A DNA stretch of 38,094 bases, taken from Chloroflexota bacterium. GTDB taxonomy: Bacteria > Chloroflexota > Limnocylindria > Limnocylindrales > CSP1-4. Below are positions 1 through 38,094 of the stretch, piece after piece. The notes under the pieces were generated by a model. It ran no database searches. It had not been told where the DNA came from and was given only the letters and a program-made list of their open reading frames with translations. The position numbers and the translations under genes were made by a program. Location: the NCBI GenBank assembly GCA_003158675.1, contig PMKN01000026.1, positions 245 to 38,338 on the forward strand. The letters are read 5' to 3'. Numbering within the stretch: the first letter of the stretch is position 1; every line of letters starts with the position of its first letter.

Positions 1-2
1 TG

Positions 3-1454
3 TCGCCGAGGCCGTCGAGCACGAGCAGGACGATCACCGACGCGGACGGCAAGTACTCCGTGCCCGCCTCCCGCGGTGCCTACCACGTCGCCGTCGACGA
101 CCCCGCCGGCGTCTACGTCAGCGGGTACTACGCCACGGGCGGCTTCACGACGGACTCCAACGCGGCGAGTCCCATCCATGTCGCCGCGGTCGACGTGACC
201 GGCATCAACATGAAGCTCCCGGCCCCGGTCTACATCCGCGGCACCGTCACGGGCCCGGGCAGCACGCCCCTCAGGGGCATCACGGTCATGGCCGATTCGC
301 TGGCCTACTCGACCGACGCCACGACCGGCGCGGACGGCAAGTTCGCGATCTCCGTCGTCGCCGGCAACTACCACGTCTCGTACTGCGACGAGAACGGCGT
401 GTATGGCAGCGGCTACTACAGCGCCGGCGGTCTCACCACGGACCCGAACGCGGCCGCGCCCGTCTCGGTGACGACGACCGACCGGACCGGGATCGACGCC
501 GAGCTGCCGCTCGCGATCCACATCACCGGCACGGTCACGGGCACCGGCGGCGTCCCGCTCGCGGACATCGACGTGAGCATCGAGAACGACACAGCCATGA
601 TCGACGAGGCGACCGGGACCGATGGCACGTACTCGGCCGTGGTCAACCCGGGCACGTACATCGTCTCGTTCATGGACATGGAGGACGCGTACCAGTCCGG
701 CTACTACTCGAGCGGCGGCTTCACGACGGACGGCGACGCCGCCACGCCGGTCGTCGTGACCAGCGCCGACGTCCCGGGCATCGACGTGCAGATGATCGCG
801 CTGGTCCGGCCGGCAGCGCACATCACGGCGCTCCCGATGTGGATCGCGAGCACCTCCATCGCGGTCCACTGGTCCGCCACGCCGGGCACCTACCCCATCC
901 GCAGCTACGACGTCCGCTACCGGCGCGCGGCGTGGAACGGCAGGTCCTTCGGCGCCTACGTGACCTGGAAGTCCGGCACGTCGAGCACAAGCGCGACCTT
1001 GAGCGCCGCGGCCGGCTCCACGTACTGCTTCAGCACGCGGGCCAGGGACGACTGGGGCGCGGCGTCGGGCTGGACGGCCGAGACGTGCACCGCGGTGCCG
1101 CTCGACGACCGGTCGCTGAAGCGGGGGTCGGGGTGGTCGGCGAAGACCGGCTCGAGGTACTACAAGTCCACGTACCTGCAGGCGACCAAGCTCGGCGCCA
1201 AGCTGACAGCGTCCAAGGTGACGGCGCGGCGGATCGCCGTGGTCGTCACCACGTGCCCCACCTGCGGATCGATCAAGGTCTACTGGGGATCCACGCTCCT
1301 CAAGACGATCAACCTCAAGTCCGCGAAGACCGTGAACAAGAAGCTCATCGCGGTCGTCGCGTGGGGCGCGCCGAAGACCGGGACGCTCTCGATCAGGATC
1401 GCCCACAGCGGCAAGAAGGTCATCATCGACGGCGTGGCGATCCGCGGCACCTAG
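3..1454 (+). CDS. Secreted repeat protein, 5' end cut by window edge
   Basis: The reading frame is already open at base 3 and matches the start of a repeat, so the gene begins before the window. Three copies of an 85-95 residue beta-rich repeat are visible (about nt 3-230, 231-525 and 526-800). Each has a G-T-V-T-G opening, a (D/G)ADGKY/F strand and a SGYYxxGGxTTDxxAAxPV ending. This resembles carboxypeptidase-regulatory-like or Cna-B-like surface repeats. A fibronectin type III-like domain follows (about nt 811-1110), then a basic beta-rich C-terminal domain with a CPTC pair (about nt 1120-1451). There is no sorting signal at the C terminus. A surface or secreted adhesive role is inferred from architecture only; no enzyme motif is visible. 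A hairpin starts at the last base of the stop codon. Confidence 0.8.
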   Translation, partial: SPRPSSTSRTITDADGKYSVPASRGAYHVAVDDPAGVYVSGYYATGGFTTDSNAASPIHVAAVDVTGINMKLPAPVYIRGTVTGPGSTPLRGITVMADSLAYSTDATTGADGKFAISVVAGNYHVSYCDENGVYGSGYYSAGGLTTDPNAAAPVSVTTTDRTGIDAELPLAIHITGTVTGTGGVPLADIDVSIENDTAMIDEATGTDGTYSAVVNPGTYIVSFMDMEDAYQSGYYSSGGFTTDGDAATPVVVTSADVPGIDVQMIALVRPAAHITALPMWIASTSIAVHWSATPGTYPIRSYDVRYRRAAWNGRSFGAYVTWKSGTSSTSATLSAAAGSTYCFSTRARDDWGAASGWTAETCTAVPLDDRSLKRGSGWSAKTGSRYYKSTYLQATKLGAKLTASKVTARRIAVVVTTCPTCGSIKVYWGSTLLKTINLKSAKTVNKKLIAVVAWGAPKTGTLSIRIAHSGKKVIIDGVAIRGT

Positions 1455-1478
1455 CGGACCCTCGTGTCGGGGGTCCGC
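1454..1478. terminator. Bidirectional hairpin between convergent genes
   Basis: GCGGACCC (1454-1461) pairs perfectly with GGGTCCGC (1471-1478) across a 9-nt loop. It lies in the 37-bp gap between the + strand repeat protein and the - strand flavin oxidoreductase. No long T tract follows on either strand, as is common in GC-rich genomes. Confidence 0.55.
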
Positions 1479-1491
1479 GGATCCTCGACAG

Positions 1492-2514
1492 CTAGCGCCA
1501 GCCGAGCGCCGGGGCCACGTATCTGAGGATGCTCTCGATCGCGTGGGCGTTGTACTCGACGCCGAGCTGGTTCGGGACCGTCAGCAGGAGTGTGTCCGCC
1601 GCCTGGATCGCCGTGTCCTCGGCGAGCTCCCTCACGAGGACGTCCGGCTCCGCGGCGTACGACCGCCCGAAGATCGCCTTGGTCTGCGCGTCGATGTAGC
1701 CGACCTGATCCGACGCCTGGTTGCCGCGCCCGAAGTACGCCCGGTCGCGGTCGTCTACCAGCGCAAAGATGCTTCGACTGACCGACACCCGTGGCTCGCG
1801 TTCGTGCCCAGCCGCGGTCCACGCCTCACGGAACAGCCTGATCTGCTCCGCCTGGAGTTCGTGGAACGGCACGCCGGCGTCCTCGGTCAGCAGCGTCGAC
1901 GACATCAGGTTCATGCCCTGTTGGCCCGTCCATTCGGCCGTCGCACGGGTTCCGGCGCCCCACCAGATCCGGTCGCGCAGCCCGGGTGAGTGCGGTTCCG
2001 GGCGAAGTAACCCGGGCGGGTTCGGGAACATCGGGGAAGGGTTCGGTTCGGCGAATCCGGCGCCGGTCAGAGCCTGGAGGAAGACCTTCGTTTGCTCGCG
2101 GGCCATGTCGGCGTCGGTCGAGCCCTCCGGCGGCACATGGCCGAAGTACCGGAATCCTTCGATGACCTGCTCAGGCGAGCCGCGGCTGATTCCGAGCTGC
2201 AGGCGACCGCCGGCGATGAGGTCGGCGGCCCCGGCATCCTCGACCATGTACATCGGGTTCTCGTAGCGCATATCGATGACCGCCGTCCCGATCTCGATGC
2301 GCTTGGTTCGGGCGCCGATCGCTGCCAGGAGCGGAAACGGTGACGCCAGCTGCTGGGCAAAGTGGTGGACTCGGAAGTAGGCGCCGTCCCCTCCGATCTC
2401 CTCGACCGCCTCGGCGAGCTCGATCGACTGGATCAGCGCGTCGGATGCGGAACGCACCTGCGAGTGGGGTGAGGCGGACCAGTGCCCGAAGGAGAGGAAG
2501 CCGATCCTTTTCAT
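1492..2514 (-). CDS. LLM class flavin-dependent oxidoreductase (luciferase-like)
   Basis: This 340-residue protein has the usual length and layout of bacterial luciferase-like monooxygenases, a TIM-barrel family using F420 or FMN. It starts MKRIGFLSFGHW and continues with a HHFAQQLASPFPLLAAIGARTKRIEIGTAV-type segment. It has the typical RLQLGISRGSPEQVIEGFRYFG strand and loop near residues 105-125 that binds cofactor phosphate. The closest subtype by feel is the LLM group that includes MsnO8-like and alkane-monooxygenase-like members. The substrate cannot be told from sequence. The ATG at 2514 fits the family N terminus, but no clear Shine-Dalgarno precedes it. The gene stands alone, convergent with the upstream surface protein. 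Confidence 0.88.
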   Translation of the reverse strand: MKRIGFLSFGHWSASPHSQVRSASDALIQSIELAEAVEEIGGDGAYFRVHHFAQQLASPFPLLAAIGARTKRIEIGTAVIDMRYENPMYMVEDAGAADLIAGGRLQLGISRGSPEQVIEGFRYFGHVPPEGSTDADMAREQTKVFLQALTGAGFAEPNPSPMFPNPPGLLRPEPHSPGLRDRIWWGAGTRATAEWTGQQGMNLMSSTLLTEDAGVPFHELQAEQIRLFREAWTAAGHEREPRVSVSRSIFALVDDRDRAYFGRGNQASDQVGYIDAQTKAIFGRSYAAEPDVLVRELAEDTAIQAADTLLLTVPNQLGVEYNAHAIESILRYVAPALGWR

Positions 2515-2990
2515 CCAGGAAGTCTACCGGCGACGGTCGTCACCATCGCAGGGGCCCGAGTGCTTGTGCCACGCAATGGATCTTCCTGCGAGACGGTCCC
2601 CCGCGCCACCTGGCGGTGTCCGAGCCTTGACGGCCGATTCTTCCGCTACGTTGAGCTGGGAAGGACCGTGTAGATCGCCTTGCTTTCGCCCCATCTTACC
2701 GTCACGAAGATGGTGCCCGGGCACGGTCCGATGTCATACGAACCTCGAGGCCGCCGATCCCTTCCAATCGAGCCTCGCCCTCGAACGGATCTTCACACCT
2801 CGAATCCGCATTTGGTCTTGGCACGACACTCAGTCTTTGATTTCGGCTGCCGAGATGGCTGTAGTGGGTTGCCACAACGCTCAGCCGTCGTGGTCAGGTG
2901 CCGTTCCGCCTTTGAGCCTATTAGCGATGATCCGAACGTGTTGGAGCCCGGCCGAAGCCGGGCTCCATGTGCGTAGGCCGAGGGAGGGGA
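2515..2990. other. Intergenic stretch with degenerate repeat
   Basis: I see no convincing gene in these 476 bases; the open frames lack recognisable protein character. The left part should hold the promoter of the flavin oxidoreductase. Bases 2757-2800 show faint similarity to the tRNA-Gly-like relic found at 4723-4833 (a CTTCCAA motif followed by a T-loop-like TCGAAC). Bases 2810-2886 clearly resemble 4838-4905. Confidence 0.4.
2810..2886 (+). repeat. Dispersed repeat with conserved small hairpin, copy A
   Basis: This block aligns by eye with 4838-4905. Shared parts are CTTGGC(A/G)CGACACTCAG followed by CTTT, a TCGG/CCGA hairpin (2843-2853) and AACGCTCAGCC or AGCGCTCAGCC at the end. The stem is kept while the loop differs in length and sequence (CTG here, GAGGA in the other copy), which suggests a structured non-coding repeat. 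Confidence 0.5.
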
Positions 2991-3725
2991 CTAGACGGCA
3001 GACGCCGCGGCTGCGCGGGATCCGTCGACTCCGATGGGTCGGGCGTAGCCAGCGGCGATCGGGGATGGGCTGAACCCCTTGAAAGTGAGCCAAAGGCCCA
3101 GGAACGCCTCCCAAACGATTTCTGGGATTGTCGCGATGCTCTGCAGCGGGGACCCTTGCGAGATCAGGCCGAACAGCACGGCGGTCCCCGAAGCGGCGAG
3201 CAAAGGCCCTCCGACGACGCCGAAGAGCGCCATGCGGCGCGACACCAGGCCGGACCGGTACATCAGCCAGCCCAGGATCAGCCCAGTCCCGATGCCGTCG
3301 GTGAAGCCGGGGCCAAGGAGGAACGTCCAGTCATGGATCGCGTGGAGCGACTTGCCGATGAGCACGAGCGAGCCCGCATCTTCTCCCGCAGCTCCCTGTC
3401 GCAACGTAACGATGGCAAGCAGGCTGAGGAGGCCGATGAGGATGAAGGTGCACTCAACCAGACGAGCTGTGACGTAGCTGAGCGCGAGGCCTTCGTTCTG
3501 CCGCTTTAGCAGCGGGAACAGCACGACGGCACAGCCGATGTTGGTGAGGATGAGCATGAGCTCGAGGAAGGCACCCAGGAATACGCGCCCGTCGGCGCCG
3601 GCGCCGGTGATGTAGCTGGGGTCACTCAGTACAGGTCCGTAGGCGATCACTCCTCCAATCGAAGTGATGAAAGTGAGGATGAACAACACTCCCACGGCGA
3701 GGGCTGTCTTTCTCTGTGAGTCCAC
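2991..3725 (-). CDS. DUF4386 family integral membrane protein
   Basis: This 244-residue protein has about six hydrophobic helices and matches the DUF4386 family pattern, starting VDSQRKTALAVGVLFILTF. A ligand-free membrane scaffold is seen and no catalytic motif. Family members are of unknown function and often sit beside regulators. The frame is open to 4352, but the start is fixed at GTG 3725 by a strong AAGGAG ribosome binding site 6 nt upstream; the longer version would overlap the divergent regulator gene. It is divergent from the Crp/Fnr gene across 243 bp, so that regulator may control it (inference). Confidence 0.82.
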   Translation of the reverse strand: MDSQRKTALAVGVLFILTFITSIGGVIAYGPVLSDPSYITGAGADGRVFLGAFLELMLILTNIGCAVVLFPLLKRQNEGLALSYVTARLVECTFILIGLLSLLAIVTLRQGAAGEDAGSLVLIGKSLHAIHDWTFLLGPGFTDGIGTGLILGWLMYRSGLVSRRMALFGVVGGPLLAASGTAVLFGLISQGSPLQSIATIPEIVWEAFLGLWLTFKGFSPSPIAAGYARPIGVDGSRAAAASAV

Positions 3726-3731
3726 GATGGT

Positions 3732-3737
3732 CTCCTT
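3732..3737 (-). promoter_or_regulatory. Ribosome binding site deciding the DUF4386 start
   Basis: On the minus strand this reads AAGGAG, 6 nt before GTG 3725. It excludes the 209-codon in-frame upstream extension, which is antisense to the Crp-family gene. Confidence 0.7.
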
Positions 3738-3968
3738 CTTCCATGAGGCGGCACAACTCCGTTCGAAGGGCCTGCCGCGAGCCGACTCTCGCTCCGGCAA
3801 CATCAGTGCCACGGCAGCTGTGTTTCGGAAGTTGCGCATCGCCTGGTTGTCGGTCTGCCTGCTGGGCGACACTCTTGTTAGAGGCACCGCTGGGCGCGAC
3901 AATCCCGCTGTATGGATCGTGGCCCCGATGGTCACGTGGTCGGCGGCGCGGAAAGGATCACAAGCTGC

Positions 3969-4730
3969 ATGGGGGACTTGCTTCCGGCCCGAAACCGTCT
4001 TCTCGCGGCACTGCGTACTGCGGACCCGGCCGCAGAGGCGCAGTTGCGGGAAGGCCTCGAGTCGGTCGAGCTGGAGCTTCACGCCCAGGTGATGGGACCG
4101 GATCGGCCGATCGGGCACGTCTACTTCCCGGAGACCGGGGTGCTGTCCCAGGTCCAGCAGATGCGCAACGGCTCGGCCGTTGAGGTGAACCTCGTCGGCA
4201 GCGACGGGATGGCGGGCCTGGCTGTGTACCTGGGAGGCGTCACCTTCCCGATCGAGGTGACCTGTTCGGCGCCGGGCACTTTCCTGCGCATGTGCTCGGC
4301 CGATTTCCTGGCCGAGGTCGATCGGAATCCGCCTTTGCTCCGAGTCCTGCACGGATACACCCAGGCGCTACTCGAGATTCGCGCCCAGGCGATCGGCTGC
4401 GATCGGTTCCACGCGGTCGAGGCGCGGGCTGCTCGATGGCTGCTGGAGATGGACGACCGTGTTCCGGAAGACGAGTTCCTGATGACCCATGAATCCATGG
4501 CCCTGAGGCTCGGAGTGCGCCGTCAGACCGTGTCAGCCGTGGCGTCTCACCTGTGCCAGCAAGGCTTGATCGTCTATCGCCGGGGCTTCATCGAGATTGT
4601 GGATCGCATCGGGCTCGAACGCGCGAGCTGCGAGTGCTACGAGGTCATCCGCGACGAGTTTGCGCGATTGGTCGGGCCACCGATCCCGCGGCCGCGCAAG
4701 GCTCAAGCTGCCGTACTCACGACACGATAG
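3969..4730 (+). CDS. Crp/Fnr family transcriptional regulator
   Basis: The protein has 253 residues from ATG 3969, which follows a GAAAGGA-like site; an in-frame start at 3912 is less likely. An N-terminal cyclic-nucleotide-binding-like beta barrel contains the family phrase GHVYFPETGVLSQVQQM and then GSAVEVNLVGSDGMAGL. A C-terminal winged helix-turn-helix (about residues 165-230) includes ESMALRLGVRRQTVSAVASH. The Fnr-type N-terminal cysteine cluster is absent, so an oxygen-sensing iron-sulfur centre is unlikely. The barrel belongs to the subgroup that typically lacks the canonical cAMP-binding arginine motif, so its ligand is unknown. It probably regulates itself and the divergent DUF4386 gene (inference). 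A tRNA-like relic begins at its stop codon. Confidence 0.88.
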   Translation: MGDLLPARNRLLAALRTADPAAEAQLREGLESVELELHAQVMGPDRPIGHVYFPETGVLSQVQQMRNGSAVEVNLVGSDGMAGLAVYLGGVTFPIEVTCSAPGTFLRMCSADFLAEVDRNPPLLRVLHGYTQALLEIRAQAIGCDRFHAVEARAARWLLEMDDRVPEDEFLMTHESMALRLGVRRQTVSAVASHLCQQGLIVYRRGFIEIVDRIGLERASCECYEVIRDEFARLVGPPIPRPRKAQAAVLTTR

Positions 4731-4833
4731 TTGGACACGCTGCGCTCGCATTCCCACGAGGGAGGCTACTGCGTTTACGCTCCGCGGCCGTCCGAGCTGA
4801 ATGTCGCGGGTTCGAGACCCGTCGCCCGCTCCA
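4723..4833 (+). repeat. tRNA-Gly(TCC)-like relic, copy 1
   Basis: The 3' half keeps an excellent T arm (stem 4806-4810/4818-4822, loop TTCGAGA), the acceptor 3' strand CGCCCGC (4823-4829), a discriminator T and an encoded CCA (4831-4833). The GCTGAATGTC anticodon-arm/variable segment is that of bacterial tRNA-Gly(TCC). The 5' acceptor strand GCGGGCG is missing and the anticodon stem does not pair, so it is not a functional tRNA. Similarity to copy 2 (7392-7499) extends about 35 nt upstream of the tRNA-equivalent part, so the repeat unit is larger than a tRNA. Confidence 0.6.
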
Positions 4834-4837
4834 ACCC

Positions 4838-4905
4838 CATCTTGGCCTTGGCGCGACACTCAGCCTTTTCGGGAGGACCGAGACGGGCCGCCAAAGCGCT
4901 CAGCC
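4838..4905 (+). repeat. Dispersed repeat with conserved small hairpin, copy B
   Basis: This directly follows the tRNA-Gly-like relic and aligns by eye with 2810-2886. TCGG (4869-4872) pairs with CCGA (4878-4881). The unannotated rest of the gap to the MarR gene (4906-5054) shows nothing recognisable. Confidence 0.5.
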
Positions 4906-5054
4906 AAGGTCGCGGCCGCCCTCGTTCGCAGGTTGAGTGGGCGGTTGGAGGGCGCGTTGATTGGCGCGGGTGGTGGCGGGACAGGGGCCATCGGGGCCGC
5001 AGGTTGCACACCTGAGGGCGCTCCGGCCGGCGTCGTCGCTATCTCGAGTACAAT

Positions 5055-5089
5055 GCTCCCAACATTCGGACTATTCGTGTCGTGGGAGC
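5055..5089 (+). promoter_or_regulatory. Inverted repeat over the MarR gene start
   Basis: GCTCCCA (5055-5061) and TGGGAGC (5083-5089) form a perfect 7-bp inverted repeat with a 21-nt spacer. The right arm contains the GGGAG ribosome binding site that serves TTG 5097. It could be a MarR-family autoregulatory operator or an mRNA hairpin masking the ribosome binding site. Confidence 0.4.
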
Positions 5090-5096
5090 GTTTCCT

Positions 5097-5609
5097 TTGA
5101 CGCTGAGCGCAAACGAACGGCGCACGCTTCGAGCGTTCGTGCGCGCCGTCGCCCTGGTGGAACCCCTCCAGCGTGAGCTCGCGGCAAGTCACGGAATCTC
5201 GCTTGGCGACCTGTATGCGGTCCGAACGCTGGCGCGCCTGGGCGAGGTGCCCGTGAGCCGCTACGGCGCCGAACTCGGTCTGGCCCGTTCGACCATCACC
5301 AACCTCGTCGATCGCCTGGAGCGCGCGGGGCTTGTGGTTCGCGTCGCGAGCCCAAGTGATCGGCGCGTGACCCTCGTCGGGCTGACGGAGTCCGGGCGGG
5401 AAACGATGGAAGCGCGGCCCCGCTTCTCCGAGAGCGACGTAGCGCGCGGGATCCTTGCGCTGGACGCCACCGACCAGGCGACGCTCGCGGAACTCCTCGA
5501 ACGGATCGTGGCGACCGAGCCTGAGCAGGACAACATCACGACACCTGACACATCGGACAAGTCCGAACTCGCCGCGATGGCCGCCCTCGAACCGGAGGCT
5601 GCGCGATGA
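5097..5609 (+). CDS. MarR family transcriptional regulator
   Basis: This is a winged helix-turn-helix regulator of 170 residues. The recognition region reads [29 protein letters not shown], followed by the wing [16 protein letters not shown], which holds the family's DxRxxxxxLT signature. The N- and C-terminal helices form the dimer interface in this family. TTG 5097 is preferred because GGGAG lies 8 nt upstream; GTG 5082 is an in-frame alternative adding five residues. The stop overlaps the next gene's start (ATGA), so both are one operon. By analogy with MarR-EmrB/QacA pairs it probably represses the transporter and is released by a toxic ligand (inference). Confidence 0.9.
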
Positions 5610-7375
5610 CCGCGTCCGGTCGGCAGCGCCGGCTTGCCCACATCGACTACAAATGGATCGCGCTCTCGAACACGACGCTCGGCATCCTGATGGCCGGGCT
5701 GAACGGCAGCGTTCTTCTCATCTCGCTACCGGCGATCTTCCGCGGCATCGGCATAGACCCGCTGGCGCCCGGCGAGTCCGACTACATGCTCTGGATGCTC
5801 GTCGGCTACACGCTCGTAACCGCGACGTTGCTCGTGACGGCGGGTCGTGTCTCAGACATGTACGGCCGTGTGCGGCTGTACAACGCCGGGTTCGCGATCT
5901 TCACCCTGGGCTCCATCATGTGCTTCTTCGTGCAAGGGCAGGGTAATGGGGCGGCGCTGCAGCTCATCCTGTTCCGCGTCATCCAGGCCGTGGGTGGGGC
6001 GTTCCTGATGGCGAACTCGGCGGCGATCCTCACCGATGCCTTTCCAGCCGAACAACGTGGCTTCGCCATGGGCGTGAACCAGATCGGCGTTCTGGCGGGC
6101 ATGTTCGCGGGGCTGCTCGTCGGCGGCGTGCTTGCCGCGATCGACTGGCGTGCTGTCTTCCTCGTGAGCGTGCCGTTCGGGATCTTCGGGACCGTGTGGG
6201 CATACCTGATGCTCCATGAGACGGCCACCATCCGCAAGCACCAGCGCCTCGACATCCCGGGGAACGTCCTCTTTGCCGCGGGGCTCGTTCTGGTGCTGGT
6301 CGGCTTCACATATGCGATCCAGCCCTATGGCTCGTCGACCATGGGATGGGGGAATCCGTCGGTGATCGGGGAGCTCGGCGGCGGTGCCCTCTTGCTCGCC
6401 CTGTTCGTCGTCGTGGAAGGCCACGTCCCAGACCCGATGTTCAGGCTGGAACTGTTCCGGATCCGGATGTTCACGGCGGGCAACATCGCCGGGTTTCTGT
6501 CGTCTCTGGCGCGGGGCGGACTCCAGTTCATTCTCATCGTCTGGCTGCAGGGCATCTGGCTTCCGCTTCACGGAGTGGCGTTCCAGGACGCGCCTTTGTG
6601 GGCGGCCATTTGCATGCTGCCCATGACGGTCGGGTTCTTGATCGCCGGACCGCTGTGTGGCCGGCTTTCCGATCGGTTCGGGGCGCGCTACTTCTCGACC
6701 GGCGGCATGCTCCTGTCTGCCGCGGCATTCACCGTCTTCCTGCTGATGCCGGCCGACTTCGACTATGTTCCGTTCGGGCTGCTACTGCTGGCGCTCGGCC
6801 TCGGCCAGGGAAGCTTTGCGGCGCCTAACACGGCGTCGATCATGAACGCGGTCCCGCCCGAGCATCGGGGCGCGTCGTCGGGCATGCGGGCCACCTTCCA
6901 GAACGTCGCCCAGAGCCTGAGCATGACGCTCATCTTCAGCCTGGTGATCGCGGGCCTCTCGGCGCGCCTGCCCGGTGCGATGTTCAGCAACCTGACTACC
7001 GCGGGAGTGCCTGACAAGATGGCCTCGAGCCTCGCCGGATTGCCGCCTACTGGTGCGCTATTCGCGGCCTTCCTGGGCTACAACCCCATGGCGACACTCA
7101 TCCCGCCCCAGGCACTCGCCGGTCTGTCGAGCTCGACACAAGCGACGATCCTGAGCAACTCGTTCTTCCCGCAGCTGCTGGCGGGGCCATTCATGGACGG
7201 GCTGCGGGTAGCCTTTGCCGCCTGCGTCGCGCTGTCGATGGCCGCCGCCGCGGCCTCCTGGATGCGTGGTCGCCGCTATATCCACGACCTCGAGGTGGTG
7301 TCGGTGTCAGTGGGGTCCAGTGGCGATCGGGCCGCTGCCTTCGAAAGCCCAGCGAAGGCGCCTGCGGGGAAGTAG
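5606..7375 (+). CDS. MFS drug efflux transporter, DHA2 (14-helix) type
   Basis: The 589-residue length fits the 14-helix DHA2 family of proton-drug antiporters (EmrB/QacA-like). The first helix carries a [20 protein letters not shown] segment matching the family motif around helix 1. Motif A appears as [16 protein letters not shown] between helices 2 and 3, and a motif C-like [15 protein letters not shown] segment follows in helix 5. A second motif A-like [16 protein letters not shown] marks the second half. The long loop near residues 440-510 before the last helix is typical of the family. It acts in the cytoplasmic membrane. It overlaps the MarR gene by 4 nt, and the substrate is unknown. 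Confidence 0.92.
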
Positions 7376-7391
7376 GAACCGCTTGCGCCGG

Positions 7392-7499
7392 CACGATAAC
7401 CGGACTCGAGATGCTCGGGACTCCACGAGGGGTGCCACTACGCCAACCCGGCTACCTTCCAAGCTGAAACTCGCGGGTTCGAGACCGTCTCCCGCTCCG
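7392..7499 (+). repeat. tRNA-Gly(TCC)-like relic, copy 2
   Basis: This aligns over its full length with 4723-4833, starting at CACGATA and ending in CTCCCGCTCCG. It retains CTTCCAA, the anticodon loop of tRNA-Gly(TCC), followed by GCTGAA and a T arm that has lost one C. The encoded CCA is now CCG. There is no 5' acceptor strand. Like copy 1 it sits immediately downstream of a + strand gene, here in the convergent gap before the Kelch gene. Confidence 0.55.
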
Positions 7500-7561
7500 A
7501 TCCCTTTCGTGCTGACGGAGACCAGCCTCTCGCCGGACCTGATCGTCGACCTCAGCCTCGC

Positions 7562-8971
7562 CTAAAGCTCGTACAACTCCGCCGAAGGCGGCCCGGAGGC
7601 CCAGGTGTCGCTGCCGAGCAGCAAGACTCGGCCGTCTGCCAGCAGGGTGGCGGACACGGCGCCGGCATTCTTCAGAAGCAGCCCGATCTGGCTGAAGGTG
7701 CCAGTCGCCGGGTCGTACACCTCCACCGAGCTGATCGACTGCGAGCTGTCCGAGGTGAGTCCGCCGGCGATGAGCACGCGGCCGTTCTTCAGCAACGTGG
7801 CGGTGTGGTTCTGGCGGCCGCTGATCATCGATCCGGTCGCGCTGAACTTCCCGGTCGCTGGGTCGTACAGCTCCGCCGAGCTCGGCATGCTTGCGCTCGC
7901 GCCGGTCATGCTGGATCCGCCGGCGACGAGCACGCGGCCGTCGGGGAGGAGCGTGGCAGTGTCGCCCTCCCGCGGCGTCGACATCGACCCGGTCGAGCTG
8001 AACTTCCCGGTCGTCGGGTCGTAGACCTCGGCCGATGCTACGTCGTCCTCGGGGGCGCCATCGGAACTCGTCCCGCGCGTCCGTCCGCCGACGACGAGAA
8101 CGCGGCCGTCTGCGAGCAATGTCGCGGTGTGGAAGTAGCGAATACCTGCCATCGAGCCTGTCCGGCTGAACTTCCCCGTCGCCGGGTCGTACAGCTCCGC
8201 CGTGTTGGTCTCGCCCCCGCCGACGATGAGCACGCGGCCATCCTTCAACAAAGTGGCCGTGTGGAATCGACGCCCCACGATCGGCGAGCCTGTCCGGCTG
8301 AACTTCCCGGTTGCCGGGTCGTACAGCTCCGCCGTGTCGATGGGAGCGCCGTCGCCGCCGACGATGAGCACGCGACCATCCTTCAACAGGGTGGCCGTGG
8401 GGTACTCACGACCCAGTGTCATCGAGCCGGTTGGGCTGAAGGTTCCGGTCGCGGGATCGTATGTCTCGGCGGCAGCCAGATCCGGTCCGTCGGCGAAGCC
8501 GCCGGCGACCAGAACGCGGCCATCGAGGAGCAGCGTGGCCGTGTAGCCAAGCCGGTATTCGGGCATCGCTCCCGTCGGTGTGAAGTGGCCTCCGGGCGTG
8601 GCCGACGCGGTTGCCGCAGGCGTGCTCGACGGCTCGGCCGAGGCCGAGGGCGCAGCAGTGTTCGAAGCGGAAGCCGAAGGGGAGGCCGACCCAGGCGCCG
8701 CCGGCGGGAAAGAGGGGCCAGCCGACCGGAGCGTCAAGCTCAGGACGATGATCGCGGCCAAGGCCAGCGACGCACAGGCAGCTGCGACCGTCGCTGGCCG
8801 CCCAAGAGCCGGCCGCATCGGGTTAGCCCATCGGCGGCCGCGAATTGGATGCTCGTCCGGCAGTTCGCGTATGTAGGAGTAGATGTCGGGCGGCGCAATC
8901 GGATCCAGGTTGGCGCTCAGCGAACGAAGGCGCCGCTCGATCTCGTCCTCGCCGAGTTGCTGCGTGCTCAT
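7562..8971 (-). CDS. Membrane-anchored Kelch-type beta-propeller, candidate ECF partner
   Basis: The protein has 469 residues from ATG 8971, whose start overlaps the sigma factor stop (ATGA). Residues 1-58 are a charged cytoplasmic segment and about 60-82 one membrane helix. Residues 83-127 are a Ser/Ala/Pro linker. From about residue 130 there are seven Kelch-like repeats with the pattern TATLLxDGRVLVxGG and [17 protein letters not shown], enough for a seven-bladed propeller outside the membrane. The last repeat is slightly degenerate. Coupling to the ECF sigma gene and the short N-terminal cytoplasmic part suggest an anti-sigma or sensor role. No zinc-binding anti-sigma HxxxCxxC motif is visible, so this is inference. 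It could instead be a surface protein merely controlled by the sigma factor. Confidence 0.85.
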
Positions 8972-9522
8972 TTCTGCGGACCCTCTGGCTGTGACTCGAG
9001 CTCCTTGCGCAGCGCGCAAAGGGCGTTGTGAAGCCGCGACTTCACGGTTCCGAGCGGAACGTCGAGCTTCGTGGCGATGTCCGCCAGAGACCAGTCCGCC
9101 CAGAAGCGCAGGGCAACGACGATCTGATGGTCTCGACTCAGCTTGGCTACGAGCCGCCCCAGCTCATCTCTCGCGATCGCGGCACGAAAGGGATCTGCGA
9201 CGGTCAGGCCGCTGCGATCGTCTTCGAGGGGAATCCACCGCACCGGCGGCCGGCTTCGCAGCCGATTGCGGCACACGTTGACCAGGATCTGCGAGAACCA
9301 GGGGTCGAAGCGCTCTGCCTCGCGCAGCTTGGGCCAGGCCTGCCAGGCCCGCAGGAATGCCTCCTGCGTCGCGTCCTGGGCTTCGGTGGCATCCCGCAGG
9401 ATCAATCCCGCCAGCCGATATGCCGGTTGGGCCTGCGCTGTCGCCAGGGCGACGAAGGCATCCGGAGTACGAGTTGCCTCAGTCTCTCGCGAAGCACCTT
9501 CGGATCTGATCTGGCTCGTCAT
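8968..9522 (-). CDS. ECF-type RNA polymerase sigma factor
   Basis: The protein has 184 residues. Region 2 is seen in [19 protein letters not shown] with the following [19 protein letters not shown], and region 4 in [20 protein letters not shown] and the next [14 protein letters not shown]. This is the compact two-domain sigma-70 ECF layout. ATG 9522 is chosen because the residues upstream are not conserved in type; GTG 9567 would add 15 residues. A GAGGGAG site lies 12 nt ahead. It directs RNA polymerase to a small regulon, probably including its own operon (see 9560-9588). The downstream Kelch membrane protein overlaps it by 4 nt. Confidence 0.9.
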
Positions 9523-9559
9523 ATCGTGACTAGGCTCCCTCTCGCGGATTCCCGGACAG

Positions 9560-9588
9560 TAAGACACAGAATGACCCTGGTAAGTTCA
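9560..9588 (-). promoter_or_regulatory. Candidate ECF-type autoregulatory promoter
   Basis: On the minus strand a TGAACTT (-35-like, 9588-9582) is followed after 16 nt by GTCTTA (-10-like, 9565-9560). This fits the AAC/GTC logic of ECF promoters and lies about 40 nt upstream of the ECF start at 9522. It also overlaps the alternative GTG 9567, which supports the shorter protein. Confidence 0.4.
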
Positions 9589-9638
9589 CGTCCGCGGATT
9601 GAATGGGAGGCGAGCCGGTCAGCCCAACCCCGCTCCTG

Positions 9639-9752
9639 CTAGAAGGTCAGCTGCAACGGATCCAGCGGCAATGTCTGGATGCTATCGGCGGCCGCGCGTA
9701 GCCGCCCTTCGTGCACCAGGACAGCGATCGGTAGCCTCCGCGTCAGACGCAT
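9639..9752 (-). other. Possible gene remnant or small ORF
   Basis: A 37-codon ORF from ATG 9752 has protein-like composition (RRLPIAVLVHEGRLRAAADS and a LPLDPLQLTF end) and high GC at third positions. It has no clear ribosome binding site and no recognised family. It may be the 3' end of a decayed gene. The rest of the 9523-9908 gap holds the ECF promoter on the left and the promoter of the 9909 gene on the right. Confidence 0.18.
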
Positions 9753-9908
9753 CGCGAGGCTTGACCGAGCGCGGCGGCGGCGCCTACGATGCGCCGACCA
9801 CGTCCCGGCCCGGATCTCGGCCGCCGGGAATAGCGGTTCGTCGGTGGTGGAGAGCGGGGCGTTTCCGATCGGTACGCGCTGGCTCTCGTCAGAGTCGAGG
9901 AGACTGCG

Positions 9909-10733
9909 ATGCCGTTCGGGTGGGGCGAGCACTGGGTCAAGGCACAGGGTTTGGTCGTCGCGAGCCGCGAGATCGGGAGCAAGGGTCTGGGTACCTGGCG
10001 CGAGGAGTGGGTAGTGGAGGTCCACGCCCAAGACGGGGAGGTGTTCCGGTCCCCGATCAAGTGGCCGCTGGTCGAACATGACGATTTCAGTTTCATTCCG
10101 TGCTCGGTGGGGGAGACCGTCAGAATCGAGTACGACCCAAAGAACCACAACCTCCGCTGGGACAAGTCTGATCGGGCGAGGAACCTGCTCGCCAAGACGC
10201 CTGCCCAGGAGCTGGCGCAGCAGGACGATGCCTTCAAGGCTGCGCTTGCGGGACGTACAACCCAGACCGACTCCGTGACTGACCCGGACCTGGCGGAGTT
10301 GGAGGCTGCCACCCAGCCCGGCGGCTTCAACGTGGCCTTCGATGCCAGCGGCCGGCCTTCGGCCGGCGAAGTCGCAGCTCTCGTGGGTGGCGTTCAAAGC
10401 GGTGCCGTGAAACAGATCCACGGCAGCGCAGCTCAGACGCTGGCCACCGGTATTCACGGCACGGCGGTTATCACGACCACCCAACCGCTCGGCAAGACAG
10501 TCCGCGACATCAATCCCAACGCGGATCCGTCACGTCTCAACGACCCTATGTGGCTGTTCACTGTTGAAGCGACCGTGCCCGGCGAGGCGCCGTTTCCGGC
10601 GGTCTTCGGCCATCGCGTGCCGATGGCGAAGATAGCGTCGCTTGCTCCAGGTGTGAAGCTCGCAGTCGCGGTCGACATGGCCGACCACAACAAGGTTGCC
10701 ATTGACTGGGACAAGTCGCCGGTCGTCGGCTAG
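9909..10733 (+). CDS. Soluble protein with duplicated beta domain, function unknown
   Basis: I do not recognise a named family for this 274-residue protein. No signal peptide or membrane helix is seen. ATG 9909 has a GAGGAGA site 5 nt upstream. Two similar beta-rich domains (about 5-88 and 185-272) each end in a matching strand pair: GETVRIEYDPKNHNLRWDKS in the first and GVKLAVAVDMADHNKVAIDW followed by DKS in the second. Both end in HN..(I/L).WDKS, so the protein arose by internal duplication. A helical linker (about 95-180) joins them. Each domain resembles the small beta barrels that often accompany SHOCT domains, but the match is loose. It stands between two ECF loci and could be a target of either (speculative). 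Confidence 0.75.
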   Translation: MPFGWGEHWVKAQGLVVASREIGSKGLGTWREEWVVEVHAQDGEVFRSPIKWPLVEHDDFSFIPCSVGETVRIEYDPKNHNLRWDKSDRARNLLAKTPAQELAQQDDAFKAALAGRTTQTDSVTDPDLAELEAATQPGGFNVAFDASGRPSAGEVAALVGGVQSGAVKQIHGSAAQTLATGIHGTAVITTTQPLGKTVRDINPNADPSRLNDPMWLFTVEATVPGEAPFPAVFGHRVPMAKIASLAPGVKLAVAVDMADHNKVAIDWDKSPVVG

Positions 10734-10775
10734 ACAAACGCGGGCGATGTTGAGCAGGTCCGCCTTGCACTAGTC

Positions 10776-10790
10776 CTGCGCGCTGCGCAG
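10776..10790. terminator. Hairpin between convergent genes
   Basis: CTGCGC (10776-10781) and GCGCAG (10785-10790) form a perfect 6-bp stem with a GCT loop. It lies in the 69-bp gap between the 9909 gene and the second ECF gene, which converge. Confidence 0.4.
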
Positions 10791-10802
10791 CTCGGGCCTG
10801 TC

Positions 10803-11351
10803 TCAGCTCTTGCGGAGAGCGACTCTGAGGGTGGCCCTTGCCCGCGACAGCCTGCTCGAAACCGTGCCCGGTGGTTCGCGGAGGATGGCGGCGATTTCCT
10901 TGACGGAGTAGCCATCCAGGCAGTTGAGCAGGAGGCACGCGCGAGTGCGGGGTTCTAACGAGTTCAGGGCGGAGAGGAGGTCCGGGTCGATGTCGTCCGT
11001 CCATTCGACGGCCGCGGAACGGGCGATGATCCTGCCCAGCACGCGGCGACGTTCGAGTTGGTTGAACGCAAGGCGCAGGGCAATCGTATGGAGCCAAGCC
11101 CGAGGGTCGCGGCCGTCGAACTTCGACCACGCTCGGTAGGCGCGCTCGTAGGCATCCTGCGCCACGTCCTCGGCATCCTCGCGATTTCCCAGAACCAGCA
11201 CGAGGCGGCGCACGAGCCCCGGGTACAGCGGCGCCATTACGACCTCGAACGGCTGTGCCGATTCTCTGGCGACGCGGGACAATTCGATCCTGGAACCGCT
11301 CGGCATTGGACGAGCAGCCGCGGAGGAGAGGCTCTCAGGTCTTGGCGTCAC
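10803..11351 (-). CDS. ECF-type RNA polymerase sigma factor (second locus)
   Basis: The protein has 182 residues from GTG 11351, which overlaps the TGA of the preceding membrane protein gene (GTGA). The frame is open to 11573, but that part runs over the upstream gene. Region 2 is visible as VLGNREDAEDVAQDAYERAY and the following AWLHTIALRLAFNQLERRR. Region 4 is CLDGYSVKEIAAILREPPGT and the next VSSRLSRARATLRVAL. An N-terminal tail of about 40 residues precedes region 2. The order, membrane protein first and sigma second, is the reverse of the locus at 7562-9522 and of most ECF/anti-sigma operons. Confidence 0.88.
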   Translation of the reverse strand: MTPRPESLSSAAARPMPSGSRIELSRVARESAQPFEVVMAPLYPGLVRRLVLVLGNREDAEDVAQDAYERAYRAWSKFDGRDPRAWLHTIALRLAFNQLERRRVLGRIIARSAAVEWTDDIDPDLLSALNSLEPRTRACLLLNCLDGYSVKEIAAILREPPGTVSSRLSRARATLRVALRKS

Positions 11352-11824
11352 GGCATGGGCATCCCGTAACACGCCCCGACTCCGCTGCCGAGGGCTCGCT
11401 GGTCGACGATCATCAATAGGACCCCGTCCACGATGGCACCGGGAACGACGTATCCGTGTTCCGGGGCGGCCGTCGCTTGAAGTGACTGGAGGCCATCTCT
11501 TTCGATCTGCCAGACGATCTGGCTGTATCCGTGGCCGACCAGGTAGGCCTCCGCCTGTTTCGGGGTCATGCACTCGAGGTTCGCACCATTGAGTGGCTGG
11601 CCCGAATTCTCGACCCCGGGAAAGCCTCGCACGTCGGATCTGGTGACGACCGCCACTCCGGCGGTCGCGACGGCCGTGAGGAGCAGAAGGAAGCAGGCGG
11701 CGAGTGCCGACCTCCCAGCCAACCGGACATGACGTCGCCCGCGTTCAACGTCCGGAGCCTCGGCGCCCGGGATGCGCGCCTCGAGGGAGCTGAGGCGGCC
11801 CTCAAGTTCCAGGTCATCGCCCAT
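11348..11824 (-). CDS. Single-span membrane protein, candidate anti-sigma factor
   Basis: The protein has 158 residues. ATG 11824 has GGAGG 8 nt upstream; GTG 11839 is a weaker alternative. Residues 1-33 are acidic and then basic and cytoplasmic (DDLELEGRLSSLEARIPGAE). About 36-56 is one membrane helix, and 57-158 is an extracytoplasmic domain with two cysteines (in LECMTPKQAEAYLVGHGYSQ and GACYGMP) that could form a disulfide. The middle region resembles PASTA-like or peptidoglycan-sensing folds only loosely. Overlap with the ECF gene supports an anti-sigma or sensor role. The cytoplasmic part is very short for a classical anti-sigma domain, so this is inference. Confidence 0.75.
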   Translation of the reverse strand: MGDDLELEGRLSSLEARIPGAEAPDVERGRRHVRLAGRSALAACFLLLLTAVATAGVAVVTRSDVRGFPGVENSGQPLNGANLECMTPKQAEAYLVGHGYSQIVWQIERDGLQSLQATAAPEHGYVVPGAIVDGVLLMIVDQRALGSGVGACYGMPMP

Positions 11825-11986
11825 CGCGCGGTCCTCCACCTTCAGGCAGCGGCAAGTCTGCGAGCTGCATTCACGAGATACAACAGGCGAACCTGCCGAA
11901 TCGCTGCATGGACGCCTTGGCTCGCACTCTCTAGAGCGGCTCTGGAGGTCCGCGACCGGCCAAATGCCGCAAGGCTACGGACAAGA

Positions 11987-12023
11987 AGAGGCGGGATCGC
12001 GGCTGCCGCCGGATCCCGCCTCT
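11987..12023 (-). terminator. Strong terminator after the NHL-type gene
   Basis: AGAGGCGGGATC (11987-11998) pairs perfectly over 12 bp with GATCCCGCCTCT (12012-12023), with a GCGG/CCGC inner pairing. On the minus strand it is followed by the pyrimidine-rich CTTCTTGT. It begins 20 nt after the stop of the 12043 gene. Confidence 0.7.
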
Positions 12024-12042
12024 GGATGCCTACGCAGTAGGC

Positions 12043-13152
12043 TTAGTTGCGCAGCAGCTGCAGGTTGTTTGAGCCGTCATCGACGAAGTAGAAGCCCTCT
12101 CGATCTGGCGCCATCGCCAGTCCGAAGAGCGTTCCCGCACCAGTCGCATCAAGCAACTTGAAGGCCACCTGGTGGCCGGCCGGGGTGATTTCGACGGCGT
12201 TGCCGTCCGCGGCGTTGACAGTCAGGATGTCTCCATTCGGCGCCAGCGCCAGACCCAGGGGCTGATTGAGGTGGTCTTGCTCCGATACCGTCCTGCCCCT
12301 ATGCGAGGCTGTCGTCCGCGTCGCGGCGTCGGAGACGACCGCGATGCGGTTGTCGAGCGTGTCCGCCACGTACAGGTTGCCCATGCCGTCGAGGACGAGG
12401 CCCGTCGGGCCGATCACCAGCGCCGCTGGGTCGGTCTTCTCGGGGAAGCCCGAGGCGATCACGCGCTCTGAAGCAACATGGGGCATCAAGGAGTCTGCGT
12501 CAGTCAGGTCGATCCGGACCACCGTGCCACGATGGACCACGGCGCCGTTCGCCGCCACCGTGCCGTTGAGCACGTTGGACACGAAGAGGACTGGGTCGTC
12601 ACCGCGGTCCCATGCCGTCATGTCCCACGGACCGTTGACCATTGCACCCTCGATGGTCGTGGCCACGTGACCCATTGGGTCCAGGACGATCAGGCAGCCG
12701 GCCATCGCCGTGTCGGACATGCCATCGCTGGTCGGCAGGCTACCGACCACGACCCAGCCGCTGCGGAGCGCCACTAGAGCCGTCGTCAGGCCCACGCCAC
12801 CGGTGCACTGGGGAACGTCCGACGGGGCGATCGTCGCGAAGACTGACATTGTCCCCTTGGGCGAGAGTTCGACAATCGTCGCGCCGGTACCTTGCGCGTT
12901 CGTGCTGTTGTTGAAATTGCTCACCAGAATGTCGCCGCGGACGAGGTCGCCGACCGATCTGGGCACCACGGCGACACCATAGGGGTTGATGTCACCGTTG
13001 CTCGGAACCGTCGAGCCCACGACTGTCTGCGTATGCAGTGCCCGCAGGAACGGCGTGGAATTGGCAAAGGCGATACCAGGCGACAGCGCTGCCGCAGCGA
13101 ATGCGATTGCGATGGCCGCTATGGAGCGGCCTGAGTGGGACATGGGACGCAT
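12043..13152 (-). CDS. Secreted NHL/SMP-30-like beta-propeller protein
   Basis: The protein has 369 residues from ATG 13152, with GGAG 9 nt upstream; the in-frame extension to 13212 lacks support. A signal peptide (residues 1-28, hydrophobic IAAIAIAFAAAALSPGIAFA with an AFA-N cleavage site) exports it. The mature part is a six-bladed propeller-like repeat series. Blades carry NPYGVAVVP, GPTGLVLDGMGNLYVADTLD followed by NRIAVV, QPLGLALAPNGDILTVNAAD, and TLFGLAMAPD. These are typical of NHL-repeat and lactonase-like proteins. No enzyme is certain: the SMP-30 metal residues cannot be confirmed by eye. It is monocistronic, bounded by a strong terminator downstream and a divergent lipoprotein gene upstream. 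Confidence 0.85.
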   Translation of the reverse strand: MRPMSHSGRSIAAIAIAFAAAALSPGIAFANSTPFLRALHTQTVVGSTVPSNGDINPYGVAVVPRSVGDLVRGDILVSNFNNSTNAQGTGATIVELSPKGTMSVFATIAPSDVPQCTGGVGLTTALVALRSGWVVVGSLPTSDGMSDTAMAGCLIVLDPMGHVATTIEGAMVNGPWDMTAWDRGDDPVLFVSNVLNGTVAANGAVVHRGTVVRIDLTDADSLMPHVASERVIASGFPEKTDPAALVIGPTGLVLDGMGNLYVADTLDNRIAVVSDAATRTTASHRGRTVSEQDHLNQPLGLALAPNGDILTVNAADGNAVEITPAGHQVAFKLLDATGAGTLFGLAMAPDREGFYFVDDGSNNLQLLRN

Positions 13153-13490
13153 GTATCTTTCTCCAGCGGGATCCGTCGTGACCGACGTGGTGCCGGCCGG
13201 CCCGAGACCCATATGACCGGTACGAATGAGTCGGCCGGCCGGGTTCGAGGACAGCCGATCGTCGCGCCAGGGGGGACTTCCAAGCGTGGCATCCCGCCCT
13301 TCGGCGCGAGGTGTAAGAGCGCCACTTCGGGAATCGACTCAGGCTGGCGTCGGCCAGCCGCTTTCGGCTCTGGCCTCAAGACGCCGATGCGCAGAGGGCC
13401 CCCAGGTCACCTAATCGGCAGGCGGTTGTATGCTTCGCAGAAGTACTTGAGCGGAGCAAGGACCACCAAACCCTCAGGAGGGGCCACGCC
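13153..13490. other. Divergent promoter region
   Basis: These 338 bases separate the NHL-type gene (-) from the lipoprotein gene (+) and should hold both promoters. I see no gene, RNA or strong hairpin in it. A GGGTTCGAGG at 13240-13249 resembles a tRNA T loop but has no matching stem or acceptor. Confidence 0.4.
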
Positions 13491-14435
13491 GTGCGCATCT
13501 GTAAGTCGGTCCTCGGGATGCTGGCCGGACTCTCCCTCATCGTCGGTGGCTGCGGCAGTGCCGCCACCGCCTCACCCGGCAGCGCATCCGCCGGTAGCGC
13601 GACCGCGTCCGCTCCTGCGGTTGTCGCCACGCCGACGGCGACCCTGGTCGCCACGCCCACTGCTGCCGATCCCGATGCGCTATTCACACAGGCTATCGCG
13701 GTCGGGCCGGCCTGGAAGTCCTTCCACCTCAAGCTCGCGTTTGACGGCACCATCAAGGCCGCCTTCTTCAAGAGCTCGACCAGCGGCACTCTTGCCAAAC
13801 TCAAGAGCGATGTGGTCCTGGATGGCACCGTCGTCGAGGGTGACGTGGACCCCGTCAACCTGGCGTTCGACCTTCGCATCACGGTGCCGGCCCTCACCGG
13901 CATCATCAGCTCGCCCATAACGGGCGACCTCGTCGTCAAGAATTCCGTGTTGTATCTCCAACTACCCGTGCTCGGGGCCAAGTACCGGCAGGTCAAGCTG
14001 AAGCAGCTCACCGGTGATCTAGGCGTTCCGGTCGCAATCCCCACACCCGGCGGCGACTCCCTCGTCGGCATCGCCAATCTGGTGGCAAGCCTGCGCCAGC
14101 ACCTGGAGACGAACGGTGTCGTACCCCAGGTCGTGGGCATCGAACAGATCGGGGGCAAGAACGCCTACCGGATCAAGCTCTCCGTGCCCCTCGACAAGCT
14201 GAACAGCGACATCGCCGGAGCCATGACCGGCGCCAAAGTCAACCCCGCGCTCAAGATGAAGATCGACTCGGCCTCGGTCGATATGTGGATCTACCAGGAC
14301 ACCTACCAGCTGGCGCAGGTCCAGCTCGCGGGTTCCTCCTCGACCGTCGGCGATCTCACCTTCACGATGACGCTTACCAACTTCGACCAACCGGTCACGA
14401 TCGACGCCCCAGCCGCGAGTGACATCGGCAACTAG
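13491..14435 (+). CDS. LppX/LprAFG-like lipoprotein
   Basis: The protein has 314 residues from GTG 13491, preceded by AGGAGG. The signal peptide ends in a lipobox (SLIVGGC, Cys21), so the protein is diacylated and anchored to the outer face of the membrane. A Ser/Ala/Thr/Pro linker covers about 22-60. From 62 on, a two-layer beta fold with long amphipathic strands resembles the LppX_LprAFG family, whose members bind or carry lipids in mycobacteria. Lipid carriage here is an inference from fold type. A conserved-looking DMWIYQDTYQLAQVQL segment near the end fits the family C terminus. It is convergent with metF across 24 bp. Confidence 0.82.
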   Translation: MRICKSVLGMLAGLSLIVGGCGSAATASPGSASAGSATASAPAVVATPTATLVATPTAADPDALFTQAIAVGPAWKSFHLKLAFDGTIKAAFFKSSTSGTLAKLKSDVVLDGTVVEGDVDPVNLAFDLRITVPALTGIISSPITGDLVVKNSVLYLQLPVLGAKYRQVKLKQLTGDLGVPVAIPTPGGDSLVGIANLVASLRQHLETNGVVPQVVGIEQIGGKNAYRIKLSVPLDKLNSDIAGAMTGAKVNPALKMKIDSASVDMWIYQDTYQLAQVQLAGSSSTVGDLTFTMTLTNFDQPVTIDAPAASDIGN

Positions 14436-14459
14436 CCTCAGTTGCACCGGAGTCGAACC

Positions 14460-15356
14460 TCAGGCGGCGAGGCCGACGGCGAGGGTGAGCGCGCTCCGGG
14501 CTCTGTTCAAGATGTAGAGGTGGTAGCCCGGTGCTCCCTGGGCCAGGAGGTCGCGGATCTGGGCGAGCGCCCAATCGATGCCCGCGGCTTCGATGCTCTC
14601 AGGTTCGTCTCCAGCGTCCTCTATGCGCTCGATCAGCCGCTCCGGCAGCGTGGCTCCGCACATGTCGGTAATGCGAGTGATCTGTCTGAGCGAGAGCACC
14701 GGCATGATGCCCGGGACGATGGGCACGCGGATGCCCGCGGCGTGGCATCGGTCTACGAAGCGGTAGTACGCCGCGTTGTCGAAGAACAGCTGGGTGGTGA
14801 TGAATGACGCGCCGGCATCGACCTTGCGCCGGAGGTTGACCAGGTCGGCCTCGAACGAAGGCGCTTCGGGGTGTTTCTCCGGATACCCGCCCACGCCCAG
14901 GCACAGGTCGGGATGCATGGCCTTCAGGAGGGCGACGACATCGGAGCCGAAATGCAGGCCGTCCTTGAACGCGGTCGCAGCCGGCATGCCGTTGGGCAGG
15001 TCGCCCCGCAAGGCCATGATGTTGCGGATTCCCCGCGCGTAGTGCGTCTCCGCGACGGCTGCGACTTCCGCCCGAGAGTGGTTGACCGCGGTCAGATGCG
15101 GCATGACCGTGAAGCCGAACTCATGCCTGAGCAGGGAGGACACCTGGGCGGTTCGTTGCTGGGTGCTGCCCCCGGCGCCGTAGGTCACCGACACGAAATC
15201 CGGTTCGATCGATTGGAGCGCGGCGGCGGTCTGACGCAACGCCTCGACGCCCGCCTCGTCCCGGGGAGGGAAGAACTCGAGCGAGCGCAGCGGCCGCCCC
15301 GGTGCGAACAGCTCGGAGATTGGCCGGTCAGACAGGCTTGACGGATCAACGGACAC
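14460..15356 (-). CDS. metF: 5,10-methylenetetrahydrofolate reductase
   Basis: The protein has 298 residues, the usual size of bacterial MetF, a TIM-barrel FAD enzyme that reduces methylene-THF to methyl-THF for methionine synthesis. Seen motifs are LEFFPPRDEAGVEAL near the start, DFVSVTYGAGGSTQQRT (the catalytic and FAD region), PHLTAVNHSRAEV, NIMALRGDLP, LCLGVGGYPEKHPEA, and FITTQLFFDNAAYYRFVDRC, followed by VPIVPGIMP. GTG 15356 is chosen to match the family N terminus; the frame is open to 15452 but that part is not conserved in type. No metE or metH is in view. It lies 111 bp downstream of a methyltransferase gene on the same strand. Confidence 0.93.
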   Translation of the reverse strand: MSVDPSSLSDRPISELFAPGRPLRSLEFFPPRDEAGVEALRQTAAALQSIEPDFVSVTYGAGGSTQQRTAQVSSLLRHEFGFTVMPHLTAVNHSRAEVAAVAETHYARGIRNIMALRGDLPNGMPAATAFKDGLHFGSDVVALLKAMHPDLCLGVGGYPEKHPEAPSFEADLVNLRRKVDAGASFITTQLFFDNAAYYRFVDRCHAAGIRVPIVPGIMPVLSLRQITRITDMCGATLPERLIERIEDAGDEPESIEAAGIDWALAQIRDLLAQGAPGYHLYILNRARSALTLAVGLAA

Positions 15357-15467
15357 GAATTCGATGATACGTGCCTTTGCGACCGCCGATCTCAACCAAT
15401 GGCGAGGCTTCCCGCCGCTAGAGGGCCAACCGTCCCGGCGGGACGGGCTCATCGGGTGCCACGAGCG

Positions 15468-16133
15468 CTACGTCTCGTCGCCGGCTGTTCGCAAGGCATA
15501 CACGCGGCCCTGCCGAAGATCGAGATCCTCGAGCTCGGTCGTTGTCCGAACGTCGTATGTCGCGAGCTCGACCAACTCGTCGGTGGGCAGGTAGCGCCGG
15601 CCGGGGTCGCCGACCAGAACGTCGATGCCCGCGTCTCGAGCCCGTCGCAGCCACGGCAAGATGCGGACGGCGAGGCGGGAGTCGTAGTAGCAATCGCCGG
15701 CCAGGACGATGTCCGCGTCGGGTGGTTCCTGGTCCAGGATGTCGCCCCGCACGACCGTCACTCGGCGGCCGTTGGCGCGGGCGTTGATCTCGATCGCGGC
15801 GGCGGCGAAGGGGTCTATGTCGGCGGCCGTGGCTCGTGCCGCGCCGGCGTGGAGTGCCGCAATTGCGCACAACCCGGAACCGGATGCCATGTCGAACACC
15901 CGCCGACCCGCCACGGCCTCCGGATGATCCTGCAGGTACCGCCCGATCGCCAGCCCGCCCGCCCACGCGAAAGCCCAATACGGGAACGCCGCGTCCGGGT
16001 CGCCCGTCTCGATCTGGAGAGCGCCGGACAGCGCAATTGCTTCGTCGGCCAGGTGGAGGCTGATCTCTTCGACGCCGGCAACTGGGCGCAGGCGTGTATG
16101 ACGCAGAACGAATGCGTGTGGCGAGTCGGCCAT
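15468..16133 (-). CDS. SAM-dependent protein lysine methyltransferase, EtfB/METTL20 type
   Basis: The 221-residue Rossmann-fold methyltransferase has motif I as VFDMASGSGLCAIAALHAGA, an acidic ribose-binding ADIDPFAAAAIEINARANG, a post-II motif AGDCYYDS, and the late motif VLVGDPGRRYLP. The D-x-x-Y and DPGRxYLP patterns are characteristic of the family that includes METTL20, which methylates the electron-transfer flavoprotein beta subunit. An N-terminal PYWAFAWAGGLAIGRYLQDH segment fits too. The actual substrate is unproven, and no etfAB genes are in the window. It is transcribed with the minus-strand block; 78 bp separates it from the EamA gene. Confidence 0.82.
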   Translation of the reverse strand: MADSPHAFVLRHTRLRPVAGVEEISLHLADEAIALSGALQIETGDPDAAFPYWAFAWAGGLAIGRYLQDHPEAVAGRRVFDMASGSGLCAIAALHAGAARATAADIDPFAAAAIEINARANGRRVTVVRGDILDQEPPDADIVLAGDCYYDSRLAVRILPWLRRARDAGIDVLVGDPGRRYLPTDELVELATYDVRTTTELEDLDLRQGRVYALRTAGDET

Positions 16134-16211
16134 CGTCCTAGTCTAGGGGCCAGAACTGCCCCGGCGCCGCGACCGCCCGCCGCCTTGCTTTGACGGACGC
16201 CGCAGGGATCG

Positions 16212-17123
16212 TCAGCCTCTTACGGCGGCAAGGAATGCGACGCCGACGGCTATGGCGACGACCCCGGAGCGCTGACCCAGCGACAGCCGCTCGCGGAAGA
16301 GGAAGAAGGCGGCGACGGCGGCGACGGCGGCAAACTGGCTAGCCAGCACGGCAGAAATGGCGATGCTCTCGCGCGACCCCACGACGTACGAGGCGTTGCC
16401 GAAGACTTCGAGGGCGCCGATGAGGACGACCAACGGGACGGCCCGGCGCGTCAACCGGAGGCGACCGGCGAGGGCCATGGGGATGAACACGCCAACGACA
16501 CCAACCGCCCGGACTGGCAGGACGGCCATGAGCGGCGGCAGGCTGCGTCCGACCTGGGCGGTGCTGTAGACCGTGATCCCGAAGCCTATGGCTGCCAGCG
16601 CGCCCCACATCGCCGCCCGCCTCTCGTTGCCGGCCGGGGCGGACATTGGGGGCGCCCCTGGCTCGACGCCCCATTCTGCGGGAGAGGCGGCACTGCCTCC
16701 GGCGAAAGCCACTGTCGCGATGCCCACCACGATCACGCACAGCGTCGCGGCAATCGGAATCGTGAGACGTTCACCTGCGATCACTGCGAGCAGTGCCGCG
16801 ATCGCGCCCTCGGTGGAGGCGAGCGCCGTCACCACGCCAACCTTCCCGATGCGCAGCCCACGGTAGAGGAACAGCTGGCCGATCACCCCGCTCAGGCCAG
16901 AAATCGCCATCCACCCGGCCAGCGCAGGCGTGATCGATGGCACGGGCCCCGACGCGAGCGAGAGCGAGCCCGCCACCGCGACGCCGACCAGCATCATCCA
17001 GGCCACAGTCGAGCTTGCGCCGATGAGGCGGCTGGCCCGCGACGACATGAGATTGGCCGCTGCCCACATCGCAGCCGCACCGAGCCCGCCGAGGATGGCA
17101 GTCATGTGGTCAGTTTGAGGCAC
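16212..17123 (-). CDS. EamA/DMT family transporter
   Basis: The protein has about 300 residues with ten hydrophobic helices in two EamA repeats (about 8-140 and 165-300). The first repeat ends in the family pattern QLFLYRGLRIGKVGVVTALA followed by STEGAIAALLAVIAGERLT. The second ends in ESIAISAVLASQFAAVAAVA followed by AFFLFRERLS. The glutamate in GERLT and in the FRERLS loop is usual for the drug/metabolite transporter superfamily. GTG 17123 has a weak GAGG close by; ATG 17105 is six codons inside and equally plausible. The substrate is unknown. It follows the toroid protein by 40 bp in the same transcription unit. Confidence 0.85.
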   Translation of the reverse strand: MPQTDHMTAILGGLGAAAMWAAANLMSSRASRLIGASSTVAWMMLVGVAVAGSLSLASGPVPSITPALAGWMAISGLSGVIGQLFLYRGLRIGKVGVVTALASTEGAIAALLAVIAGERLTIPIAATLCVIVVGIATVAFAGGSAASPAEWGVEPGAPPMSAPAGNERRAAMWGALAAIGFGITVYSTAQVGRSLPPLMAVLPVRAVGVVGVFIPMALAGRLRLTRRAVPLVVLIGALEVFGNASYVVGSRESIAISAVLASQFAAVAAVAAFFLFRERLSLGQRSGVVAIAVGVAFLAAVRG

Positions 17124-17163
17124 GCCGCCTCATGCCGCCGCCGGATGAGGCAAGGCCTGCGCC

Positions 17164-18207
17164 TCACGGGCGGAGCGTCTTCGTCCCGGTCCGCGCCTCC
17201 GCCACCGCCTTCAGGACGCGGCACGCCCGGAGCGTCACCCACTTGCTCGGCTGGCCTGGACTGTCGATGTCGACCGTCATCTTGCCTGCGTAGGAATAGC
17301 GGTTTGGCCAGCGACCGTGGGCGTCTTGCTGGGCGACGACCCAGTCGACCGCCCGATCGAGACGCGGATCCCCACCCATCCCGGCCTGGCACAGCGCCTC
17401 CAGCGTCTGAAGGACGTCGGCGACGTAGCCCGAAGGGAAGCCGAGCTTGAACCACGAGCTGCTGGGACTGGCGTTCTGACCCATCGGGTAGTCCGCGACC
17501 GACGGGTCGCGGCTGAGCAGGAAGGCCGCACCCTCTGCGAGTGCACGCGCGACGGGCGACGTGCGCTGTGCAGCGGGCACGCGGGCCAGTGCGAGGACGG
17601 CCTTGGTCGCACCCCAGGCGCACGGATCGCCGTAGTTCATTGCACAGCGGAAGCCTGGTCCGGCCGTCGCCGACTTGTGGAACCCTATCTCGCCATCTCC
17701 TGTGATCGACGCGGCCTGGTAGGCCAGAGACCGCTGGACTCGTGGGTCGTCCAGCAGGCCAAAGCCGATCAGAGCACTCAAGAGATTGCCGTTGAGGCAA
17801 TGCACGACGCTGGAAGGCGCCGCCGGCCCGAGCTCCGGGCCGGAGTAGCCGAAACCGCCGTTGCTCGCCTGGGCGCGGTCGAGGACGTAATCGCAGGCCG
17901 CACGGATGCACGGATTGCCGCCGTCTGCGCCCAGCTGATCTAGGAAGAGGACTTGCCAGACGGTCGCGGTGTACTTGGGCGAATAGCCGTGACCCGGCTT
18001 GACCCACCATCCTTCGGGGCTCTGGGCCGCAAGGATCGAAGCGATGGGGTCGGTCCGCATCGCGGCCGCTCGAGCCTCGACCACGTCCGGGTCGTCCGCC
18101 GCTCGGTCTAGCAGACCACGCAGGGTCTGGTGCCGCACCGCCGGCGTGGTCCGGTCGAGCAGCCACGGCAGCGGGTCTACTTTGACGCGATCGATCCAAC
18201 CGTCCAC
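17164..18207 (-). CDS. Prenyltransferase/squalene-oxidase-like alpha/alpha-toroid protein
   Basis: The protein has 347 residues with repeated helical pairs carrying QW-like ends: AAQSPEGWWVKPGHGYSPKY, AQASNGGFGYSG, GDGEIGFHKSAT and DAHGRWPNRYSYAGKM. This is the alpha/alpha toroid seen in squalene-hopene cyclases and protein prenyltransferase beta subunits. The class II cyclase DxDD motif is not visible, and the length is half that of a squalene-hopene cyclase, so cyclase activity is doubtful. Cysteines and histidines (VVHCLNG, RCAMNYGDPCAWG) could bind a metal. GTG 18207 starts 9 bp after the stop of the CruF-like gene, so both are co-transcribed. That suggests an isoprenoid link, which is inference. 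Confidence 0.8.
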   Translation of the reverse strand: MDGWIDRVKVDPLPWLLDRTTPAVRHQTLRGLLDRAADDPDVVEARAAAMRTDPIASILAAQSPEGWWVKPGHGYSPKYTATVWQVLFLDQLGADGGNPCIRAACDYVLDRAQASNGGFGYSGPELGPAAPSSVVHCLNGNLLSALIGFGLLDDPRVQRSLAYQAASITGDGEIGFHKSATAGPGFRCAMNYGDPCAWGATKAVLALARVPAAQRTSPVARALAEGAAFLLSRDPSVADYPMGQNASPSSSWFKLGFPSGYVADVLQTLEALCQAGMGGDPRLDRAVDWVVAQQDAHGRWPNRYSYAGKMTVDIDSPGQPSKWVTLRACRVLKAVAEARTGTKTLRP

Positions 18208-18216
18208 GACCGCAGT

Positions 18217-19059
18217 CTACGCGGCCCATCCCGGAGCGCCCTGGGAATCCGCAGCTTCGTGCGCGAGCCGCCACGTGGCCAGTGCGATGGGCGGGCCCAT
18301 GACGAGCGCGCCGATGAGGGCCAGCCCGGAAGGCGCGACACCGGACACGAGGTTGGACATGAGCATCAGGCCGTACGCGGCGATCGGGAGCGCGGCCACC
18401 TGCGCGCCGACCGGCCCCGCCGGCACCGCGCGAACCCTCTGTTCGATCGCCCGGTAGGAGAGATAGACGGTGAATGTCGTGGCCAGCCAGCCCAGGTAGT
18501 TCTGGCCGGGGATGCCGAAGTACGGCCCGCCGGACTCCCAGACCCAGGCGCGGACGCGCGGCCCGGAGAGGATCGGGTCGATGACGAGGTCCCAGGCGGT
18601 CATAACGGCGGCGCTTGCTACGGCCATGCGCAGAAGCGGACCCGCCCCCGGCGCAGTTCCGGTTGCTCGTCGTGCCACTACGAGGTTGGCGATCACGTAG
18701 CTCGGGTAGATCATCATGAACCAGGCCAGGGGGATCAGGAGCGGGACTTCGCCGAGCTTGCCGCCGAGGTAGTCGGTGTAGTGGTATGCGCCGAATACCA
18801 GGCCGGTTGCCACGCCGGCCTGCTCGTAAACCCAGGAGATGGACGCGCTCAATGCGAAGAAGATGAGCGTCAATCGCCCGCCCAGCGTGTACCAGGCATG
18901 GGTGAGACTGAAGAGCGCCATGATCGAGGTCAGGAGCGTTAGCCCGCCGGGCAGCCCGGGTAGTCTGACGAGGCCGGTGAGAAGCGACCGTAGGACGGCG
19001 TCATAGGCGAAAAGGATCAGCAGCGCAGTCGTGACAACGAGTAGAAGACGTCCTCGCAT
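18217..19059 (-). CDS. cruF: CruF-like carotenoid 1,2-hydratase (DUF422)
   Basis: The 280-residue integral membrane protein has about seven to eight helices. Diagnostic segments of the CruF/bisanhydrobacterioruberin hydratase family are present: EQAGVATGLVFGAYHYTDYL, VPLLIPLAWFMMIYPSYVIA, TAWDLVIDPILS, and WVWESGGPYFGIPGQNYLGW. Family enzymes hydrate the psi end of linear or monocyclic carotenoids. ATG 19059 is chosen, with GGGGA just upstream; the frame extension to 19203 lacks support. No other carotenoid gene (crtB, crtI) is in the window, so the substrate is not fixed. It is the first gene of the minus-strand block and divergent from the gene at 19419. Confidence 0.88.
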   Translation of the reverse strand: MRGRLLLVVTTALLILFAYDAVLRSLLTGLVRLPGLPGGLTLLTSIMALFSLTHAWYTLGGRLTLIFFALSASISWVYEQAGVATGLVFGAYHYTDYLGGKLGEVPLLIPLAWFMMIYPSYVIANLVVARRATGTAPGAGPLLRMAVASAAVMTAWDLVIDPILSGPRVRAWVWESGGPYFGIPGQNYLGWLATTFTVYLSYRAIEQRVRAVPAGPVGAQVAALPIAAYGLMLMSNLVSGVAPSGLALIGALVMGPPIALATWRLAHEAADSQGAPGWAA

Positions 19060-19178
19060 CGATTCCCCAAGGCGACATCTCGTAGATCGGGCAGACGGGT
19101 TCGTCGGCCCAAAGTCTCTGGCTGCGCTGGATCGGGCACTGCTTGGATTGTAGGCGCCGAGTTGGAGGGGCATGCCCG

Positions 19179-19201
19179 GGGGTGCGGGAGAGGCGCACCC
19201 C
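19179..19201. other. GC-rich hairpin in divergent intergenic region
   Basis: GGGGTGCG (19179-19186) pairs with CGCACCCC (19194-19201) around a GGAGAGG loop. It sits 120 nt upstream of the CruF-like start and 218 nt upstream of GTG 19419. It could be a 5' leader structure of the minus-strand transcript or a DNA-level site. Nothing else is recognisable in 19060-19418 except the palindromes at 19350-19365. Confidence 0.35.
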
Positions 19202-19349
19202 AAAACGGCGCACCTGCCGGCCGGGTCTGGGGACGTCGGCCGCAGCGGGAATCGTGGACAGCGTGGCAGGCGATTGTGTTGGGTTCGGGCGGTTGGTGGG
19301 ACCCCCCATGACCACGGTCCTATTGAACGGAGACTGTCTCAAGCCAACC

Positions 19350-19365
19350 TTGATCAATCATGATT
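19350..19365. promoter_or_regulatory. Overlapping AT-rich palindromes, candidate operator
   Basis: TTGATCAA (19350-19357) and AATCATGATT (19356-19365) are two perfect palindromes that overlap by two bases in an otherwise GC-rich region, about 55 nt before GTG 19419. This looks like a regulator binding site or part of the promoter of that gene. Confidence 0.3.
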
Positions 19366-19418
19366 TCCCGCTCCGCCAATGCGTCTCGATCCTCGCTTGC
19401 CCCTCGTGGAGGCCGGTC

Positions 19419-20522
19419 GTGAGTACCGCCCCGGAGGCGCCCGCGCTTATCCAGTACGCATGCGAGCGCTGCCGGACGAAGTTCGTTCTCCCGCCTTCGA
19501 GTCGCCAACTCGGATTGAGTGGCCGCGCCAGGGCAGTCGCGATGGCGCTGAGTCGAACCGTTCGCTTCCATGAGGGCTTTGGCTCAACCTACGATGGCGC
19601 CCGCCGGCAGCTGCTCGCCAAGATGGACGACACCGCCTATCAGTCGTTCGTCCAGAGCTTCAAGTTCTGCCACGAATGTCGGCAGTTCGTCTGCTCGGAA
19701 TGCTGGAGCAATTCGCGTCGGACCTGTCTCGGCTGTTTCGCCAAGGCGGCCGGAACGAGCGTTCGGCCCAAGCCGCCCTTCGCGCCGGAAGGGCCAGCTA
19801 TTCCGAGGCCCGCGGCGCTCAGCGCGCCCGCCGGCAAGGGTCGGCGCCTCCGCACAGACGCGAGCCTCTTGGTCATGGGCGCGGCGATCCTGCTCCTGGT
19901 GGTGGAGCTGTTCGTCATTCTGCCGGGGACCTTCAACAACGGGGGTGGCTCGAAGGCATCCGACACACCGCTCGCCGCGATCGACACGAGCGCGCCTTCG
20001 ATCGCATCTCCTCTCGTGGACCCGACTGCGCTCGTGGTCGTCGTTACGCCGCCGCCGGTCATCCCCGATCTGGTCACGCCGGCGCCCACCGCCGTCCCGA
20101 CCCCCGTGCCGACCGCCGTCCCGACCCCCGTGCCGACCGCCGTCCCGACCCCGGTGCCGACGGTTCGGATAACCCCCAAGCCGACGGTTCGGATCACGCC
20201 CGTGCCGACGGTTCGGATCACGCCAGTGCCGACGCCTCGGATCACGCCCGTGCCGCAGCCCACTGCCTTCCCGACCCCGGCGATCGCCTGCACTCCGACG
20301 TCGGGCGCCGCGCCATTGACGGTCACATGCACGTGGAGGAACTCGTCCGGCGTCGGCTATTCTGCCGGCCAATGGTGGGTTGACAACGCCGCCAGTGCCA
20401 CCACGGTGCCCAGCGCCACGTTCACCTTCGACGTCGGCTATCACACGGTTTACGTGGCCATCAAGCACGGCACGACCTGGACGTCGTCCGCCGTCGATGG
20501 GATAGACGTCTCGGCGGCATAG
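19419..20522 (+). CDS. Zinc-ribbon/membrane/Pro-Thr-repeat/PKD-like protein
   Basis: The protein has 367 residues. GTG 19419 has GGAGG 6 nt upstream and excludes an in-frame extension to 19143. The N-terminal cytoplasmic part carries four CxxC pairs (C15/C18, C84/C87, C92/C95, C103/C106), enough for two zinc sites; the last three are closely packed in CHECRQFVCSECWSNSRRTC. Residues 149-169 form one membrane helix with no signal peptidase site. A Pro-Thr repeat stalk follows (about 221-287), then an outer beta domain of about 80 residues (288-366) like PKD domains, with CTPTSGAAPLTVTCTW and a possible disulfide. This layout suggests transmembrane linkage between a cytosolic zinc module and an outer ligand or glycan-binding domain. 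I know no named family with this exact order. Confidence 0.8.
   Translation: MSTAPEAPALIQYACERCRTKFVLPPSSRQLGLSGRARAVAMALSRTVRFHEGFGSTYDGARRQLLAKMDDTAYQSFVQSFKFCHECRQFVCSECWSNSRRTCLGCFAKAAGTSVRPKPPFAPEGPAIPRPAALSAPAGKGRRLRTDASLLVMGAAILLLVVELFVILPGTFNNGGGSKASDTPLAAIDTSAPSIASPLVDPTALVVVVTPPPVIPDLVTPAPTAVPTPVPTAVPTPVPTAVPTPVPTVRITPKPTVRITPVPTVRITPVPTPRITPVPQPTAFPTPAIACTPTSGAAPLTVTCTWRNSSGVGYSAGQWWVDNAASATTVPSATFTFDVGYHTVYVAIKHGTTWTSSAVDGIDVSAA
20088..20255 (+). repeat. Coding tandem repeats, 24-nt units (3 + 4)
   Basis: Three nearly identical 24-nt units (20088-20159) encode TAVPTPVP and four related units (20160-20255) encode T(V/P)RITP(K/V)P. They form the extracellular stalk of the zinc-ribbon/PKD protein. 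Near-identity at the DNA level suggests recent expansion by slippage, so stalk length may vary between strains. Confidence 0.85.
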
Positions 20523-20548
20523 TGCCCGGCCCGCCACTTCTTCCTATG

Positions 20549-20565
20549 GGCCGATTTCTTCGGCC
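20549..20565. terminator. Hairpin between convergent genes
   Basis: GGCCGA (20549-20554) pairs with TCGGCC (20560-20565) around a TTTCT loop. It lies in the 86-bp gap between the stop of the 19419 gene and the convergent GT39-like gene. Confidence 0.4.
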
Positions 20566-20608
20566 ACCCGGCGTCGCGACCGCATAGCCGCCCAGTGTCG
20601 CGCGACCG

Positions 20609-22105
20609 TCAGGGTTTAGCGCCGTAGGTGGTCAGGCAGACTCCGGTCGCGCAGCGGCGGCCGAGTTGGCGATACCCCGGCGGCAGTGGTGGGGGAGTGG
20701 CGCCCGGGGCGCCGACGAAGAAGACCACGCCACCGCTCACGGCGATCTCCGGAGGGACGGAGTGCCAGACCGCATCGGGCGGATACGCAGCCGTGCCGAA
20801 GTACCATGGCGGGTCCGACTGGGCCAGAACGTGCAGGCGGGCGCGCAGCTCCGGGCTGCCATCCACAAGCAGTAGCAGATAGCGGTCCGGGTCGGCGGCA
20901 ACGAGATCCTGAGGGCGCACCCGCGACTCGATCTCGGGCAGGAGCGAAGCGGTCTCGGGATGCGTAATCGCGGTGCCGAGGGCGAGTGAACCGATCGCGG
21001 CGGCCGCAACGAGGGCGACCGCGAGGCGGCGCGGCATGGCAGCCAGGCCGACGCCGCACAGGGCGAAGAGCGGCAGCCACATGACGTCGGCGTAGCGGGC
21101 CTCGAGGATCGGGCGCCACAGGCTGACGCCCGCCAGGACGGCCACGCCACCGGCTGCTGCGAGGCAAAAAGCGGCGGCACGCCGACCCTCGCGGGGCAGG
21201 CGTCGCCAGGTGACCGCTGCGCTGGCGAGGGCCACGCAACCGGCGACCACTTCGATGATCTGGAGGGCGACCAGGAGCTCTCGGTACGGCACGCCCGAAT
21301 CGATAGGCGGGCCGGCGAAGAGCTGGCCGAACGTGCCGGCAATCGAGCTGGGACTCAGCGGTGGAATCCAGAAACCCTGGCCGGCATGCTCGAGCTGGGA
21401 GCGGGCGAAGAGCAGCCAGGGGCCAACACTGGCGGCCGTTCCGGCGCTGATCAGGCCGGCCAGGACGAGGTTTCGACGGCCGGGTCGGAGCCAGGCCACC
21501 GCTCCCAGCACCCCTACGATCGCGATCGCGGCGAAGTAGTCGGTCCAGACGGCGGCAGCGGCGACCGCGCCGTACGCGATCCATCGCACAGCCTTCGGCC
21601 GCTCCTCTGGGGAACGTGTCGCATCGGACGGCGGCCGCTTTGGGGACTCGACCGCTCGCCACAGGAGCAGCATCGCGGCCACGACCAGCGCACCGGCCAG
21701 CGAGTACATGCGGGCGTTCTCAGAACTGAGCAGAGTCGTCGGCAGGACCGCCGCGAAGACGGCGGCCGAGAGCCCGGCCGCATCGCCGGAGACACGACGA
21801 GCCAGCGCCGCGAGTAACGGGATCAGGGCGATTCCCGCCAGGGCGGGCACTATTCGCATGGCAGCCGGGCCGTGGGCCACCTGCGCGACGAGCCACTCCA
21901 GAACGTAGAAGAGCGGCGGCGCGCTGTCGCGGCTCACAACTCCGAGCATGTCGCCCAGTTGCCGAGCCACGACAGCTGCGGTGAAGTCCTCGTCTGTGCC
22001 GAGGGGTTGCCGGGCCAGCAGCGCCAGCCGGAACACCGCCCCGCCCGCCGTGATCAGCGCCAGCTTTCGGCCGTAGCCGGGTCGCAAGTCTCGGGTCACG
22101 GTCAT
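20609..22105 (-). CDS. GT39-like (GT-C fold) membrane glycosyltransferase
   Basis: This 498-residue multi-span membrane protein has about ten helices and a soluble C-terminal domain. After helix 1 the first outer loop carries an acidic pair, QPLGTDEDFTAAVVARQLGD, as in GT-C enzymes that use lipid-linked sugars (GT39/GT83, DUF2723-like). The loop then reads RDSAPPLFYVLEWLVAQ, a typical PPL/Y segment. Another conserved-type stretch is SSENARMYSLAGALVVAAML. The C-terminal part (about 390-498) is extracytoplasmic. It transfers a sugar from a polyprenyl carrier to a protein or glycan outside the cell (family knowledge); donor and acceptor are unknown. Its ATG overlaps the stop of the next GT39 gene (ATGA), so they are translated together. 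Confidence 0.85.
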   Translation of the reverse strand: MTVTRDLRPGYGRKLALITAGGAVFRLALLARQPLGTDEDFTAAVVARQLGDMLGVVSRDSAPPLFYVLEWLVAQVAHGPAAMRIVPALAGIALIPLLAALARRVSGDAAGLSAAVFAAVLPTTLLSSENARMYSLAGALVVAAMLLLWRAVESPKRPPSDATRSPEERPKAVRWIAYGAVAAAAVWTDYFAAIAIVGVLGAVAWLRPGRRNLVLAGLISAGTAASVGPWLLFARSQLEHAGQGFWIPPLSPSSIAGTFGQLFAGPPIDSGVPYRELLVALQIIEVVAGCVALASAAVTWRRLPREGRRAAAFCLAAAGGVAVLAGVSLWRPILEARYADVMWLPLFALCGVGLAAMPRRLAVALVAAAAIGSLALGTAITHPETASLLPEIESRVRPQDLVAADPDRYLLLLVDGSPELRARLHVLAQSDPPWYFGTAAYPPDAVWHSVPPEIAVSGGVVFFVGAPGATPPPLPPGYRQLGRRCATGVCLTTYGAKP

Positions 22106-23643
22106 GGTGTGGCCGCCCAGACCGTCGGCGCTCCGGTTGGATCCCAGGCTATCGGCTGGGCTCTGGCTGCGACTCCGGGCCCCAGGGTCGACTCGAGGTC
22201 CGCGACCTTGAGGGCGAGGTAGATCCGATGATTTGCGGCGTCCAGCTTCGAGCCCGGCGAGTAGATCGTCACCGGCTCGGATGCGTCCAGGAATTCGACA
22301 TCCATCGCCGAATAGTCATCCAGGATCGCCGCCGAGCCAGGATGGCCAGCCGCATATGAGGCCAGCGAGACGATGGGGTAGCTGAATGCCTCATAGCGGT
22401 CGGCTACCGGCCTGGTGAGATATGCCCACCCGCTCCACACGGCAACCGCGCTCAGCGTCCCCGCGATGGCGGCGATCGCCAGCCAACTGGCTCCGCGGTT
22501 CCAGCGTCGACGCGCCTGCTCCGCCAGCTCCAGGGCCCCAAGGCCGATGGCGACACCGAGCGGCGCCGCGAGACCGAGCGCCCGCAGGAAATGGGGAGAG
22601 CCGCCCTCCGTCGCCACGAGTGGCGCGGCGAGGAAGACCGGCAGGGCCAGCAGGATCAGCGAGTGCCCGGCGTCGCGTCGCATCCGCCACAGCCGCACCA
22701 GGCCCGCGCCCGCCACAACGGAGAGTGGCAACGGCAGCAGTGGCAAACCCGAAACGTCGTGGCGCGCGTTGGGGTCGCCCGTCAGGCCGAACATCGACAC
22801 CGTCCGCAGCACGTGGACGATCGGGTTCGAGTCCGCTTCGACGTTCGGGTTCAGGGCGCTCGCCGCCGCGGCTCGACCGAAGTAGTTGGTCGGGTCCGTG
22901 ATCGCTACCGCGATCATCGGCGCCGCGACAATCAGGAAGGCGACGGCGAACGGGACCGCCCCGGCGCGGAGTGGCTCGTACGCGCCGCGATCGACTCGGC
23001 GCAGCCACAGCATCCACGCGATCACGAGCACGGGCAGCAACTTGAGGGGCTGGTAGGTGTATGTGGCGGCGAGCGCCGTCGCCGCTCCGGCTGTGACGGC
23101 GCTCCAGCGGCCCGGCCGATCGGCCCACTGCAGCAGCGCAAGCAGGGCCAGGGCCCCGAAGAGCGGCACGATGGCGTTGCGCATACCGTCTCGGTCCACG
23201 GCCACGAGCCACAGCGAGCCCGCCGCCCAGGCCGCCGCCGCTATCCCCGTCCACGTCCCGTAGCGTCGCCCCAGATGGCCGATCGCCAGAACTCCCGCCA
23301 CGCCAAAGGCCGCCGCCGTTGCACGCAGCGCCAGGACGCTGGCGCCCGCAAAGTTGAAGACGCCGGCCACCACGTACGCGAACAGAGCCTCGCGCCCTCC
23401 GTCACTGGTGAACCAGACCCCAAAATCGGCGTGGAAGCCGGGCTGGTGGAGGAGCCGCCAGGCGTCGAGCCCCTCGCCAGCCTCGTCGCCGTACAACCCG
23501 CCGGGATTTGCGGCCAGGTCGTAGAAGCGCAGGAAGATGGCGGCCGCGGCGATCACGACGAGGACCCCGGCGGCGACGAACGTGGCCGGGGTGAGTTCAG
23601 CCCGAACCCTTGCCGCAGCCGACCGGATCGCCGTCGCGGGCAT
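22102..23643 (-). CDS. GT39-like (GT-C fold) membrane glycosyltransferase
   Basis: The protein has 513 residues with about eleven helices and an outer C-terminal domain (about 430-513). The first outer loop has the acidic pair in NPGGLYGDEAGEGLDAWRLL. The typical loop segment FTSDGGREALFAYVVAGVF and a helix phrase ATAAAFGVAGVLAIGHLGRR are GT39/ArnT-like. It acts on the outer face of the cytoplasmic membrane using polyprenyl-phosphate sugar (family knowledge). It overlaps the other GT39 gene downstream and a 38-codon ORF upstream, each by ATGA. The two transferases are not close copies in their outer domains, so they probably act in sequence rather than redundantly (inference). Confidence 0.86.
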   Translation of the reverse strand: MPATAIRSAAARVRAELTPATFVAAGVLVVIAAAAIFLRFYDLAANPGGLYGDEAGEGLDAWRLLHQPGFHADFGVWFTSDGGREALFAYVVAGVFNFAGASVLALRATAAAFGVAGVLAIGHLGRRYGTWTGIAAAAWAAGSLWLVAVDRDGMRNAIVPLFGALALLALLQWADRPGRWSAVTAGAATALAATYTYQPLKLLPVLVIAWMLWLRRVDRGAYEPLRAGAVPFAVAFLIVAAPMIAVAITDPTNYFGRAAAASALNPNVEADSNPIVHVLRTVSMFGLTGDPNARHDVSGLPLLPLPLSVVAGAGLVRLWRMRRDAGHSLILLALPVFLAAPLVATEGGSPHFLRALGLAAPLGVAIGLGALELAEQARRRWNRGASWLAIAAIAGTLSAVAVWSGWAYLTRPVADRYEAFSYPIVSLASYAAGHPGSAAILDDYSAMDVEFLDASEPVTIYSPGSKLDAANHRIYLALKVADLESTLGPGVAARAQPIAWDPTGAPTVWAATP

Positions 23644-23759
23644 CAGCCCCCTGCCGCGTCAGCCGGGCGGCGGAGCCCCTTCTCGGCGTGGATCGTGTGG
23701 GTCCCCTCGCGGCCGTCGAACGGATGGCGCAGCTCATCGAGGGGCACATCGAACAGCAT
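23643..23759 (-). CDS. Small ORF coupled to the GT39 pair
   Basis: A 38-codon ORF from ATG 23759 has GAGG 9 nt upstream and ends in TGA overlapping the ATG of the 513-residue GT39 gene. The product begins MLFDVPLDELRHPFDGREG and is charged and soluble with no membrane helix. Codon third positions are GC-rich like neighbouring genes. The overlap is the best evidence that it is translated; it may be a leader that couples translation. No family is recognised. Confidence 0.4.
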   Translation of the reverse strand: MLFDVPLDELRHPFDGREGTHTIHAEKGLRRPADAAGG

Positions 23760-23782
23760 TGCGTTCGTCCTCACACCCGGTT

Positions 23783-23808
23783 CGAGACGGAACGGCTGAG
23801 CCGTCTCG
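23783..23808 (-). terminator. Hairpin after the acyl-CoA ligase gene
   Basis: CGAGACGG (23783-23790) pairs perfectly with CCGTCTCG (23801-23808) with a 10-nt loop. It starts 44 nt downstream of the ligase stop on the minus strand and lies just upstream of the small ORF, so it may separate the ligase from the glycosyltransferase operon. No T tract follows. Confidence 0.4.
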
Positions 23809-23851
23809 ATGGGCAGTCTATCGGTTCGCTCCCGCCGGAGGGCTTTTGAGA

Positions 23852-25438
23852 CTACTGGACCCGGGACTCGTGGCCCTTCCAGAACGGCTCGCGCAGCTCG
23901 GCCTTGAGGATCTTGCCGGTGCCGCCCTTTGGCAGCGCATCGCGGAAGTGGATCTCGCGCGGGACCTTGAACCGAGCCAGGCGCTGCTTGCAGTGGTCGC
24001 GCAGGTCCTTCACTGTCGCGCTCGCATCGGGCTTGAGCACGACCAGGGCGACCGGAGCCTCGCCGAGCGCCTTGTCGGGCGCAGAGACGACCGCGCATTC
24101 GAGCACCGCCGGGTGGGACAGGATGGCGTTCTCGACCTCGACCGAGGAGATGTTCTCGCCGCCCCGGATGATGATGTCCTTGGAGCGATCCTTAATCAGG
24201 ATGTAGCCCTGCTCGTCGATCACGCCCATGTCCCCGGTATGCAGCCAGCCGTCGCGGATCGTGGCCTCCGTGGCCTCCGGGTCGCGGTAGTAGCCGTCCA
24301 TGACGACGTTGGACCGGACGACGATCTCGCCGATCTGCTCGCCGTCGGGGCGAACGTCGCGCCCGTCCGAATGAAGGACGCGAATCTGCACCCCGGGCAG
24401 CGGCCAGCCGGTCCAGGCCTGCCGCTCCGGGCGCTTCTCGGGCGGCTCGGATTCGGTCAGGAAGGTCCGCGGCGTTGCCAGGGTGAGGATCGGCGAAGTC
24501 TCCGAAAGCCCGTAGCCGACAATCGCCTGGCAACCGAGCTGCTCCTCGAGGTTGTGGATGAGCGTGGGCGATGACGGCGCGCCGCCCGCGATCAGCTGGC
24601 GCAGGCTTGTCAGGTCGTGCTTGGCGCGATCCGGGTGGTTGAGCACCGCGTTGAAGATCGCCGGCACCGCCAGTACGCGCGTCACCTTGTGGCGCTCGAT
24701 GGCCTGCATGAACGCCACCGGCTCGAACTTGCGCAGCATCACGTGCTGGCCACCGACCATTGTCAGGAAGTGCGGAGTGCCCCAGCCGTTGACGTGGAAG
24801 AGCGGGACCACGTGCAACACGACGTCGTCCTGTGTGAAGCCCAGGCCTATCTCGGCGTACATGCCGTGGAGGTACAGCTCCCGGTGGGTCATCGACACGC
24901 CCTTGGGAAAGCCGGTCGTGCCGCTGGTGTAGAACAGCTCGGCGATGCCGTTCTCGTCGATCTCGGGCGTGAGGGCGTCGGGCGAGCCGCCCGCCAGAAG
25001 AGCTTCGTATTCGTCCGAAGCCACACCGTCCGGCGCGCCTTCCATGATCACGAAGCGCGGCGTCGACTCGAGTTCGGCCGCCAGCGACTCGACTATTGGC
25101 TTGAAGTCCCTGTGGAAGAAGACGACCTTCGAGCCGGCGTGGCCGACGATGTAGGCGATCTCCCGGGGAGTGAGGCGGATGTTGATGGGGTTCAGCACCG
25201 CCCCGGCCTCGAGGACGCCGTAGTAGGCCTCGAGCAGCTGGTGGGTGTTGTACGTAATGAACGAGACTCGATCGCCGGGCTCTACGCCTAACTCGACGAG
25301 GGCGTTGGCGAGCCGGTGCGTCCGCTCTCCGAACTGGCGGTAGGTGAACTGCTTATCCCCGTCGACGACTCCGACCTTCTCGCCGAAGTACGTTTCCGCA
25401 CGGTCGCGGAACTCCAGCACCGAAAGTGGAACGAACAC
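23852..25438 (-). CDS. Fatty-acyl-CoA ligase (AMP-forming)
   Basis: The protein has 528 residues. GTG 25438 is fixed by AGGAGG 6 nt upstream; an ATG at 25456 lies before that site and the frame runs open to 25759 without support. The adenylate-forming motifs are all present: AELFYTSGTTGFPKGVSMTH (phosphate loop), VPLFHVNGWGTPHFL, VGYGLSETSP, GWLHTGDMGVIDEQGY, KDRSKDIIIRGGENISSVEV, and PKGGTGKILKAELRE with the catalytic lysine. The HVNGWGTPH phrase is typical of the medium/long-chain ligase group that includes AlkK and DmdB-like enzymes. It activates a carboxylic acid to its CoA thioester in the cytosol. No beta-oxidation genes are nearby, so the chain length is not settled. Confidence 0.92.
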   Translation of the reverse strand: MFVPLSVLEFRDRAETYFGEKVGVVDGDKQFTYRQFGERTHRLANALVELGVEPGDRVSFITYNTHQLLEAYYGVLEAGAVLNPINIRLTPREIAYIVGHAGSKVVFFHRDFKPIVESLAAELESTPRFVIMEGAPDGVASDEYEALLAGGSPDALTPEIDENGIAELFYTSGTTGFPKGVSMTHRELYLHGMYAEIGLGFTQDDVVLHVVPLFHVNGWGTPHFLTMVGGQHVMLRKFEPVAFMQAIERHKVTRVLAVPAIFNAVLNHPDRAKHDLTSLRQLIAGGAPSSPTLIHNLEEQLGCQAIVGYGLSETSPILTLATPRTFLTESEPPEKRPERQAWTGWPLPGVQIRVLHSDGRDVRPDGEQIGEIVVRSNVVMDGYYRDPEATEATIRDGWLHTGDMGVIDEQGYILIKDRSKDIIIRGGENISSVEVENAILSHPAVLECAVVSAPDKALGEAPVALVVLKPDASATVKDLRDHCKQRLARFKVPREIHFRDALPKGGTGKILKAELREPFWKGHESRVQ

Positions 25439-25444
25439 GGAAGA

Positions 25445-25450
25445 CCTCCT
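25445..25450 (-). promoter_or_regulatory. Ribosome binding site deciding the ligase start
   Basis: AGGAGG on the minus strand, 6 nt before GTG 25438. It lies inside the ATG-started alternative reading (ATG 25456), which argues that the GTG is the true start. Confidence 0.75.
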
Positions 25451-25629
25451 GGCCATCGGGCGGCGACGGCGTGTCCGGCTGCTACGAGCGCCGTAACGGT
25501 GGGTGTCGGGAACGACGATGACGCGGGACAAGATACCCTTCCGCGACCCTCCACGACAGGCTCCTGCGCGGCAGCGGCGGGCGGGCAGCGGTGGGCATTT
25601 GTGGCACTGAGCCCGCGCTCGCCCGCTGC

Positions 25630-26436
25630 TCAGTCGGAAGCGGCGGCTCGTGCCGTTCGAGCGAAGGCCGCGGCCCCGACGAAATCCGTCCAGACCCCCT
25701 CGATTTCGTCCGGTGTGGATTCGATGCGCTCGGGGTGACATTGCAGGCCGAGGATCCACCGACCGTCGCGGCTTTCGAGGCCCTCGACCAGCCTACCCGC
25801 CTCGCTGTATGCCCAGGCGGTTGGCCGGAGCCCGGGCGCCAGTCCCGCCATGGTGACGGCCTGGTGGTGGTAGGAGTTGACCTGCAACTGCAGTGCCGCG
25901 TCATCGGCGTCGCCGCCGGCGACCCCGTCTGGAGCGGCGCTCGCCACCGCCCGCCCGAGCCTGCTGGCCGGCTCGATCTCGAGATCGTGGGTGTGCGCCG
26001 AACCCTTGCCGTACGGAGTTCCGGCATGACTCGGTACGTCCTGCAGGAGTCTCCCGCCCGAGAAGACGTTGATGGCCTGGAGCCCGCGGCAGATGCCGAA
26101 GACCGGCAGCGAGCGCCGCTCCGCCTCGCGCCATGCCGCCAGCTCCAGTTCGTCGCGCGACAGGTCGATCTCGCGGGCGCCGTCGACCGCCTGGTGGTAC
26201 AAGGCAGGGTCGATGTCGGCGCCGCCGGCAAGCAGCAGGCCGTCCATCGAGGCCAGGAGGCGGTCCCGCTCGGATGGCGTCGTTGTTTCGTGGAGAAGCG
26301 CCGGAGTTCCGCCGTGGCGGGATATCTCGGCCGCATACAGCTCGTTCTTGCGGGCGGCGAGCGCAGGGTCGTCAGCGCGAGCCGGGTCCGAGACGGTAAT
26401 CGCAATCAAGGGTGGGGATGCAACGACGTCTGGCAT
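25630..26436 (-). CDS. Gamma-glutamyl-gamma-aminobutyrate hydrolase-like peptidase C26
   Basis: The protein has 268 residues with the class I glutamine amidotransferase fold. The nucleophile elbow is PVFGICRGLQAINVFSGG (Cys in GICRG), and the His and Glu of the triad lie in GLQCHPERIESTP. Other family marks are SMDGLLLAGGADIDPALY near residue 65 and NSYHHQAV. Such enzymes (PuuD family) cleave gamma-glutamyl amides such as gamma-glutamyl-GABA in the cytosol. No puu genes are nearby, so the substrate is inferred only at family level. ATG 26436 fits the family start but has no visible ribosome binding site. A strong terminator separates it from the upstream chemoreceptor gene. Confidence 0.9.
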   Translation of the reverse strand: MPDVVASPPLIAITVSDPARADDPALAARKNELYAAEISRHGGTPALLHETTTPSERDRLLASMDGLLLAGGADIDPALYHQAVDGAREIDLSRDELELAAWREAERRSLPVFGICRGLQAINVFSGGRLLQDVPSHAGTPYGKGSAHTHDLEIEPASRLGRAVASAAPDGVAGGDADDAALQLQVNSYHHQAVTMAGLAPGLRPTAWAYSEAGRLVEGLESRDGRWILGLQCHPERIESTPDEIEGVWTDFVGAAAFARTARAAASD

Positions 26437-26539
26437 GCCGGGAGGATACAACGACCTCGTGGCCGAGATGCCAGTACGTCCGTCGCGTCTCGCCAGGCTC
26501 GATAACGCCAGGGCGGCTATCGAGCGGGAGCCAGAGAGC

Positions 26540-26572
26540 GGCAGGGCCGCTTGGGGGGAAAGCAGCCCTGCC
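26540..26572 (-). terminator. Strong terminator after the chemoreceptor gene
   Basis: GGCAGGGC (26540-26547) pairs with GCCCTGCC (26565-26572), then a G-U pair on the minus-strand RNA and GCTT/AAGC, a 13-bp stem with a C-rich loop. It starts 9 nt after the chemoreceptor stop. The C-A mismatch on the plus strand becomes a G-U pair on the minus-strand RNA, so it works better in that direction. Confidence 0.75.
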
Positions 26573-26581
26573 ACGGTTGCG

Positions 26582-28636
26582 TCAGGCGGACTCGATGCGC
26601 CGTGGCTCGGCAGCGAGCTGCCAATCGCTGGCGCGCCGCCGCTGGATGACGTTGCCGGGCCCGGCGGCGCTGTCCGACCTGAGCTTGAATCGTGCCACAA
26701 GCTCGTCCAGCTGCCGCGCCATGTCCGCCAGTGTCGCCGCGGACGCGACGACCTCTTCGGCCTGAGCGGACATCTGCTCCGTGTTGGCGGAGACTTCCTC
26801 GGCGGAGGCCGAATTCTCCTCGCTGATTGCGGCGATCGACGAGATCGACCTGTCCACAATGTCTGCGGCGGACGCCATCCGAGTTGAGGAGTCGTTGGTT
26901 TCCGCGGCGATCTGAGCGATGCCGTCGGTAGCCGAAACGACATCTCGGCTCAGGCTGCGGATCTCGACCACGGCGCCGAGCATGTCCTCCAGGACGACAT
27001 TGCGGGCCGCGGCGAGTTCGTGGATCTCCTTGAGCGCACCGGCGGCCTGGTCTGCCAGCTCCGCCCCGATTGCGACTTCACAGGCGCCCACCTCCATCGC
27101 CTTGACGGCGGCCTCGGTCTCGGCCTGAACCTGGGCGACGAGCGCGGCGATCTCCTTGGTGGCGCGGCCCGAGCGTTCGGCCAGCTTGCGCACTTCGTCG
27201 GCTACAACGGCGAAGCCCTTACCCTGCTCGCCAGCTCGGGCGGCTTCGATGGCGGCGTTGAGAGCCAGCAGGTTTGTCTGCTCGGCGATGTCGTCGATCG
27301 TCTCGACGATCGCCCCGATCTGGTCGGATTTGGCGCCGAGCTGCGTGACAGTCGCGGCGGTCGAGTCGACCGTGGACTTGATTCGATTCATGCCCGTCGC
27401 CGTCTCGTTGACCGCCTCGTGCCCCGCAGCCAGGGCGCCGTTGACGCGGCCGTTCAGGGGCGCCATCTCCTCCGAGGCGCGGATGGCCCTGTCGACAGCT
27501 TGAGTCGTCGCGTCGAGCGCGCGAGAGGCGTCCTCGATGCGCTTCCGGGTGCTGGCCGCGCCTGTGCCGACCTGGTCGATGATCCGATTCAGGTCCAAGC
27601 TGGCAGCGCTTGTCTGTGAGGCCGCACGCGCCTGGTCGCTTGCGCCCACCGCCACCAGGCCGATCGTCTGGGCGACCTGTTGCGACGCACTGCCGGACAG
27701 CGTCGCGGCGGAGTTGAGCTGGTCCGAAGCGGCGGCCATCGCCTCAGCGGCGATCTTCACCTCGCTTACCGTGTCAGCCAGGCCATGCCTCGCCGTCTCG
27801 TAGCTCTCGATCGTCGCCGCGATCTTGGCGAGCAACCTGTTGGCGACCGCCGCGGTCTCGCCGATCTCGTCGCTGCCACAGTCCTCGATCGGGCTCGTTG
27901 CGGCGCGGACTTCGACGCTGAGATCGTTCCTGGCAAGGGCGCTCAGGCCTGCCTCGAGCGAAGCGGCGCAGCGGTCGGCCAATGACGTCAGGGTGACCTG
28001 GACGGCACCGACGCGCCGCCGCACCGAAACCGACACTCGCACGGAAATGCCCAGCCCCAGCGCCAGAGCGACCGCAAAGACGACCAGGATCGTCAGCAGC
28101 GCTTGCTCGTAGGTCGAGTGGACTGCACCTTGGAGGGCCGAGGCCTGCGCCCTGGCAGCCGCCGTGAGTCTTTCCAGGCTCGCCATGAGGTCATTGCCGA
28201 TCGCCATCTGGCTCTCGAACTCGGGTGTCGCCGCCGCGCTGTTGCCGGCCCTGGCGTCGGAGAAGAGCGCCGTGAAGCGGAGGTTGTAGCCAACCAGCGC
28301 CGCCGTGAAGTCGGCCAGGGCCGCCTGCTGAGCTTGGTCGTGCGGGATCTTCTCGTACGCCGCAAGCGCGCCGGCGGCGATCAGGTCGTCGGCCGAGATT
28401 CGGGCGTTGACACTGGCCTGGACCGCGGGGCTCGAGCCAGCCACGAAGGTGTAGGCGACCTGGCTGGTCCTGTCGGCCAGCGCGACGTTCAGAATCCCAA
28501 GTTGGTCGACGGCCGAGGCGCCCTCTGCGTAGGCCTTGTCGGCCTGGGCGGTCATGTTCGCAAGCCCGACCAACGATGCAACGAGGATCGCCACAGCGGC
28601 CAGCAGGAGGATCCACGAAGTCGCAAGCAACTTCAT
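26582..28636 (-). CDS. Methyl-accepting chemotaxis protein
   Basis: The protein has 684 residues. Membrane helices at about 5-27 and 178-200 flank an outer four-helix-bundle-like sensor (28-175). A HAMP-like segment follows (about 200-270), then the long coiled-coil signalling domain. Its hairpin tip, at about 445-490, has the highly conserved [20 protein letters not shown] followed by [18 protein letters not shown]. Alternating Glu/Gln/Ala heptads on both sides suit methylation. There is no C-terminal CheR/CheB pentapeptide. It would signal through CheW and CheA, but no che or flagellar or pilus gene is in the window, so it is an orphan receptor here. ATG 28636 follows GAGG at 11 nt. Confidence 0.93.
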
Positions 28637-28700
28637 TCGTAAGCTCGCCTCTTCAGTCGAACCGAACCGCGGGGATAGCTCGCACGCAGGCGCGAACCAA

Positions 28701-28723
28701 ACGCGAACCCGACAGGTTCGCGT
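28701..28723 (-). terminator. Hairpin between VIT1-like and chemoreceptor genes
   Basis: ACGCGAACC (28701-28709) pairs perfectly with GGTTCGCGT (28715-28723) with a CGACA loop. On the minus strand TTGG follows. CGCGAACC is repeated directly at 28690-28697, so alternative pairing is possible. It lies 127 nt past the VIT1-like stop and 65 nt before the chemoreceptor start, so it is either a terminator or a leader structure. Confidence 0.45.
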
Positions 28724-28849
28724 CCTTGTGGTTATCGGCCGCGGCCTGGGACGACTGACTACGGCGAAACGACCAGGACCGACGGGCCAGAACTACCGTT
28801 GCGGCTGGCCTGGCCTGCGCCTCAACGGGCGTCTCGAGGTCCGTCCCGG

Positions 28850-29620
28850 TCAGTGGACGGCAGTTCCGAGCAGCGACCCGATTCCAAAGGTCACCGCAGC
28901 CGCCAGGCCTCCCAGAGCCGCCTGGCGGACGCCGGTCCAGATGGCGTGTCGATGGGTCAGTCGGCTCACCGCCAGACCGATGGCGAAGAGCGCGATCCCG
29001 GATGCGCCGATGCTGGTTCCGAACGCTACCCGTCCGCCGCCAAACACCAGGAACGGCAGCAGCGGCACGAAGGCGCCCACGGCGAAAGCCGATAGTGAGC
29101 CCAGCCCCGCTGCCACCGGAGATCCCATCGTCTCGGCCGAGAGCCCTATCTCCTCGCGGACGAATGTGTCGACCGCCCGCTCCGGGTCCCTCATGATTCG
29201 ACCCACGATCAGGTGCGCCTCAGCACGAGAGAGACCCTTGGCCTCGTAGATCTCCCGCAGGATGTCGCTCTCCTGCTCCGGCGTGTGGTGGAGCTGATGC
29301 CGCTGCAGTTCGATCTGGTACTCGAGAAGCTCACGCTGCGATCGGACCGAGACGTACTCGCCGACGGCCATCGAGAATCCACCCGCCAGCAGCCCGGCCA
29401 CCCCTGCAATGACGATGGCATGCGTGTCCTCGCCGGCGGCTCCCGCCGCGCCGGCCACGCCCATGATCAACGACAGGTTGCAGACCAGGCCGTCCGTGGC
29501 TCCGAAGACGATCGGCCGAACGACGCTTGCGCCACGGGTTTCGTGCGGGCTGGTCGGCGGCTCGAAGAACGCCCCAACGCGAGCTGCGGCGCGGGCGAGC
29601 CAGTCTACCGGGCGAGACAT
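28850..29620 (-). CDS. VIT1/CCC1 family metal transporter
   Basis: The protein has 256 residues from ATG 29620, with AAGGGG 5 nt upstream. The signature GATDGLVCNLSLIMGVAGA in helix 1 and GVAGLLAGGFSMAVGEYVSV in helix 2 are diagnostic of the vacuolar-iron-transporter family. An amphipathic cytoplasmic helical domain (about 88-150, ELLEYQIELQRHQLHHTPEQ onwards) is rich in Glu and His, like the metal-binding domain of VIT1. Three further helices end the protein. It probably moves Fe2+ or Mn2+ out of the cytosol (family knowledge). No metal regulator is adjacent. Confidence 0.9.
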   Translation of the reverse strand: MSRPVDWLARAAARVGAFFEPPTSPHETRGASVVRPIVFGATDGLVCNLSLIMGVAGAAGAAGEDTHAIVIAGVAGLLAGGFSMAVGEYVSVRSQRELLEYQIELQRHQLHHTPEQESDILREIYEAKGLSRAEAHLIVGRIMRDPERAVDTFVREEIGLSAETMGSPVAAGLGSLSAFAVGAFVPLLPFLVFGGGRVAFGTSIGASGIALFAIGLAVSRLTHRHAIWTGVRQAALGGLAAAVTFGIGSLLGTAVH

Positions 29621-29640
29621 CTGTCCCCTTTCGGGCAGGG

Positions 29641-29667
29641 CCGGCGGGCGGTTGGTGGCGCCGCCGG
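29641..29667 (-). terminator. Hairpin between GT87-like and VIT1-like genes
   Basis: CCGGCGG (29641-29647) pairs with CCGCCGG (29661-29667) with a 13-nt loop. It lies in the 108-bp gap downstream of the GT87-like stop and just before the VIT1-like ribosome binding site. Role as terminator or leader structure is uncertain. Confidence 0.3.
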
Positions 29668-29728
29668 GCGAGACGGCCATTGTCCGACATCTCGGCGGCG
29701 TCGGAGGGGGCTCTGGGGTCGAACACCG

Positions 29729-31045
29729 TCAAGTCGCCGGTCCTCCGCCGGGTTCTCGAAAGGTCCCGCGGCGCGTCACTCGGAGGGCAGCGGGTCGGGG
29801 CCACGGACCGTCCGTGCCCGCCATAGGATGGAGGGAGTCGGGTAAGCGGCGCGCCGCCACGACCGCGAGCCAGCCCGCGTAGAAGAGCAGCCACATGCTC
29901 GGCCCCGTGGCTCCCGCGCCCAGCACGAGCCAGACGAGTGCGCCGCTCTGGAACATGAGGATGGCCGGCAGCGCAAATACGAAGCCATGCGGCCAGAGCG
30001 ATGGCGAGGCCAGGATCGAGGCCAGGCCCAGGGCAGCCAGGCCGCGACGGCCGGAGAAGACCAGCGCCAGTGCCACAGCCGAGACCGAGACGGCGACGAA
30101 GGCCGGTCCGGGCAAGTAGCGCGCCTCCGAGAACCCGAAAAGCGAGACCACCGCGGGCTGCGATTCGGCCCGATACCCAAGCCCCGCCAGCCATGCCCGC
30201 CAGGCATCCACGCCGACCAGCGGCAGGGTCACGATCGCAATCGCGCCGACTGCCAGCAGCCCGAACATCAATCCGCGCCAGCGCCCGGTCCTCACCAGCC
30301 ACAGCGACGCTAGACCCGACTGGACCTTGAACATGCCGTCGACGACCAGGCTTCCGCCGGCCCGATATGCCAGCGCGAACAGCAGGAACGTCAGGCTGGC
30401 GACGTTTCCGGATTCGACGCCGATCATCACAGGTGGGAAAGCCAGAAGCACCAGGCTCCAGAGCGGTCTCAAGCCGAGCGCGCGAAAGGCGGCGTATGCG
30501 CAGGCGACGAGGAGGCCGACCCATGCCACCGCGACCGCCGCGTTCGGCAGCTTGGAAAGCAATCCGAAGAGGGGCAGCAGCGGCGGAGGATACAGAAAGA
30601 AATCCTGGCCTGGGGTTGGCGGCCAGGCCGACACCGGTGCCGTCATGTAGGGCTGACCGCCCGCCAGCCAGCGTCCCGCCGAGCCCAGGTAAACATCCAG
30701 GTCGTACAGGTGGTTGGTCTGCTGCCAGAGCAGCACGTCGAACAGGAGCCACGCGACCACGACCCATGCCACCAGGGCGAAACCCGGCCACGACCGGGCC
30801 ACGGGGGAGACGCCCGAACGAAGCCTCAGAGAGACCACTGCGGCCGTCGTCGCCACGACCCACCATAGGCCGAAGGGCACGCCGCCGATGGGTCGGCCCA
30901 GCTGGTCGAAGAAGGCGGCGGCGACGAGGGCCATGCCGGCCGGGACGGCCAGCTGGATCGGACCCATACGAGCGAAGCGCAGACTCACGATCTCAGCGAC
31001 CCATCCGCGGGCGCCGTCGAAGAACGAACCAGGGCCCTCACTCAC
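29729..31045 (-). CDS. GT87-like membrane mannosyltransferase
   Basis: The 438-residue protein has about ten to eleven helices and the GT87 (DUF2029) pattern: DLDVYLGSAGRWLAGGQPYM in the first outer loop with acidic residues, then FFLYPPPLLPLFGLLSKLPN, and GVESGNVASLTFLLFALAYR followed by AGGSLVVDGMFKVQSGLASL. Family members are polyprenyl-phosphomannose-dependent alpha-mannosyltransferases, as in mycobacterial glycolipid synthesis. The acceptor here is unknown. GTG 31045 is the likely start but has only a weak ribosome binding site. It is divergent from the PQQ-propeller gene across 228 bp. Confidence 0.85.
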   Translation of the reverse strand: MSEGPGSFFDGARGWVAEIVSLRFARMGPIQLAVPAGMALVAAAFFDQLGRPIGGVPFGLWWVVATTAAVVSLRLRSGVSPVARSWPGFALVAWVVVAWLLFDVLLWQQTNHLYDLDVYLGSAGRWLAGGQPYMTAPVSAWPPTPGQDFFLYPPPLLPLFGLLSKLPNAAVAVAWVGLLVACAYAAFRALGLRPLWSLVLLAFPPVMIGVESGNVASLTFLLFALAYRAGGSLVVDGMFKVQSGLASLWLVRTGRWRGLMFGLLAVGAIAIVTLPLVGVDAWRAWLAGLGYRAESQPAVVSLFGFSEARYLPGPAFVAVSVSAVALALVFSGRRGLAALGLASILASPSLWPHGFVFALPAILMFQSGALVWLVLGAGATGPSMWLLFYAGWLAVVAARRLPDSLHPMAGTDGPWPRPAALRVTRRGTFREPGGGPAT

Positions 31046-31273
31046 CCGCCAATTCTAGTCAGGCGGCGCCGCCGTCCAGCATTCGGGCCACGCCGCCGGG
31101 CCCGTGAGGCCGACTGTTCGGCGGCCTCTCCGTTCCCCACACTGGCTCAGTCCGATCCGAGACGGGTGGCATTGCGGCGATCGAGCGATAGTGGGAGACC
31201 GAAACGGCCGCCCCAAGCAGATGGGCGGCCATGTCCCGAACGCCCGACAAGGGCGGCGGAAGGACGGTGCTCC

Positions 31274-33412
31274 GTGGATGGATCGACGCGATCGAGCGGT
31301 CGAGTCGGATACTGGCTGCTGACAGCCGTGGTCGCAGCCGCGGCGTCGCTGGGCTTGCCGAATCCGGCCGCGGCCGGGGCGCCCTCGGCCCTGCCCGCTG
31401 CGCCCGCGACCGCTGCGCCCGCGACCGCTGCGCCCGCGACCGCTGCGCCCGCGACCCTCGCCGCACCGCAGGTTGCCTCGTCGGACTGGCCGGTGTATCA
31501 CCTCGACTCGGGTCGAACCGGCAACGACGCCACCTTCCCTGCGTTCGGCGGTTCCCTGTCCCCGGACTGGTCGACGGCCCTTGACGGGGCCGTCTACGCG
31601 GAGCCGCTGGTCGTGTCTGGGAACGTGATCGCCGCAACCGAGGGCGATAGCGTCTACGCGCTCGATCCGGCGAACGGCTCGGTGCGCTGGCACACCAACC
31701 TGGGCAGCCCGGTGCCTCTTTCGTCGCTGCCGTGCGGAGACATCGATCCGCTGGGGATCACGGGCACGCCCGCGTACGACCCGGCGACGGGCTCGCTGTT
31801 TGCCGTCGCGGAAGTGACCGGCTTCCAGCACGTCCTGTTCGCCCTGAATCCCGCCACGGGCGCCGTGCTGTGGTCGCGTACTCTGGACCTGGCTGGCGAC
31901 GATCCGCGGACCCACCAGCAGCGTCCGGCGCTCGCCGTCGCCAACGGTTACGTCTACGTCGGCTTCGGCGGACTCGCTGGCGACTGCGGCCAGTATGTGG
32001 GCGAGGTCGTCGGCGTTCCTGCGAGCGGCAGTGGTGCCACGATCTCCTACCGCGTCCCGGTCTCTCGCGAAGGCGCCGTCTGGGCCACCGGTGGCCCGGT
32101 CATCGACGCCGCGGGCCACGTCTATGTCTCCGTGGGAAACGGTGCCTCGACCACCACCTATGACGGCAGCGACTCAGTGCTCGAACTGTCGCCAACTCTC
32201 CAGCTGCTGAGCTTCTTCGCTCCGTCGAGCTGGGCCGCGGACAACGCCAACGACGCGGACCTTGGTTCTCTCAGCCCGGTGCTGGTTCCCGGAGGCCTGG
32301 TCTTCATCGCCGGCAAGAGCGGCACGGGCTACGTGCTCCATCAGGGATCGCTGGGGGGTATCGGCGGGCAGGTGTCGTCGACCGCGGTATGCGCCGGATT
32401 TGGAGGGGCGGCTCTGAGCGGCAGCACGGTCTACGTCCCGTGCGTCTCTTCCATCCGCGAAGTGAAGGTCGGCTCTGATGGCTCGCAAACGGTGGGCTGG
32501 ACGAGCACCGCCGCGGGCGGGCCCCCGGTCGTGGGCGGAGGAGCAGTGTGGTCCGTCGACACCGGGGCGGGCAAGCTCGTCGCCCTCGACGCCGCGACCG
32601 GTACCGCGCTCGGTTCGATCGCGGTCGGGGCAGTGCCTCATTTCGTGTCGCCGACCCTGTGGGCCAATCAAGTTCTGGTCGGCACCGACGCGGGCGTGAC
32701 GTCCGTATCCGCAAGCGTAGCGGCCGCCTTCGACGTTTCGGGTCTCGCCTCGCCCCGAACTGGCGGAGTGGCGGGTTCGATCACGGTCACCGCGCTCGAT
32801 TCCGGCGATCACGTGGCAACGAGCTACCGGGGCACGGTCCACTTCACGAGCGATGACTCGGCAGCCACACTGCCAGCCGACTACGCTTTCACCGCCGCCG
32901 ACAATGGCCGGCACACGTTCAGCGTGACCCTGGCCACGACTGGCACGAGTTCCATCACCGCCACCGACACGGCCAATGCGAGCCTCACCGGCACCCAGAG
33001 CGGCATCCTGGTCGATCCGTCGGGCGCCACGTACTTCCCGGTGGCTCCAGTCCGGGTGCTCGACTCGCGACCCGGCACACGGCACGTCGGCGCGGCGCTG
33101 TTCCACTCCCGCGTCAAGCAGACCTTCATCGTCGGCTCGGCCGCCTTTGGAGTCCCGTCCAACGCGGTCGCAGTCACCGGCAATCTCACCGTCGTGGCTC
33201 AGACCCGCGCCGGTTACGTGACTCTCGCACCGGCCCTCGCATCGGGCGTCGCGCCGCCGACCTCTACGCTCAACTTCCCGCTCTCCGACACAAGGGCCAA
33301 CGGCGTGACGGTGCCACTCGGAGCAGGCGGCACGCTCGACGCCATGTACTGGAGTGCGAGCACTGCCGACACGGTCAATCTCCTCTTCGACGTGACCGGC
33401 TACTTCCACTGA
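31274..33412 (+). CDS. Secreted PQQ-like propeller protein with Ig-like and C-terminal domains
   Basis: The protein has 712 residues from GTG 31274, which follows GGAAGGA. The signal peptide (about 1-34) is followed by an Ala-Pro-Thr linker (35-65). A WD40-like PQQ propeller (about 70-478) shows repeats such as GDSVYALDPANGSVRWHTNL, HVLFALNPATGAVLWSRTLD and GKLVALDAATGTALGSIAVG. An Ig-like domain covers about 482-578. The C-terminal domain (583-712) begins YFPVAPVRVLDSRPGT and ends LLFDVTGYFH. That domain type occurs at the end of many large secreted proteins in high-GC bacteria and I take it as a surface-binding module. No PQQ enzyme residues are evident, so a binding role is more likely. 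The two-component operon starts 24 bp downstream. Confidence 0.87.
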   Translation: MDGSTRSSGRVGYWLLTAVVAAAASLGLPNPAAAGAPSALPAAPATAAPATAAPATAAPATLAAPQVASSDWPVYHLDSGRTGNDATFPAFGGSLSPDWSTALDGAVYAEPLVVSGNVIAATEGDSVYALDPANGSVRWHTNLGSPVPLSSLPCGDIDPLGITGTPAYDPATGSLFAVAEVTGFQHVLFALNPATGAVLWSRTLDLAGDDPRTHQQRPALAVANGYVYVGFGGLAGDCGQYVGEVVGVPASGSGATISYRVPVSREGAVWATGGPVIDAAGHVYVSVGNGASTTTYDGSDSVLELSPTLQLLSFFAPSSWAADNANDADLGSLSPVLVPGGLVFIAGKSGTGYVLHQGSLGGIGGQVSSTAVCAGFGGAALSGSTVYVPCVSSIREVKVGSDGSQTVGWTSTAAGGPPVVGGGAVWSVDTGAGKLVALDAATGTALGSIAVGAVPHFVSPTLWANQVLVGTDAGVTSVSASVAAAFDVSGLASPRTGGVAGSITVTALDSGDHVATSYRGTVHFTSDDSAATLPADYAFTAADNGRHTFSVTLATTGTSSITATDTANASLTGTQSGILVDPSGATYFPVAPVRVLDSRPGTRHVGAALFHSRVKQTFIVGSAAFGVPSNAVAVTGNLTVVAQTRAGYVTLAPALASGVAPPTSTLNFPLSDTRANGVTVPLGAGGTLDAMYWSASTADTVNLLFDVTGYFH
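31400..31457 (+). repeat. Coding tandem repeat, 15-nt units
   Basis: Four units of GCGCCCGCGACCGCT (the last one diverges at its end) encode APATA repeats in the linker after the signal peptide of the PQQ-like protein. Confidence 0.85.
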
Positions 33413-33436
33413 AGCTGGGCGGCCTAACATGAGCGC

Positions 33437-35116
33437 GTGCTGAGTCGATCGCGCCTTTCGATCGAGCGACCGCGGCGCCCATCGATGGTGGGGCTGGCGG
33501 CGGCCGGCGTCGGCGTGGCCCTGACGACGGCGCTCGCGTTCTTGCTCGTTCGCGTCCTGAACGTGCCCGATGCCGCGATCGTCTATCTGCTGCCGGTCGT
33601 CGCCGTGGGCATGGCTTACGGTAGCTGGTTGGCGGTCGGCACCTCCGTGGCCTCGTTCCTCATCTACGACTTCTTCTTCGTTAAGCCTCTCTACACATTT
33701 TCGATCGCTTCCGCTGAGGAGTGGCTCGATCTGCTGCTCTTCCTCGTCGTCGCCATCGCCATCGGCCGTTTGAGCGCGGTCCAGCTGCAGCGCCGCCGCG
33801 AGGCAGAACTCCGCTCCTCGGAAGCCCGGGCGATGTTCGCGATGAGCCGAGACACGGCGAACGCGGCGTCGGCGCTCGAGGCGGCCCCGCGGCTGGCTGT
33901 CCGGCTGGCCCGCGAGGCGGAGATGGATCGAATCTGGGTGGGCCTGGGCGCGTCGCCGGCGGAGGAGCGAGTCGTGGCCGACAGTCGGCCCGAAGGTGCT
34001 CGCCCTGGGCTCGCCTCGCGTTGGGTGCTCCACGCAACCTCGGCGGAAGCGCAGCCGAGCTGGTCTCGAGTCCGTGATACGTCGGGCGGTCGACGTCACG
34101 AACACGACCGCGAACCGACTCGCGAGTCCGAGGAGCCCGTGACGGTCTTTAGAGCCCCGATTCAAGCTGGCGGCGAGATCATTGGTTCGGTGTGGGCGAC
34201 CCGAGTCCGCAACGACCCGTTCCCGGGCCGCTCGCACACGCGGCTGCTCGCCGCCGCTGCCGACCAGCTGGGCCAGTCGGTGGTGCGCGACCGCCTCGCC
34301 GCCGATGCCACCGCCGCCGAGGTTGCCCGCCAGGGAGACGCACTCAAGTCCGCCCTGCTCGATTCGGTATCGCACGACCTGCGCACGCCGCTGGCCGCGA
34401 TCCGCGCCGCCGCCGGGAATCTCATGGATCCGGACGTGAACTGGAGCCGAGAGGAGGAGCGGGCCGCGGCCCGCTCGATCGACGCGGAGGCGCAGCGCCT
34501 GAGCCGTCTCGTGCGCAACATGCTGGACCTGAGCCGGATCGAGGGAGGCGCACTGCGGCCGTCGCTCGAGCCGTACGACCTGGCCGACCTCGTCGATCCG
34601 GTGGTCGAACGACTGGCACCGGTGCTGGTTCCAGCCAGTGCCGAAGTGGCGATTCCGGAGGACCTGCCGCCCGTTCGGGTCGACGCCATATTGCTCGACC
34701 AGATCCTTACCAACCTGCTCGAGAACGCCTCCCGCTATGCCGCCGGCAAGCGGATCCGAGTGACCGCCTCGTGTCCCTCGGACGGAATGGTCGAGCTGGT
34801 GGTCGAGGACGCCGGTCCGGGCGTTCCGGACTCGGCGCTGCCCCGCCTATTCGAGCGGTTCTATCGAGGGCCGCGTCGCGTGGGATCGCGCAGCGAGGGC
34901 GGGTCAGGGATCGGGCTGACGGTGGTTCGAGGCCTGGCCGAAGCAATGGGCGGTTCGGTCGAGGCCCGGACGAGCGAACTTGGCGGACTGGCCGTGGCGG
35001 TCAAGCTGCCCGTCGAGTCGGAGGCCGAGCCACCCGAGTCGACGGGTCCGGTCGCGCCGGCGGAACGGATCAAACGGCCCAGCAGGGCGGCCCGCATCCT
35101 GACCGGCCCCGAATGA
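33437..35116 (+). CDS. Sensor histidine kinase, C-terminal half of split KdpD
   Basis: The 559-residue protein has four clustered membrane helices (DUF4118, about 18-112) with the family phrase YDFFFVKPLYTFSIASAEEW. A GAF-like region follows (about 130-290). The H box is SVSHDLRTPLAAI with His313. The ATPase domain has an N box DQILTNLLENASRY (421-434), a G1 box VEDAGPGVP (456-464) and a G2 box GGSGIGLTVV (488-497). This equals the C-terminal 60 percent of E. coli-type KdpD, but the KdpD-N and Usp domains are missing; they are encoded at 36129-37295 on the other strand. A 40-residue basic/Pro-rich tail ends it. GTG 33437 starts 24 bp after the PQQ-like gene. The stop overlaps kdpE (ATGA). Confidence 0.9.
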   Translation: MLSRSRLSIERPRRPSMVGLAAAGVGVALTTALAFLLVRVLNVPDAAIVYLLPVVAVGMAYGSWLAVGTSVASFLIYDFFFVKPLYTFSIASAEEWLDLLLFLVVAIAIGRLSAVQLQRRREAELRSSEARAMFAMSRDTANAASALEAAPRLAVRLAREAEMDRIWVGLGASPAEERVVADSRPEGARPGLASRWVLHATSAEAQPSWSRVRDTSGGRRHEHDREPTRESEEPVTVFRAPIQAGGEIIGSVWATRVRNDPFPGRSHTRLLAAAADQLGQSVVRDRLAADATAAEVARQGDALKSALLDSVSHDLRTPLAAIRAAAGNLMDPDVNWSREEERAAARSIDAEAQRLSRLVRNMLDLSRIEGGALRPSLEPYDLADLVDPVVERLAPVLVPASAEVAIPEDLPPVRVDAILLDQILTNLLENASRYAAGKRIRVTASCPSDGMVELVVEDAGPGVPDSALPRLFERFYRGPRRVGSRSEGGSGIGLTVVRGLAEAMGGSVEARTSELGGLAVAVKLPVESEAEPPESTGPVAPAERIKRPSRAARILTGPE

Positions 35117-35817
35117 GCGCCGCCGGAGCGGTCATCCTGATCGTCGAGGACGATGAGGCGGCGCGAGTTGCGATTGCGAGCAACCTGCGCGCCCGAGGTC
35201 ATGAGGTCGACGAAGCGGGCGACGTGCGCGAGGCGTTGCACGCTTGGGACAGCCGCCGTCCGGATCTCATCCTGCTCGATCTGGGACTGCCCGATCTGGA
35301 CGGCCAGTCGGTCATCCTGCGCGTCCGCCGGGAATCCACGACCCCGATCATCGTGGTCTCGGCACGCGGACGCGAGGAGGATCGGGTTTCGGCCCTGGAC
35401 GCGGGCGCCGACGACTACCTGACCAAACCCTTCGGCTTGTCGGAGCTGCACGCCCGAATGCGGGCCGTTCTCCGGCGGGCAGCCGGGCCGCAGGCGGACA
35501 CGGAGGGGCGTCTGCGTCTCGGCCCGGTCGTGATGGACGTGCCGCGCCATGAGGTCACGGTCGGAGAGACGCCCGTGGAGCTGACGCCGCGCGAGTTCGA
35601 GCTGCTCAAGGTGCTGCTCTCACAGTCCGGACGGGTCGTGACGGCGGGCCGGCTGCTGCGTGCCGTCTGGGGCACGGCCTACTCCGACGAGGGCCATTAC
35701 CTCCACGTCTACGTCTCTCGGCTTCGCCGCAAGCTGGTGGCGGCCGACCCTTCGGGCGCGGCGGCCAGGCTCATCGTGGCGGAGCCCGGCGTGGGATACC
35801 GAATCGTGGCCGAGTAG
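35113..35817 (+). CDS. kdpE: Response regulator KdpE, OmpR family
   Basis: The protein has 234 residues. The receiver domain holds the acidic pair EDD (12-14), the phosphoacceptor Asp56 in LILLDLGLPDLDG and Lys105 in YLTKPFG. The winged-helix DNA-binding domain (about 130-234) has VELTPREFELLKVLLSQSGR, HYLHVYVSRLRRKL and the end VAEPGVGYRI, as in OmpR/PhoB proteins. The linker and LRRAAG region fit KdpE. ATG 35113 overlaps the kinase stop. It likely activates the kdp operon that ends the window on the opposite strand. The reading frame is open further upstream, but that part is a shadow of the kinase gene. Confidence 0.9.
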   Translation: MSAAGAVILIVEDDEAARVAIASNLRARGHEVDEAGDVREALHAWDSRRPDLILLDLGLPDLDGQSVILRVRRESTTPIIVVSARGREEDRVSALDAGADDYLTKPFGLSELHARMRAVLRRAAGPQADTEGRLRLGPVVMDVPRHEVTVGETPVELTPREFELLKVLLSQSGRVVTAGRLLRAVWGTAYSDEGHYLHVYVSRLRRKLVAADPSGAAARLIVAEPGVGYRIVAE

Positions 35818-35884
35818 GGGAAGGCGTCCGAGGTCTGACGGGCGTGGCCGTCCGCAGGCGCACTGGTCGCGGTCGCTGCCGCCG

Positions 35885-36106
35885 CTACGGCGTAGCTCGC
35901 CGCACCTGCCAGCGTCGCAGCGCGATCACGGACCAGACCAGTTCCACGACGCCGAACGGCCACGCGCCCTGCAGAAAGCCATACGTCGAGGATGCCAGGC
36001 ACGCGCCGGCGAACGCCACGACGAACCAGGCAGAACGCGCCTCCAGGGCGTAGAAGACCAGCATCGCCGTGACGGCGAGAGCGCCGAAGATGGTCAGTGG
36101 ATCCAA
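35885..36106 (-). CDS. Small membrane protein in the kdp operon
   Basis: A 73-residue protein has three hydrophobic helices (GALAVTAMLVFYALEA, WFVVAFAGACLASSTYGFLQ, WPFGVVELVWSVIAL) and a basic tail RRWQVRRATP. TTG 36106 (LDPLTIFGALAV) is chosen because the upstream extension to 36166 is charged and overlaps the KdpD-N gene; GAGG lies about 9 nt ahead. It is 22 bp downstream of the KdpD-N stop, so it is the last gene of the kdp operon. The helices fit a SemiSWEET-like or CBU_0592-like small membrane protein, judged by feel only. Function is unknown; it is convergent with kdpE. Confidence 0.65.
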   Translation of the reverse strand: MDPLTIFGALAVTAMLVFYALEARSAWFVVAFAGACLASSTYGFLQGAWPFGVVELVWSVIALRRWQVRRATP

Positions 36107-36128
36107 GCCCCGCCGCCTCGCTCGACCG

Positions 36129-37295
36129 TCACCGCTGGCGCGCCTGGGGTGCCGGTGGCTCGCCAATCAGGTGTACCTCCAGGCCCGGAGCCGCCTCCAG
36201 CAACCGATCGGCCAGCGACGCGCGGCCAAGTCCGATGCCGCGATGCGGTTCGTGGACGAGGACCACGTGGCTGACGCGGTGCTCGGCAATCACTTCCGCC
36301 AAACCGCGCGCCAGGTCAGATGCCTGGCCTCGGACCACCTCGGCGCCAAGGTCCACGGCGTAGTCCACGTTGGCCTGCATGTTCTGGCGCCGGTCGCGCG
36401 ACTGCTGGACCGCGGGGGTTTCCACCGCGACGGCCATCCATGTCGCGTGGAGCGTGCTCGCCAAAGACGAGGCCCGCCGCAGCGCCCGCCGGCACCCGGT
36501 CGACTCGTCGACGATGGCCATGACCCGTTCCGTTACCGGTGGGAGCGCGATGCCCTGGCTGGCGACGGCCCCTTCCAGTTCCTGGTCCACTCGCCCCGCC
36601 ACGAACCTCAGGGCCAGATCGCGCAGCGCCATCAGGTTGGAGTCGGTGAAGAAGCGCTCCAGGGCGATGGCGGCCCGTTCCGGCGGGTAGACGTTGCCGT
36701 GGCGCATGCGCTGGCGGAGGGCATGCGGACTCATATCGACGAGTTCGATCTCATCTGCGGACCGCACCACCTCGTCCGGGATGCGCTCGTGAACCGGCAC
36801 TCCAAGAATCGTTTCTACGGCGTCCGCCACCGACGCCACGTGCTGGACGTTGCACGTGCTCACGACCTCGATGCCGGCGTCGCGGATCGCCTCCACGTCC
36901 TGCCAGCGCTTCTCGCGCACGGAGCCCGGGACGTTGGTATGGGCAAGTTCGTCGACCAGGGCCACGGCCGGGTGGCGGGCGATGATCGCGTCGGCGTCCA
37001 TCTCCTCGACCGCCACTCCCCGGTATTCCACTCGGTGGCGCGGGACGGCCTCCAGACCATCCAGCAGCGCCGCGGTGTGGCGCCGGCCGTACGTCTCGAC
37101 GAAGCCCACCACCACGTCGGTGCCGCGATCGTGGCGGCGATGCGCTTCCTCGAGCATCTTGTACGTCTTGCCGACCCCGGGTGCCATGCCCATGTATATG
37201 CGCATCCGGGCGCGATCCGGTTTCCGATCGGCAGCCAGCCGGGCCAGCATCTGATCGCCGGTCGGTCGTCCCTGCTCGATCGGTTCGGCTGTCAT
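36129..37295 (-). CDS. kdpD: KdpD N-terminal sensor protein with Usp domain (split KdpD)
   Basis: The protein has 388 residues. The KdpD-N domain (about 20-235) has the Walker A-like loop GMAPGVGKT (36-44), KMLEEAHRR, VVVGFVETYGR and the Walker B region VALVDELAHTNVPGS, followed by REKRWQDVEAI and VVSTCNVQHVAS. A universal-stress-protein-like domain follows (about 255-380), with HVVLVHEPHRGIGLGRASLA near its end. The protein stops where the membrane helices of full KdpD would begin; it has no DUF4118 or kinase domain. It starts 1 bp after the kdpC stop. ATP and cyclic di-AMP bind these domains in known KdpD proteins (family knowledge). It probably works with the kinase at 33437. Confidence 0.9.
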   Translation of the reverse strand: MTAEPIEQGRPTGDQMLARLAADRKPDRARMRIYMGMAPGVGKTYKMLEEAHRRHDRGTDVVVGFVETYGRRHTAALLDGLEAVPRHRVEYRGVAVEEMDADAIIARHPAVALVDELAHTNVPGSVREKRWQDVEAIRDAGIEVVSTCNVQHVASVADAVETILGVPVHERIPDEVVRSADEIELVDMSPHALRQRMRHGNVYPPERAAIALERFFTDSNLMALRDLALRFVAGRVDQELEGAVASQGIALPPVTERVMAIVDESTGCRRALRRASSLASTLHATWMAVAVETPAVQQSRDRRQNMQANVDYAVDLGAEVVRGQASDLARGLAEVIAEHRVSHVVLVHEPHRGIGLGRASLADRLLEAAPGLEVHLIGEPPAPQARQR

Positions 37296-37296
37296 T

Positions 37297-37884
37297 TCAG
37301 TCTACCCTCAGTAATCCGTCGAGATCCAGGTTCAACTCCAGAACGTGCACGGACGCCGCGCCGATGAAGCCGAGGAACGGCTGCGAGGTGTGGCGCGCCA
37401 CGACCGCACGGACCGCATCCTGGGTCATTCCGCGGGCGCTGGCAACCCGTGCCACCTGGTACTCGGCCGCTGCCGGGCTGATGTCCGGGTCCAGGCCGGA
37501 GGCGGAGGCCGTGACGAGTTCGATCGGGACCGGAGCGTTGCCGTTGGCCTTGCGCTCGGCGTCTACGCGTTGGGTGATCGCGTCGATGAGTGCCTTCGAG
37601 GATGACGACAGGTTCGATCCGCCGGACGCGGTCGGGTCGTAGCCATTCGCCCCGGCGGCGGACGGCCGGCCCGAGAAGTACTTCGGGTCGTCGAACGCCT
37701 GGCCGATCAGACTCGAGCCCACGGTGCTGCCGTCGACGATGATCATCGAGCCGTTGGCCTGGCCCGGGAAGGCGATCTGGGCGACAGCCGTCACAGCGGC
37801 GGGGTAGATGAAGCCGGTGATTACCGTGATTGCCAGCAGTACCGCCACCGCCGGCCAGAGCTGCGTTCGGATGAAGCTTCGCAT
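37297..37884 (-). CDS. kdpC: Potassium-transporting ATPase subunit C
   Basis: The protein has 195 residues with one N-terminal membrane helix (about 8-32, LWPAVAVLLAITVITGFIYP) and an outer domain. Family marks are GSSLIGQAFDDPKYFSGRPS and AANGYDPTASGGSNL-type glycine-rich segments, then ELVTASASGLDPDISPAAAE and QVARVASARG, which fit KdpC. KdpC stabilises the KdpFABC complex and raises its potassium affinity. ATG 37884 has AGGAG 6 nt upstream, in the 9-bp gap after kdpB. Confidence 0.95.
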   Translation of the reverse strand: MRSFIRTQLWPAVAVLLAITVITGFIYPAAVTAVAQIAFPGQANGSMIIVDGSTVGSSLIGQAFDDPKYFSGRPSAAGANGYDPTASGGSNLSSSSKALIDAITQRVDAERKANGNAPVPIELVTASASGLDPDISPAAAEYQVARVASARGMTQDAVRAVVARHTSQPFLGFIGAASVHVLELNLDLDGLLRVD

Positions 37885-37893
37885 GGTGGACTC

Positions 37894-38094
37894 CTAGGCC
37901 AGGTGAACGGCGGTGATGAGGAGGTCGATAGCCTTGATCCCCAGGAACGGGGCGAAGATGCCGCCGACCCCGTAGATCAGCAGGTTCCGCCGCAACAGCT
38001 CGGCGGCCGGGGCCGCCCGGTAGGCGACGCCGCGGAGCGAGAGCGGCACGAGGGCGACGATGATCAGGGCATTGAAGATGACGGCCGACAGGAT
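37894..38094 (-). CDS. kdpB: Potassium-transporting ATPase subunit B, C-terminal end
   Basis: The last 66 codons of kdpB enter from the right edge. The product begins [20 protein letters not shown], continues [26 protein letters not shown] and ends [14 protein letters not shown], the two last membrane helices of the P-type ATPase subunit. The catalytic domains lie outside the window. It is 9 bp upstream of kdpC in the same operon. Confidence 0.93.

Follow-up and report, generated by a model that had tools for sequence, protein, structure and literature searches.

A two-chain KdpD in Chloroflexota: a probable serine kinase brake in the kdp operon and two flanking histidine kinase-response regulator pairs

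How does KdpD act when its domains are divided between two proteins encoded on facing strands, and must a signal pass between them? The question is raised by the window, the whole 38,094-nt stretch of Chloroflexota DNA analyzed here. The preliminary description had placed a KdpD-N/Usp half in a kdpB-kdpC operon and a DUF4118/GAF/kinase half with kdpE on the opposite strand, and its coordinates for both halves were correct. On the minus strand, kdpB (37894 to 38094) is followed by kdpC (37297 to 37884; PF02669, 238 bits, and above the NCBIfam KdpC cutoff) and, after a gap of one base, by the gene for the 388-amino-acid KdpD-N plus Usp chain (36129 to 37295). The operon was correctly named but is visible only in part, since contig and window end at the same base, so that no more of kdpB than its final 201 bases is included. 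A small membrane-type open reading frame (ORF) with no Pfam match lies 3′ of kdpD-N (35885 to 36166, minus strand); its likelier start, judged by eye, is a later TTG near 36103 (∼72 amino acids), and counterparts were found in the loci of 11 relatives. Facing KdpD-N on the plus strand (33437 to 35817) is indeed the kinase half with its regulator, a histidine kinase (HK2; 33437 to 35116, 559 amino acids) and a response regulator (RR2; 35113 to 35817), whose genes share four bases. HK2 has no KdpD-N domain; it contains a transmembrane DUF4118 domain (78 bits), HisKA (60 bits), and HATPase_c (89 bits), with a weak GAF match of 20.9 bits that falls under the Pfam cutoff of 22.4. RR2 is of the OmpR/PhoB type, with receiver and Trans_reg_C domains (Pfam), and it is called KdpE-like only, because its best NCBIfam match, KdpE PRK10529, scored 203 bits against a cutoff of 325. 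In total, the kinds of domains are those of Escherichia coli KdpD/KdpE, but in E. coli kdpD encodes one chain and the kdp operon closes with kdpE. The division of KdpD into two proteins on facing strands is real; the two halves score 317 and 183 bits with the full-length KdpD model (NCBIfam PRK10490), below its cutoff of 1123.

Comparison of loci indicated that the two-chain KdpD is inherited. At 28 of 29 Chloroflexota loci, as tested by coordinates, the frame that encodes KdpD-N contains no kinase. The 29th, locus L040 (Anaerolineae), encodes a full-length KdpD, and the split is therefore not general in the phylum. The table of 28 loci leaves out L040 (added back to give 28 of 29), L094 (a duplicate of L035), loci of other phyla, and L029, which is titled Acidobacteria, is cut at one end, and has no kinase in frame. 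Plasmid-borne relatives (60 listed of 436 records) served solely for choosing comparators. Broken KdpD-N frames were seen in three same-genus genomes. Of the split and strand arrangement that had been proposed for a survey of relatives, the split and the opposite strands were conserved, but a convergent pair was not universal: where 6 kb or more of downstream sequence was available (17 loci), 9 loci had one. A convergent HK or RR adjoins kdp in 13 of the 28 loci.

Analysis of the KdpD-N chain pointed to a function of its own. Its front matches the Pfam KdpD domain (PF02702, residues 28 to 236, 299 bits), and the predicted model of this part resembles the KdpD N-terminal region 2r8r (Foldseek TMt, 0.94). 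Pfam named no Usp domain, but the model beyond the KdpD domain (mean pLDDT, 82; pTM, 0.60) resembles 7ji4, the Usp domain of a KdpD (TMt, 0.85; 18% identity). No histidine kinase match was found in its 390-amino-acid open frame. The Walker A motif (GMAPGVGKT, residues 36 to 44, of the form G-X5-GKT), the Walker B residues Asp115-Glu116, and the R190 equivalent are kept in 12 of 12 aligned proteins, and G42, K43, T44, D115, and E116 are invariant across 19 aligned rows. The active-site residues are thus those of the E. coli N-domain except for W39 of the adenine pair W39/R190, which is Tyr in KdpD-N and in the 10 other non-E. coli proteins among these 12, including two Deinococcus proteins and that of Lactobacillus plantarum, which also keep R190. 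The NCBIfam short-KdpD model, NF038185, gave 312 bits against a cutoff of 550, and KdpD-N is therefore not filed under it. The kdpB gene of this genome, on contig C57, keeps TGES and reads ITGESAAVLKEPG. This is a weak test because TGES is common to P-type ATPases.

The N-terminal domain of KdpD is described in PMC11018627 as an atypical serine kinase acting on Ser162 of KdpB, and a short Deinococcus KdpD is said there to act in the same way. Activity on KdpB has also been published for the E. coli N-domain separated from the remainder of its chain. KdpD-N retains the catalytic residues that PMC11018627 names, the Trp-to-Tyr change apart. The earlier suggestion that the soluble half regulates the transporter directly thus fits this biochemistry, and KdpD-N probably serves to brake the potassium pump. 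On the reading that we consider probable, KdpD-N plus Usp, encoded last in the pump operon, would be a stand-alone serine kinase made together with the pump; when potassium is plentiful, it would phosphorylate KdpB at the TGES serine (Ser162 in E. coli), and uptake would stop. Transcription would be run by separate membrane histidine kinases and KdpE-like regulators, with a pair outside the window, HK1-RR1, as the likelier regulator. Inhibition of the pump by KdpD-N at KdpB would require no signaling from one half to the other. The contrary claim, that signal transfer must go between two polypeptides, is unnecessary because the kinase half keeps its own transmembrane input.

It was also too simple to speak of one kinase as the other half, because the kdp operon is bracketed by two paralogous HK-RR pairs: HK1-RR1, which is encoded on another contig, is upstream and co-directional with kdp, and HK2-RR2, in the window, is downstream and convergent. 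Exactly two DUF4118 matches were found in 16 of 21 same-genus genomes. In the HK trees, which drop ten loci (nine Streptomyces and one Saccharibacillus) as well as L035, the 23 kinase halves of the window's family form one clade (support, 100/98), and the same-genus HK2 clade contains seven rows (100/99); because of the long branches of distant rows, only in-family clades were used. HK2-RR2 is read as an old paralogue.

The two pairs differ in their association with a candidate operator. The motif GTTKAG-N5-GTTKAG has two exact sites in the genome and none in the reversed control: one before kdp and the other between HK1 and a gene for a KimA-type K+ importer, with none beside HK2-RR2. The kdp box, GTTTAG-ATCGC-GTTTAG, lies 56 bp before the first kdp gene and has a KdpE-type layout of two 6-bp direct repeats with a 5-bp spacer. 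The E. coli KdpE site given in PMC3264566, TTTATA-N5-TTTACA, is also a tandem of 6-bp half-sites before kdp and has equal spacing, but its spacer is AT-rich and the one here is not. Across the 21 same-genus genomes there were 42 boxes, of which 37 were examined, versus 8 in the reversed control; a different family of the order, represented by 14 genomes, had the box no more often than the control (8 versus 7). Each of the 14 GTTTAG-form sites stands ahead of the kdp operon; the same-genus loci L017 and L023 lack this form and carry TTTAG-N6-TTTAG alone. In 15 of the 21 genomes, a box lies 106 to 127 bases before a DUF4118 kinase domain, which is that of HK1 wherever the locus sequence allowed assignment; this suggests autoregulation of the HK1-RR1 pair.

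The gene beside HK1 matched the solved KimA structure 6s3k (phmmer E value, 2.1e-135; residues 62 to 671), and its product is a putative K+ importer. Here, unlike the KimA system, a GTTGAG tandem repeat heads the gene, and no Rfam c-di-AMP riboswitch was found between HK1 and kimA. GTTGAG boxes away from HK1, for which the listed ORFs showed no clear gene in the next 400 bases, were considered as unspecific repeats; this was rejected, as a kimA match follows 443 to 506 bases on in seven of eight loci (L101 to L103 and L105 to L108; the contig of the remaining one, L104, stops before that distance). In five of five leaders tested, an ORF of 134 to 148 amino acids begins 56 to 57 bases past the box. 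Because the box stands before kdp, HK1, and kimA, and not by the window's pair, HK1-RR1 appears to be the likelier regulator of kdp and of K+ import.

Some observations favor the opposite assignment, in which HK2-RR2 would be the KdpDE controlling kdp and perhaps kimA, and HK1-RR1 would have another or an overlapping target. First, a convergent HK or RR stands beside kdp in the 13 of 28 loci noted above. Second, in L101 and L102, HK2-RR2 is on the same strand ahead of a boxed kimA, directly so in L101, and HK2 is therefore also tied to K+ import. Third, the kdp and kimA boxes differ by one base per half-site. However, the box precedes HK1 in the genomes described above, and no box was found before HK2 in seven aligned upstream regions or near HK2 in this genome. 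Of the 14 loci with enough sequence, 11 have an HK1-type pair upstream of kdp. Finally, the convergent kinase of L031 to L034 falls with the HK1 side (99/98) and outside the HK2 clade; that of L094 is outside both groups. Overall, this assignment seems rather unlikely.

A related issue is what would switch the serine kinase. Activation of the serine kinase by c-di-AMP bound to its Usp domain has been published for the short Deinococcus geothermalis KdpD, and Synechococcus elongatus KdpD is likewise cited as a binder. A single diadenylate cyclase domain is encoded in the genome, and the Usp model matches 7ji4, itself a c-di-AMP complex. However, the motif (A/G/C)XSXSX2N(Y/F) is absent: positions 242, 244, 246, 249, and 271 are I, D, S, C, and A, with only Ser246 kept (one of five), a result that is not decisive, as L. 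plantarum KdpD, rather than the Staphylococcus aureus protein, served to place these positions in the alignment. Across 15 rows of the window's family, the residue at the Ser244 position is Asp in 14 and Gly in one. According to PMC8214093, Ser244 of S. aureus KdpD binds c-di-AMP and S244D abolishes binding, which makes a c-di-AMP input doubtful here on the aligned residues. Both aligned Deinococcus proteins, neither of them from D. geothermalis, also lack the motif. No Rfam c-di-AMP riboswitch was matched at gathering scores in the window, L089, or L090 (L089 6700 to 7400 gave two weak, unrelated matches with E values up to 5). Overall, switching by c-di-AMP seems rather unlikely.

A broader and less likely reading would join these elements into one KdpE-like circuit, in which the tandem GTTKAG box would serve to control both Kdp and KimA, KdpD-N would brake the pump in response to a Usp ligand other than c-di-AMP, and a stand-alone receiver encoded in the kdp operon would link the two HK-RR pairs by competing with them for phosphate. 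In one relative, locus L094 has a second KdpD-N, with its Walker lysine lost, 3′ of kimA, a hint that KdpD-N proteins may also serve KimA.

Alternatively, KdpD could be rebuilt in trans, with KdpD-N binding HK2 (or HK1) and tuning its kinase/phosphatase balance. The N-terminal region of E. coli KdpD does matter for signaling within the same chain, as reported in PMC2714519, and the 13 loci noted above have a convergent HK or RR as a neighbor. This reading is nevertheless improbable: the kinase halves retain their own transmembrane input, a convergent pair is missing from 8 of the 17 loci that extend 6 kb or more downstream, and the E. coli N-domain on its own acts on KdpB.

The genome, 82% complete, is a draft in 102 contigs, and one of the contig breaks falls inside kdpB. 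Because kdpA and the front of a kdpB stand at the end of contig C57, we infer that C57 continues into C84 within this gene. A full-length kdpD elsewhere, which would have undermined the split, was not found, the genome yielding one PF02702 match; at this completeness a copy may have been missed. Joining of the halves in one frame is ruled out because they lie on opposite strands. Despite the fragmented draft, an assembly or sequencing artifact, or a full-length kdpD in decay, is very hard to credit, given these opposite strands, the intact frames of HK2, RR2, and KdpD-N, and the same split in the relatives' loci (n = 28).

A split KdpD has been reported for Chloroflexota and Acidobacteriota (Silberberg et al. 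2024, PMC11018627). As there, the KdpD/Usp serine kinase and TM/GAF/DHpCA histidine kinase chains are separate, the former in the pump operon. Differing from what the available part of that account describes are the two HK-RR pairs, the receiver gene in the operon, the box shared with kimA, and the lack of the Usp c-di-AMP motif. Deinococcus radiodurans also has a truncated KdpD-N after kdpC and an SK-RR operon on the other strand (PMC5716572), and this kdpBAC-kdpD-N layout was seen directly in its locus; its SK-RR operon is upstream and divergent in that description, whereas HK2-RR2 is downstream and convergent, and the window's lineage has the second, co-directional pair upstream. Among the literature matches listed for two kinases at one kdp locus, none was evidently this layout by title, and none was found for Limnocylindria with kdp. 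The split thus confirms a published pattern, in which transcriptional and posttranslational control of Kdp may rest on separate chains. It adds a natural case where the serine kinase active site is kept and the known c-di-AMP pocket is not, so that what switches a short KdpD becomes a directly testable question. It also adds a predicted promoter box that would tie kdp, kimA, and one of the two HK-RR pairs into one circuit.

Analysis of the right end of the window showed that KdpD is split into two proteins on opposite strands, as the preliminary description had claimed. The minus strand carries the last 201 bases of kdpB, then kdpC, and then the gene for KdpD-N (36129-37295), a 388-aa stand-alone protein with a Pfam KdpD domain, the predicted model of which resembles two solved KdpD structures, one of the N-terminal region and one of the Usp domain. 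Facing it on the plus strand are, by profile matches, a 559-aa DUF4118 histidine kinase (HK2, 33437-35116) and a KdpE-like regulator (RR2, 35113-35817). The split is real and inherited. First, a search for a second or full-length kdpD gave one PF02702 match on the contigs of the source genome (2.78 Mb, 102 contigs, 82% complete). Second, no kinase was matched within the frame of KdpD-N in any of the 28 tabulated Chloroflexota loci, and in each this frame reaches a stop within the contig; a 29th tested locus, L040 from Anaerolineae, encodes a full-length KdpD. Third, the 23 kinase halves of the split family formed one clade apart from full-length KdpDs (support 100/98), and the same-genus HK2 (7 rows, 100/99) and RR2 (8 rows, 100/98) sequences also formed clades. 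Locus position did not constantly agree with clade: the convergent kinases of loci L031-L034 fell, with support of 99/98, on the side of HK1, the paralogous kinase upstream of the kdp operon, and the one in L094 fell outside both the HK1 side and the HK2 clade. Among 21 same-genus genomes, source included, PF02702 was above the cut-off in 18, three of which (G004, G006, and G020) had it in two pieces; G018 had a piece of only 36 residues, under the cut-off, and G009 and G013 had no match. KdpD-N in the loci of these three genomes (L093, L038, and L037, respectively) is in two frames or missing a stretch, and because kdpC is also broken in L037, assembly error seems likelier than decay.

The window also contains a tRNA-His gene (21609-21695, minus strand) and, 3′ of kdpD-N, a small membrane-type ORF (35885-36166, minus strand) with matches in 11 relatives' loci and none in a Pfam search. 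The gene for a 748-aa beta-propeller (PQQ-like) protein (31166-33412, plus strand) ends 24 bases ahead of HK2, and a search of relatives' loci gave no match to its product exceeding 80 bits; HK2 may therefore be transcribed by read-through from it in the source strain. Before HK2 (33410-33440), relatives have GGCCTAMCATGNGCGNGTG in common, a −10-like hexamer of the form TAMCAT that stands a few bases ahead of the GTG start and is perhaps a leaderless promoter.

The E. coli N-terminal KdpD domain is reported to act as an atypical serine kinase, halting the pump at high K+ by phosphorylation of KdpB at Ser162, and a short Deinococcus geothermalis KdpD is reported to act likewise under c-di-AMP (PMC11018627). 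In our alignment, KdpD-N retains both Walker motifs (A and B) and the counterpart of R190, its W39 position is Tyr, as in both aligned Deinococcus proteins, and KdpB retains TGES. These active-site residues, together with TGES and the published precedent, point to KdpD-N as most likely a pump brake; of the preliminary suggestions, direct action of the soluble half on the transporter is thus the one favored, at the sequence level. As its trigger, c-di-AMP is doubtful: KdpD-N retains Ser246, the genome has a diadenylate cyclase, and the aligned Deinococcus proteins likewise lack the c-di-AMP motif of PMC8214093, but this motif was not found in the KdpD-N Usp domain. At the Ser244 position, as mapped via L. 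plantarum KdpD, 14 of 15 family rows carry Asp and the remaining one Gly, compared to Ser in three rows from other phyla and Asn in one other Chloroflexota row. In S. aureus KdpD, S244D is reported to abolish c-di-AMP binding (PMC8214093). A second KdpD-N, 49% identical, lies downstream of a kimA gene and a receiver in G021 (L094 14516-15799, plus strand); replacement of its Walker A lysine (GKT to GTT) suggests that it is probably not an active kinase.

The window spans positions 245-38338 of contig C84, which terminates at the window's final base, and kdpB is broken at contig ends, with model positions 615-675 on C84 and 7-536 at the end of contig C57, in two frames around undetermined bases. 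Since unbroken relatives have the order receiver-kdpA-kdpB-kdpC-kdpD-N, we infer that C57 and C84 join within kdpB. The C57 locus, L089, contains a KimA-type importer identified by homology (4771-6795, minus strand), HK1 (7325-8938, plus strand), RR1 (8935-9684, plus strand), and a minus-strand gene. These are followed, all on the plus strand, by genes for a 97-aa protein and a stand-alone receiver (11490-11906), two ORFs picked out by eye, one for a membrane peptide of ~30 codons and one kdpF-like, and then kdpA and kdpB. The stretch at 10650-11070, upstream of the operon, contains by eye a probable GntR-type regulator on the minus strand, with a palindrome (~11043-11062). Where 8 kb or more of sequence precedes KdpD-N (14 loci), the stand-alone receiver was always there, and a co-directional kinase was present in 11; a convergent kinase or regulator was found downstream in 9 of 17 loci with at least 6 kb on that side. 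Both pairs were visible in three loci (L024, L026, and L035). DUF4118 matches numbered exactly two in 16 of the 21 same-genus genomes, three in one, one in three, and none in one, a match in G018 and another in G007 being weak. The operon's receiver is possibly a phosphate sink or a link between the two pairs.

A tandem repeat, GTTTAG-N5-GTTTAG, is conserved upstream of the kdp operon, 56 bp ahead of the first gene in L089, and is a predicted KdpE-type site; the E. coli site is given as TTTATA-N5-TTTACA (PMC3264566). The form GTTKAG-N5-GTTKAG occurs exactly twice in the source genome, both at the K+ locus, compared to ~0.3 sites expected from base composition (0.04 for the GTTTAG form) and none for the reversed control. 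The 21 same-genus genomes had 42 sites versus 8 for the control, and 14 genomes from a different family within the order had 8 versus 7, so the signal is limited to near relatives. Fourteen of the 42 are of the GTTTAG form, one each in 14 genomes, all before the first kdp-operon genes (the contig of L112 runs only as far as the receiver). Another 15 lie 106-127 bases ahead of a DUF4118 domain, that of HK1 wherever the locus was seen (the sites of G006, G013, G017, and G019 are not assigned to it). Seven of eight further sites precede a kimA gene and one meets a contig end; the assignment covers 37 of the 42. The source-genome GTTGAG site (L089 7256-7272) is between HK1 and kimA, oriented towards kimA, and in G001, G008, G010, and G020, where these genes are on separate contigs, each has its own site. 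GTTGAG-N5-GTTGAG with a small conserved gene also precedes the importer in L024, L094, L101-L103, L105-L108, and L113. In five leaders tested, the kimA operon is built like the kdp operon, with a box, a small gene that begins 56-57 bases after it, and then the importer. Contig C89 encodes another KimA homologue (48% identity).

No box was found in seven aligned regions upstream of HK2 or near HK2 in the source genome, which makes HK1-RR1 the better candidate for kdp control. That HK2-RR2 controls kdp instead seems unlikely, although this pair lies ahead of boxed kimA on the same strand in two relatives (L101, where it immediately adjoins, and L102); by that position, HK2-RR2 may also be part of K+ import.

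The split itself is of an already published type, reported for Chloroflexota by name (PMC11018627) and described in 2017 for D. radiodurans with the SK-RR on the opposite strand (PMC5716572), a layout that this analysis also observed for that species. The surrounding locus is a variant; within the literature searched, its new elements are the two HK-RR pairs, the operon receiver, the box that kdp and kimA have in common, and the Asp of the Usp pocket. We consider it probable that KdpD-N, co-produced with the pump, would put a brake on it, and that the HK-RR pairs would work at the level of transcription.
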